Shown here one piece after another: positions 1 through 64,000 of a stretch of 64,000 bases of DNA (positions are counted from its first letter, which is position 1; the number at the start of each line of letters is the position of its first letter). The notes under the pieces were generated by a model that was not told the DNA's origin, did no database searches, and saw only the letters and a program-made list of their open reading frames with translations. Source of the stretch: Isoetes taiwanensis. Taxonomy: Eukaryota > Streptophyta > Lycopodiopsida > Isoetales > Isoetaceae. The translations under genes were made by a program, and so were the position numbers. Location of the stretch: the NCBI GenBank assembly GCA_021234155.1, contig JAJEKV010000022.1, forward strand, positions 8,029,961 to 8,093,960, given 5' to 3'.

Positions 1-1185
1 AACACTTTAGGATGAAGCAGGACCACATACATCGAGTGCACCATGTACTCCTCCTTGACACTGCCATGAACCATGGGGAGCTACATCTTGTGGATGTGGA
101 GGATGAGTAGCAGCTACTTTTTCCCAAATGCCACGGTCCCAACGAATAGGTCCAGGTATGGATACCTTGATGCACAGAATGGGCACTCCAGTGGCTAGTA
201 TGTAACTCCATCTGTTTGTGTCAGCGCAGTTAACCTAGCAGTTTTACATACTAGAATTTGGCCCATTCATGCAGTTCAAGAGGAAACAATCAGACTATTC
301 TAAAAAGGACCAGGGATAGCACAGAATAAAACAAGAATGTAGGATCTGGGATTAGGGTTGATGCTTCAGCAAAGCAGAATATAATTTTGATGATGCTACA
401 TATGTTGTATAGGAACATGATATTCCTCCAGAAGATTGGGCGAATAGAAGAACCGAGCCAGGTAGTAAAATAAGATGTCAAGGAAGAATCAAGTCCAATG
501 GGCAAAGATGCAATGTTGAGATTAATAAAGTTTGTGGAGAGTCTTCTATTGCGCCATGTTTTACTAGACGAAGGAAAACAAATGGGAGAGAGATCACACA
601 TAGGTTTTGGTTTTGTCATGAAAATGTGTAGCATACCTTCTATCCAATCGCGGGCATTATAGCCACACCTACTCGTCGAGTTGATTGGCCTGTGGCAAAA
701 GGAGTGAACTCGTGAGGAGTTGGAAATGTTGGAGAACGGGAACTATTCTATTAGAGGAATTAACCCACGAAACTCATTGCCCAAAGTGACTACTATAAAC
801 ACTCCTACTGCGAGCAGCTCTTTCCACTTCATGGAACGTTTTGGCAAGTGCATGAATGGTGGAAATAAGCTTTGTGTAGATGCTGAAACCAAACTAAATA
901 AAGCTTTACAACTAGAATGTGATATTGAATCTATAAAGGTCAATATCCACCATATAAATATTGGGTATCAAGTGCGGTGACCTGATGAAACTTATACAGT
1001 AAGGCTCTCAAGCATCCCACATGCCCAAATTTCATGCATAGAGAACTGAAACCTGTATTGAGAGAGGATGTTTTACACAGGGTCCTTGCTTGAGGATGCA
1101 CACACTATTTTGCATGAATTTTTCATATTGAATAGTGTAATTGTTAACCTTCAATACTAATATTATTGAGTATATTCTTTAAACA
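1..1185. other. No supported gene; weak ORF only
   Basis: I see no recognisable gene here. A plus-strand open frame at 720–980 (86 codons) has no motif I know, and the minus-strand frame at 290–634 is low-complexity and AT-driven. No splice pattern links them. The stretch could hold old transposon debris. Confidence 0.4.
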
Positions 1186-1189
1186 TATT

Positions 1190-1435
1190 GGGTGAACATG
1201 CTTACCTTATGAGTGCATTTTGCTATGTATTGGCTCATATTGATTTCATTTTGCTATATGTTAAAACCCACCCTTTAAACATGCTCATCTTATGAGTGCA
1301 TTTTGCTATATATTAAAAATAAACTAGTGAATTTTGCTATTTTGCTATATGTTAAAACTCACCCTTTAAACATGCTCATCTTATGAGTTCACTATATGTT
1401 AAAAATGAACTAGTGAATTTTGCTATATATTGAAG
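1190..1435. repeat. AT-rich tandem repeat
   Basis: The phrase 'catgctcatcttatgagtg' followed by 'cattttgctatat' and 'gttaaaa' recurs three to four times with small deletions. It is a short imperfect tandem array with no coding content. Confidence 0.75.
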
Positions 1436-1639
1436 AAAAGTAGAGATGATTTTATCCCACCACATGAGAATATCCTTAAGAATATTCTTTCATAACACCC
1501 TCTAAGCCATCTTCATATAAACCCTCCAAATCAAATTTCCCTTTTTAACAAGGCCACTTTCTTTTAGTCTTAGATTAATTGGTTCATATTGTGCTTCTAG
1601 TGTCATATAAAAGCTTTATCTCATATTCCTACTATTATG

Positions 1640-2035
1640 TCACCATTCTTCTAGGGTAGGGTCGCCTCCTATCGTGACTGCCCCTCGGGGCACGGGTCGC
1701 TCCCCCGTCGTGCCGGTGCGACATCGCCATGTGTCATGCCGATCGGGCCCTCTACCGTGGGATGGTGGCAGGGCTTCACCACGTGTGTGACTAGTTCACG
1801 TTTTGTGGACGTCCTCTGGCCATTATGGGTTGCTCCATTGCGTTAGCCATGTGCCCCGCTGTCGTGCAACTAGTGTTTGCGGCTGTGCAACAAAGCTCCG
1901 CTATGCGTTAGCCCCGTTGCCAGCTGTCGTGTAACTGGTGTCCATAGTTGTGCAACAGAGCTTCGCTATGCGTTAGCCCTGTTGCTCGCCGTCGTGTAAT
2001 TGGTATCTATGGGGTAGCAACAGATTTACACACTC
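1640..2035. repeat. GC-rich island with ~66-bp tandem repeats
   Basis: The base composition switches abruptly to GC-rich at about 1,640. From about 1,850 to 2,030 a unit of roughly 66 bp is repeated three times, each copy containing 'gtgcaac' or 'gtgtaat' variants, a 'gctatgcgttagcc' core and 'gttgc'. It lies just upstream of the pogo-type transposase and may be the element's subterminal region. I could not find matching terminal inverted repeats. Confidence 0.6.
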
Positions 2036-2230
2036 GTGGCTGCGTTAAGAAGACTGATCAGGCCGATTCGAAAGTAGAATTCAATGCCCCTTGCTTGAAT
2101 TCGCGCCCATTCTAGCACTCGATGATCGGAATCCAATTTGAATACCCAGCTCATGCTATGGCTCCCAACAGGATAAAAGGCAGCTTCAGCTTCCAATTTT
2201 CAAGCTTATCAACATCAGGCCGTGAGGAGC

Positions 2231-4623
2231 ATGACAACGGACATGGTTTCCACAAGAGGTCGCAGGGAGGACGATGGTAAAGCCAGCAACATGGTACCTA
2301 CAACAAGGAAAGGGGTCATTGTGCCGAGGAGGAAGCGTCGAGCACCACAAATTAGTGCTGCATCCCCCACAATGCCACGGAGGCCAACCAAACGAGGGCA
2401 ATGGACTAAAGATCAAATGGCCGACATGTTGGATGAGGTTAGTGAGTATGGTATATCTGTTAGAGAGGCATCTAGAAGGTCTGGAATCCCAGAGTCAATA
2501 ATAAGGGACTGGCTGTATGCCCGTATAACTCATAAACAAACTGGTAATCCTCAAATTCTAACAACTCTACAAGAGGAAGAATTAGTTAACCGTGCACTCT
2601 CTAGGGCTGAGGAGGGAATTGGGGTTACACTCTCGTCTGTCAAAGAGAGGGCAGCACAGATGGCTATGGAAGGGGGGCAACTCAGATTTTCGTGGGGTTC
2701 CTGGGAGTAAATGGTGGAAGTCGTTCAAGCAAAGGCATCCAGAGGTTGCACTAAGAAGTGCAGAGACACTAGATATAGCTCAGGTGCGAGCTATGACACA
2801 GCAGAACTTGGATAACTTCTATGCTGGTCTGAGGCAAATATATGGCGAGTTTGATCTCCCGGCCTCTAGGATTTGGAATGCTGATGAGACTGGCATCCAA
2901 GATGGGAAGGTAAAGGGCATGAAGATCATAGGGAGGGAAGGGGAGAATAGGGTAAGTGAGGTTGTCATGAACAACAGGGAGTGGGTTGCAATAATGGTAT
3001 GTGTAAATGCTAAAGGATTCAAGATACCTAATATGTACATCTTCAAGGGTACTCGGATGAGGCAAGATAACATTGCCAGATGTGAGGAAGGGGCAATTCA
3101 GGTTGTCCAGCCCTCAGCCTGGATGACTACAGAATTGTTCAAGTCCCGGTTGTCACATTTTGTTGCTAGGGTCCCAGGTGGAGTATCCCCATCAAGGCCA
3201 TACTTTATGATATTGGATGACCATGGCAGCCATGTGGAGCTGGAAGTAATTTTGGTAGCTAAAGGAACGGGCATTCATTTTGCTCTACTTCAACCCCACA
3301 CATCCCATAGATTACAACCTTTGGATGTGGCATGCTTTCCACCATTCAAAGCAGCATTCAAAAGGTTGAGGTCTTCCTCTATGGTTAGCAAAGGGAGGAC
3401 AGAGCCAAAGAGGGAGGACATTGCAGAGCTCATTTCACAGGCCATTGAATCAACCTCTCAGTCACCACGAATGGTCTCCGGATCGGTGCAACGGGATGTC
3501 TTAATCTATTCCGGTGGGAGCAGATGGGAGCAGCACATGCATGTGTGCATGTGTGCAGCTTCCTGAAAACCTGAGGACTTCACAGGCCTATATGCAACAG
3601 TCTCAGGCCACGAGGGCAAGAAAGAGGGGTTTAGCTCTAGATCTGAGTGGAATGGTGCACATCTCTAGTGATGGCTTCTGTGAGGCCTTGGCAGTTGAGA
3701 GGTTTAGAAGGGCTAAGGCTGCGAGACTAAAGGATGAGCAAGTTGCAGCCAGGAAACTCGAGGTTGCTAGAAGGAAATTGGAAAGGCAGGAGGCTGCCAA
3801 GAGAGCATAATAAAATAGGGAAGAAAGGGAAAATAAGAAGAAGGAAGATGCTGAATTTGAAGCCTCTACTGCAAGACTCAGAGAATTCATGTACCCCAGG
3901 GGCGTTTCAAGAGTGGCTGCAGTCTTTGGCTTCCAGAGGCCAATGGGTGATGAGGTGAAGAGCAAAAGGTTAGAGGTTAGAAACATGAGGATGAGGCAAG
4001 GGATAAGTCCAATTAGGGCTCCAATAGTCCAAATATCATTCACGCTGGACTATGAATGTCAACAGGTCAATGGATTGACAAAACCAGTTATGTCTGATCA
4101 CACAATTTCCCATGATAGTGAAGAAGAAGTGCAGGTTATGTGTAGCTTGGAGGATACACACTTATGCTCGGGAGAAGTTGCTGGTGTGCAGGATGTTAGC
4201 ATAGAAGGGCTCTTGCCTCTGGTCAGACCTGTCCCAAACTCCATTAGCACAATCAGGTCACCAATGAAGACATGGGACTTGGTCAACAGGGAGAGAGAGT
4301 CACAGACACACGCTGAGATTGGCCCTGAGGATTCCATGAGGTTGGACACACAAGGTTGGGTCAATTATTCAGCAGCCAATTCTGGCCCTCAGCACGATGG
4401 GGATAGTAGGATCATTTGAGAAATGGTCGAAATAGGTTTGGACAGGGACATAATCTCCCCGACCAGAGGAATGGATGTGGAGTTTGCAAAGACTTGGAAG
4501 GCAAATATGTCTGAAGGCATGGGACCAACATCAAGATTCGAAGAGGGCAACACATTCACTAACCAGGTTTGTTTAGTCTACAGCAGGCTTTTAATGAGAC
4601 TGGGATTTGTAATACAATACTAA
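2231..4623 (+). pseudogene. Pogo-type (Tc1/mariner superfamily) transposase, decayed
   Basis: This is a cut-and-paste transposase. The N-terminal part (2,231–2,670) reads as a psq/CENP-B-like helix-turn-helix: WTKDQMADMLDEV, then GISVREASRRSGIPESIIRDW. The catalytic DDE_1 part (about 2,690–3,420) shows NADETG (first Asp), MILDDHGSH (second Asp) and PHTSHRLQPLD (third acidic residue). A long charged C-terminal tail with a Lys/Arg/Glu coiled-coil follows (about 3,600–4,620). The gene is broken. A frame change falls at the G6 run at 2,672–2,677, another near 3,490–3,560. In-frame stops are TAATAA at 3,808–3,813 and TGA at 4,417–4,419. I chose ATG 2,231 as the first Met in the open frame before the HTH. 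The superfamily call is firm; element ends were not found. Confidence 0.88.
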
Positions 4624-4659
4624 TATTTGCATATGGCAAGTATTTGAAGATAGTGACGA

Positions 4660-6630
4660 GATCATAGACAACTAAGGCATCTGCCATTCAACCCTAAGTC
4701 CATTGCATTGTTTACTACGTTTGATATATTTGTTAACTCATCAGGACCAGCTTTCTGAATATATAATACAACAAATGTGCCCAGGAAACAGATTAATGCA
4801 TACATAATAATTTCTATAAAGAATGGGAAGATAAGAAAAATAGTAGGCATGGAATGTAAACCCTATAAAATTAAACAATGGTTATCACAATAATATTATC
4901 AAATTGCACATAGGCACTACTTACTCCGTAATATGAAGACATGGTTTAAATGAATTTACTAGAGAATTAACCATGCCTCATGGCTAGTGTCCACCATAAT
5001 AAAATTATTGCTAGCAAACATAGGCAATAAAGAAAATGATGATATGGCTAGCAAAAAAATAGGATAGACAAGATGAGATAAGGCTAGGCTAATTGGTAGG
5101 ACAAGGAAGACCATGCAAAGAGGCGAGATGCATGACACAATGCTTAGAATAAGGAAACGATGCAAAAGAAAATGACACGTAGAAGGTAATCTGACCAATC
5201 CAATATAGTTCCCTAATGGCTACTCATGATAGCACCATATTGCACTACAATATCATAAAGCCTACAACCAATTATCCCACAAGTCTTGAGTGATGTACCA
5301 CCTATAAATGCAACCATAATTCATAGATAAGCACCATCTATAAAGAATTGTGAAGAAAGCAAACAAGGGTATGAAAGTAGAATACATCAATTGCGAGGGA
5401 TAACATATAAAGGGTTTCACGACGTGGAAATGAAGCACGTTATAGAACAATATTGTTTGAACCAAGGCCAAGGTATCAAAGAGGGTATAATAACACAGTC
5501 CAACAACCACAGACTTGAACAAATATAAAACGAAATAGATGGCGTATAAGGGCTAGGGGTATGCAAGTACAAAATTTGCTATACTGTATAACAAGATTCG
5601 CAAAATACTATAAGATTTCAAGCAGAATACTATATGGTGTTGATTTCGTACGTGCAAAATACAATTATGAAGGCTCTCGCTGCCCTACGTCACCCCCCGT
5701 GTGAATATGCACCCAAACCAAAGGGGGTTTAAGGGGGATTTTAATTTAAATGTGTTGGACCCTTAATTAATGTCAATGGTAGTTATGTGTTGATTGTTAA
5801 TGTCAATGGTTGTTATGTGTTGGTTGTTATGTGTTGGGGGATTTAATTTTTATATGTTGGATGTTAATGGTTTGTGTTGCAAAAAAAAAATTTTGGCCTC
5901 AAGGACGTCCCCTAAGGTGACAAAAACTTTAGAATTCAAACCCGGAAAAAACTAGAATTCATTTGAGGCTTTCATCACCGTAGCTTTTGAATTTGATCAC
6001 AATAAAACAAATAGAACATAAGTAAAATTTACCATAAAGATAGAGCAGATTGATCCCTTTATTCTAAAAGTCATAAAGTTTGCAACACAAAGAAAACCCC
6101 CTCATTATTATGCTACATATTGTTACTTCGCTACAACTATTTCTCTTTCACAATGACACCATTGTTTATCAATCCATATGATTTTGGATGCTCCATCTCT
6201 AGCTTAAAGGTAATGCATGATTCACCTTACGGTTTGATTAAAGTTCCAAACCTACAATATAAATGCATTCTTGTGGCCCTTTGTTTGACCTGATCTACGT
6301 GACATGGAAAAGGGCGTAGAATAATCCGTCATTGTGTGCATAAGAATCCATTTGTTGATTGAAGCTAAAAGTCAAGCTACTATGAACAATCCGGCAGACG
6401 GGAATATCCAAGAGTTGGAAGCAAAACAGAGGGCCTAAACTTGAATCTGCAAAGAAAATCTTAGGGAAGGAAACAAAAGAGGTTTTGCAAAGACTACATT
6501 GTAGAATCGGAAACCAAAAACATTATGCTAATCAAGAAACATTAAAAACAAATACCTTTGTAAATGTGAGCAAAAAATCCATCTCGTCGTGGTAGTAAAA
6601 TCCACTCCTAACAATAAGAATCCAAGAGGG
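4660..6630. other. No gene seen; AT-rich intergenic DNA
   Basis: Open frames here are short, AT-driven and without motifs. A small repeated phrase ('gttaatgtcaatggt' with 'gttatgtgttg') occurs at 5,770–5,835. I see no transposon ends or RNA genes. Confidence 0.5.
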
Positions 6631-6634
6631 CAAG

Positions 6635-6795
6635 TACACATGCATATGCACACATGCACATACATGCACACATGCACATGCACATGCACTTGCACTTGCC
6701 CTTGCACTTGCACATGCACAATACAGATGCACATGCACACACATGCACATGCATGTGCACATGCACATGCATACACATGCGCAGTGTTCATGCAC
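6635..6795. repeat. ACATGC/TGCACA microsatellite
   Basis: A simple repeat built of 'catgcaca', 'acatgcac' and 'cttgcac' units, interrupted but continuous. It makes long His/Met/Thr or Cys/Val/His frames on both strands, which are artefacts. Confidence 0.9.
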
Positions 6796-6799
6796 AAAC

Positions 6800-9065
6800 A
6801 CATGCAGAGAAAGACAACAACCCTCGGATTGTTCCCACCAACGAAAATCAACGGCCCATAAATGGTGCACTCTAGAAATACTATTTAGTACACCTCAACG
6901 AATACAACAACGAAATCATAGAAAAACCATGTGAAAAAGCGTATAAAAATCTAAAAGTAACCCCCTGTTATTGTGCTACATATTCATGATCATAGCAACC
7001 ATATTGAACTACATCATCATACTCTCGCGATACTAAAGGCAACCAGTATCCAACAAGACTCCAACCATGGTTTTAACCAGTTACTAGAGATATGATGGCA
7101 ACCATAATTCATGGCCCATCAAGCAACATGCACCCCAAAACCAAGAGAGCATTTGTGAATCTAAAACCATGACTTTAAGATTACCTTAAAAGTAACGTCA
7201 CAAAGGGTACACAAATAACATGGGTAAGATAAAACAAAATATAATTTGTTAATGATCTTTGCCAAAAGCAAGAAAATTGCAGAAAAAAGAAAATATAATT
7301 GCAACTTTGACCCACTGTTATGTATCCAATCAAAGATAAAACAAGGTGCTGCGCACGGAGGGTTGCCCTCAGTTTCCTCTGGGTAAAGTGGCTTAAATCA
7401 AACCGTGTGGAATCAAAATTTCTATGTCAAACCCCCATCATATATGTCGATTCAATATTTAAATTAAAGTAGACCCCTACCATGTTCTTATCAGGGATGC
7501 TTTTATTTATTTTTCCAATGCAAATTATATAGAATGGTTGACGAATATAAAGAAGAATAAGATTAATTTTAATGGCGAATATGTCAAATAATCCATCTTT
7601 TTTCACCAGCATTTGGCGAATTTGAAGCTTTATAATTCAAAAATATAGGCAAGTACATTAAAAACTTATGCTCAAAGTAGAAATGGGTTTGAATTCGAGG
7701 CATAAAAATAGAAAGCCTTTATGGAGGAAATCTAGTATTTCTAGGTCATCTATTCAATTCTAAAATCAAATTGATCCCATGAAATACATTACCTGCAAAT
7801 GCAACAAGGAAAACTCTATCAAGAAATACAAATCTTAAGGAATAACTTGCAGACAATCTTGTGATGCTCAAAAGCCAGTGTTTGTATAAATGAGGATGAA
7901 TACTAGATTTTTAGTTGCAAGAAGCTATAGAATTGGGGGCGAATGCACTGTTGTCCTAGGTTCGATTACATGGTGAATGTCTTCTTGGAAGGACAATTTC
8001 ATATCAACTCAGGGCGAATATTCTAATAAAAAATGTGATACGTAACCTACTAAACATTCGTAGGAAATTTTTGAAAATTCCTAAAAATTTGCCTATTGCG
8101 AATATTCGCCACTAAAGACATCACTGGTTCTTATAATCAGTTTGTAGATCCTCTACATTCATCTAGAAGCTCGTCTACAAGTCTCGCCCGATCGAGTTAT
8201 GTATATAACTGAATACTTGAATGTTCTAGAAATATCTGAACGTGTTTTATGTCTTCGTCTATAATGCTGTTGGGCGAGTGGCAACGTATAGGAGAGTCGG
8301 AAAGAACTAGGAATGGAAGTGCATACCCAGTTCATTTTGAGCACTAAAGAGGGTATGTAATGTTTGTGTTAGCCACACATTTTTTGTTATCATAACGTCC
8401 TTCATAGCATATGGTTTTTTGTAACAAGTAGAGGCACTACTTCTTCGCTTTATTTCTGAGCATGTGTATGTACTACTGTAGATATGCAAACTATGTATTT
8501 AATAGTATATTTAGACAAGTCATAATTTCATGGAATGAAATGATATGAAAATAGCTTCATGTGTAAATGCGAAAGATGTTCTCAATCATATGATGTGATG
8601 CTTTTGAAAATAAGAAGTGCATGTAACTTTTTTTGTTGTATAGAGCAAGAGTAGGTTGTCTTTGGAACTTTCAAGTTGACCTATTTTAGACTTTCGAAAC
8701 AATACATATGGTGTTTGTGCAATAGATTTAGGTTATATGTTTTTTGAATATGTGATCATGTGGATTATTGTCAAATTTCTTCCAGTTTAGCTTTTAGAAC
8801 AAGCACACATACACCAGAATAGTTTTTAACTATTTCATTGATTTATTTACATTTTTTATTTTTTCCTTGCAGAATCTAAGAGCTGCTAGAAAGAGGAAGA
8901 TAATCGTCCCTCCAGAGTTACCAAAATTATAAAGGCATGCCCCAAAAAATGTTTGGTTTCTACAACATGACAAGACATTTATCACTACACATTGGCTCAT
9001 GAATTTGCTTCCAAAAGCTGCTGGAAGACAATTCGTCGAGTTCAAAAACATCACACTGGCATCGC
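6800..9065. other. No gene seen; AT-rich intergenic DNA
   Basis: No motif-bearing frame, no clear splice-bounded exon and no repeat array was found. An acceptor-like 'ccttgcag' at about 8,866–8,873 precedes a short Arg/Lys-rich open stretch that I cannot assign. Confidence 0.45.
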
Positions 9066-9180
9066 CTGCTATAAGAATAGAATAGAATAGAATAGAATAG
9101 AATAGAATAGAATAGAATAGAATAGAATAGAATAGAATAGAATAGTTTTTTAACGTCCACGGAGACCAATAGGTCATGGT
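9066..9180 (-). mobile_element. LINE 3' end with (ATTCT)n tail, minus orientation
   Basis: Read on the minus strand this is the last ~35 bp of a LINE ('attggtctccgtggacgtta') followed by about 14 copies of a pentanucleotide (plus strand: AGAAT). The same 3' end lies on the plus strand at 11,450–11,505 and 63,335–63,395. It is a strongly 5'-truncated copy whose microsatellite tail replaces a poly(A). Confidence 0.8.
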
Positions 9181-9565
9181 GCTAAGCAGTGCAGTGTAAA
9201 GCACATAAAAACACAAAGAAATGAAGAATATGTGCTTTCAACCACCTGCCAAAGAAACATTAATGTCTGCACTTTTGTTGCTTTCCTTATTCCCTTGGTT
9301 ATTTGGCCTGCTTATGGTCATGCTTGGTTATTGTTGCTCGAAGGTTTGGGACTTGGACTTCCTGCGGCTCTTTGTAATAAAGCTTCCCACAACCACCTGC
9401 ATGCACCGGCCAGTTTCTAAGGTTGTCAAAGAGCAAAGTTCTAATTATAAGCATACACAATTATAAACCTTAATGTATACCTGCACAGGAGTAGTTGCCA
9501 CAAGAAGACCAACATTACATATCTGAATCATGAATGTAAATGGCAGAAGGGTTTACCTCTCCAGC

Positions 9566-9812
9566 AGCAATGGTTATAACATGGGGAGTAAATCCTTGTC
9601 CTGTAGACCCTGCCAGCCATGCGCCTGCTAAGCATACATCCACATCAAAAGCAAAATTCTGGACCATAGGCATGAAGATGCTTTGCATTTCGGTTAGATA
9701 CGATGAGCCAAACAGGCTGGCCCTCGAACACACAAACTGCATCAACATGAGCAGTGTCCTCGATGTTCCCATCTTTATCGTAGACATATTTCACTGGTCG
9801 GGCATGAAAATT
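9566..9812 (-). CDS. Possible coding exon, function unknown
   Basis: On the minus strand a segment lies between an acceptor-like 'ttttgcag' (just right of 9,812) and a donor-like 'gagag|gtaaac' (just left of 9,566). The first part reads YVYDKDGNIEDTAHVDA then VFEGQPVWLIVSNRN, which looks like real protein sequence. A frame change about 55 codons in is needed to continue into AGAWLAGSTGQGFTPHVI. I do not recognise the family. The antisense open frame at 9,540–9,884 competes with this reading. Confidence 0.35.
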
Positions 9813-9889
9813 CTGCAAAACCGCACACATACCAGAGAGGATGCTGCAGAAGATGTGCAAGCATTTTGTATACCCCTGATTTGAACTCC

Positions 9890-10204
9890 ATAATGTAGAT
9901 CAAATGAGAATGAGAGATAGGTATATAGGGAAAGAAGGTATAACAAAAAAAAAATTAGAGCTTGTAGGGCAAATGAGTCTCAATTTGTTAAAACTTGATG
10001 ACTCTTAAGAGCAAGATTTTTTGCTTCAGTAATTGCATTTAAACATAACTACTAACAACAATAAGATTAAAATATTGTGAAAAGGCCACCCAAATGCATG
10101 CATAGAAACAGAGGTTGTAACCTACGTCCTTGTCAAACCTAAACCTCTAGTCTTATGTGCAGGGCAAAATCATAAAACCTTAGGAGGAAGGATCTAGTTG
10201 CCAT
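9890..10204. other. No gene seen
   Basis: AT-rich sequence between the exon-like segment and the LINE fragment; nothing recognisable. Confidence 0.4.
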
Positions 10205-11505
10205 GCTAGTATGCAGCAACATTTACATGCTCTGCACAGTTTCTGTGAGAACATAGGTCTACGTGTTAATCTGCAAAAGACCAAGCTTTTGGTAGTTCAA
10301 TCTTCTCGTCACAATGTTCCCCCTATGCACTATGATAGCCGCGAAGTTGAAGTTGTGGATAGCTACAAGTATCTTGGTGTAGAATTCTGTAAGAACACAC
10401 TTTGGGAACAGTGTATTACCAAGCGGGTGGCTGCTGGATGGAGAGCACTCTATACAATGCAAAACAATTGTTTTCGCGCAGAAATTCATGATTGGCCACA
10501 GAAAGCCCACTTGTTTCGGGCTTTGGTAGAGCCTGTTTTACTGTATGGTTCTGAAGTGTGGGGGCCTGCCATTAGTGCTAGTGCTTGGGAGAGCTTCTTT
10601 CTCACTTACAGCCTTGGAGTTAAAACAATGGTGCCCTATGCTATTCTTTTACAAGAGACAGGTTTTTGGCCTCTTCAACATTCTGCCATGAAGCGCCATC
10701 TCCACTATATCTGCAAGGTGCACCACATGGATGATTCCTGTTCTTGCACTTGCCATGGCTGAATCTCCTCAGCGTTTGAAACGATGTTGGAAAGAGCATT
10801 GCACTACATGGTTTGCCCATTGGGTCGGCAACCCGAAACCTTTACCCCGATGCTTGCCGGTTCGATCCTGAGCTTTTGCAACAATATCTTAATGGTCATT
10901 TTTCTCAAAAGATATGGGACGCAGTTACTTTGGCCCAAGTGAAAACTGGTCATTATCATGCACACATAAATCCCACTTTGGCACCAGGGCCCCAAGCTTA
11001 TTTACTTGCTTCATTGTCCAGGAACAAGCTTGTAGCTATTGCATCAATTCGCCGCGGGGGTCCCAGGTGCTCTGGATTGAGACATGTAGATGGGAACGCG
11101 GCCGCAATTGCCGCGAGAAGCGAGACTATGTGCACATTGCCGCCACTGAGTTATTGAAGATGAAAGCCATACTCTTCTGAGTTGCCCTGCTTTTGAGATA
11201 GTCCGGAATCATTTTTCGACCTTAGCATTCCATTCCACGCTTCCACAACTTTTCAGCGCACCATATGTGCATGACTTGGCATTATACATACTTGAGGTTC
11301 TAGATAAACGTCTGCAATTACTGAGCCCTCAGTAGTCATTATCTAAGCTTGTCTAGTATCATCATTACTGCAAAGGGTTTTCCCTTGAAAACCTTTCGAG
11401 GCAGGGGTTTTTTAATCCTAGTAGTAATAATTGTACTAGCCCATTGTATGGGTCCCATGACCTATTGGTCTCCGTGGACGTTAAAAAAACTATTCTATTC
11501 ATGCG
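10205..11505 (+). mobile_element. 5'-truncated LINE: RT C-terminus, zinc knuckle, 3' UTR
   Basis: The region from 10,211 to 10,762 reads as the C-terminal part of a non-LTR reverse transcriptase: IGLRVNLQKTKLLVV, then YKYLGVEF, then LVEPVLLYGSEVWGP. The YADD catalytic box is absent, so the copy is 5'-truncated. Downstream frames, shifted several times, give ETCRWERGRNCREK and a Cys/His-type tail (about 11,060–11,200), as in many plant and algal LINE ORF2 proteins. The 3' UTR (about 11,340–11,500) ends in 'ttaaaaaaactattctattc', matching the copies at 9.1 and 63.3 kb. It is dead as a coding unit. Confidence 0.85.
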
Positions 11506-11944
11506 ATATACAGATGATTTTAAGCTTATTCAAAGCTTTGCAAATTTCCCCAGAAAATCAAATATGCAATAGTAGCATCAATTTAGGGCATGAACTACAA
11601 TTAGATGGCAAGGATGAGGTCTATCTATGGCATATACACCTTGGCTATGGGGCCAGTGGGTCAAAGCACAATATAATGTCTCAAAAAAGTCGAATTTCTA
11701 ACTACAAAAATAGTTAAAAACGTAGTGGGGTTTTTAGGTTGTATTTTGAATTTTGCGAAAATTAAGGGGGAAAGGAGGGATTCGGTTCGGGAGGAAATAG
11801 CAAGAAACGAGAATGGGAGGGAATTTTCGTTTCGGACTCTCTAACTCTCCTCCACTGCACGGTTTACCTCATTTCGGTCTTTCTAGCTCTCTTTACAACT
11901 GTACTTTGCTGCAAGGTATGCACGCTTCTTAGGTTTCTCTTTCG

Positions 11945-13030
11945 CCATGACAAAATGGCATCGTATAAAGCTTGCTACATTTATATTTCTTGTTTTATCT
12001 TTTATCTGATAGATGTTAAAGTATGAAGGCTTTGCTTACTTGGTTTTGTTCATGCTCGTCCTGAACCCTTAAGGCCCTGGTGCTAATTTTTGGGCCATGA
12101 CTATTACAAAGCCACAGTCATATCAGTTTTGATAAATTGTTGTGCTATCTAGTTATATAGTCAACAGCCTCGGCTCAATAGAGTACTGCTCTTCTTTCTG
12201 TCCTCTAGCTATTCAAGTATATTCATAGTGTTTTATCAATATCTCATCTGTTCAACAGCAGAGGTGGTCGATTTCTCCCACCAGCATTCTTTAAACAGTA
12301 GAGGGAACACATTTGCCTCTCGGATTGTAAATGCTCTTTTGTTAAACAATATTAGAGGTCATAATCCTCAATTATGCCAGGATGTATAGATTTTTGTATA
12401 CACACCATCTATTTCGAAGGTTCTTCCTTATTTCTCTATATTTCTAAAAGCCCTTAAAAGGCAGTTCCACTGCTACTAATGCAATCTAGGCAGGTATATT
12501 TGCTCTGAATTAATTTCTTTATATGACCTTTTATTAGCTCTACTCTACCATTTTGATTTCTTGCTTTTGCAACGTTTGCATACATCTCCGTGCTTCTCAA
12601 CAGAACCTTTAGACCAATTAATATTTCTTGTTATTTGTCCTTCTTATATTGCCATTGTATTTCATGTTATAATGTTATGTTATATATTGAACATTTCGTC
12701 CTCTCTAGCTCTCCACCGAATCAAATCCTCTACTTGAAGAAAAGTATGTACTCATCTCAATTTTCTGTTTTGCTATCATGTATGTTACAAGTAGTTTCAT
12801 TCTTTGTGCAAGATGCAATACTAAGCAGAACGGGAATTTAGAATGGGAAAGTAATCTGACAAAATGGCATCGTATAAAACTTCCTACATTTTTATTTCTT
12901 CCTTTAGATTTTATGTGATAGATGTAAGGCTTTAATCATGGTAAGCCTGAACCCTTAAGGTTGTGATGCTGATTTCTGAGGCAGGAGACAGGTCAGTTTT
13001 CATAATTTGTTGTGCAGTCTTTTATAGATA
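11945..13030. repeat. Imperfect duplication inside the first intron
   Basis: About 200 bp starting near 11,945 ('gacaaaatggcatcgtataa', later 'ctgaacccttaagg', 'ttgttgtgc') reappears near 12,855–13,020 with substitutions and a deletion. The two copies are about 900 bp apart in the first intron of the FCP1-type gene. Confidence 0.7.
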
Positions 13031-13129
13031 GGCAATAGATGCACCTCTTAGACCATAGTATTTCTTTTGTCCTTATATTGCAATTGTATTTTATGATGTC
13101 AGAAATCTAATGTAAAGTTGCATTAACAG

Positions 13130-13651
13130 GTCATCAGCTTGTGATCTCATGGAAGCGGTTCCAAATCATGCGATTCCCGATTTGAGTGACAAAGGCTTTA
13201 CCTATAAAGAGTTGTATAGATCGGAAAGGCATGTTGATGATATTTGACATGCGGAAGATGTGGGGTCCGAAGGTAAATGGAAAGGCTTGTTACAGGTTCA
13301 AATTATTAAAGGAAAACAAGAAGGAAGAATTCTTGTCATTATACAACAAAATACATGATCGAACCAAGGTTTTAGGAGGGCAGGTACCCCAAGCACTGGC
13401 AATGGCATTTCTGTTACATTGTAATGGGCGTGAAATAGACTGGATGAGCTTCTATCAGCATGCAAAATCAGCTTCAAAAAGTAGAGCACTTGCAAACAAT
13501 GTGGATGATGAGCTAGAAAGTGGCACGGTAAACGTTACTCCTCTAGTGGGTTTGTCTCCGACTGCACCGCTGGTTCTTCATAAGTTAACTTCACAAAACC
13601 TTGGTAGCTTCAACGTGACAAATGATGCCAATTATGCAACAGAAAATCCAG
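13130..13651 (+). CDS. FCP1-type gene, first coding exon
   Basis: The acceptor is 'ttaacag' before 13,130 and the donor is CAG|GTATT after 13,651. An ATG at 13,149 opens a frame that hits TGA at 13,245. The downstream frame (from about 13,186, first internal ATG 13,231) is the one that continues in phase into the next exon. It encodes YNKIHDRTKVLGGQVPQALA and GREIDWMSFYQHAKSASKS, which I cannot assign to a family. Either the true start is 13,231 or a 1-bp indel lies between 13,186 and 13,245. Confidence 0.6.
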
Positions 13652-13734
13652 GTATTATTCAACTCTAGTTTTTTATATTCATTTATTCTCTTAGCTCCAT
13701 TGTCATAGTAATTCTTAGTCTGATTTTAAGCGTA

Positions 13735-14112
13735 AGTCTAATTAAGTCTTAATCTAAGTCTAAGTCTGTCTAACTCTAAGTCGGTCTAAGTCTAAATTAG
13801 TCTAATTCTGTCTAAGTCTAAGTCAGTCTAACTCTGTCTAAGTCTGTCTTAGTCTGAGCCAGTCTAATTCTGTCTAAGTCTGTCCAAGTCTAAGTCAGTC
13901 TAGTCTAATTCTGTCTAAGTCTAAGTCTATCTAAGTCTATCTAAGTCTAAGTGTAAGTCTGTCTAAGTATGTCTTAGTCTAAGTTAGTGTAAGTCTAAGT
14001 CAGTCTAAGTCAGCATCTAAGTCAGCCTGTCTAAGTCTGTCTAAGTCTAAGTCAGTCTAAGTCAGTCATTCTGTCTAAGTGTAAGTCTTAGTCTAAGTCT
14101 AAGTCTAAGTCT
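13735..14112. repeat. (GTCTAA)-type intronic microsatellite
   Basis: An intron of the FCP1-type gene is largely made of degenerate 'gtctaa', 'gtctgtctaa' and 'gtcagtctaa' units over nearly 380 bp. Confidence 0.9.
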
Positions 14113-14199
14113 GTCTTGAAGTTATGTTTGTAATCTAATTCAATCTGAGTTTCATTAAATTAGTTATGTTTTTAATCTAATTATCTTCTTGCATTATAG

Positions 14200-14783
14200 A
14201 AATGTCAAGGATCTTGAAGGAATGGATTGCAAATGCAGAACATGGTGTCACAAAACTGACACTTGAACTGCAACTGCATGATGATAAGTGCTTTGACATA
14301 AGAGAAAATATGAAAGATCTAGAAATTAAACAGGTTCGTTTGACCACTGAAATAAAAAGGTATCGTGATTTGATAACACAGCTATCAAGTGCAGCAAAGG
14401 AAGGTGTTGAGGCAGTCATTGACCTTCAAATCAGGGAACTTGAAGAGGTGCAGTTAGCTTTGAGTCAAGCATCAAAAGACTTGTCAATCTCCGAAATTTG
14501 TAGAGATGTGGAGCTGGAGCAGTTGAACAACTTGAGGCCCCCGCCTTTACGAGGCTTTTTGGCAGCTCGCCAAATTATGTGCCGACCATTTCAGTTAAGT
14601 CCCTCTTTGCCACAAACGCTTGTTCTTGGTGCTAGCAGAAATAAATATTCAAGCATCAATTTGAAGGAAACATGCCCATTTTGTGAAATATCACTCAATA
14701 CCAGTGAGATGCTTCTACCAGTCATAATTGTTGAGTGCAAGCATGCATATCATGTCACATCTTTGCCTAAGCGCATTTCGTAG
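14200..14783 (+). CDS. FCP1-type gene, coiled-coil and Cys/His exon
   Basis: The acceptor 'cattatag' fits phase 1 of the previous exon (G + AA = Glu, then Met-Ser-Arg). Residues 20–110 of the exon are heptad-like, rich in Leu/Glu/Lys (coiled coil). The end reads CPFCEISL, then VECKHAYHV. In the next frame CLSAFRSIFPS follows, so Cys-x2-Cys and His-x2-His/Cys ligands suggest a RING-like zinc module whose frame is broken by one base near 14,760. A following piece at about 14,847–14,925 gives MCCDSGCGHSMSDNW, plausibly the remaining zinc ligands. The RING assignment is inference. Confidence 0.6.
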
Positions 14784-15038
14784 CATCTTCCCATCTATAA
14801 TTTTTTAAATTTGTAGGATTATCTAACATAGTTTTTCTTGTGTAGTGGCACTACGATGTGTTGCGATAGCGGTTGTGGACATAGCATGTCAGACAATTGG
14901 TTGTTTTTTCTTGGTTTAAAGAAGCACCATGGGACCAAGATTAATATAATAGCATATTCGAATGGTTGGTCTATATGCATATTTTTTGTTCATCTTCATA
15001 GTATGTTGTTAATGATTGCTGGTTTGATATTGGAACAG

Positions 15039-15774
15039 AAAATTTGCCTTCAAAAGGCATTGGCTCCACTCCAGCATCCTTATCATTTATCAAAGAGCAT
15101 AAGCTTGTGCCTAGACGTTTGAGCAGAGCTTTAACAACTACCAAGGATGTGCATGTGATCAATGATGTTTCTGAAGACGAACAAATTGACAACAATGATG
15201 GTAAGTGAAGTCATTCCTAGATTGCTAGTAATGATTGTTGGTTCCTAGATTCCAAGATTCATGTCTTTTGATTGCTAGTTTTTTAATTTATGTATGATCT
15301 AGATATTCAAGGCCACTCATGACAATGTTTTTTTTTTTTTATTTATGTATGATCTAGCTATTCAAGGCCACTCATCAAAGATAGGTACTACTGTAGAAGT
15401 TGAAGGTAACAACAAAGAGAATGAGCCAAAGACGACGATGATTTCGCCAGGTAATACATGCTTTCTGCAGAGGGAAAATATTTGTTATTACATATTATCA
15501 ATTTTTGTAATGCTTGTAGGGTTTAAGAGACTGCAAGATGGGAAAGATATGAGTGACACCACTTCATCACCTTTTGGAAAGAAACTGAATGTGGGCAGTC
15601 CGCTTCTTGACAATGGGAAGGCTACTTTGTCTCAATCAAAGTTTGATGGTGTAGCAGAGGATAATAAGGCCATTGAAACCCATCTGAGTCTTCCAATTTC
15701 ATCATGTAGTCCAGTTGTGAAGACAAAGAAAGAGACATCTCATCGATCACAATCTGAAGAATCTGTTTCACCTG
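15039..15774 (+). CDS. FCP1-type gene, three linker exons
   Basis: Three exons with clean GT–AG borders and matching phase 1 (15,039–15,200, 15,358–15,450, 15,520–15,774) encode a polar, Ser/Lys/Glu-rich linker with little predicted fold. A ~35-bp stretch just before the second exon is duplicated (15,288–15,320 and 15,339–15,376), giving a decoy acceptor upstream. The linker leads into the phosphatase exon. Confidence 0.7.
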
Positions 15775-15837
15775 GTAATTCTTTATTTTTTTGTATGAAG
15801 TGATTATGTTTGTTTCTTTCAAAGCATTTTCTTCCAG

Positions 15838-16025
15838 GAAATAAAAGGGCTTTAATTGCTGCAACGAGGAAAAGTAAACGCAGTGAAGTTTTTGGCAGTC
15901 CTTCCAAGTCACCATGTACCAAAAGGATAAAGTCGCATAAAAAGCTTTTGATTTTTGAGCTAGATGGAGTGTTGATGAAGCTATTTGAAAATACAGAGCC
16001 ATTGCCAAGTTGTGTCATGGATGGT
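15838..16025 (+). CDS. FCP1/NIF phosphatase domain, first half
   Basis: The acceptor 'ttcttccag' continues phase 1 from the previous exon. After a basic stretch (TKRIKSHKK) the HAD motif I region reads LLIFELDGVL. The family motif is Asp-x-Asp; here the first Asp (the phospho-acceptor in FCP1-type enzymes) is Glu. The exon is cut after the codon GGT by the transposon. The flanking GGT is duplicated at 42,813–42,815, where the same reading frame resumes. Confidence 0.85.
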
Positions 16026-16030
16026 CACTA

Positions 16031-16457
16031 CAAGGGATCGTCGACGTCCAACGACGTCGCGTCGTCGATGAACGACGGACTGTCGTCGTTGATCGATGAC
16101 ATCGTCGTTCAACGACGACGACGTCGTTTCGAGGTCGTTCAACGACGGTCATCAGGGCTGACGTGTCGGATTTGCCTGCGTGGCATGGGTACTGCTGCCA
16201 AGCTGGCAGGCCTGCGTGTCAAACACGTCAGCGTCACGTCGTTCAACGACGTTTCACAGCGCTGACGTCGCGTTGCGTCATGCGTGGAAATGGGCAGTTG
16301 CCAAGGCGGCGACTGCGTGTCAAAGAGCCAGCGGCGTGCCGTCGTTGAACGGCGTTACTGCTGCCGGCGTGTCACGTGCGCTGCGTGGCATGGTGCTGGT
16401 GCCAAAGGCGGCTGCCTGCGTGTCAAGACCGCGTCGGCAAAACGTCGTTTAACGGCG
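16031..16457. repeat. Left subterminal ACGTCGTT palindrome array
   Basis: Repeated 'acgacgtcgt', 'gtcgttcaacgac' and 'cgtcgtttaacg' units in both orientations, plus longer repeats with 'gcctgcgtgtcaa'. In CACTA elements such arrays bind the TnpA-type protein. The GC content is far above the flanking intron. Confidence 0.85.
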
Positions 16458-16470
16458 TCACCGAAGGAAT

Positions 16471-16535
16471 TTTTTTTTTTTTTTTTTTTTTTTTTTTGCC
16501 AAATAAAAACCCTAACCCTAACCCTAACCCTACAT
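16471..16535 (+). promoter_or_regulatory. Poly(T) tract and telo-box leader
   Basis: A run of about 27 T is followed by four tandem CCCTAA-type units (about 16,508–16,532). Telo-boxes (AAACCCTAA) are common in promoters and leaders of plant growth-linked genes. Here they sit about 80 bp before the first transposon ATG (16,613), so a promoter/leader role is likely. Confidence 0.5.
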
Positions 16536-16612
16536 CCACGTTATAAGTGGATCCATCGATAAATTTCTTTGTTATTCTTATTTTTTTTGAGTGTTCTTCC
16601 CTATCTTGCTAT

Positions 16613-16921
16613 AATGGTCCGGCAGTTGAAGACCACCTTCGCGCGATATGTTCCTTCTAGCAGTAATCCTCCTCCTCCAAGGGAAGACAACTCCAGCAAC
16701 CCCCCTGCTTCTCCCGCTGAGAACCCTCCCTTCACCATCGTGGCAAAGATGAGTGAAAAGGAGCTTCTGATTGCACTAACATCTGGCGTTCCATGCGGGA
16801 CGCATCGGGTAGAATGGCTCACCGAGCCAAACAAAGAGAAAACGACATTAATGGTGCAGATAATGATGCAAATGGTTGCATCAAACTGTCACGTCCTCAG
16901 GATGGACATAAGTAATGTATA
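16613..16921 (+). CDS. CACTA gene 1, unknown function
   Basis: A short gene starting MVRQLKTTFARY, then a Pro/Ser/Asn-rich linker and a helical part (SEKELLIALTSGVPCGTH, later EKTTLMVQIMMQMV) ending at TAA 16,919–16,921. A donor-like GTAATG just before the stop leaves open that it is a first exon. The helical end weakly resembles the C-terminal part of the gene at 24.0–24.6 kb. I do not recognise a family. Confidence 0.45.
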
Positions 16922-17073
16922 AGCTTTTTTTTATGAATGGAAACAATAAGTTTTTTTATCTATTTGTGTTGTCGTTGTATAAGCTTATTTTATGAATGGG
17001 AACAATCAGTATTTTTATTTATTTGTGTTATTTGTATTGTATGTTGTTTCTGTTATGTTAAACAATCACAGTT

Positions 17074-17251
17074 GGTCGTTTAACGACGTTATGATCATTT
17101 GACGTCGTTAAACGACGTCATGATCATCTGACGTGGCATATATGGGGGGCATCGACGGCGGCGCAAGGCGATGTGGCATGCCTAGGTGTCGGTCGGCGTC
17201 GGCTTGGCGTCGTTAAACGACGTCACCGCAGGGCGTCGATAAACGACGTCA
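17074..17251. repeat. Internal ACGTCGTT array 2, before the SET gene
   Basis: At least four palindromic copies of the type 'gtcgtttaacgacgt' or 'cgtcgttaaacgacgtca'. They end just upstream of a GC-rich leader whose exon appears to end at CATAAG|GTAAG (about 17,341). The motif matches the terminal arrays of the same element. Confidence 0.85.
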
Positions 17252-17420
17252 CATATGGCGGGAACCCGGCCGCTCGGGTTATTTACTTGTTATTTTCACT
17301 CGTTTGTTTCGGATTTTTTTGCGCCCGTGGGTCTTCATAAGGTAAGATCTCTGCTTTAATCTTTGTGTTAGAGTTAAACACCTCCAAATGCTAATAGATT
17401 AGAAAAGTATGTTAAAAACT

Positions 17421-17615
17421 TGAGGGATGCATGATCAAGGTACTGGTCGGTTCCATCCCGAATGGAGAAGACTAAATGTATCGGGTTTATGCACCTCAGA
17501 ACAGAAGTTTCAATCTTCATAGATTACAAAAGATTTGAAAGGTTGCGTGAATATAAGGTACTGGTCGACTCCATTTCAAATGGAGAGGACTAGATGTATC
17601 GGGTTCAGGCACCCT
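17421..17615 (+). repeat. Two structured hairpin repeats in the leader intron
   Basis: Copies at 17,421–17,498 and 17,539–17,615. Each can fold as a long interrupted hairpin: an outer stem (TGAGG..TGCAT with ATGCA..CCTCA; AAGG.TGC.TGAA with TTCA.GCA.CCTT), then GGTAC with GTATC, TGGTC with GACTA (including a G·U pair), and (C/T)TCCAT with ATGGA(G), closed by a 5-nt loop. The outer stems differ in sequence but keep pairing. Related copies lie at 37.7–38.0 kb. Confidence 0.65.
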
Positions 17616-17771
17616 TCAATCAAATGCTTTTTAAATATCATAAACGTTGTATGAATCTGAATCTTAAGAATAAACATTTGATAAAATCATGAAAAAAACA
17701 TGGATATTTATAATTATTATATTATTACATGGTTTTTTATTAATATTTTTATTGTTTACTAGAAAAACAAC

Positions 17772-19103
17772 ATGGACGAACGTCAGAAGGAATTTGAACG
17801 TAAAGTGAGACAGAAAGCTTTGAGAAAGTTACATGGCGACTTTGCTGCAAAGAATGTTACCCCAACAATTGCCACAAATAGTCCAATTAGACCCAGTGGA
17901 CCTAGTCTTCCTAGAGGCTGGGGTGGTGTGCATGAAATGAATGCCGCCGATGTATGTACCATAAACATGTTTCGAATGATTAGTTAACTTTATATCTTGA
18001 TGTTATTTTTTTTTTTTTGCAGTTGTACTTGACAGAGCGGTTATATTGCAATTGTTCGATGTGCAAAGGACAAATAAAACGGATGAGAAAAAGACCGCCC
18101 CCGACCATGTTGAGAAATATGGTGAATGCCCGACAAATCCAGTGCTCTCGGACGCACATGTGGGGTATTCCAACGAGGTATAATACACGAATCTTATGAA
18201 CGATAATCAACTACTTTCATGTACTTGAATCGATGTCTTAACTTAGTTTGCTTGTATTTTGTTAGGAAGAAATTGAGAATGAAGTGAGCTCGAAGCAGTA
18301 TATAGATTTTGGGGTTATGTTGTCATTGGAAGTAGATGATGTTGATACTATGAATGCGTTCATAGAAAACCCTACAAAAAGAAAGCCATCAACTTCCTCA
18401 AAGAGTATCCCATTACGTGATAGAACTCGTCGTGCAATGGCCGTTGCCAAGATTGGAGGGAATGACAATGTTCATCAAAATTGGAATGTACTAGATCATG
18501 TCGAAGAAAATAATCTTCCACCTTCACTAGTCCATTTGGTCCAGCCCTTTACAGATAAAGATCGTAAGAAATTCAATGCATGGCCTAGAGGCAAGCCAAT
18601 TATTTATGGGGAGCAATTTACATATTGGGGTAGGCAGTACATGATTAAAAATAGTCGGGTCCCCTAAGTGTTGGCCTGGATTATATATTATGACTAGTGT
18701 GAAAGTCAAAGATGGTACGTTGTTCCTTTAATGCCATATGTAGGTCCCGAATATAACTTCAGACACTTGGCATAAATTGAGTAAGCATCAGTGGCGCATG
18801 CTCATCTATGGCCTAAATTCAAATGCACGAACAATATCCAAGCCCAGTGACTACGCAAGCTTCACATATATTGATGGTCGTCCTCAGTTGCATGGAAACC
18901 TTGCTGCTTTTATTAATAGCTCTATCGAGAATCCTGAAGCTACCAATTGTGAATTTGTCGAGGCAAACAAAGACCAAGAAGATTTTTTTAGCCGTAAAAT
19001 TGACGGGAGATATATCATGGTTTATGCTATAAAAACTTTGTGTATTGGTGATGAATTGTTCATTGAATATGAATACGGTAGACCAATCTGGGAGGTCCTT
19101 TGA
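17772..19103 (+). CDS. SET-domain protein gene inside the CACTA element
   Basis: Exons: 17,772–17,951 (starts MDERQKEFERKVRQ), 18,023–18,177 (Cys-rich, CNCSMCKG, ends HMWGIPTR), 18,266–about 18,714, and about 18,740–19,103. The last exon reads like a SET domain: YIDGRPQLHGNLAAFINSS, then ATNCEFVE, then VYAIKTLCIGDELFIEYEYG. These correspond to the N-H-S/P-N-C pseudoknot strand and the GEEL..DY strand of SET methyltransferases, but the usual FINHS reads FINSS. Small phase mismatches at 18,177/18,266 and a stop near 18,666 need one-base corrections. The Cys-rich exon could be a transposase-associated zinc module. SET call is moderate; activity is unknown. Confidence 0.6.
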
Positions 19104-19398
19104 TGATGTACTCAAATTACTCATATAATTTTTGTCGGAATGCACCATTTTCTTCTTCTTCTTTCTTCTTCTTCTTCTTCTCTTGGAATGAGATTGCACA
19201 TATTGAAGATAAATGTGTATTATATCTTCAATATATGCTTTGATTATGACATAAAATTTTTATATTTCGTTCGTTATTAAATGCTTAAAATTTAACAAAC
19301 ACGGGCTCTCAATGTATGTATCAATCAATATATATTTCGTTTAATCGGACGCGAGGGGGTAGGCAAGTGGATATAAGACCACATCCAAGCGTCTTGAA

Positions 19399-22300
19399 TT
19401 GGCGACATCAAAAGTCATTGGGATAGCGAAATTAGAATACATTGAGCGAGATGGTACAAACATGGGCACAACGCATAATGAAGAGTACAATGATGAAGAT
19501 GAGCGAGAATACGATGATGAAGATGATGACAATGCCCCTATGGACGACTTCATGGAAGTTGAAGAACCCATAGTCGACATGTTAGATGCATTTGGCCCAA
19601 TCTTCGACAACGACCTAGATGACTATATAAATACTCCTAACGATGGTCATGAAGATCACGTTTTATTGGAGGAGGCGCATAAAGCATTATATCCAGGTGC
19701 AAGCATATCTAGATTGACGACATCTTTATTGATATTAAACCTTCAAGCCAAATTCAAATGGAGCAATGCCAGTGTTACGGCTTTGTTAGAGTAAGTACAA
19801 TTGCAATCACTTGACTTATTGAATTTGTAGTTGAATGTATACGTAAAGGTCTGTTTTATACAGGTTATTGCAAGAGAAAATACTCCCACAAGGGAACACT
19901 ATGCCCAAAAGTCGCACTGAAATAAAAAATATATTGGCAGCTACTGGTTTAGGCTACCATAAGATTCACGCTTGTCCAAATGATTGCATGGTATATTATC
20001 CGGATGACATCTACAAGAACACAGAAACATGCCCTAAATGTGGTGCCTCTAGGTACAATGCGGTGCCAAGGAAAGACCGTCCCGATGAAGGTGGTTCGCT
20101 ACTTTCCATTGATCCCTCGCATAAGGCTATTGTTTGATGTGAATCTCTAGCTTAACTCATGGGTTGGTGTGCGCTAATGCGTCGAGTGACAATGTACTCC
20201 GCGTGGTTAGTGACCTGCAAGCAATGGAAGCATATTGATGAAACATGGCCGAATTTGGAAGAGAGCCACGAAATCTCGATTAGGGTTGGCAACGGATGGT
20301 GTTAATCCTTATGGACGCCAATCACCCGTGGTCAACTTGGCGAGTAGTGTTGATCAACTATAATTTACCACCGTGGTTACTCATGAAGACTAGCCATTTA
20401 ATGGTAGTACTATTAGTTCCGAGGACCCAAGAAGGGAAAGTCTAGATCCATATCCGAAAATAGTTATTGATGAGCTTTTGACATTGTGGGTGAAGGTATT
20501 GAAGTTTCACGATGTCTCAAGAGAACTTCGTCTTTGAACGAAGATTTACCTTGAGAGCAATCTTAATGTGGACAACGGCGATTGGCCTGGTTTGTATGAA
20601 CTCTCTGGACTCCAAGTGTCTGGATATGCGGCATGTCACTTGTGTGGGTTTGAACAGTTGAACTCTCGCCGGTCAACGGCATTGCACAAAAATGTCTATG
20701 CAAACTTCAAGAGATATCTGCCAATGGAAAATCGACTTCGATACACGTAGGTCCAAGAGAAAAACATTGCTTCAAGAGCCTCCCAAAAGGTTGACAATGA
20801 GAGATTGGGGTAACATGTGGGATGCCGTGCGGAAGGAAATAAGGTTAAGGGAATGAAGTGGAAAGCATCCTTCTTCCTTCTACCCTATTGGACAGAATTG
20901 AAGATTCATCATCTTCTTGATCCCATGCACATCTTTAAAAACGTTTCGGCGTCTATTTGGAAGCATGTCACCGGACGTAAGGACACAGATGCAGCAACGA
21001 GAAGATCTACAAGAAGCTGGATCAAAATCTAAAGCATGGTTAAATGTCGAAGAAGGAATAAGGCCACAAGTGGATTGGATCGTGCCTAGAAAATGTATGA
21101 AACCCGTTCGAGAAGCGATCAAGGCAATAAAGACTCAACGGGATATATGCATTCGTTATGTAATTGTTTCTCCAACGAAGGGGAGTTAACCGGGTTGAAA
21201 TCTCATGATTGGCATAAGATGTTGCGGTTTGTTATGCCTATTGTTCTCGAGGGTCGCCTCACACACGGTCCACTACATGCAATATGTCTCCTATCGAGTT
21301 TTTTCGGGTTAGATGCGGATTTAGAAAACACTTTCGATCTTGAACTCTCACTTAACTTTTTTCTTTCTTAAATCATATTTAGATGGATTACAAGGAAGGA
21401 GATACCGACAAAATGAAATTGCGGACATCTCGCGAACTAAGGTCGTTGAGGCATGTTGTATGCTAGAGAAAGAATTCCCAACAAGTTTTCTCGGACATAC
21501 AAACTCACTTACTAGTGCATTTAGTGGACGGCGCTAGAGCTTGCGGTGCACAACAAATCCTAGATGGATGTTTTTATAGAACGCTTTTCGAAGGTCCTCA
21601 AGGACTTAAGTGCGTCGAAGGCAAGGCCAGAGGGTTGCATGGCCGAGGGTTGGTTAGCACGAGAGTCATTATTCTATGTCACCGAGTTCTTGGCCGATCT
21701 ACACCCCAATGCTCCACGATTATGGACCGATGAAGACACTCCAACTATAGTTGGAGAAGTTCCCCGGGAAGACCACGTAGAAGAAATTGTTCACACTAGA
21801 AGAACAGGCAAAAGTCAATAAGTTTCTCATCTACAACTCCACTCCCATGGAGAAATGGATAAAAAAATACGAGGAAGAAAAAATAAAGAGAGATGAGGAG
21901 AGAAGACGCTATCGACAAAAGAATCGCAAACAACCACTTCCAGATCATCTAGGGTCCCCGCCAAGTGAGATAAACAATAAATGGCTGCTCGAACAACTAG
22001 AGATGGCAAGGCAACGTGGCGAACATGTTTCTAGCGAAGAATTTGCATATGCTAAAGGCGTGTCACTATTTGTAAGTGCAACTTAATAGCATATAATTCA
22101 CGAGTTTCGTTCGTTATTTTGAACATTTGTTCCTTTACTTTGTAGTATAATTCATATGCATCAATATGGTCTTCTGGTGCTCACTTTCGACGACAAAAGT
22201 GTGGATCATGGCAAACGCACTTATGATTGTGGTATATCAGCAAAGTTTAGTACAGTTTTTGCCGTGACCGTAGTGCAGACCCAAACCCAATCGAGGCAAT

Positions 22301-22650
22301 GTTGGAATGGATTGGTACTATAAAGACTATCATGGAGGTTGATGTCCGTGAGTGCATTCAAAACAATGTTGTTTGATGCCTAATGGTTTGATCTTGTGTG
22401 TATGCGGTGCTCATGCCACGATACGCAAAGATCCGAAAGTGGCCTGTATTCACTAGATTCAACTTCGTCGGTATGATCGTGGTCAAGACACACTTCGTGA
22501 GGGTTGAGCAATGTGAACAAGTATGTTTACTTGGATGCAATAAAATTTATATATGTCATTAACAAAGGAACTAATGTAATAGAGGTTTTGTAGGTCACCT
22601 TCGTTCCAGATCCTTTGCAAGATCGGTGGTGGTTCAGTAGTTCCATGTAA
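19399..22650 (+). pseudogene. TNP2-type CACTA transposase with C-terminal DUF4216-like part
   Basis: The N-terminal part is acidic (DDEDEREYDDEDDD), followed by LYPGASISRLTTSLLIL and LQAKFKWSNASVTALL. After a short intron come LPQGNTMPKSRTEIKNIL, GLGYHKIHACPNDCMVYY and CPKCGASRYN, all diagnostic of TNP2. Further pieces are CHLCGFEQLN (20.6 kb), SFFLLPYWTELKIHHLLDPM (20.9 kb), LKSHDWHKMLRFVMPIVL (21.2 kb) and CMLEKEFPTSF (21.45 kb). The region 22,140–22,650 resembles DUF4216 (DPNPIEAMLEWIGTIKTIME). Reading needs many one- or two-base frame corrections, for example at 20,137–20,560, so as assembled it is non-functional. Family is certain. Confidence 0.88.
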
Positions 22651-22654
22651 GGCT

Positions 22655-23170
22655 CGCCTCCCCCATATTTGAAGGTGAAGAAGAGATGGCGGTCGAATAG
22701 GGAGGTTGGGGGTTGGGGGGGGCAGACTATTGTCATGATAGAAGACTACCATCGATTGAACCTTCATTACTTTATTATGATTATTATATTTTCTTCCCAC
22801 ATATGAATAAGAAAATACTTTGGCATCGCGAATTTTGTGTATACTACAAACCATATTAGGCAACATTAGTATTGCAACTTGAAGTTATCATAGACATTTA
22901 TGCCAAGTTAATTGGCATCCTAGTATAGACCTATGGCTTGCAAAGCGCCCGATCGTGGCAGTTCTACATACTGATTGAGTACACGCTTTATGTTTAATTA
23001 ATCATAAAATGTGAAGATTCCCTTCAAAATGCAAGATTCATATACAAAAATCATATATGTATTCCCTTCAAAATACAAAATTCATATAAAAAACCCATAC
23101 ACAATTCAAATACACAAAACAAAGTGGATGCCAGTGCACATCTAGTGGTATATATCAGCATCCATTGCAG
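22655..23170. other. AT-rich spacer in the CACTA element
   Basis: No supported gene. It contains a short direct repeat ('attcccttcaaaat' at about 23,020 and 23,060). Confidence 0.4.
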
Positions 23171-23176
23171 ATCCAC

Positions 23177-23786
23177 TCATCGCAGGCTTCGAAGGTGCTC
23201 GGCGGTGATTTCCTCCACCCCACGAGAACAAGCCTCCCGAAGCATGGAATCCAAGCCCTCCGGCGTGGTGTCTGTTTCCCCAAGGAATTCATGTACGAGC
23301 ACTTCCCGCATGCCCTGGTTGGTCTGGTGCAACTTTTGAAAGTAGGGCTTCAGCAAATGTTTCCCTTCCCAAAGGCCCCTATCCTCTAGCATACGGGCCA
23401 AGCACAACGAGTTCACCATGCATTTCTTGGGCACTTTCGAGCCCCAGATTGAGGGAAGGTTCCGGCCTCCCGGTAATGCGAGCGAGGTCTTTCTTGCCCC
23501 CTATCATGCAGCTTTGTCATGGCTTGCTTGAACTCCGGCCTTTCTTGGGTTAGGTTCGTCTCTAGCCACTTTTCGGTGGAACCGAGGCGGGTGCTCCAAA
23601 GAAGCGCTGCACGGCCTGCAGTGCGGCATCAAGCGGGCATGCATCAGGAGAAGCGGCCATGGCAGATGTAGGTGAGGAGCTCCGACGAAGGAGGAGGAGG
23701 AGGAAGCTGGAGGGCGCAGGAGCAGAAGGGCGGAGGGGCGGAGAAGCTGGAGGACTAATAGGGCAATATATATGGCATCTCAGCAT
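23177..23786 (-). CDS. CACTA minus-strand gene, unknown function
   Basis: On the minus strand the frame starts near 23,660 (MAASPDACPLDAALQAVQRF) and, after a frame change, continues as KKCMVNSLCLARMLEDRG, LLKPYFQKLHQTNQGMREVL and EACSRGVEEITAEHLRSLR to a stop at 23,177. It is GC-rich relative to its surroundings and looks like a helical protein. I do not recognise it. Its 5' end faces the ACGTCGTT array at 23.8 kb, across from the plus-strand gene at 24.0 kb. Confidence 0.45.
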
Positions 23787-23807
23787 ACGAAAACAAAAAA
23801 AAATTCG

Positions 23808-23901
23808 TACGACGTCGTTATAGCCGTTAACGTCGTTATAGACGTCGTTGAACGACCTTTAAACGTCGTTGAACGACGTTTATACGTCTTAAAACGACGT
23901 C
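23808..23901. repeat. Internal ACGTCGTT array 3 between divergent genes
   Basis: Five to six copies of 'gacgtcgtt' or 'aacgtcgtt' and inverted forms ('gaacgacgttta', 'aaaacgacgtc'). The array lies between the starts of a minus-strand and a plus-strand gene, as a bidirectional promoter would. Confidence 0.8.
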
Positions 23902-24032
23902 TCTGTTCTTTAAAAGTCATCGGCCGGCTTTCATTTTTCCCATTTCTTTTATGATTTGAGTATTGCGAACGATCCTCGGATCCTAGTTTTTCATTGCAGT
24001 TATTGTGAGTTTTTTTCTTTATTGCTTTTGGG

Positions 24033-24573
24033 ATACATGGCCATGGAAGGTATGCTTCGACGCTTGAACCAGATTCAGGAGGAGATGAGGATTCAAGAGC
24101 AGAGAGATATGGAACCTGTCTTCACAAGTAAGGCTACACTCTGTAGTTTATACACTTTATTGTATTTTATCTATTTTCTAATCTATAGCTTGGTGTAGGA
24201 GCCGTCGAGGGCATGAGAAGGAAGGGAATCCTCCGTGAACCCCCTCCTCCACTCGAAGATGAGGACTATGAAACAACGATCCATCGGATGAAAGTGTTAA
24301 AGAAGTATGTGATTGGTGAGAAGGCATCACCAAATTGCTAGGAACCGGTGAGCTGCCTAGCATGATGAGGGTGCTTCTTGAAAAGATGGTCGGGGTTTGG
24401 AAGCACCACGGGGAAAAACAAAGATTAACATGATACTAGCGTCGACATGTGCATGGCTGATGCCAGACATACTTGACATGGAGCTATGGTTCAAAGGGGA
24501 TGGACAAGTGGAGGACTTCACGATAGAAACTATAAGCCAAGCTCAGGAGGAGTATGCTGAATTGTTCAAGTGA
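24033..24573 (+). CDS. CACTA gene with short coiled coil, unknown function
   Basis: The first exon reads MAMEGMLRRLNQIQEEMR and ends at a donor (ACAA|GTAAGG, 24,128). The second starts after 'ttggtgtag' (24,199) with AVEGMRRKGILREPPPP and an acidic/helical stretch. After a frame change near 24,330 and another near 24,415, a last part reads LASTCAWLMPDILDMELWF then TIETISQAQEEYAELFK to a TGA at about 24,571. I see no known domain. It follows array 3 with the same spacing logic as the other transposon genes. Confidence 0.5.
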
Positions 24574-24984
24574 TCTTTTGTTCAATAAACCTATGTTTTG
24601 TACATTGTTATATTTTCTCTTGGGTACAATCTAGCATTGATACATATGCATGAACATGATCTCGAAGGATTCTTGAAGATATTTTGCATTCTTACGTTGG
24701 ATATCGCCTTCTTGATTCGATTTGCCATTTCGAACCCCGAGGTTTTTCTGCGACATTTAGACTTGGACTGGTAGAACCAAATTTTCTCGAGATTATTTGT
24801 GGTTTGGACTCTCCAGAGCTCTTACAAATGGGACACTTCCATGTTCTAAATCTTTCAAATGCACATTCTTAGAAGTTTGTGATGGACAGTCAGCTTGGAT
24901 TTTTCTCCAACCCGGATTGATAGAAGCAGCCACTAAATTTATGTTTCTTTGTGGCTTGAAGTCAACTGCATCTTCCAAATCTTC

Positions 24985-27900
24985 CAAATCAGCTCGGTTG
25001 CCTCGCAACGGGCTGCCCCGACGGTTCTAATGCTAACCCTTTGACCTAGACCTTCTCCAAAAATTCCGAAAATTGGGCCGTGTGCTGGAGATGAATTAGG
25101 ATCCAAATGGCAAAAATCAGAATTTATTTTCGTGCAATGCATTAATTATGAATTTAATCGTGTGTTGCCACTGCAAAAGCGCCCCCCGACTTCTAATTGC
25201 CACATCGGGAGGAGGACAGGTCCAAACTCCGTTCCGTCAGTTCCCCTTGCTATGCGTTCACCGGCCCTTAGCTTCACCACGCGTTCAATCGCACCTTGAG
25301 ACTAGGACTCGGCCCCAAAGCGTAAACCCTTCTAGAGCCCGGCAACTCCACGGGGGTTTACGTTTGAGGCCCCTCTCATTGTCGGTCGGCCGGGACCTAG
25401 CGACGTGTCTTGAAGTGGAGTTGGGGTGTTGACACCAGAGCGCGGACCCTAAAATCCCTCCGGAGGCTGCTTTCCCCAAATTTCCTCTCCCTAAGGCCCT
25501 GGGGAAGAACGGGCAACCTCCCCTCTCCGGAACCACGATTTGGCTCTGCCAATGGACTCAGAACGTTGACATTGCTCTGGAAACCAAGTTCCGTGGCCAA
25601 AAGACCAGGATTCGGCCCCCAAAACGTAAACCCTTCTAGAGCCTGGCAACCCACAGGGTTTACGTTTCGGAGGCCCTCTCCTTGTCGATTCGGTAGGACT
25701 TTGGCGCCATGTCTTGAAGTGGAGTTGGGGTGTTGACGCCAGAGCGGACACTAAAATCCCTCCTAAAGTCGCTGTCCCCGAATTTCCTCTCCCCAAGGCC
25801 CCGGGGAAGGGCGGGCAACCTCCCCTCACCTGAACCGCGATTTGGCTCTCGCCAATGGACTCGAATGCCGACATTGCCCCCTGGGGATCAAGTTCCGTGG
25901 CGAAGACCGGCCCCAAAACGTAAACCCTTCTAGAGCACGGCAACCCACGGGGTTTACGTTTGGAGGCCCCTCTCCTTGTCGGTCGGCCGGGACTTTGGCG
26001 CCATGTCTTGAAGTGGAGTTGGGGTGTTGGCGCCCGAGGCGCGGACACTAAAATCCCTCCTAAGCTGCTTGCCCCGAATTTCCTCTCCCCAAGCCCCAGG
26101 GGAAGGGCGGGCAACCTCCCTCACCGGAACCGCGATTTGGCTCGCCAATGGACTCGAATGCCGACATTGCCACAGGGATCAAGTTCGCGGCGAAGACCAG
26201 GACTTCGGCCCCAAAAACGTAAAACCCTTCTAGAGCCCCGCAACCCACAGGGTTTTACGTTTGAGGCCCTCACCTTGTCGATTCGCGGGACCTTGCGCCG
26301 CGTGTCTTGAAGTGGGGTTGGGGTGTTGGCCTTGAGGCCGGACCCTAAAATCCCTCCCAGGTCGCTTGCCCCAAATTTCCTCCCCAAGGCCCCTCGGGAC
26401 GGACGGGCGACCTCCGGCTCTCAAGAATGATCGACGACTCTGCCAATGGACTCGAAATGTCGACATTGCCCTGGGGACCAAGTTCGTGGGGCGGAAGACC
26501 ACCCGAACTCCAAGAAGCGCCAAAGTAGCTCACTTCCATCACACTTTCGTAGTCAATTGGCCTAGGATGTGCATGCGGGATCTTGGCGTGGAGGGGGCGT
26601 GAGTGTTTCCTTCTTTTCGCAAAACCGACCGTGTAACTTGCTCCCTAGGGTAATTTCGCCATTCGGACGATTTGGCGGGGTCTATTTGCCATTCCGAGCA
26701 TCCCGGTGCGTCCCAACGACAAAAGCAAGGCGGTTTCTACAAGGCCGACATCGGGGCGCCCAGCGGTTTGACAAGTTCTCCCCACCGATCCGAATCTTTT
26801 GGACCTTCCCCAAGAGGGGCCCTGAACGGAGGATCCAACGGTCCGGATAGGGGAACCGGGCTCCGGAGGGTGGTCGTAGCGTCCCCGGGGGCGCCGCCAG
26901 AAGGGCTGCCTCCGGGAACTTTTTTGATCCCGCCTCACGGGTCCTGACTCTCCCCTCTTGTGAGGGATCCCCGCAAGGTCCCGGCCTCGTTTGACTTGGG
27001 AAGGGTGCCACTTCGGTTGCCACGCAACGGGCTGCCCGACCGCTCTCTAACCCTTTGACCTAGACCTTCTCCGAAAATTCCGAAAATTGGGCCGTGTCTG
27101 GCCGATGAATTAGGGATCCCACCGGCAAAAACCGAATTTATTTTCGGTGCAATGCATTAATTGCGAATTTACGAATGTCTTGCCACTTTGCAAAAGCCCC
27201 CGACTTCTACTTGCCACATCGGGAGGAGGAAAGGCCCAAACTCCGCTCCGTCGGTTCCCCTGTGCCGATTCTCGGTGCCGCTTCTCGGCCGGTCCCAAGT
27301 GCAACAGACCCGGGACTTCGGCCCCAAAGCGTAAACCCTTCTAGAGCACGGCAACCCGCAGGTTTACGTTTGAGCCCTCTCCTTGTCGGTCAGTAGGGAC
27401 CTTGCGCCGGTGTCTTGAAGTGGGGTTGGGGTGTTGACGGGAAGCGGACCCTAAAATCCCCTCGGAGGTCGCTTGCCCCAAATTTCCTCTCCCCAAGGCC
27501 ACAGGGGGCCGGGGCGAGGCGACCTCAGCTCTCAGAATCGCGATCTGACTCGCCAATGGACTCGAGCGTCGACATTGCCCTGGGGACCAAGTTAGTGGCG
27601 AGAAGACCACCAAACTCCAAGAAGCGCCAAAGTAGCTCACTTCCATCACACTCGTAGTCAATTGGCCTAGGATGTGCATGCGGGGATCTTTTGTCGGGAG
27701 GGCGTGAGTGTTTCCTTCTTTCAAAAAACCGACCGTGTAACTTGCTCCCTAGGGTAATTTCATCATTCCTGACGATTTGGCGGGGTCTATTTGCCATTCC
27801 GAGCATCCCCCGTGCGAACGACAAAAGCAGTCACGCGGTTTCTACAAGGCCGACATCGGGGCGCCCAGCGGTTTGACAAGTTCTCCTGACCGATCTGGAA

Positions 27901-30900
27901 TCTTTTGGACCTTCCCCTAAGAGGGGCCCCACTGAATCGGAGGATCCAACGGCCGGATAGGGGAACCGGGCCGGGAGGGTGGTCATTAGCGTCGGCCCGG
28001 GAGCGCGCCGAAGGGTCGCCTCGGGAACTTTTTTGATCCCGCCTCACGGGGTCCTGGACTCTCCCCTCTTGTGAGGGATCCCCGCAAGGTCCCCGGCCTC
28101 GTTTGACTTGGGGAAGGGGTGCGGCTGGGGTTGCCGCAACGGCTGCCCACGGATTCTAATGCTAACCCTTTGACCTAGACCTTCTCCCTAAAATTCCGAA
28201 AATTGGGCCGTGTGCTGGGAGATGAATTAGGGATCCCTACCGCAAAAACCGAATTTATTTTTAGTGCAATGCATTAATTACCGAATTTCTGAATGTCTTG
28301 CCCGCTGAAAAGCCCCCGACTTCTACTTGCCACATCGGGAGGAGGAGAAAGGCCCAAACTCCGCTCGGCCGCCTTCCCTTGTTCCCAGTATTCTCCGACT
28401 GGGCGCTTCTCGCCAGTCCCAAGTGCAACGGACGGGACTTCGGCCCCCAAAACGTAAACCCTTCTAGAGCACGGCAACCCACGGGGTTTCACGTTTGGAG
28501 GCCCTCTCCTTGTCCATTCGGCCGACCTTCTTGTGATGTCTTGAAGTGGGGTTGGGGTGTTGGCCCAGAGCTTGACCCTAAAATCCCCTCCTGAGGTCGC
28601 TTGCCCCAAATTTCCTCTCCCCCAAGGCCCCGGGGGCCGGACGGGCGACCTCGCTCTCGGAATCGCGGACGACTCGCCAATGGACTCGAACGTCGACATT
28701 GCCACAGGGACCAAGTTCCGTGGCCGAAGACCACCACCCGAACTCCAAGAAGCGCCAAAGTAGCTCACTTCCATCACACTCGTAGTCAATTGGCCTAGGA
28801 TGTGCATGCGGGATCTTATCGTGGGCGTGAGTGTTTCCTTCTTTCATAAAACCGGCCGTGTAACTTGCTCCCCTAGGGTAATTTAAGCCATTCGGACGAT
28901 TTGGCGGTCTATTTTTACCATTCCGGAGCATCCCTGTGTGCGAACGACAAAACAAAGGCGGTTTCTCAAGGTTTTACATCGGGGCGCCCAGCGGTTTGAC
29001 AAGTTCTCCCTGACCCGATCTGGAATCTTTGGACCTTCCCGAAGAGGGGCCCCCCAGCGGAGGATCCAACGGTCGGATAGGGGAACCGGCTCGGGAGGGT
29101 GGTCATTAAGCGTCAGCCCCGGGAGCGCCGGGGAAGGGCTGCCTCGGGAACTTTTTTGGATCCCGCCTCCTGGGGTCCGGACTCTCCCCTCTTGTGAGGG
29201 ATCCCTGCAAGGTCCTGGCCTCGTTTGACTTGGGGAAGGGTGCGGCTCGGTTGCCACCCGCAACGGGCTGCCCCGACCGCTCTAATGCTAACCCTTTGAC
29301 CTAGACCTTCTCCTAAAATTCGAAAATTGGGCCGTGTCTTTGGAGATGAATTAGGGATCCGCCGGCAAAAAACGGAATTTATTTTAGTGCAATGCATTAA
29401 TTGCGAATTTACTGAATGTCTTGCCACTGCAAAGCCCCCCTTCTTCTACTTGCCACATCGGGAGGAGGAAAGGCCCAAACTCCGCTCCGTCAGTTCCCCT
29501 TGCTCCGTATTCTCGGCTGCTGCTTCTCGGCCAGGTCCCAAGTGCAACAGACCAGGACTCGGCCCCCAAAACGTAAACCCTTCTAGAGCCTGGCAACCCA
29601 CAGGGTTTACGTTTGGAAGGCCCTCTCCTTGTCGGTCGGTAGGGACCTTGCGCCGTGTCTTGAAGTGGGGTTGGGGTGTTGACGCCGAAAGGCGGACCCT
29701 AAAATCCCTCCGAGGTCGCTTGCCCCAAATTTCCTCTCCCCAAGGCCCCAGGGGGGGCCGGAGGCGACCTCAAGCTCTCCTGAATCGCGATCCGACTCTG
29801 CCAATGGACTCGAGCGTCGACATTGCCCAGGGACCAAGTTCCGTGGGCCAGAAGACCACCCGAACTCCAAGAAGCGCCAAAGTAGCTCACTTCCATCACA
29901 CTCGTAGTCAATTGGCCTAGGATGTGCATGCGGGATACTGTCGTGGAGGGCGTGAGTGTTTCCTTCTTTCGCAAAACCGACCGTGTAACTTGCTCCCTAG
30001 GGTAATTTCGCCATTCCGGACGATTTGGCGGGGTCTATTTGCCATTCCGAGCATCCCGGTGCGAACGACAAAACAAAGGCGTTTCTACAAGGCCGACATC
30101 AGGACGCCCCGCGGTTTGACAAGTTCTCCCGGACCGATCTGGAATCTTTTGGACCTTCCCGAAGAGGGGCCCCTGAACGGAGGATCCAACGGTCGGATAG
30201 GGGAACCGGGCTCCGGGAGGGTGGTCATTAGCGTCGCGACCGGGGGGCGCCGCCAGAAGGGTCGCCTCGGGGAACTTTTTGGATCCCGCCTCCTGGGATC
30301 CGGACTCTCCCCTCTTGTGAGGGATCCCTGCAAGGTCCTGGCCTCGTTTGACTTGGGGAAGGGTGCGAGCTCGGTTGCCCTGCAACGGGCTGCCCCGACC
30401 GTTCTAATGCTAACCCTTTGACCTAGACCTTCTCCGAAAATTCCGAAAATTGGGCCGTGTGCTGGAGATGAATTAGGGATCCCGCTGCCAAAAAACCGGA
30501 ATTTATTTTCGTGCAATGCATTAATTGCGAATTTACGAATGTCTTGCCACTGCAAAAGCGCCCCCCGACTTCTACTTGCCACATCGGGAGGAGGAAAGGC
30601 CCAAACTCCGCTCCGTCAGTTCCCTTGCTCCGTATTCTCGGCTGCTGCTTCTCGGCCAGGTCCCAAGTGCAACAGACCAGGACTCGGCCCCCAAAACGTA
30701 AACCCTTCTAGAGCCTGGCAACCCACAGGGTTTACGTTTCGGAGGCCCTCTCCTTGTCAGGTCGGCCGGACCTTGCGCGAGGTGTCTTGAAGTGGGGTTG
30801 GGGTGTTGTTGACGCCAGCGCGGACCCTAAAATCCCCTCAGGCTGCTTGCCCCAAATTTCCTCTCCCAAGGCCCCAGGGGCCGACGGGCGACCTCCGCTC

Positions 30901-33900
30901 TCGGAATCGCGATCCGACTCTGCCAATGGACTCGAACGCCGACATTGCCCCTCGGGGACCAAGTTCCGTGGCGAAGACCACCCGAACTCCAAGAAGCCCA
31001 AAGTAGCTCACTTCCATCACACTCGTAGTCAATTGGCCTAGGATGTGCATGCGGGATACTTTTTTGGCGTGGAGGGCGTGAGTGTTTCCTTCTTTCGCAA
31101 AACCGACCGTGTAACTTGCTCCCTAGGGTAATTTCTCCATTCCGGACGATTTGGCAGGGTCGATTTGCCATTCCGAAGCCTCCCCGGTGCTCGAACGACA
31201 AAACAGTGCGGTTTCTACAAGGCCGACATCAGGACGCCCCGCGGTTTGACAAGTTCTCCCGGACCGATCTGGAATCTTTTGGACCTTCCCAAGAGGGGCC
31301 CCCGAATCGGAGGATCCAACGGTGGGATAGGGGAACCGGGCCCGGAGGGTGGTCATTAGCGTGCAGCCCGGGGCGCCGCCGAAGGGGTCCTCGGGAACTT
31401 TTTGGATCCCGCCTCCCGGGTCCTGGACTCTCCCCTCTTGTGAGGGATCCCTGCAAGGTCCTGGCCTCGTTTGACTTGGGGAAGGGTGCCAGCTCGGTTG
31501 CCCTGCAACGGGCTGCCCCGACCGTTCTAATGCTAACCCTTTGACCTAGACCTTCTCCGAAAATTCCGAAAATTGGGCCGTGTGCTAGAGATGAATTAGG
31601 GATCCCGGCAAAAAAAAAAAAACGAATTTATTTTCGTGCAATGCATTAATTGCGAATTTACTGAATGTCTTGCCATCGCAAAAGCCCCAGAACTTCTACT
31701 TGCCACATCCGGGAGGAGGAAAGGCCCAAACTCCGCCCGTCAGTTCCCCTTGCTCCGTATTCTCGAGCTGCTGCTTCTCGCCAGGTCCCAAATGCAACCT
31801 TGAACCCGGGGACTCGGCCCCCAAAGCGTAAACCCTTCTAGAGCCCTGCAACCCACCGGGGTTTACGTTTGGAGTCTTCTCCTGTCCCGGTCAGCCGGAC
31901 CTTGCGGAATGTCTTGAAGTGGGGTTGGGGTGTTGACGCCCGAGCGGACCCTAAATCCCTCCTGAGGCTGCTTTTGCCCCAAATTTCCTCTCCCCAAGGC
32001 CCCGGGGGCCGGACGAGGCGACCTCCGCTCTCCTGGTCGCGATCGACTCGCCAATGGACTCGAACGTCGACATTGCCCTGGGACCAAGTTAAAGTGGCCG
32101 AGAGACCACCAACTCCAAGAAGCCAAAGTAGCTCACTTCCATCACACTCGTGAGTCAATTGGCCTAGGATGTGCATGCGGGATACTTGTCGTGGAGGCGT
32201 GAGTGTTTCCTTCTTTTCATAAAACCGGCCAGGTGTAACTTGCTCCCTAGGGTAATTTAGCCATTCCGGACGATTTGGCGGGGTCTATTTGCCATTCGGA
32301 GCATCCCGGTGCTGACGACAAAACAGTCTGCGGTTTCTACAAAGGCCGACATCGGGGCCTTGCCGTTTGACAAGTTCTCCGGACCCGTCGGAATCTTTTG
32401 GACCTTCCCCAAGGGGGGCCCCCGAGCGGAGGATCCAGCGGTCGGATAGGGGAACCAGGGCTCGGGAGGGTGGTCATTAGCGTGCGGCCGGGAGGCCCGC
32501 GAGGGAAGGGCTGCCTCGGGAACTTTTGGATCCCGCCTCACGGTCCGGACTCTCCCCCTCTTGTGAGGGATCCCCGCAAGGTCCCGGCCTCGTTTGACTT
32601 GGGGAAGGGTGCGGCTGGTTGCCACAGCGGGCTGCCCGGCCGCTTCTAATGCTAACCCTTTGACCTAGACCTTCTCCTCTAAAATTCGAAAATTGGGCCG
32701 TGTCTTTGGAGATGAATTAGGGATCCCCAAAAAAGCAAAATTTATTTTATTGCAATGCATTAATTGCGAATTCTGAATGTCTTGCCAACTAAAAGCGCCC
32801 CGACTTCTACTTGCCACATCGGGAGGGAGGAAAGGCCCAAACTCATCCCGTCGGTTCCCCTTGCTCCGTATTCTTTCGGTGCCGCTTCTCGGCGAGTCCC
32901 AAATTTAGCAGACGGGACTCGGCCCCAAAAACGTAAACCCTTCTAGAGCACGGCAACCCACGGGGTTTACGTTTGGAGGCCCTCTCCTTGTCGAGTTCGG
33001 TAGGGACCTTGGCCAGGTGTCTTGAAGTGGGGTTGGGGTGTTGGCCTTGAGGCCTTGACCCTAAAATCCCCTCCCGGGGTCGCTTGCCCCCAAATTTCCC
33101 TCCCCAAGGCCCCACGAGGACGGGACGGGCGACCTCGGCTCTCCCAATCGCGATCGACTCTGCCAATGGACTCGGAACGTCGACATTGCCACAGGGACCA
33201 AGTTCCGTGGCGGAAGACCACCCGAACTCCAAGAAGCGCCAAAGTAGCTCACTTCCATCACACTCGTAGTCAATTGGCCTAGGATGTGCATGCGATCTTG
33301 TCGTGGAGGGCGTGAGTGTTTCCTTCTTTAAAAACCGACCGTGTAACTTGCTCCCTAGGGTAATTTAACCATTCGGGGCGATTTGGCGGGTCTATTTGCC
33401 ATGGAGCATCCCCGGTGCGAACGACAAAACAGTCTTGGTTTCTACAAGGCCGACATCGGGGGCGCCCAGCGGTTTGACAAGTTCTCCGGACCGATCACGG
33501 AATCTTTGGACCTTCAGAAGAGGGCCTCGAGCGGAGGATCCAACGGTCGGATAGGGGAGGCAGGGCTCCGGGAGGGTGGTCGATAGCGTCAGACCCTCGG
33601 GAGCGGCCGCCGGAAGGGCCAGCCTCGGGAACTTTTTGGATCCCGCCTCACGGGGTCCTGGACTCTCCCCTCTTGTGAGGGATCCCCGCAAAGGTCCCAG
33701 CCTCGTTTGACTTGGGAAGGGTGCCATTTCGGTTGCCACAGCGGCCACCCCGGCCGCAGATTCTAATCTGTGCTTTGACCTAGACCTTCTCCTCGGTTCC
33801 AAAAATTGGGCCGTGTCTTTGGAGATGAATTAGGGATCCGGCAAAAAGCGAATTTATTTTAGTGCAATGCATTAATTGCGAATTTACGAATGTCTTGCCA

Positions 33901-35340
33901 CTTTGCAAAAGCCCCCCGACTTCTACTTGCCACATCCGGAGGAGGAAAGGCCCAAACTCCAGCTCCGTCGATTCCCCTTGCTTTCGTATTCTCGGCTTCT
34001 TTGCTTCGGCCAGGAGTCCCAAGTGCAGACCCGGGACTCGGCCCCAAAACGTAAACCCTTCTAGAGCACGGCAACCCCACGGGGTTTACGTTTGAGGCCC
34101 TCTCCTTGTCGGTCCGGCGGGACCTTGCGGCAGGTGTCTTGAAGTGGGGTTGGGGTGTTGGCCTTGAGCCTTGGACCCTAAAATCCCTCAGGAGGCTGCT
34201 TGCCCCAAATTTCCTCTCCCCAAGGCCACGGGACGGACAGGCGACCTCCGCTCTCCGGAATCGCGTTTGACTCTGCCAATGGACTCGGGCGTCGACATTG
34301 CCACAGGGACCAAGTTCGTGGCGAGAAGACCACCGAACTCAAGAAGCGCCAAAGTAGCTCACTTCCATCACACTGCGTTAGTCAATTGGCCTAGGATGTG
34401 CATGCGGGATCTTGTCGTGGAGGGCGTGAGTGTTTCCTTCTTTCATAAAAACCGGCCAGGTGTAACTTGCTCCCTAGGGTAATTTCGCCATTCAGGACGA
34501 TTTGGCGGGGTCTATTTGCCATTCCGAGCATCCCGGTGCGAGCGACAAAGCAGTCGGGTTTCTACAAGGCCGACCATCAGGGCGCCCCACAGTTTGACAA
34601 GTTCTCCCGGACCGATCTGGAATCTTTTGGACCTTCGAAAGAGGGGCCCCGAACGGAGGATCCAAATCGGCCGGATAGGGGGAACCTCCGGGAGGGTGGT
34701 CATTAGCGTCGCAGCCAGGGGGGGCCGCCCGGAAGGGGGTGCCTCGAACTTTTGGATCCGCCTCACGGGGTCCGGACTCTCCCCTCTTGTGAGGGATCCC
34801 CGCAAGGTCCCGGCCTCGTTTGACTTGGGGAAGGGTGCCAGCTCGGTTGCCACCTCAGCGGGCTGCCCCGACCGCTTCTAATGCTAACCCTTTGACCTAG
34901 ACCTTCTCGAAAATTCGAAAAATTGGGCCGTGTCTTTGAGATGAATTAGGGATCCTGGCAAAACCGAATTTATTTTCGTGCAATGCATTAATTGCGAATT
35001 CTGAATGTCTTGCCATTTGCAAAAGCGCCCCGACTTCTACTTGCCACATCGGGAGGAGGAAAGGCCCAAACTCCGCTCCGTCGGTTCCCCTTGCTCCGTA
35101 TTCTCGGCTGCTGCTTCTCGGCCGTCCCAAGTGCAATGGACCGGGACTCGGCCCCAAAACGTAAACCCTTTCTAGAGCACGGCAACCCACGGGGTTTACG
35201 TTTGAGGCCCTCTCCTTGTCGATCGGTAGGGACCTTGCGGCGTGTCTTGAAGTGGGGTTGGGGTGTTGGCCTTGAGCCCCGGACCCTAAAATCCCCTCCC
35301 GGGTCTTGCCCCAAATTTCCCTCTCCCCAGGCCCCGGGGA
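24985..35340. repeat. 10.35-kb satellite array (~300-bp then ~1.12-kb units)
   Basis: The landmark 'cgtaaacccttctagagc' recurs at about 25,322, 25,627, 25,920, 26,220, then 27,335, 28,456, 29,573, 30,698, 31,827, 32,932, 34,050 and 35,160. So three ~300-bp units precede about eight ~1.12-kb units. Each unit is GC-rich and has fixed phrases ('tgtcttgaagtggggttggg', 'tttgacctagaccttctcc', 'cttgtgagggatcc'). Copies differ mainly by small indels, many beside CG, CAG/CTG or CCGG. Long open frames on both strands change between copies, so I regard the array as non-coding. Confidence 0.93.
29569..29614. repeat. 12-bp inverted repeat at the satellite core
   Basis: AAACGTAAACCC (29,569–29,580) and GGGTTTACGTTT (29,603–29,614) are a perfect inverted repeat around a 22-nt loop starting TTCTAGAG. 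The same hairpin, with loop variants, sits at each landmark in the array. It is the best-conserved structure of the unit. Confidence 0.8.
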
Positions 35341-35344
35341 CTTC

Positions 35345-35734
35345 GAAATTCAAGGTGAGACGTCGTTGAACCACTGAAGGCGTGTCCAAAACCCTTAGCG
35401 AGTAATCTATGAAGAGGTCGCAACCATATATGAAGTTGTATGTGATCATGCACGAGAGAATATGGCAAATCAAAGAAGCTCTTCTTGCAGCTTTGCATGG
35501 ATATGGCTGGGCATGCCTTGTGTAGATTGTATCGCGAGAAGAGCAACACAGTGAGCCATATGTTTGCCTTTACTCTGATCATGACCAAGTGATTGGCAAG
35601 CTTGATTTAGTATGAAAGTATGCAAGTGAAGCTCAATGGTGCACAAGTCGGTTTATTAAAGTGGATAGATAAACAAGGATGGAGAGAAATCTAAGTGGAT
35701 AGATAAAGAAGGATAGATAAAATACATAAGTAAT
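35345..35734 (+). other. Gene remnant after the satellite
   Basis: Plus-strand frames read MHERIWQIKEALLAALHGYG then, shifted, LYREKSNTVSHMFAFTLIMT, which look like protein sequence broken by one-base changes. I do not recognise them. A single 'gacgtcgttgaa' motif lies at 35,358–35,370. A 'gtggatagataaa' phrase is duplicated at 35,660–35,710. Confidence 0.3.
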
Positions 35735-35960
35735 CATTGCCAACTAGTGCTCCATTATTATCTGCTCCCGATGTGTGAGTTTCATTGGAAGCAATACCCC
35801 AAGAATCATTGGCATCCGAGTTGCCTCCTCCCCATCTGTCATTTCCATTTGATGCAATTCCCCAACTATCATTCTCACCGATTCCTTGTTATCTCAGTAT
35901 CATTGTTACCAATAGCATCATGTTGATTTCCTCCCCATCGATATTCACGAGTTTCAATGA
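35735..35960 (-). pseudogene. WG-repeat (Argonaute-hook-like) coding fragment
   Basis: On the minus strand the frame reads ETREYRWGGNQHDAIG, then after a one-base frame change ENDSWGIASNGNDRWGGGNS and ANDSWGIASN. That is four Trp-Gly dipeptides in about 70 residues, in a Gly/Asn/Asp/Ser-rich, disordered context. Such WG/GW repeats are the Argonaute-binding platforms of the RNA-directed DNA methylation factors NRPE1 and SPT5L/KTF1. No start or flanking domain is seen, so it is a fragment. It lies ~150 bp from an Argonaute fragment on the opposite strand. A chance low-complexity match remains possible. Confidence 0.5.
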
Positions 35961-36104
35961 TGTTCAATGCTTTAAAATCTCATTCAAAAAGAGCCACCGA
36001 GTTTATTCTATGCATTCTACCTCAAAAGACCGATCTCTATCTTTGTGTAATGGTTTGATTCCTTTTATATGTAGTTTCTGAAGGAAGATGCAATGCATAC
36101 TTAT

Positions 36105-36455
36105 GCGAGAGAGATGTTTTGCGGGCGTTTAACAAACCGTTTACATCGGGCGTTGGAGTTGTTAATCGGTGTATAGTTCCTCCCGTAATATAAATGATCG
36201 ATTACTTGACGAATGTGGCTTTGAAAATTAATGCCAAGGTAACTCACTTGGTACCCCATAATGGCTCCCTGTTCATTGAATCAAGACTTACTTTCAAACC
36301 GTAGTGTGGAGGATATAATACGATGTTATCGATGGAATTTAAATCGTGGTCTTCCAAAGGTCTCGAGGAGCCAACTATAATCTTTGGAATGGATGTGTCA
36401 CATGGAGCCCCATTCTCGTCAAATTCACCATCAATTGCAATTGTAAGGATTGAAC
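36105..36455 (+). pseudogene. AGO4-clade Argonaute PIWI-domain fragment
   Basis: The frame reads RCIVPP, then (after one-base corrections) LTNVALKINAK at about 36,209–36,237. A small intron with GT–AG ends (36,239–36,303) follows, then CGGYNTMLSMEF and EEPTIIFGMDVSHGAP, ending NSPSIAIV before a donor-like GTAAGG. This matches the Argonaute PIWI segment around the first catalytic Asp (GMDVSH). The wording GMDVSHG, rather than GADVTHP, is typical of AGO4/6/9-clade proteins that act in RNA-directed DNA methylation. It keeps an intron, so it came from genomic DNA. It has no start, no PAZ and no rest of the PIWI catalytic set, so it is a captured fragment. Confidence 0.85.
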
Positions 36456-36529
36456 CGTGTGTGCACTTGACTTAATCATTATTATTATAATTATAATAAT
36501 AACTTATAATTATAACTTAATAAAAAAAA

Positions 36530-36625
36530 GACGCGTCGTTTAACACAAAGGCGTCGTTATAGGCGTCGTTTAACGACTATTGCGGGCGTCGTTAAGCGAC
36601 CTCGCGACGTCGTTCAACGGCGTCT
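36530..36625. repeat. Internal ACGTCGTT array 4
   Basis: Copies 'gcgtcgtttaac', 'ggcgtcgttat', 'gtcgtttaacgac', 'gcgtcgttaagcgac' and 'gacgtcgttcaacgg'. They stand directly upstream of a GC-rich leader (about 36,640–36,765) that ends at a donor-like CAAAG|GTATTT. Confidence 0.85.
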
Positions 36626-37017
36626 GTAACTTTTTATCGAAAAGCGAGCGGCTTTTCCGCCGCCTAGTTTTTTGGTTCTAAAAGCGCTGGAGGAGCGTTT
36701 TTTAGTGGCGATTTTGGCGCGGATCATCCTTATGGTCCTTTCCAAGCTTCAAGCAAGCATCCAAAGGTATTTCAATGGATCAATCAACTCTATTTTTGAA
36801 TTAGGCTTGTTGTTTGATAGATTTAGGGCTTCTTCTTTTTTTTCTTATTTGTTTTCAATCCATCCCATTTCTATCCTCCTCTTCTTTCCATCCTTGTTTT
36901 CTTCAATCCATTTAAGCCTCTTATTAGTATGAATCGAATCCTCCTCCTTCTTCTTCCAATGATCTTCCAATCATTGGTTTCTTCCTTCTAATCTTCCGTT
37001 CTTCCAATCTTCTATTC

Positions 37018-37253
37018 ATTTTCTTCTTCTTCTTCTTCACCACTTTCTCATTCTATTCAATTCTTCTTCTTCTTCTTCTTCTTCTTCTTCTTCTTCTTCT
37101 TCTTCTTCTTCTTCTTCTTCTTCTTCTTCTTCTTCTTCTTCTTCTTCTTCTTCTTCTTCTTCTTCTTCTTCTTCTTCTTCTTCTTCTTCTTCTTCTTCTT
37201 CTTCTTCTTCTTCTTCTTCTTCTTCTTCTTCTTCTTCTTCTTCTTCTTCTTCT

Positions 37254-37284
<31 letters not shown>

Positions 37285-37410
37285 TCTTCTTCTTCCTCTT
37301 CTATTTTTTTTCCATGGAAGAAGGACGTCGTTGAAAGACGAGGCCCATTCTTCCTCTATTTTTTATTACAAGAAGGGGACGTCGTTGAAAGACGAGGCCC
37401 CTTCTTTTTA
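37018..37410. repeat. (CTT)n microsatellite and duplicated ACGTCGTT motif
   Basis: Nearly 240 bp of pure CTT repeat, inside the leader intron, is followed by two copies (about 37,316 and 37,370) of a segment with 'ggacgtcgttgaaagacgag' and 'gcccattctt' or 'gccccttctt'. Poly(T) tracts follow to 37,600. Confidence 0.9.
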
Positions 37411-37734
37411 TGTTCTTCTTTTTTTTTTTTTTTTTTCATTTTTTACATGTCAATATATAGTTCTTTTTAATTAACAATGTAAATAGTTTTAATGTCAATG
37501 ATCTTTTCAATGTGAATCGTCTTTTTTGTTTTTTTTTTTTTTTTTTTTTCTTTATTTATGTAAGTTTTCTAATTATTGAATGCCTTTATTTTTTTTTTTG
37601 CATGTACACTAATAACAAAATCGTTAAGCTCTTGGAAATCGATTTTCGCTGCTCGAAGACATTCTAGGTAAGAATTTGAGTTTGAGTAGGAGAATAAAAT
37701 TTTAATGTTTTATTTAGGTTAAAAAAAACTTGGG

Positions 37735-38115
37735 GAGACTTGGACAAGGGCATGGTCGGCTCCTTGTGAGTGGAGAAGACTAGGTGTTCGGGTCCAAGCT
37801 CACCGCTTACTCTTGTAATTTTATTGATTAATGTATTTAGTTTAGAAAAATTGGGGAGACTTGGACAAGGGGCATGGTCGGCTCATTTGAGTGGAGAAGA
37901 CTAGGTGTTCCGGGTCCAAGCTCACCGGTTACTCTTGAAATTTTATTGATTAATGTATTTAGTTTAGAAAAATTTGGGGAGACTTGGACAAGGGCATGGT
38001 CGGCTCCGCCTTGAGTGGAGAAGACTAGGTGTTCCGGGTCCAAGCTCACCGCCTACTCTTGTTTATTTTTTTATTAATATATCAATAAATAGAAATCTTT
38101 ACGGGATTGGACAAG
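37735..38115 (+). repeat. Three tandem hairpin repeats in the second leader intron
   Basis: Copies at 37,735–37,801, 37,856–37,923 and 37,979–38,047, in a ~122-bp tandem period, with a decayed fourth at about 38,101. Each folds with outer stem GAG.CTTGGAC / GTCCAAGCTC, inner TGGTC / GACTA, and a top CTC(C) / GGAG or GAG stem. The inner 'tggtcgg…ggagaagacta' core is shared with the two copies at 17.4–17.6 kb although the outer stems are unrelated. They end ~320 bp before the next coding exon. Confidence 0.7.
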
Positions 38116-38368
38116 GGCAGGGTTTTTGAAAAAAATTGCATTATTGATTTTCGGGTTTCTAGTTAAGAATGTTGTTTTTTAAAGATGTTAGGGATGTCAA
38201 AGAAACACTGATGTGGAGTGGTTAAGAGCAAGAAAAAATTTAAATAGTTGGTTTTTAAAAAAAAAATTAAAAGGGAAACTAACTCTTAAGAAAGTAGGTA
38301 AAGATTCATAATGAAGGTTTGAAAAAAGTCACAAAGCAAGATTAATGAATCTAAATTGGTTTGTAGGT

Positions 38369-39935
38369 ATGGCCCCGACTGTGAAGACACTAATGATTAG
38401 TGAGATTAGACGCATGGTCATAAATGAGATATGTGCTAACGAAAGTCCCGACCGGGAGATGCAAACTGGTCAACGTGTCGACCATTTTGTCAGACATGTG
38501 AAAAGGAAGTGCCAATTTGAGTTAGCACAAAAATGGCCAGGTCAAGAAGAAATGTTGACTTCTCTCCTTGACACACATGTAAAGCCAATGATTGGAAACC
38601 CCATGGATGAACTGAAGACATGTTTGAAGCATTCAGTGCAGCTTAAAAGTCCCAATGCCGAGGCTCGTGTCAAGGAATGGGTAGCTTCATGGAATTCCTC
38701 AAAGAAGCGACGTTTGGATCACAAGAACATCATTGCGGATCTCAATGCACGTCAGTTGGAGGTAATTAAAAATGCTTTGCATCAGGGGGGAAGCTCTAGT
38801 GGAGCAGGGCCTAGCAAGCCCCACTTTTCTTTGGAGAATCACATGAACACATCAATCTTTGTTGATCCCATGCCCGTAGAGGCCGTGGATGTGATACACC
38901 TTATTGAGGAGAAACCAACACATGCATGCGTATCAAATCAAAATCAACGGAACACAACACTTCCAAGATGATGAGCTATCACAAATGGATGGGTTTTCAA
39001 GGGCAAAGATAGAGGCGTAGACGTATGAGATGGCTCAAAGATACATACGCTTCAAGAGCCCATCCTGCTTTGGCTACATCCATTGGACTTGCATATGAAG
39101 TTGCTAGCTCTAGTGGGGATACCATAGGGCCAATGGTGATTCTACCTTTCATGAATGGAGAGACACTTGCACACTTGTTTGACTATTTACCTAATAACTT
39201 GTCACGTTTTAGAAGATGGTCAAATGCAATTGCTAGAGCGCCAAGAAGAACTGACAAACACATAGGCTGAACTTAGGAGCAAAATCACGAGTTGTATATC
39301 GATATGTTCGAGAGATAGCTCTTGCCCCAGCGAGAAGGTGTCGTTGAGATCCACAAAGGCCACTTCACTCACACAAAGCTTAATTGCAAGAGAGTCAAAT
39401 TACATTTTGATGATGAGTACCAAAATGTGTGGGTGGCCATTGGTGATTGGGACAATGCAATTCATTTTTACGCCAAAGAGCGTCGTCCCTTGTTGAAGTG
39501 TCGGTACTTACTTTCGGATGGACAAGCAAAATATCCATGGTTAGAGGAAACTGTGTTTGAGAAATCAAAGGATGATGATCGTGTATGGGGACCACGAAAA
39601 TTCATGATGTCTATGCATTGGGATATATTTATGAGATGCTTCTGGATTTCGTGCAAGCTATGCGACGAATGGAGTGGTTTAATAATAACAACAATGCCCA
39701 ATGGATTAATCCAACCCATATGTACCAACGACGTCTTGACAAGTTGGAGGAGCAAAAAACAAGAATGATGTGCCTACGTGAAGACGTATTCTCATCACGA
39801 CCCAAAGCTTCTGAAGTTGTTGAAGCCTTACAAAGTGTTGGAATATCTTCTACCATGGTTGTGAGACAAAGACGACACATGAAGTGCATGGATGCCTTGG
39901 AGATGTCAAAATTGTTGTTGTCACAACTCAAATAA
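38369..39935 (+). CDS. CACTA gene after array 4, unknown DNA-binding/coiled-coil protein
   Basis: The exon begins after acceptor 'ttggtttgtag' (38,366). ATG 38,369 opens MAPTVKTLMISEIRRMVINE to TGA 38,969. It has VDHFVRHVKRKCQFELAQKW and a basic, Gln-rich end. Further frames (39,025–39,270 and 39,322–39,935, shifted) give HFTHTKLNCKRVKLHFDDEY and a C-terminal coiled coil (RRLDKLEEQKTRMMC then EALQSVGISSTMVV). The position next to TNP2 in a CACTA element suggests a TnpA-like accessory protein, but I see no diagnostic domain. Breaks between the frames may be introns or indels. Confidence 0.5.
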
Positions 39936-40145
39936 TGAATACAATATTGTATATCTTGCCATGTTTAAGAGTATTAAATTTTTTTAATTGTCTAATAACC
40001 AAATATATAAAGACACTTTTAATTATTCAAATCCCAATGTTTTGTAATGAACTTCCCATGTTGCTAACATTTGTTGCTTTCCTACTATGTTATTCATCGC
40101 ACTCCATATAAATAACTTGCAAGTTTTTGCACATGTCCAGCAACC

Positions 40146-41860
40146 ATGGGATTTGGCACGATGGCATATCTATTGTTCACAACTTTACTTCTCGCGTGGC
40201 TTGGTAGCCTTATTGACAGCCCTAAACCTGCAAAGGCCTTTAAGAGGCGGGTTGGTCGCTCGGGTTTAGCTCGCCACCACACCGCCCCACCTCCACCATT
40301 GTGTGGATTTGGTATGGATTTTTTCTAGGATAAAATGTAAGTTAACCATTTATTTTAACGTTCTAATGTTTTTAAATGTAGCGTGTAAATGCGGTTCGTC
40401 CTTCTTTTCCTATGCATAATGTTAGGTGCCGTGGTTATGGGCGGATCTTCTTCTCATCACCACCGCCGAAGAGACGGAAAAAGGACCTCGCATCCAAAGG
40501 AAAGACGAAGAGCGTGGAACTCCGAGATATCAACGAGGCGATAACCACGAAGATAGGTGGAATGCCTTGCAATTCGGGATGTCGCCTGCAGAAATGGAGA
40601 TTGCGCCCAGTCAGTTGAACAAAGTAGGCGGAGGTCTGGCCCCCATGACCCTCCACGTCATAGCTCATACACTCCTTCAGAATTCAATCTTGGGGCGTTC
40701 CCGGCCACGAGGGAGAATGAACCCCCACGGGAGAGCGCCGACCGCCGCCCACGCCGAGTGGACGCAATTCCTCTTCAAGCTCATAAAGATCGTGCACCAC
40801 CGCACCACCTCCACGAAGGCATCTCTTTCAATATGAGTGAGTTCATCTTGAATTATGCCCTTTTTGTTCACTAACACATATTCATATGTTAGTCGTATGT
40901 TGAGTGTAGTAGCAAGAGTTGCCGCGCCCACAAAGACTTTGAGATGGCGACAATTTTTGAAAGATGGCTAATAATGTCACAAATAGCGTTTGCCATAACG
41001 TCCACAAGGGTGACTGGAACTCGGGAGCCTATGATGAGGAAAAAGAGAGGATCAAGGAGATTTTAGAAGCAGAATATCCCGAGCTCAAGTCAGGAGAGAT
41101 CTCATGGAGGGAGCTTTGTTCAAAGCGGGGTAAACATGTTAAATCCACCGGTGTATTAGGCTCTTTTTCGTTCTTCATTATAACCTCATTGTACTCATAT
41201 TTTATTTATATTTTGCGAGGTAATCGGAAGAAGCGGTGAAAGATCTTGCCAAAGCTACGAGGAGTCCCGATAGAGAGGAAGTGGCACGACCTATCCGGGT
41301 TGACTAATGAGGCATTTCAAGTACATCATCTCTCCCATGAGTCGTATAATTAGATGATGCCATGTGGACTAAGTCCTTGTATTGCATTGTAGTGTTTGAA
41401 GGCCAACATATTATCAAAGAAAGGGGAAGCTAGAACAAAGGCAGCGACGGACGCGAGGTAATGCGACGAAGCAAGTGGCGACCATAGTGCCAATAAGACT
41501 GGTCCGGCGGTTATGGCTTTCTGGATAAACTATTTGTAAGTATAAATTTGGTTTATAATGTAGGTTCTCGAGTTGAACACTAACATTAGTTTTGGTGCTC
41601 ATTCTCACTAGGCGTCATTTGCCGGTCGCCCATTTGCTAAAGATGAACGCGAAAAGGGCCTTCAAACAAAGGCGGATCATGCGGCCATCGCAGCGTCACC
41701 ATATGGCGTGAAAGGGGGATGAAGTGTGTATCATTCATTAGATAATTATTTGTGACTACAATGAACTAATTGTTGCGATACAATATAATGCGGGTAAATG
41801 AAGAGCGAAGCCAATGAAGAAGAAGAAGAAGAAGAGCAACAACTAAAGACTTAATATATT
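40146..41860 (+). pseudogene. Third CACTA gene region, possibly plant transposase-24-like
   Basis: Several short plus-strand frames with basic, polar sequence follow each other: AKAFKRRVGRSGLARHH (40.2 kb), SSPPPKRRKKDLASKGKTKS (40.45 kb), EEKERIKEILEAEYPELKSG (41.03 kb), KANILSKKGEARTKAATDAR (41.4 kb) and ASFAGRPFAKDEREKGLQTK (41.6 kb). Order and style resemble the second ORF of plant CACTA elements (Transposase_24-type, with an SE.NK..R-like motif), but no single clean frame exists. The gene ends in a Glu/Lys-rich stretch near 41,850. Confidence 0.35.
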
Positions 41861-42292
41861 TTGTAATGTGCAAATTACATTGTGAAATATATTAATTGAA
41901 TTCAATTTAAATTTTTTATGCTTTGTTCTTATTATTTGTGATTTTTTTTTTATGTTAATTTTATGCTCGATTCTATTTTTTTTTTTATTCTTAGATTTAT
42001 TAAACATTTAATTACATATTAAACAATAATGCTTATCTACCATTAATATAATTTAATCAATATTTGTTTCTATTTTTCGAATTTTTAAATTTTTAAATAT
42101 TTATTCTCGATTTATTTTGTTCATATTTAATATTTATTAATACTATTAATATTATTGATAATATTAATATTAATAAATATTACTAAATATTTATTTATAT
42201 TAAATATTTGTTAATTTTGCATATGAATATTAACTGTCCGTTAAATCATATTGAATAATATTAAATAAATATTTTTTTTTTATCAAAATTCT
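41861..42292. other. AT-rich non-coding stretch in the CACTA element
   Basis: Very AT-rich with 'aatattaat' and 'ttatttta' phrases; nothing recognisable. Confidence 0.5.
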
Positions 42293-42296
42293 TTAA

Positions 42297-42792
42297 TCGT
42301 CGTTGAACGCGGCGTTGTTATGCGGTGGCCACGCCGTCAGCGGCGTCGTTGAACGGCGTCGTCTAAATAGCGCCAGCCGCCAAACGACCAGCGGCGGGCG
42401 GTGTCGACCACGCCCGAACGCGTCGTTGAACGGCGTTTCACCGCCGACCCGTCGCGGCCTTCTGTGCAACGCCATATTTGACCGGACATGATGGCGTGTA
42501 CTTTTCGCCGTTGAGCGGCGTTGCCGAATCATCTGCCACGCCCCGGCCCGTAGTATGGCGCGGTCACTCTGGCAAAGCAGCGATGCCGCGTGGTCGACCC
42601 ATTAATGCAAGCGGCGTTGAACGGCGTCATGTCGCCGCTTAAAGACGCCGCTAGATTGCGCGCCCAGCGTATAGCGACGCATAAACGTCGTATATCGACG
42701 CTCCGACGTCGAAATAGACGTCGTTTATCGACGTTTTGACGTCGATCATCGACGTGCAAACGACGTCTGGACGTCGTAATAGACGTCGTAAC
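42297..42792. repeat. Right subterminal ACGTCGTT/GGCGTTGAACG array
   Basis: Dense repeats: 'gtcgttgaacggcgtcg', 'cgtcgttgaacggcgtt', 'cgttgagcggcgtt', then many 'gacgtcg' palindromes at 42,700–42,790. It mirrors the left array and ends 10 bp before the terminal motif. Confidence 0.85.
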
Positions 42793-42815
42793 AGGGCTTT
42801 GGTTTTGTAGTGGGT

Positions 42816-43361
42816 GTAGAACTTAAGCATCTTAATCACACAAAGATAGATGTATTGCGCCCCAGAGCCAAGGAGCTTCTAGAGTGGTGCATGGAGCACT
42901 TCACGATTGCCATTTGGACAACATTGAGCAGCACTGCAACTAATCTTATTCTAAATCACATGTTTGAAAGAGCTGTTCGAGGAAAATTACAGTTTACATG
43001 GTCTTCAAGTAAGTGCACAAATACGGCATTCAAAGTTGAAAGGAAACCTGTCTTGTTGAAGGAGTTGAGCAAAGTTTATTCTGAAATAAAGGGAGGTTGG
43101 ATGGACAAAAATACATTGCTAGTCGATGATATGGCATACCGTGGTTTTAAGAACAGTCCACATACAATGGTATGCCCTAATACTTATCAACCATCCAGAA
43201 GAGATGGTGACTTCCTATTCGAACATCTAAGACCATGGCTGGAACTACTGTTAGAAGTTGAGAATGTGGAAGTGTATCTTCAAGCCAATCCATTAACTAA
43301 CATTCTGGATAAGGTTTCGAAGAAAGCAATTGATACTCTCAAGAAATACAGATATCGTTGA
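42816..43361 (+). CDS. FCP1/NIF phosphatase domain, second half
   Basis: This open frame continues the domain across the insertion and ends at TGA 43,359–43,361. It shows LRPRAKELLEWCMEHF, the HAD motif II region AIWTTLSS, a motif III Lys in PVLLKELSKVY, and the motif IV acidic pair in LLVDDMAY, followed by NSPHTMVCP and a C-terminal helix. These are the hallmarks of the NIF/FCP1 family. The half has no promoter or start of its own that I can see. Confidence 0.88.
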   Translation, partial: VELKHLNHTKIDVLRPRAKELLEWCMEHFTIAIWTTLSSTATNLILNHMFERAVRGKLQFTWSSSKCTNTAFKVERKPVLLKELSKVYSEIKGGWMDKNTLLVDDMAYRGFKNSPHTMVCPNTYQPSRRDGDFLFEHLRPWLELLLEVENVEVYLQANPLTNILDKVSKKAIDTLKKYRYR

Positions 43362-44384
43362 CATCAAAATGAGCCTATTCACATCACTTGGAGCTTTTAT
43401 GCAAAATTGAATTTGAAACAGTGATTGAATCTGGCACTGTAGGTCTGGTATTTATTGTGGCACAGAAAGGAAGGCTTATCTCACGATGAAACGGTCAATC
43501 CGTTTTGAACAGTGTTTTATATGATTCTTGACCATGGTTTTGTTTAGTGAAATTGTATCATTATAATTGTTGCTGTATTTTCTCACACAAGATAAGTGAC
43601 CAAGTCTTGGCTCTTGTGTTGAATTAATAAAATACATGCCTTGAGGGAGTTTTTTGATAAGTTGTGTATAAGCCTTCATGTAATTTGCAGATCTTCATGT
43701 AATTTGCAGATTGTGAATGGTTCTACATTTTTCCCTTTTACTAAGCTGTTACCTTTCACTGGATTTCTTCAAACTGCAAAACAATACATAAAATAAGATT
43801 CTCCAATACTAAATTTAGGGGCCTTCTTAAAGAAGAAACTAATGATCACCAAGGAATGCTTTGAATCTGTAGTGATGTAATTAGCAGTTGCATCTGTATG
43901 TATTTTCATGGGTCTTTTCTACTTTGTAACAATCAGCTTGTAGTTCATGTACTTACAAATGTTCATTGGAAGTCTAGTTCAACTTGAAAAACATTCTGTC
44001 TTTTCTTATCTCTGCATCATGCAACAAGCAACAGCCTAGTAGATTGTTTTGGCAAATCATGTTGCTCATAAAATGCAGGTGGAATATACAGTGTTTGGAA
44101 TATACAAACAACACATATATAGAACCATATTATATTATCTATGTCAACTTGTTTACAAAAATGCCCGTCCAAACCAGTTTTCACATACCAGTTTTCACAG
44201 ACGAGTTTTCACAGGCCAGTTTTCATATAAAAAAAAACACAGTTACATTATGTTATATCGGTCAAGTTTTTACAGAAAAACCAAGTACAGCTATTCAAAA
44301 ACCCTGTTCTGGAGCCGAAAAACTAAAGAAAAGAAGATAGTAAAAACTATACTTTATAAAAAACTGCAGATTTAAAAAACTTTT
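43362..44384. other. 3' flank of the FCP1-type gene
   Basis: AT-rich sequence after the FCP1 stop, probably including its 3' UTR. A phrase 'atcttcatgtaatttgcaga' is duplicated at about 43,676 and 43,690, and 'agttttcaca' is repeated three times at 44,177–44,222. No gene seen. Confidence 0.45.
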
Positions 44385-44666
44385 TTAATCAGGCATCTTG
44401 AGCTGAATTTTAAGGCCACCATCTCCACCAACTTCAGTCTTCATCTTCAACAGGCGTTCCTCATGGAAGCAGCAGGCACGATCTACCCACTGCTGTACTT
44501 TTTCAGTAACTGAAGCTCCCTTGTGTTGCAAAATCATCACCTGGGAGCAACTAAATCGAGCTTGAAAACTGATTTTTTGAAGCTTCAGGTTTGATTCCTC
44601 CATCGGGGGCTTCAGGCTTGATTCCTCCATCGGGGGCTTCCTCGGGGTGCTCTTGGTGCGCGGCAT
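44385..44666 (-). CDS. Small unknown protein with H3-tail-like N-terminus
   Basis: From ATG 44,664–44,666 the minus strand encodes about 93 residues: MPRTKSTPRKPPMEESS, a duplicated PPMEES segment (33-bp DNA repeat), then a Cys-containing part (CSQVMILQHKGASVTEKVQQ) and an end rich in Lys/Gly. An acceptor-like 'tttcag' lies 2 bp before the ATG, so it could be an internal exon. The first ten residues resemble the histone H3 tail. I do not recognise the rest. Confidence 0.35.
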   Translation of the reverse strand: MPRTKSTPRKPPMEESSLKPPMEESNLKLQKISFQARFSCSQVMILQHKGASVTEKVQQWVDRACCFHEERLLKMKTEVGGDGGLKIQLKMPD

Positions 44667-44764
44667 TACTGAAATGAGAAGGACAAGGAAAGGAAAGGAG
44701 AGGAAAATGAGATGGTTCGATCCTGCTGAGGTTCCGAAATTTATGGGTAAATTTGCATGCATAC

Positions 44765-45840
44765 ATCATTGTCCTATACAGGACCTATGTAGGACACTAT
44801 ATAGGACCTATATAGGACCTATCATTGTATTATATAGGACCTATCATTGTCATATATAGATAGGACACTAAGCAACTATTCATATGGGACACTAAAGAAC
44901 TATTCATATTGCTGCTACTTTTATTTGTTTGAAGAAAATGTTACATGTTTAAGCAAATTTGTGTATCTATCAAAATGCATGTGCCACATCATCATGCCAT
45001 GTCATCATACACGTGATGCCATGTGGACAAGTATTTGTTTTTTTTTTTTTTAGGGCTAGATGTTTAGGTTAATATGTTAATGTTAAGTTAATATGTTAAT
45101 GTTTAGTACAAATTAATGTTGTATGTTATGTTGTAAGTTTATAAGTTAACTTAAATAAGTTAACTTACAACTTGTTAAGTTAACTTGTTAGTCCATGTGG
45201 TAGTCCATGTGGCAGTCCAAGTGACAGTCCATGTCAGCATTCAATGAGCCAAGTCATCAAACACGTGTTATGCCATCCTAGTCATCATCACCACATATTG
45301 TCATCATGTGCCAGTCCAAGTGGCGGTCCATGTAAGTAGTGCATGTGGCATGCCATGTCAGTAGCCCATGTGGCAGTCCATGTAAGCAGTCCATGTGGAG
45401 TCTATGTGCATTTGGAAGTATATGTGGACAAGTAAAAGTTTTTTTTTTTGACGGCTAGTTATTTAGGTTAATATGTTAATCTTAAGTTAATATGTTAATG
45501 TTAAGTGTAAGTTAATGTGGCACTACATGCGCCACATCACCATGTGCCAAGCCAAGTGCCAGTCCAACTGGCCGCCCATGTAAGCAGCCCATGTTAATTA
45601 CAAGTTAACTTATATAAGTTAAGTTAAATTAACATAAAAAAACATTAAAAAAAAAATTCCTATCTAATCCCCCCTCAAGTTAACTTTTAATTATATGTTA
45701 ACTTATACATGTGGCACAACATCATTAAACATTAAAAAAACATGTGCCACATCATCATTAAAACAGCATGTGCCACATCATCATTAAACATTAAAAAATA
45801 TTAAAAAAAAACATTAAAAGAAAAAAAAAAAAAAAAAACA
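44765..45840. repeat. Mixed short tandem repeats
   Basis: Phrases 'tataggacctat' (44,775–44,870), 'ttaatatgttaatgtt' (45,065–45,115 and 45,465–45,510), 'agtccatgtggca' (45,190–45,400), 'catgtgccacatcatcatta' (45,740–45,795) and poly(A)/poly(T) tracts. The two 'ttaggttaatatgttaat' blocks with their flanks look like a ~400-bp duplication. No coding frame. Confidence 0.75.
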
Positions 45841-45884
45841 TCTAATCCCCCCTCCCCCTCAAAGCATGATCCCATTTACTCCAA

Positions 45885-46080
45885 TCCACCCCTGCCACGT
45901 GGTACCTCCGGGCGTGTGGGGCGGCAACGGGCCGAGATCCACGTGGAGATAGCACGTGTTTTTATTAATAGACTTTGAGTTTGCTATATATACCCATGTT
46001 TTCTTTTTCCTATTAAGCCTGTGGGATATATGAAACTAATATCTTCAACCCTAAATTTCTTCAATCCTTCTGCGGATTTG
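45885..46080 (+). promoter_or_regulatory. Promoter-like segment with CACGTG and TATA box
   Basis: A GC-rich block contains 'atccacgtggag' and 'gcacgtgttt' (G-box/ABRE-like cores), then 'gctatatatacccat' about 40 bp downstream as a TATA box, and a pyrimidine-rich leader. No clear plus-strand gene follows before 46.5 kb, so the gene may be lost. Confidence 0.35.
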
Positions 46081-46083
46081 ACG

Positions 46084-46510
46084 GATCTGGGTGCCTAATT
46101 GTAGCTAGGCATCAGTGGGCATGCTAAAAAACAAAGAATGGTGTCGAATTGGTAGCTAGGCATCCATGGGCATGCTAAAAAACAAAAGAATTGTGTCGAA
46201 TTTGCCAAGAATCAAGCAGAACAGGGGATTTTTAAAAGGGAAAAAATTGTGACAGAGTATATCGAATGTTTTTGTGATGGATATTAAATTCCTAATCTAA
46301 GTATACTGATTTCCTGATCTAACTCTAAGTCTGCTACAAGTCCTGGCAAGTATAGTACAACCTCTGATAATCTGACATAACAAGTTTATACAGGTTTACA
46401 GTCTCCAAGCAAATCAGATGATCTTGGCAAGTCTAGTAACTTCTGATAATCTGACATAACAGGTTTATATAGGTTTACACAGGTTTATACAGGTTTATAC
46501 AGGTTTACAG
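46084..46510. repeat. Two local tandem duplications
   Basis: A ~60-bp unit ('tagctaggcatc…gggcatgctaaaaaacaaa') is present twice at 46,100–46,205. A ~100-bp unit ('ctgataatctgacataacaa' with 'ggtttacagtctccaagc') is present twice at 46,360–46,520, the second with extra 'aggtttatac' steps. Confidence 0.75.
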
Positions 46511-46676
46511 TCTCCAAGCCTAAACTCCTAAACAGAACCATGCATTTAAAATTCCAGTTTACTCTTCCAAAATAACATGCAATTGACAAAGACTTTATTG
46601 ATAATCCGTACAATCTGATAAATTAGAAATATGGTACAAAGCCAAAAAAAAAGACAAATCTGATAGAGTCAGATAC

Positions 46677-49600
46677 CTAGTCTTCATCATCAGATAGAAC
46701 ATCGGGGAGATTGTCTAAAATCTTTTCACTATCAGCTTCACTAAGTGTGTATACAACCTAGTTTTCCTTCAATCGATGTTGTGCCTGTGGCATGACCAAT
46801 TTAATTCCACAAACTTGAGTTGTGTAGACTATGGCTTTTGGCTCGTCTGAACAATAGATATAACTTGTACGTGATCTTGGTGCCTTTTTATAATAAATAC
46901 CTTCAAGAAGCTCCTCTCCTGCATAAAATATTTGCCCATTCACCTCAAAGTCTTCCTTAACAACATACGATGTCTTTGTACAATACACCAACCAAAATAG
47001 TGCTCCCTCTTCATTATATTTTGGAGCCGCAATAGCAAAATTGTCGCCTACTCCTATGCTATCTTTTAGAACAGTAGATAGCTCAGAGAATCTTGTTCTT
47101 TGAGATTTATGTTCCTCATATTCATCACGTAGAACATTGCTTGGTTGAATAATCACAAGTTCCCAATCGTCTACATATTCTTTGTTCATGCATTTTTCCC
47201 ATTCTGCATCAAAGCAATTTGCACAAAAGCAAGACAAACGTCTTACATGCAATTGCGTAGGGCATTCTAAATTGAATGCATGAACAGAATGAATGTTCCT
47301 TGTGTCCTCCACAGTATCTGCTACCCAAAGGTTGTTCCTGTTCACCCCCACCACTTCCCAAAACCATTTTTTTTTCAAACTAGAAGATGGAGCACTAGAC
47401 GAAAAACCATCCCTGGCTACTTTAATTATATCAGCTGCATTTTCAATTTTTATGGACTGTACTCTCTTCATCAATTCCCTCAGCCACCATTTTAATTCTG
47501 CGGCTTTGCCATCATGCTCTCCCTTCTCATGGTTTGAGCCAAAAAAATTCCACATCATCTCAATTTAGGTCGCAACTGCATACCTTCCAACAAAGTAGAA
47601 GGGTCTTGCTGCTTTGAACCGTGATGCTGCTCCATCTGAAAAGACCCAGTGCTTATCTGGATCTATACCTTGTTGTTTCATAAACTCATAATGCATCATA
47701 AATGCATGCTGAACAAATAGTGTATCGTGCTTTGTATCATCAGATATATAATAATGAGTGTCTTTGATCACATCCCCTGACATAGGGGCTACAAAGTACG
47801 TAATATGCACCAAGATGGTAATCTGTATGCTAGTCCAATATGCAGATTGCACTTGGTTCTGCAGCTGGATAGAAAAATTCTCAGCAAAGTCCACTACTGA
47901 TACAAGAATACCTGGAGGAAGATTTTCCAACAACTCCTTGAACTGCTTTGCCTGCCACTTGTGCCTGAAACTATGCAAAGGAAATTTATCCAACCTCTCA
48001 ATCAATTTATGAATTAAAGTTCGTGGTTCAGTCTCTCTCCATAAGCACTTTAGAACCTTCTTTGGGTTTCCTTTCTTATCCTTACCACCTTCCTCATAAT
48101 CCCAGTACTCCCAACTAATAGATCCTTCATTTGATAACTCTAGTGGGCATATCGACAACTGAGAGCTACCATAAGTGCTACAAAGCCTGTATATGCAATC
48201 TTTTTTATGAAATTCTTGATTTTCCTCTCTTGGGCAAAGAATAGACTGCCACAACTCTGTAGTTGTCTTATACTTTTTTGTCTTAGCGAAACAAACTTCT
48301 TCTTCTACTGCTCCACATACTTCACATGCACAATTGCAAGGATTCACATGCTGGTTCCTCAATTTATTAAAACCATCCAAAAGCATTTGTAGCCTCACAT
48401 GATGTATGCAACAACAAGAGTTGAATTACTTCAACTTCATGACATACCATGGCTTTAATTTCTCAAAAGCTCTTTGGCGGATCTGCACCTCTGGATATTG
48501 CTCTTTGAACTTAAGAAACAACTCTAACTGCACAACAATAAGAGTAGTGAGCTTACATAACTGTATGTTGGAAAAAACCTAATTAAAGCTATAACTAGTG
48601 GACAAAGATGCTCAAGTTTGAAGACTAAGACTGAATTGATACAGCAACTAAAACTATTAGCATCTACCTATAACTGTTATTGTCTCTACATCTATCACCT
48701 ACAACTTCCATCTCTAACTATAACTGTGATCTGACTGACCCTGGCTGTAACCTGCAACTGCAACTGACTGACTGACTGTAACCTGGAACTTGAACTAACT
48801 GACTGTAACCTACAACTTTAACTAACAGTAACTATAACTGTAACCTCTGACTACTAGCTATGGTCTGCAACTTTAACTAACTGACCCTCGCTATAACCTG
48901 CAACTGCAACTAGAACTAACTGACTGTAACCTGTAAGTTTAACTAACCTAACTATAACCATTGTCTAGCACTAACTCAATTCACAACTAACAATACCTTA
49001 CCAACTATAATTTTAGTTCCTTCAAAGAATGAGAAGGGGAATTACCTGTGTGTCCTCCAAATAGTGAGTGGCATGTTCTTGTTTAATATTCTTTGCCAAT
49101 CTTTTATATCTCACGTCCTTCGCATTAGGCGAGACCCTTGTATTTGCATCCCAAAACTCCTGAATCAGCTCAATAACATCATCTCCAATTGAATCAAACC
49201 TTCTGGATCGCTTGTAAAAGACCCATCCACCTTTATCAATATCTATTTGTTCACGTTTATTCCTTGCCATTTTAATATTTCTCGGATGGACTCCCAAAAC
49301 TTTTCCCAAACTTCTCTTACTAACAATTTGACCTGTGCAATCCTTGCCAATAGCCATTGCAAGTACATTTTTCTTTGCAGCCATGGAATCTATGCTTGTA
49401 GAAGCTTTTATTGATTGAATGCTTTTTCTAATATTGCCAATCAAATGATTCTTAACTCCTATATTCTTGAATTCATCACTAAGAAATTCTTTGATTTCTT
49501 TTTCCTTTATGAAGTCACTCAAAATTTCTTTCTTAGTTTTCAAAGGTCCATTTAAAGTATTCTTCATAAATGACGAGACAATATTAGCCAAGGCTCTATG

Positions 49601-49750
49601 CTTTTTAGTGTTGCTCTGACCGGCATTGGAACATTCTTGCATAATAGCATGTTTTTCCTCATTTCTACGCTTCCTCTGTCTTCTCTTTTTTAAGGCCTCT
49701 TGCTCTGCTGTTCTCTTCCTTTTTCCCCTTTGACTTGCTTGCATCCCCAT
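46677..49750 (-). pseudogene. DDE-like transposase of an animal-type orphan family, three nonsense codons
   Basis: A minus-strand gene of about 825 codons. Exon 1 (49,750–49,046) starts with a basic region (RGKRKRTAEQEALKKRRQ) and ends HATHYLEDTQ at donor CAG|GTAATT. A 518-bp intron ends 'ttgttgtgcag' at 48,528. Exon 2 (48,527–46,677) joins in phase: KFKEQYPEVQIRQRAFEKLK, a CCC..H cluster, VVDFAENFSIQL (Asp), HWVFSDGAASRFKA (Asp), then WNFFGSNHEKGEHDG and acidic residues, and a late Cys cluster. The SDG..S..K and HGKG..DG motifs are those of a widespread family in invertebrate genomes that I cannot name. In-frame stops sit in exon 2 at about 48,431 (TAA), 47,565–47,567 (TAA) and 46,758–46,760 (TAG). 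Final stop TAG 46,677–46,679. Confidence 0.8.
48640..48985. repeat. Intronic ACTGTAACCTGCAACT minisatellite
   Basis: Within the transposase intron, phrases 'taacctgcaactgcaact', 'gactgactgtaacct' and 'aactttaactaact' recur in irregular order over about 340 bp. Confidence 0.8.
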
Positions 49751-50120
49751 CTCCCATGTTTAACTATGAAGATGAAGAGAAAGGATTGTGTGCTTACTGA
49801 TATCTTTGGCCTTGTGGGATGGCTTCAACAAGGTGGTCTCAATCTGAAAAAAAAAGATGCTCTAATTTATCTAATAGATCCAACTTTGGCAATAAGAAAG
49901 CGGCTTGAAATCTTACATTTGCTCCAATTAGATTAACAAGGAAGCTTCCATTTCATTGCTTTTGCAAGAAATTTTGTAAAAGAATTTGAGAAGTTTTCAC
50001 TTACTTATTAGGTACGATTTTGGCATGGTTTTGCATCGGTAAGTCTTGATTCATGGGATCATCCTCCGGTACAAGCTTGAGACCGACTCGATAGCAGCAC
50101 GGGATAGAATCTTTGGCCCG
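49751..50120. other. No supported gene; 5' flank of the transposase
   Basis: AT-rich to mixed sequence upstream of the minus-strand transposase start. Short plus-strand frame 49,700–49,936 is mostly antisense to the exon. Confidence 0.4.
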
Positions 50121-50124
50121 TTCT

Positions 50125-50485
50125 TCTTGCAGTGAAATTTTCAAAATGTTCTCACGTGGCAAAAGAAGTTAGTTGGGACGACCTACTTTTCGAACTATTT
50201 TGGGGGACAAGGGGACAAGCTAATTGAGACACTATTGCATGCTTTAACCCCAGCTCACTGGTCCAAAGGTCTCACAAGCTACCTTGATGTCCGGGTCTTT
50301 CTCCAAACAAGCATCAAGAACAACATTAGAAACCTGATCACAGAGCAACCATTTGACTAGGCTATAGCATCTAGCTCTTCTCAAACTATGGCGATGCTGG
50401 TTAGCCAGTTTCCACACCAGCCGCCTAACAACACTGGCGACCGTCAGTTTATAGGTAATAATAGGTTTGGAGCAGTTTCTGGCAT
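50125..50485 (+). pseudogene. Coding-like remnant, unknown
   Basis: One plus-strand frame reads NVLTWQKKLVGTTY and, after a frame change, [37 protein letters not shown], stop [23 protein letters not shown]. It looks like protein sequence rather than noise but I do not recognise it. The TAG could derive from CAG. Confidence 0.3.
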
Positions 50486-50489
50486 ATTC

Positions 50490-53400
50490 TAGGCATATTC
50501 AACATATTTAGAATATGCCAGAAACCCACTCAACGAGGGTTTGCCTCCCTAGGGGGGAACCCAAAAAGGAAAAGGAAAATATAGTCTCAATTCTATTGGC
50601 ATCACAGTAAATTTATAAAGGTCACCACTAAAGAGTGCATGGATTGACCATATCTTCCTCCATGCAGATGCAATATAATATAATCATCTTTATAAGGTCG
50701 TCATCTAGAGAACTTTTTGTATCGAAAGTGTGGTTGAGGTTGTTTCACATCATACATACATGATCTGTAATTTGAAGTTCTATCTTTTTATAAGATGTGA
50801 GCTAGAAAAAAAGTGCTTTTAAACTGGTTTACAAGATGTCATAGCGAAGCTCCGCTGCCCCCAATGATTTAACCATCATACAACCTCATTCAAAGTCTTC
50901 AATGACGTCTTCGCTATGTGAATTGAGTCTCTTAAGCTAGAAGTAATTATCTTGACATTTGTTCTATAACATCGAGAGCTTATGGTTGAAATAATACAGG
51001 AATGAGAAATTTACTTTCTTTCAAGTATGTTTATGTATCAGTTCTTATTTCCAAGTTCTTGCATCGGGACTCTGAATACATATTTTATGTTCCATTTTGG
51101 TTATATCTACTCCTGTTTGTAACATTGAAAGCAAGTCCTTAAGGTTTAGCATTGATGCCATGCAAATCATAATATTGCAGTCCAATTATTCCTTTTGATG
51201 GTGAATCCTAAATAGTTGAGATTTGAGTACCTCCATAAGTTAGTTTTTGTTGCTGTATTATTTATAATGTGCAGGATTATACTAGAAGGTTGATAGCTGC
51301 ATGGTCTAGTAAGTAAATAAATTTCCCTTCAAAAAGTGGCTTGTTTAAAATAAAACTTTCAAGTTCTAGATCGACCTATATAAGCATTAAAGTCTCCAAA
51401 AGACTCTTGTATGATTTTATGAAATGATTCGACACCCCAAACATGAAATGATTTGACACTCCAAAATTTAAATATCAAACTGTAATGCCCAGGTTATTAT
51501 GAGAGATCAAACAGAATACTTGAAGAATTCTAGAAAGGAAGAAGGCTCTTATTTGCCACGATTGGCTATTTCTGGATCATCCTTGAGCTGGAAACACAGC
51601 CAATATCATTCATGATCTTAATTTATTGAAACAAGCCTGACTTCCATAAGCAGCAAGCAACTTGCCTTCCCAAAGATGATCGTTAATTGACTGAATCCTT
51701 TCTTTATTTGTTTATCATAGAACTCCCAACTAATTCATAAGAATTGTTTCTTATCTGCCCAGAATTTATCAAACATATGATCTAAGGTGCATTTTTCTCG
51801 TGACACTCAGAACACCCCAAGAATTCAGCCCAACGCACCAAATCAGGCTCTATTGGTATACGAGTTTCTTTTGGAATTCAGGATCGACCAAATCCGATCT
51901 TCATCTGTGGACCTCGCGCCGCCGTCATAATATTGTGCATTTGTTTTGGCTACAGGTTAGCCTTTGGCGCTGGCTACAATGACGTATGGCGCGCACGATT
52001 GAGTTTGCAAGCTGGAGCTCAGGATTAGGATTAGGTATGCTTTTTCTAATTGTTTGCAGTATGATCCACCTCAAAACTAGTTTTCTATTTGGTTGGTTGA
52101 TTTCCTCGGATGGGCAGGTCTACAGATGCTTGATGGGCATGTCAGATGGGCAGGTCTGTGGATGGATCTTTTGAGGCCCGTGAGAGTTACTTGGCAAACC
52201 GCTTTTCTCATCAAAATCTGTGGAAATAGTTAGCTTATCAAGAGCATTGTGAATCTCTCCTGCCCTAGTCCATTTCTCCTTCTAGTTTGATGGATCTGCT
52301 AGGATATAGAATGGAGTTACAACACTGAAGACAAGTTCTAGGTTTCAAGACATGGCAACATTTTGACAAGGTTCTTTTTTACTTTGTTTACAAGGGAAAT
52401 CACAGGTTGTCTCTAGCCTTTTTTATGAGATAATAAGCAAGGATAGGACAGGTTTTTGAAGCAGGTTTTGCTACACGTCTACTTGCTATTAAAATTCCAT
52501 ATTACTGTGAAATCAAGCTGTCATATATGGAAAGGAATATAGACTTTTAAAAGGTGCCACACCAAGTTGTTTTCGTCATGGATAGCATGGCAGGTTTATT
52601 TTTGCACAGTGTTGTATGCTGCACCAAAAGTCATACCAGCTCGTGAAAACAGTATTGCAGTACAGATAACTTTGTGGTACACATAGTCCTAATTGAATCG
52701 GAATATTGCACAGATGTGTTATATCTCTGAAATAATAAATGGTCTTGCATAACATTTCATGCATATTTATGCCAAATCATGCTACATGGCTGAAAGGCCT
52801 TTTCTATTTGATATTGATTTAAATTTCTGATATACGACTTTAAGGACATAGCTGCAAGGTCGATTCACCATTTTTTTCTGTTGGATTATGTGATAATAGC
52901 TTGTAATTGTGTTGGTCCATCAATTTTTACCTTAAAATGATTTCTAATACATTTGTCTCTCCTTGCCTTGTGTTCTTTGGCATTCTGGTTTATAAATGCA
53001 TAAATATGGCTGGTTTTCCCATTAAGGCAGGATTTGACATTAGTTTCTTTTCCTTGCCTTGTCTATTCTGTTCCTTTAAGAGCAAAGGTTTAGAGATGCA
53101 TGCAAACTCATCAAGTTGATGTTAATAACAGGACCACAATGGTTCAATGCTGCAACATATATAAGGGATATGGACCATTGTGTAGGTAATGTACTTGACC
53201 ATGCATGGTTACAATACCATAAGAAAGAAGTATGAAGGTTTTTAGATAAACTACGAAAATTGCCTTAAGATGCCAATGCTCGCAATTGGCTTTAGAAACT
53301 AGGGTTTAAAAGACTAAAGGATAACAAGTACCAGACTATTACTTAGATTTTAGTTTGAATTGATACTATAGTCCTTGGGAATGACTAGTTTGAATTGATA

Positions 53401-54940
53401 TTATAGTCCTTGGGATTAACCGGGGCTGATGTGCATCCTAGCAATCGAATTTAGCACTTACAATGTTTTAAGAGCACTTCAGAGTTGTTGCTAAGAAAGT
53501 GCATGAAAAAAGAAGAGAGTAGTGACTCTGCAGCAATGGGTTAAAATGTTACTTGGAGGATTATCTTGGGAAAGGCAAAATTGAGCATGAGCTTAAAAAG
53601 TGAGGTAAATTTTGCTTTCCATGCTAAACATTGAACCTCTTGAGGTAACTTATGGGGAAATTTTGAAGAAAGATTTTATTGAAGAAGGGAGTTATGGGGA
53701 TGTGCACGAAGTGGAACTTTACGGGGAGAAGTTTGGGGTTGTCCCAATTAGAAGCTAACATACAATTAAAGTTGTAATATCCTAACATATCCCACATAGT
53801 CCTTAAGTAGCAACAGTGATGATCATGATGATAATGATTGTGTTGACGGTGAAAGTTTTCTTTGCTAGCAGAACACATTCTCAGTTCTTGCAGAATCCCG
53901 TTTGCATCAACATTGGAAGTGGTAATATGAGTTGCATGTACATTCCATGTTTCTTAGTGTAAATATGTAATCTTATTTCTTTTTAAAGTAATCTTGTGAA
54001 TATGTTGTGACAGGGACATTAAACAATTCTGGAATAGCGTAAGAGTGTGCAAGGTCCTATTCCGGAATAGCATAAGAGTGCACAGTCAACCGACAATCCT
54101 ATTCCAGAATATGTAGAAATTTTGAAAACACTGATTAGGTTCTTCTCTAGACAGATTTGGCATGCTCTGGTACTTCAATTCTTCCTCAAACTAGAAATTT
54201 CTATGTTTACTTCTTTTTTCACACCTTGCATTTATGTTTAGTGTTCGTAATTTAACTTGTGATCTATTAGAAAATCACCTTCTTTTGTCCTATGTTCACA
54301 ATTACTCGATAGTTAAAAAAAATTGCAGTTGAAATAACGTATTCTAAATTTCAATCACCGTGATGTTTTGAACCTAACCGCTAAAATTGCCATTTCAGGT
54401 GGTTGATATGTTGATCCAGTGTTATGTTTTATGTAGAGGGACTAAATTGGCACATTTCAAATTGTAATCACTATGAATTTTTGGACTTAACCCCTAAAGG
54501 GGCCATCTCAAATAGTTAATATGTTTTTTAGAAGGGAATCTTTAAACGAGAGTGCTGCAACACTCCCGTTTAATATGCAACGTTGTTTGAGTTGCAATAT
54601 TTGGTGAGTTGCAATATTTGATCTTCTTTCTTAGACACAATATTTTTCTGTATCTTATTTGTGAAAGACTAAAGTCCCATGTGGGGTGTTAGCGAGGCTG
54701 CCTATTCTAAGGCAGCGTGCCTTTATAAAAAGGCAACGTAGCTACTTTTAGCTTTCACCTTTTTCCATAGAAAATACCTTTTATGGTATCTATACATTGT
54801 AACATGGATGATTCAATATATGTGTCTTCTTTTGTGGTGCATACATCTCTCTCTATCTCTAGTGTTTTATTAGTAAACTAGCAAGTTCAACCGTTATGGT
54901 ATTCCGTTGCTCCAGATTTATTCTTCCCTCATTCTGTGGT
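50490..54940. other. Long intergenic stretch, no supported gene
   Basis: AT-rich with only short frames. Small tandem duplications occur at 53,345–53,420 ('gtttgaattgatactatagt' twice), 54,025–54,115 ('attccggaatagcataagag' twice) and 52,110–52,160 ('gatgggcaggtct' twice). A segment at about 54,655–54,900 with 'aaagtcccatgtggggtgtt', a TATA-like 'tttataaaaaggc' and a pyrimidine-rich end resembles a solo LTR, but I could not find its borders. Confidence 0.45.
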
Positions 54941-54945
54941 GTTAT

Positions 54946-57239
54946 TTAAGGCTTACTCAAAAGCTCACGGAACAAAATGAGAAACATACCTTGGATAGGC
55001 ACCATGTTACCTTGGAGCAACCATTTCAGTGCCTCCATTGAGTGGCCGTTATCTCCATCTTGAAAGGGTGGGCCGTTATCTCGATCTCGATCCGAGGAGT
55101 ACTCATACCACGTGAGAAGGGCCGTGATGAGGAGAGCAAAAGCACAAGATAAAATGTAGAAGAGCCAGATAGAAAGATTGGAATAAGTGGATTTCCCTTC
55201 AACGAAAGTGAGGAACAGCAGCTTAGCACCATAACTGTTAACAGACTCAGATGTAGCGGATATGGCCCATGTATGAAAAGGTGAAAGCTTTTCATATTGG
55301 GTTTTCATGGCAGCAATAATTGGGGTATAAACAGCAGCCCCAATTACCATATTGAGGAGGCATAAGCCAAGGCACCCAAAAATGTGAAGGATCGAATGCG
55401 ACCCCGTTGAGCAGTTGAAACGTCTTCTGATTTTTCTGAATAACATGAGCTCACCTCTGGTGAAAGGTGCCACCATACCAAGCAGCCCTATGAACGTGGC
55501 TATGGCCAAGGCTGTAGCATCCGTCTTGCTAACAGACGGCCCTCTTTTCATGTTGAATTGGGGCGCCCGTAAATCGAGTCCGGGATCCGGTGTTTCCGGA
55601 CTTTTTTTGTGGTTCTGGCCACCGTTATCAGCCACTGTGCACTTCACAGTTTTAAGCCCAGAATCAACTGTTTTAGGTCATTTTTTGCTTGATCCGGCTC
55701 TATCTGAGCTCAAATCACTTCCTCTCTTCATCAAACTAGTGTTAAAGAGGAAGACAAAGCGATTGGAAGGGCTTTTGAAGCATTTCAAGCCGTCCAGGGA
55801 GCTGCAAGAAGGATCCGACCAAAGATTTTGACTCCGCTGCGCAGTTTCGCGCTTGGTTTTTGGCCAGAAATACCACTTTTTGGCCAAAAACACCACTTCC
55901 AGAAGCATTGGGTGTTTCTGGATGTCCAGAAACACCATAGGCAAATTGTCCAGAAACACCGGATCCCGGACTCGATTTACGGGCGCCCGTTGAATTGCGT
56001 CACATGGCCCGACAGAAAGCTGTTTGCAGTGTCTTTCAGCGTTGCGTCCAGTAGATCTTTTGAGAAATATGTTTGGTCGCATCTAGACGAATCAATGTCG
56101 TCTGTGCAGCTTGCCTGATCAGAGATTTCGGTGTTTTGGACTTTCAAGTAGCAGAAGTCTTCCATTGCCTGCCCCTTTTCAAATTCATCTTTGTCTTCAC
56201 TATCAGTAGTTTCCCATTTGCTTGTAACATATGTGTAGCCAGAATTGTAATAAACATTTGAAGAGTAGATACCGCAAGCTCTAAGACTGCCCGTATTATT
56301 GTATATAATACTCTCATACATAGCATCAATTGTCTCACTATATGAGCAGTTTGATTTCTCCACTGTAATGCAATAGTAGTAGGAATTATTAACCCTTTTT
56401 GCACAAGCCATGATACTACCGTAATTATCCTGATAGAAAGGAGCAGCAGCGCATTCTTCAGTTTTCACCTTTGGCCATGAGTTAATGTCTCCAGCAAGTG
56501 TATGCTGGTTAGAGAAGATCCTCTGAAAGCTTCTAAGGTTTGATGAACTGTCATAACAGACAAAACTTGGAAGACCATAAGAGGCACTAAGCAGGCTTCT
56601 AGCGGCTTGAAAGGAATTGTATGTGCAGGTTTGTAAACTTTCTGTAGAATTTTGGTCTTGAAGCTTAGCAAGATCAGCAGAGACAGAAGTGGCAAAGTAA
56701 TTAGAATTGTTACCAGGGAAGAATCCTCTAAATAGGCTAACATACTCGGGCCTTTTTCTAGCGTGAATGATGAATACAGGATCTAGAGTAGCGCATTGGG
56801 TTGAGTCTGAAGAAAATAAAAGGCAGGAATAGACTAAAGACCAAGCAGTTATGTTAACATTTCCGACCCCCTTCACGTGTTGAATGCTGTTGTACACTCC
56901 TACAGCTGATCTCTTAGTGGCAGACAATCCTCCCATTTCAGACACATTCCTGCTCAGTAGCTCACTCTCTTTGGTAAGATTAAGACCCTCCTTGTTGGCA
57001 GGAGCACCCAGTATCATAAACCTCCAGAATGCCATGGGATGCCAGGACCCTTCTGTTCCACTCAACAAGCCCAACAGAGCATCTCCATAGCTCTGTCCAG
57101 CTATGGTAGCCAAGGCATCTAATTGTGTTACATTTGACAATTCTCCTTCATTCACATTCACAGAAGTAGCTGTAATTCCTTGAATAAACAACGCGACCAG
57201 AATTAGAAGCAACCCAAATCTCCCCATGATGCTTCTCAC
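54946..57239 (-). pseudogene. Secreted/multi-TM protein gene split by a MITE
   Basis: Two minus-strand frames belong to one gene. The first (57,239–55,989) starts MRSIMGRFGLLLILVALF, a clear signal peptide, and continues as a Cys- and Asn-x-Ser/Thr-rich luminal domain (repeated Asn-glycosylation sites, SRCDQTYFSKDLL near the end). The second (55,551–54,946) carries three hydrophobic segments (ALAIATFIGLLGMVAP; ILHIFGCLGLCLLNMVIG; LSIWLFYILSCAFALLITAL) and ends RELLSKP. Between them is a 428-bp element with a 9-bp duplication; without it the frame is continuous, about 618 residues. In this allele the first part stops inside the element (Gly-Arg-Pro-stop). I do not recognise the family; a plasma-membrane or endomembrane protein is inferred. 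Confidence 0.75.
55561..55988. mobile_element. Mutator-type MITE, 428 bp, 41-bp TIRs, 9-bp TSD
   Basis: The terminal inverted repeats start GGGCGCCCGTAAATCGAGTC at both ends (55,561–55,601 and 55,948–55,988) and differ at one of 41 positions. The flanking 9 bp 'gttgaattg' is duplicated exactly (55,552–55,560 and 55,989–55,997). A 9-bp target duplication is typical of Mutator-like elements. The interior has no transposase. It is inserted in an exon. Confidence 0.93.
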
Positions 57240-59000
57240 ACTTCTCTCGTGTTACTTGTGGTTTGACAAGCTGGCTAAATATACAGGATTAGATTTTTTC
57301 CTTGGGTCTTCTAGAATTCTTGCTTCTACGGAAACTAGACCGGACCTATGCAAGTTTGAAACGGAACTTCCCGAGATGTAGGTGGCCGTATTAACCACAT
57401 CCCGGGTGATAAAGACGGGCTTTCGTTTAAAATTGTACCTTGCAAGTTAACTAGTTTTTGGGTTGCCCCTAGCACAAGGCCCCCAAAAATGAACTACCAT
57501 ATAAAAGCATTAACAAACCATCTAGAAACCATGATAGATGTGGTTTTTTATACGGCAATTTATTTGATAGAAGAAAACTACATCCTATAGTGGTCTATCA
57601 AAACTTATAGTGGCTTAGAACATGGCTAATAATGCTAGTTCTAATGTTACAGTGGTTTGCTAAAACTGGTCATAGTTAATGAGATGGTTTTATTACAAGA
57701 CTTGTGTACCATTGTGGTTTATAAAAACTATTGCCAGCTTATAAAAAATAGTAATGGTTTGTTATAGTCCCTAGATGAACAATGGCAAAATTTGAAGAAG
57801 TTTACTATGTTCAAGAACCATGAATAAAAACAATATCTTTTTTTCTTTGATCATTCAAAAGTCCATATTTTTTGACATATAATACCCATACATTGTCAAC
57901 AAAATTTGCAAGCTTGGTCCAATACTTTAGAATAGAAAAGAATAGTTGGGGCAAAAAATAAAGCACATTATCAACCACCAGGAAGCAAACTTTAGTGGAC
58001 CGGCTTTAGGTACAAGGCCTTCTAGAGAGTTCACAAGTTCAAAAACCTTGTGTTCTTTCATACTGCTTCAAAATGTAGTATGGAATATTACATCAGCATT
58101 TAAGCACTTAAACTACTCTAAAACCTCAATTATTGCTTTTGAACCATGCTATTTAATAACTAATTCCCATTTTTGCGCCCTGCAGTTTGTGCACAGAGGA
58201 TGTAGCTAATGTAAAGCCCATATGGCATGTGCATGCACGGGCTTAAAGAAAACGACCCTTATATAGTAAAAAAAGACTAGAAAAAAAACCCTTATAGGAT
58301 TTTTTTTGAAACTCTAGATACACCCTCTACCATACATACACTTTTTTCTATAAATTCCTCTAAATCCCCTACCATATTTGTACAATTAATTATCTAAATT
58401 CAACTAGATCCCTTACCATATTTTTATATTCAATTTCACAAATTCGGTTAGATCATCTGCAGGTGCCCCTGACTATTTGAGTGGCCAATTTGAGTGTTAA
58501 GTAGGCATGGTGTGGTGAAAACTTGGGGACAACTAGCAGTAGAGGCTTCGAGAAAAGGGTAGAATGGGGTAGAATGGGTTTGGGGAGGGATTTAAAAGTT
58601 GCTTGCACATAATAATTCCTACTCTAATGATAGTTTCAATGATTCTTTTCTGAATGAAAACTCGTATTATTTGTTTGCATGACCCAAACAATGGATTTAC
58701 AGTTCAAATTCACAAAAGTATAATGCTAAAAATGGATGGCTAGTTTCTTGTGTTTGGAAATATCTAGGTTGTGTTTACCATTGATCTATTAGGGAGAACC
58801 ACTATTTACTTTGTGTCTTATGGAATTCATAAACTTACTTTAATCCCCGCAAACATCGACAAGCATGTAAAATGACGCCACACAATATGTAATTGCCTAA
58901 CCCTTCTCGCAATATCGACTTGCTTATGCTAATGTAAACAATGAGCCAACTATTCCCTTGCACAAACTTGCAATTCCAAAACTTGTGTTGTATACATATC
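57240..59000. other. No supported gene; upstream flank and AT-rich DNA
   Basis: The first ~150 bp contains the likely promoter of the minus-strand gene at 54.9–57.2 kb. 57,560–57,780 has recurring 'agtggttt', 'aatggttt' and 'tataaaaa' phrases. Nothing else is recognisable. Confidence 0.4.
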
Positions 59001-59001
59001 G

Positions 59002-62000
59002 AAAACTATTCGACCTTCCACCCAATGCACTCCTTAGCTAGTGTGCTAGTCTAGACATAGCATGTACCTGACAATCCGACACATGTGTCCTGGGGTAACT
59101 CCATCCTTCTGGATGCAAGTGCACAGTCGAACCATCATTCCGTGCTTTCCTTGCATGTCCAGTCGGATGATGTCTAGCTTACTACGAGCCATCACGACGG
59201 GGCAAGTTCGAAATCGGTGCCCAATGAGGGTTTTTTTGTTCTCTCTCCTGTGCTCTCTTTTCGGACCTTCGATAAAACCTTGCATGCAAGCTCTTGACCA
59301 CTTCCGAGGCAGGAAAGCCTGCCAAAACCTAAACCCTACAAATTAAGTAGGGTTTAGGTGTCAGGGCACCAAAACCGCACCATCTCCTAATCCCACCATC
59401 CAAATGGTAGCTCATGTCCCATCAAACGTCTCCAAAAAGAAACAATGGACATCCATTGCACGGATGTGCTAACCCCCAATTTTTTCCCTTTCTGACATAA
59501 GGGCACAACGGGGAAATGGCGTGTTCCCACAGTTAAGCCTCTCTAACAAGCTTGAAATGCAATTTTGACTTCACGCATAAGTCCAGAGAATCCTTTTTAT
59601 TTTAGGGACCAATTATTATGACCATCTATAACCAAACTAGGCTTGATATGGGAAACTATTCGACCTTCCACCCAATGCACTCCTTGGCTAGTGTGCTAGT
59701 CTAGACATAGCATGTATCAGAACGTTTGATCAATTGTCTGCCCCTCAAACATGTGTCCTAAGGTAATTCTGGCCTTCTGCATGCAATTGAACAGTCGAAC
59801 TGCCGTTCCGTGCTTCTCTTGCATGCCCAGTCGCACGATGTCTAGCTTGTTACGAGCCATCGCGAGGGGGCAAGTTTGAAACTAGTGCCCAAGGAGGGTT
59901 TTTTTGTTCTCTCTCTTGGGCTCTCTCTTCGGACCCTCGAGAAAACACTGCACACAAGCTCTTGACCACTTCCGAGGCAGGGAAGGTTGCCAAAACCTAA
60001 ACCCTACAGATTTAGTAGGGTTTAGGTGTCAGAGCATCAAAACCACATCATCTCCTAATCCCACCATTCAAATGGTAGCTCATATCCTATGAAACTTCTC
60101 TAGAAAGAAAAAATGGACATCCACTGCACGGATGTGCTAACCCCCAAATTTTCCCCTTTCTAACATAGGGGCACGACAAGGAAATGGTGTGTTCCCATAG
60201 TTAAGCCTCTCTAGCGAGCTTAAAATGCAATTTTGACTTCGCACATGAGTCCAGAGCATCCCTTTTACTCTAGGGACCAGTTATTATGACCATCTATAGG
60301 CACTCCTTGGCTAGCGTGCTAGTATAGACATAGCATGTATCCAAATGTTTGATCAATTGTCTGCCCCTCAAACATGTGTTCTGGGGTAACTCTGGCCTTC
60401 TGGATGCAATTGCACAGTCGAACCGTCCCGTGCCTTCCTTGCACGTCCAATCGCACGATGCCTAGGTTGTTGCGAGCCATCCCGAAAGGGCAAGTTTGAA
60501 ATCGGTGCCCAAAGAGGGTTTTTTTGTTCTCTCTCTTGGGCTCTCTCTTCGAACCTTCGCTAAAACCTGGAACGCAAGCTTTTGACCACTTTCGAGGCAG
60601 AAAAGCCTGCCAAAACCTAAACCCTACAAATTTAGTAGGATTTAGGTGTCAGGGCACCAAAGCTGCACCATCTCCTAATCCCACCATTCAAATGGTAGCT
60701 CATGTCCCATGGAACGTCTTCAAAAAGAAAAAATTGGACATTTGCCTGCACGGATGTGCTAACCCCCAAAATTTCCCCATCTTGACATAGGGGCATGACG
60801 GGGAAATGGTGTGTTCCCACAGTTAAGCCTCTCTAGCGAGCTCGAAATGCAATTTTTACTTCGCACATGAGTCCAACACAACCCTTTTACTCCAGGGACC
60901 AATTATTATGACCATCTATAGGCACTCCTTGGCTAGCGTGCTAGTATAGACATAGCATGTATCTGAATGTTTGATCAATTGTCTGCCCCTCAAACATGTG
61001 TTATGGGGTAACTCTGGCCTTCTGGATACAATTGCACAGTCAAACCGTTGTTCTGTGCCTTCCTTGCATGTCCAGTCGCACGATGTCTAGGTTGTTGCGA
61101 GCCATCCCGAAAGGGCAAGTTTGAAATCGGTGCCCAAAGAGGGTTTTTTTGTTCTCTCTCTTGGGCTCTCTCTTCGAACCTTCGATAAAACCTTGAACGC
61201 AAGCTTTTGACCACTTCCGAGGCAGGAAAGCCTGCCAAAACCTAAACCCTACAAATTTAGTAGGGTTTAGGTGTCAGGGCACCAAAACTGCACCATCTCC
61301 TAATCCCACCGTTTAAATGGTAGCTCATGTCCCATGAAATGTCTTTAAAAAGAAAAAATGGACATCCACTGCACGGATGTGCTAACCTCCAAATTTTCCT
61401 CCTTCTGACGTAAGGGCACGACGGGAAAATGGCGTGTTCCCACAGTTAAACCTCTCTAGCAAGCTCAAAATGCAATTTTGACTTCACGCATGAGTCCATA
61501 GCATCCATTTTACTTTAGGAACCAATTATCATGACCATCTATAACCAAACTCGGCTTGATATGGGAAATTATTCAACCTTCCATCCAATGCACTCCTTGG
61601 CTAGCGTGCAAGTCTAGACATAGCATGTATCCGAACTTTTGATCAATCGTCTGCAAACATGTGTCCTGGGGTAACTCTGGCCTTCTGGATGCAAGTGCAC
61701 AGTCGAACCGCCGTTCCATGCCTTCCTTGCATGCCCAGTCGCACGATGTCTAGCTTGTTACGAGCCATCGCGAGGGGGCAAGTTTGAAACTAGTGCCCAA
61801 GGAGGATTTTTTTGTTCTCTCTCTTGGGCTCTCTCTTCGGACCCTCGAGAAAACTCTGCACGCAAGCTCTTGACCACTTTCGATGCAGGGAAGGCTGCCA
61901 AAACCTAAACCCTAATGATTTAGTAGGGTTTAGGTGTCAGGGCATCAAAATCGCATCATCTCCTAATCCCACCGTTCAAATGGTAGCTCATATCCTATGA

Positions 62001-62442
62001 AATGTCTTTAAAAAGAAAAGGTGGACATCCACTGCACGGATGTGCTAACCCCCAAATTTCCCCCCTTCTGACGTAAGGGCACGAGGGGGAAATGGCGTGT
62101 TCCCATAGTTAAGCCTTTCTAGTGAGCTCGAAATGCAATTTTAACTTCATGCATGAGTCCAGAGCATCCCTTTTACTTTAGGGACCAATTATTATGACCA
62201 TCTACAACCAAACTCGGCTTGATATGGGAAACTATTCGACCTTCCACCCAATGCACTCCTTGGCTAGCGTGCTAGTCTAGACATAGCATGTATCCGAATG
62301 TTTGATCAATTGTCTGCCCCTCAAACATATGTCCTGGGGTAACTCTGGCCTTCTGGATGCAACTGCGCAGTCGAACCTTCGTTTCGTGTCTTCCTTGCAT
62401 GTCTAGTCACACGATGTCTAGCTTGTTGTGAGCCATCTCGAA
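59002..62442. repeat. Second satellite: ~620–660-bp tandem units, ~5.3 copies
   Basis: The phrase 'cactccttggctagcgtgct' (first copy 'ttagctagtgtgct') recurs at about 59,029, 59,680, 60,301, 60,925, 61,591 and 62,254. Each unit also has 'agggtttttttgttctctct', 'atggtagctcatgtcc' and 'cccacagttaagcctctcta'. Two units lack ~40 bp before the phrase. The last copy is broken off at 62,442. Frames in the units are not conserved across all copies. Confidence 0.93.
60616..60655. repeat. Telomere-like hairpin in satellite 2 units
   Basis: Each unit has CCTAAACCCTAC and, after about 7 nt, GTAGGGTTTAGG (one base altered in this copy, perfect at about 59,328 and 61,238). The 12-bp arms contain the plant telomere motif CCCTAAA/TTTAGGG in opposite orientation. 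Confidence 0.8.
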
Positions 62443-62769
62443 AGAATAGAATAGGATGATTTTTATCGTCAGTAAGAGGCATTAGATATTGTGAGGCACC
62501 ACTTTACACGTTTATTTAGTTTTTGAGAATTAAAGCTGTGCATTCCCACAAACTAACATTCCTTCATGCTTATTAGCATAAATCTTTTGGGTGACACTAC
62601 TTGAAAATGTGAAGTCAATTGCACAGGAACATCTTAATAGAGGAATATTAGCATAACATTCTAATGCATGTCATGTATTGACAAACACTTCATAACAATC
62701 ATGTGTGGATATGTTATGCACGAGCCTTAGATGACAACGTTGCAAATATGTGCAAAGAAATAGTTGACC

Positions 62770-63275
62770 GATGATCCCCACAAAGGTAGGGAGTCTTGTG
62801 CTACAGGATACAACTCCACAAAGATAAGTGGAATGAATCATATATCTAGAGAAAGTTCTCATAAAATTTGAACTAGTAGTAGGTTATTCTACAATCGAAT
62901 GGATTGTATATTTGCACAAAAACCTATCAAAATAAAACATTATATGATTATATTGATGTATACATATTCTTCATACTCGTTTATTTGAAGAAGACAAGAA
63001 AATTTTACACTTAACATGGAACATACTAGATTAGCCTTACAACATATTCTCAAATCCAACGTCGTATACTGATGATCCCCACAAAGGTGGGGAGTCTTGT
63101 GTTATAGGACACAACTCCACAAAGATGTGTGGAATAAATCATATATCGAGAGAAAGTTCCCCTAAGATTTGAAGTGATACTAGATTATTCTACAATCATA
63201 TGGGTTGTAGAGTCCCACACAAACCTACCAAAACAAAACCTCATACATTTGTATTGATTTATACATAGTGTTGAT
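62770..63275. repeat. Direct repeat of ~205 bp, two copies ~299 bp apart
   Basis: 'tgatccccacaaaggt', 'ggagtcttgtg', 'acaactccacaaagat' and a shared AT-rich end occur at about 62,770–62,985 and 63,070–63,275, diverged by substitutions and small indels. Confidence 0.8.
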
Positions 63276-63279
63276 ACTC

Positions 63280-63395
63280 TTTAGCGGGGGTTTTTTAACC
63301 CGGACAGTAATAAGTTTGCTGCGCTCCTTCTGGGTCCCATAGGCCGATTGGTCTCAGTGGACGATAAAAAAACTATTCTATTCTATTCTATTTAA
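63280..63395 (+). mobile_element. LINE 3' end with (TTCTA)n tail, plus orientation
   Basis: 'ggggttttttaacccggaca', later 'gggtcccata', 'attggtctcagtggacgata' and 'aaaaaactattctattctat' match the 3' UTR of the LINE at 11.4–11.5 kb. Only the last ~110 bp is present: a 5'-truncated insertion. Confidence 0.8.
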
Positions 63396-63399
63396 TTTG

Positions 63400-64000
63400 A
63401 AGAAGACAAAAAAAAGTTACATTTAACAAGCAATATACAAGCTTAGCATTATTATACAATTTATCCTATATTATAAAATTTTGTTGTATGTCTGTCTTCG
63501 ACCACGCCCTAGATCGGACGGCTTAGATCTAGGGTTGGCAGTGAGATTTTTCTAGGTTTTGTCTTCCGTTGAAGAGAAGGATCAGTGGCTACAGCGCGGG
63601 TGGTGGCGATCATGTCTGCTATCACTTTTCTCTGCTGCTTTTGGTCATCTATTCATCCTGCAGATTAAGGTGCTGCCTGATGGATATTTTGGTCGATGGA
63701 ATGGAAGCACCCACAAAATGCATGTCGGATCTGCCCTAACTTTAAAATAGAGGTCGAATCTTCCTTTTCTGACATGAATGAGGCTGTTTGAAGCCGTTTG
63801 AAACTAGAGGTGCCGGATATACTGAAAAGTCTGATGTACAGGATTTTGTTGGCAGAAATCTGTCTTGGCATACACGATTTGTCTGGTGATCCCTTTGCAA
63901 ATAAGGAATGATTCTATCACTAGGTTTCGATCCCTGATATGAAGGCAAAAGTGTCGATTTGATGCCAAGTAGGAGTTTTTTCTTTATACATGATATGCCC
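63400..64000. other. Right edge, no supported gene
   Basis: AT-rich, then from about 63,480 a mixed-composition segment with 'tagatctagggtt' and short frames in both directions. It could be an exon or an element end cut by the window; I cannot assign it. Confidence 0.35.

Follow-up and report, generated by a model that had tools for sequence, protein, structure and literature searches.

The question raised by this locus is how a piece of an Argonaute gene came to lie within repetitive DNA of Isoetes taiwanensis, and whether it acts there as a passenger, as a reservoir of siRNA or as a weapon. A sequence-only reading of the window (the whole stretch of 64,000 nucleotides that was analysed) had placed an AGO4-clade PIWI fragment at 36105..36455, inside a transposon. 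The analysis of the window revealed the following features of the transposon and its surroundings.

15804..16022, plus strand: left part of an FCP1/NIF-phosphatase gene, open frame once joined to 42816..43361
16023..16025: left GGT target-site duplication, directly before CACTACAAGGG
16026..42812, plus strand: complete CACTA (En/Spm) element of 26,787 bp with ends CACTACAAGGG...TTTTGTAGTG and a subterminal motif
18744..19103, plus strand: open reading frame with a SET-domain match, 5′ of the transposase remains (Pfam SET 2e-6, above cut-off)
20538..20750, plus strand: piece of tnp2-type transposase (Pfam Transposase_21 1.3e-7, above cut-off)
21564..21821, plus strand: DUF4218 piece of the transposase region (single reading frame 5.2e-6, just under cut-off)
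24800..35340, no strand assigned: GC-rich array within the element, units of about 1.1 kb, limits approximate
42813..42815: right GGT target-site duplication, directly after TTTTGTAGTG
42816..43361, plus strand: right part of the FCP1/NIF-phosphatase gene (Pfam NIF 2.1e-8 alone)

When the element was removed and its flanks were joined, a single open frame for an NLI-interacting-factor (FCP1-like) phosphatase was obtained (Pfam NIF 9.9e-11). The inverted CACTA...TAGTG termini were present in this element and in five further ones. A search of the whole window for the subterminal motif, with up to three mismatches permitted, gave 41 matches against 0.06 expected, and all 41 were located within 16026-42812. 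The frame of the tnp2-type transposase survives in broken pieces, and joining of neighbouring transposase pieces for the Pfam search improved the DUF4218 match to 1.2e-9. With its terminal ends, 3-bp duplication, subterminal repeats and tnp2-type transposase, the element belongs to the CACTA (En/Spm) superfamily, and it is inserted into an exon of the FCP1/NIF-phosphatase gene. The ends, the GGT duplication and the restored host frame thus bear out the claim that the fragment lies inside a transposon.

A sequence search of PDB with the SET frame (18744-19103) returned nothing significant; if it does encode a transposon-borne SET protein, this would be of interest next to the two RdDM gene pieces described below. 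No RNA families were found at gathering score anywhere in the window. To the left of the CACTA element lies a different DNA transposon, with a DDE_1 transposase frame at 2586-3566 on the plus strand (Pfam 7e-17), and a unit of approximately 620-670 bp is present in tandem copies at 59009-62552.

The captured DNA lies towards the right end of the element and consists of pieces of two host genes.

35733..35948, minus strand: stretch captured from the WG-repeat tail of host SPT6L, donor C1018:14902071-14902285 (91.7% identity to L063 1272-1486)
35949..36471, plus strand: captured piece of a host AGO4-clade gene, donor C974:3179162-3178634 in gene direction (89.9% identity over 534 columns, introns included)
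36075..36238, plus strand: Argonaute exon ending ...YLTNVALKINAK, corresponding to host exon 6167-6331; the upstream frame is broken in the window copy
36239..36304, plus strand: retained GT-AG intron of 66 bp
36305..36442, plus strand: Argonaute exon with GMDVSHG, followed directly by the donor site GTAAGG

The Argonaute exons encode DYLTNVALKINAK and, beyond the GT-AG intron, CGGYNTMLSMEF...EEPTIIFGMDVSHGAP...SIAIV. The peptides named in the sequence-only reading are therefore present, and the joined 60-aa peptide matched Pfam Piwi with an E-value of 1.8e-10, over the gathering score; the second exon by itself scored 0.0041, which is under it. The best PDB match was Protein argonaute 10 (2.3e-7) among 33 PDB sequences, none of which carries the name of a plant AGO4; the one labelled argonaute-4 is presumably the human protein. 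GMDVSHG is found in both the window piece and its donor, whereas two further host Argonautes have GSDVTHP and GADVTHP. We take clade II of the legume Argonautes to be the AGO4/6/9 clade. According to a passage of a study of legumes, T[L/M]ILGMDVSHG is the wording of clade II and GADVTHP that of clades I and III (PMC5404147), which agrees with the assignment of GMDVSHG to the AGO4 clade. By these matches we identify the window fragment as Argonaute PIWI sequence with AGO4-clade wording. Its homology to the gene on C974 spans introns, so that the proposed copying from genomic DNA holds as well. Two details needed correction: a retained GT-AG intron is indeed there, but it measures 66 bp and not 65 bp, and the fragment does cover 36105..36455, but these limits are too narrow, as homology to the donor extends over 35949-36471.

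The donor Argonaute gene (C974; L051, L059 and L060) gave matches to ArgoN (2.2e-22) and PAZ (9.5e-9). These were obtained by searching individual exon translations and not a full gene model; two of the three translations matched and the third gave none. When eight host fragments were compared, the C974 gene was the closest one for all 50 loci cut out from the genome (see below) and for the window.

Beside the Argonaute fragment, a WG-rich frame was found on the minus strand. The two pieces meet at 35948/35949 and are mutually antisense. Among the 148 matches of the WG peptide there was a sole long open frame, 788 aa without a stop, running from C1018:14902139 onward. It begins with the end of the SPT6 SH2 domain (Pfam SH2_2 2e-24; PDB SPT6 4.9e-16) and continues into WG repeats with seven CCHC matches. 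As the tandem SH2 domain of SPT6 is followed by WG/GW repeats in one and the same 788-aa frame, the second donor is identified from its domain order as SPT6L with an Argonaute hook. A further paper reportedly deals with the theme of the SPT6L Argonaute hook and RdDM. The seven zinc-knuckle matches of the host tail are interspersed among its WG repeats (L063 479-2845, plus strand). An excerpt of PMC10991848 describes SPT6L as an Argonaute-hook protein which colocalises with Pol V and is an ancestral component of RdDM. A search with six reading frames from 35343-35732 gave no Pfam match at cut-off that would point to a third captured gene.

To locate related copies, the genome (1,658,258,908 bases in 1,110 contigs) was searched with both peptides. 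The Argonaute peptide was found in at least 150 places (195 candidates, best 150 scored), at least 142 after merging, and the WG peptide in at least 148 places (209 candidates, best 150 scored), at least 133 after merging. In at least 110 of the 142 merged Argonaute places, on 72 contigs, a WG piece was present within 1.5 kb. The layout was identical in all 110 pairs: the WG piece lies upstream and on the opposite strand. Six of these pairs are longer composites on C1041 and C1076. The remaining 32 Argonaute places, host genes included, have no WG piece. The payload thus occupies about a hundred genomic places. This and the fusion of the Argonaute fragment to an antisense SPT6L piece were the two things missed in the first interpretation.

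The 30 best loci of one Argonaute listing and the 20 best of 40 in another were extracted, and 45 of these 50 were distinct; they are top-ranked matches and not a random sample. In 44 of the 45 the copy starts at donor offset 1-5. The one exception (L012) starts at offset 181 and has no WG piece. Only two end points were observed, at 1040-1046 in 25 copies and at 532 in 20, the window copy, which has no distal part of the family payload, being among the latter. The end at 532 is read from these alignments as a loss of the distal part common to 20 copies.

We compared 130 payload places (with the rows for host genes and for the C1041 type left out) with the positions of element ends. Among the 40 best ends of each kind, 14 left and 23 right ones had a payload place whose side and orientation were as expected, and none had one in the opposite orientation; the lists comprise the best 40 of 679 left and of 565 right candidates, and ranking by likeness to the window element favours its kin. 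Nine pairs of left and right ends could be formed, six with payload (22.6-32.0 kb) and three without a listed payload place. Because such pairs exist, the payload appears to be unnecessary for mobility. Target duplications were examined in the six payload-bearing elements among the nine pairs, and all six have perfect 3-bp duplications (GGT, TAT, ATG, AAT, TAG and TTA); their 30-bp ends are identical. The window element is therefore a Pack-type element, in which host gene pieces lie between the ends, the two donors are located elsewhere (C974 and C1018) and the payload has moved with the element. The donor loci, the single set of breakpoints, the fixed order and orientation and the 3-bp target duplications together demonstrate capture and spread by CACTA.

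The junction of the two gene pieces was also found outside CACTA elements. At C1041:5762000-5770000 (L064) the AGO4/SPT6L junction is the same, and the pieces of both genes are longer and rearranged; on C1041 this composite occurs three times at a spacing of approximately 16.7 kb. Comparison with the donors after masking gave 16 differences common to the CACTA consensus and L064, 37 private to L064 and 28 private to CACTA. The simplest order of events would be that the composite existed before CACTA took part of it, given that C1041 has a longer version in which the junction is the same; this order rests on one longer locus and the 16 shared sites. Shuffled pieces of the AGO4 and SPT6L genes were also observed in L065-L067, which belong to a group of approximately 13 places with a small PIWI piece.

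Raw identity between the copies and the donor ranged from 85.8 to 95.9%. Decay of the fragment was considered as a sign of age and dropped, as the differences concentrate at CG and CHG sites and at the central base of CWG. Counted as cells (every position in every copy), mismatches to the donors reached 26.8% at CHG, 21.1% at CG and 37.6% at the CWG middle base, against 9.1% at CHH and 5.5% at other A/T positions. In such a count one inherited change is scored many times, hence sites were counted too: 37 of 45 CWG middle sites were variable among the copies (in 5-90% of them) versus 77 of 709 other A/T sites. In 34 of these 37 sites the change was mostly A>G or T>C, and none was fixed. Deamination alters the C or G of CWG and leaves the middle base untouched. 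Transitions made up 63% of the CHG and 74% of the CG mismatches, and true deamination therefore probably contributes there. According to an excerpt of PMC6591954, ONT basecallers make known errors at the 5mC motifs CCAGG and CCTGG. The assembly of Isoetes taiwanensis (1658.30 Mb, 204 scaffolds and 909 contigs) is described in a section of PMC8566536 as made from ONT v9.4.1 reads with racon and pilon.

The mismatch pattern can thus be explained as an indirect footprint of methylation at CG and CHG in repeats beyond the reach of short-read polishing. As this pattern of miscalls fits methylated DNA in a Nanopore assembly, the payload copies are probably cytosine-methylated and silenced by the host, and their apparent decay is probably in part an artefact of the miscalls. 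The ratio of observed to expected CWG was 0.26-0.65 in the element versus 0.75 and 0.81 in its flanks. In the composite it was 0.30 (5 seen, 17 expected); the scarcity of CWG is weak as evidence there, because the control trinucleotide GWC is low as well (9 seen, 18 expected).

Once the CG, CHG and CWG middle sites had been masked, a divergence of 3.4% from the donor was left in the proximal Argonaute part of the window copy. A strict mask covering CG, CHG, homopolymers and the surroundings of indels, with the consensus of the copies as reference, left 0.30% of cells off consensus in the proximal exons (19/6,431), 0.70% in the proximal introns (30/4,291), 0.77% in the WG part (35/4,573) and none of 1,045 in the distal exons. 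The distal introns were 5.9% off consensus, which stems from shared variants and poor alignment, and the two rims, masked from the consensus alone, gave 2.2% (35343-35732) and 3.3% (the one behind the payload). With a loose mask the proximal exons and introns showed 0.68% versus 2.1%. With the strict mask no exon-specific conservation was seen when distinct changes were counted (16 in 6,431 exon cells versus 9 in 4,291 intron cells). Within the WG part, codon positions 1, 2 and 3 were changed in 18, 12 and 5 cells, corresponding to 3, 5 and 3 distinct changes. The identical ends, the target duplications and the low masked divergence speak for a young burst of the family.

Overall, these data are very probably best explained by capture of gene pieces by a CACTA family that spread to about a hundred places and now forms a reservoir of methylated DNA that matches two silencing genes. 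Part of the AGO4-clade gene (approximately 1,046 bp with introns) would have been joined head to head to approximately 215 bp of the SPT6L WG tail, and the family would have taken up this composite of approximately 1.26 kb by copying genomic DNA. Ordinary cut-and-paste transposition would then have carried the payload to its many places, where the host probably methylates the copies and keeps them under silencing. Transcription in the direction of the transposase would yield sense AGO4 and antisense SPT6L RNA. The methylated copies may make or receive siRNAs matching exons of AGO4 and SPT6L, and the net effect on the donor genes would presumably be small or nil. All 45 copies have perfect 21-mer matches to AGO4 exons (172 of 464 possible 21-mers), and 44 of them also to the SPT6L piece (64 of 195); these figures are lower bounds because miscalls break matches. 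Both recognised donors belong to one pathway, RdDM; this is striking, although it was noticed post hoc and could be due to chance.

The coincidence of two effectors of one silencing pathway within one payload may also be taken as a sign of counter-defence, in which siRNA or antisense RNA from the payload would lower AGO4 and SPT6L, weaken RdDM and so have helped the family to spread. The family would then be armed against RdDM at two points, AGO4 and the Argonaute-hook tail of SPT6L, with partial depletion of both, and the host would silence the copies in return. Such a role would fit the near-universal perfect 21-mers and the youth and success of the family, and it has a precedent in the CACTA-borne miR820 acting on OsDRM2 in rice (an excerpt of PMC3459959). 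However, the copies look methylated, distinct changes revealed no exon-specific conservation, family members without a listed payload exist, and the constant relative orientation of the pieces in all 110 pairs leaves no hairpin layout. We consider this explanation unlikely.

Less probable still is that the longer AGO4/SPT6L composites, on C1041 and elsewhere, represent a host locus producing siRNAs for the tuning of RdDM, from which CACTA took a part: composites with the same junction do stand outside CACTA, three of them regularly spaced, and additional repeats hold shuffled pieces of both genes, but the pieces in the composites show rearrangement and duplication and could be part of a different transposon. 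On the minus strand, many copies have an open WG frame of 65-137 aa, which could in principle supply a peptide acting as an Argonaute decoy; this seems very improbable, as changes in the WG part follow no codon-position pattern. The broken upstream frame of the window copy would suit an old host pseudogene beside the transposon, the case named in the sequence-only reading as its own refutation. It was ruled out by the clean target duplication around the element, the restored host frame and the same breakpoints in 45 distinct loci, and we give it practically no weight.

The putative methylated reservoir carried by CACTA has relatives in other plants. A passage of PMC13317346 names Pack-CACTA of Arabidopsis and soybean CACTA with gene fragments as gene-carrying CACTA, with which the Isoetes family shares the CACTA ends, the captured host gene pieces with introns and the spread by transposition. 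It differs from them in that its payload derives from a pair of genes acting in one silencing pathway and is found in about a hundred places; set beside them, the Isoetes elements are 22.6-32 kb long and have transposase remains. The same passage states that captured pieces can be siRNA reservoirs silencing their donors, and that harm to essential donors is selected against. As in the maize reservoirs it describes (Helitrons, Pack-MULEs and Sireviruses), captured donor sequence lies here in putatively silenced transposons and could yield donor-matching siRNA; the maize reservoirs, however, involve other kinds of transposons and 1,629 donors, as against a single CACTA family with two donors from the same pathway here. 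The miR820 element, as described in the excerpt of PMC3459959, resembles the present one in that a CACTA transposon holds sequence matching an RdDM gene, OsDRM2. There it is a microRNA, with repression and coevolution shown, whereas here any repression would have to come from captured exon and intron sequence of the AGO4 and SPT6L genes. A literature search covering titles and the starts of abstracts, with most subscription papers outside its scope, found no report of a CACTA with captured Argonaute sequence and none of CACTA in Isoetes.

Worked cases of transposons coping with host silencing are few, and here one family bears partial copies of two effectors of the very pathway by which transposons are silenced. 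Since the donors, breakpoints and copies are all located, it is directly decidable whether the payload is a passenger, an siRNA reservoir or a weapon. Nanopore miscalls at methylated sites can mimic pseudogene decay, and the present assembly seems to contain false divergence that reflects methylation. Counts of Argonaute and SPT6 genes in the Isoetes taiwanensis assembly may include transposon pieces.
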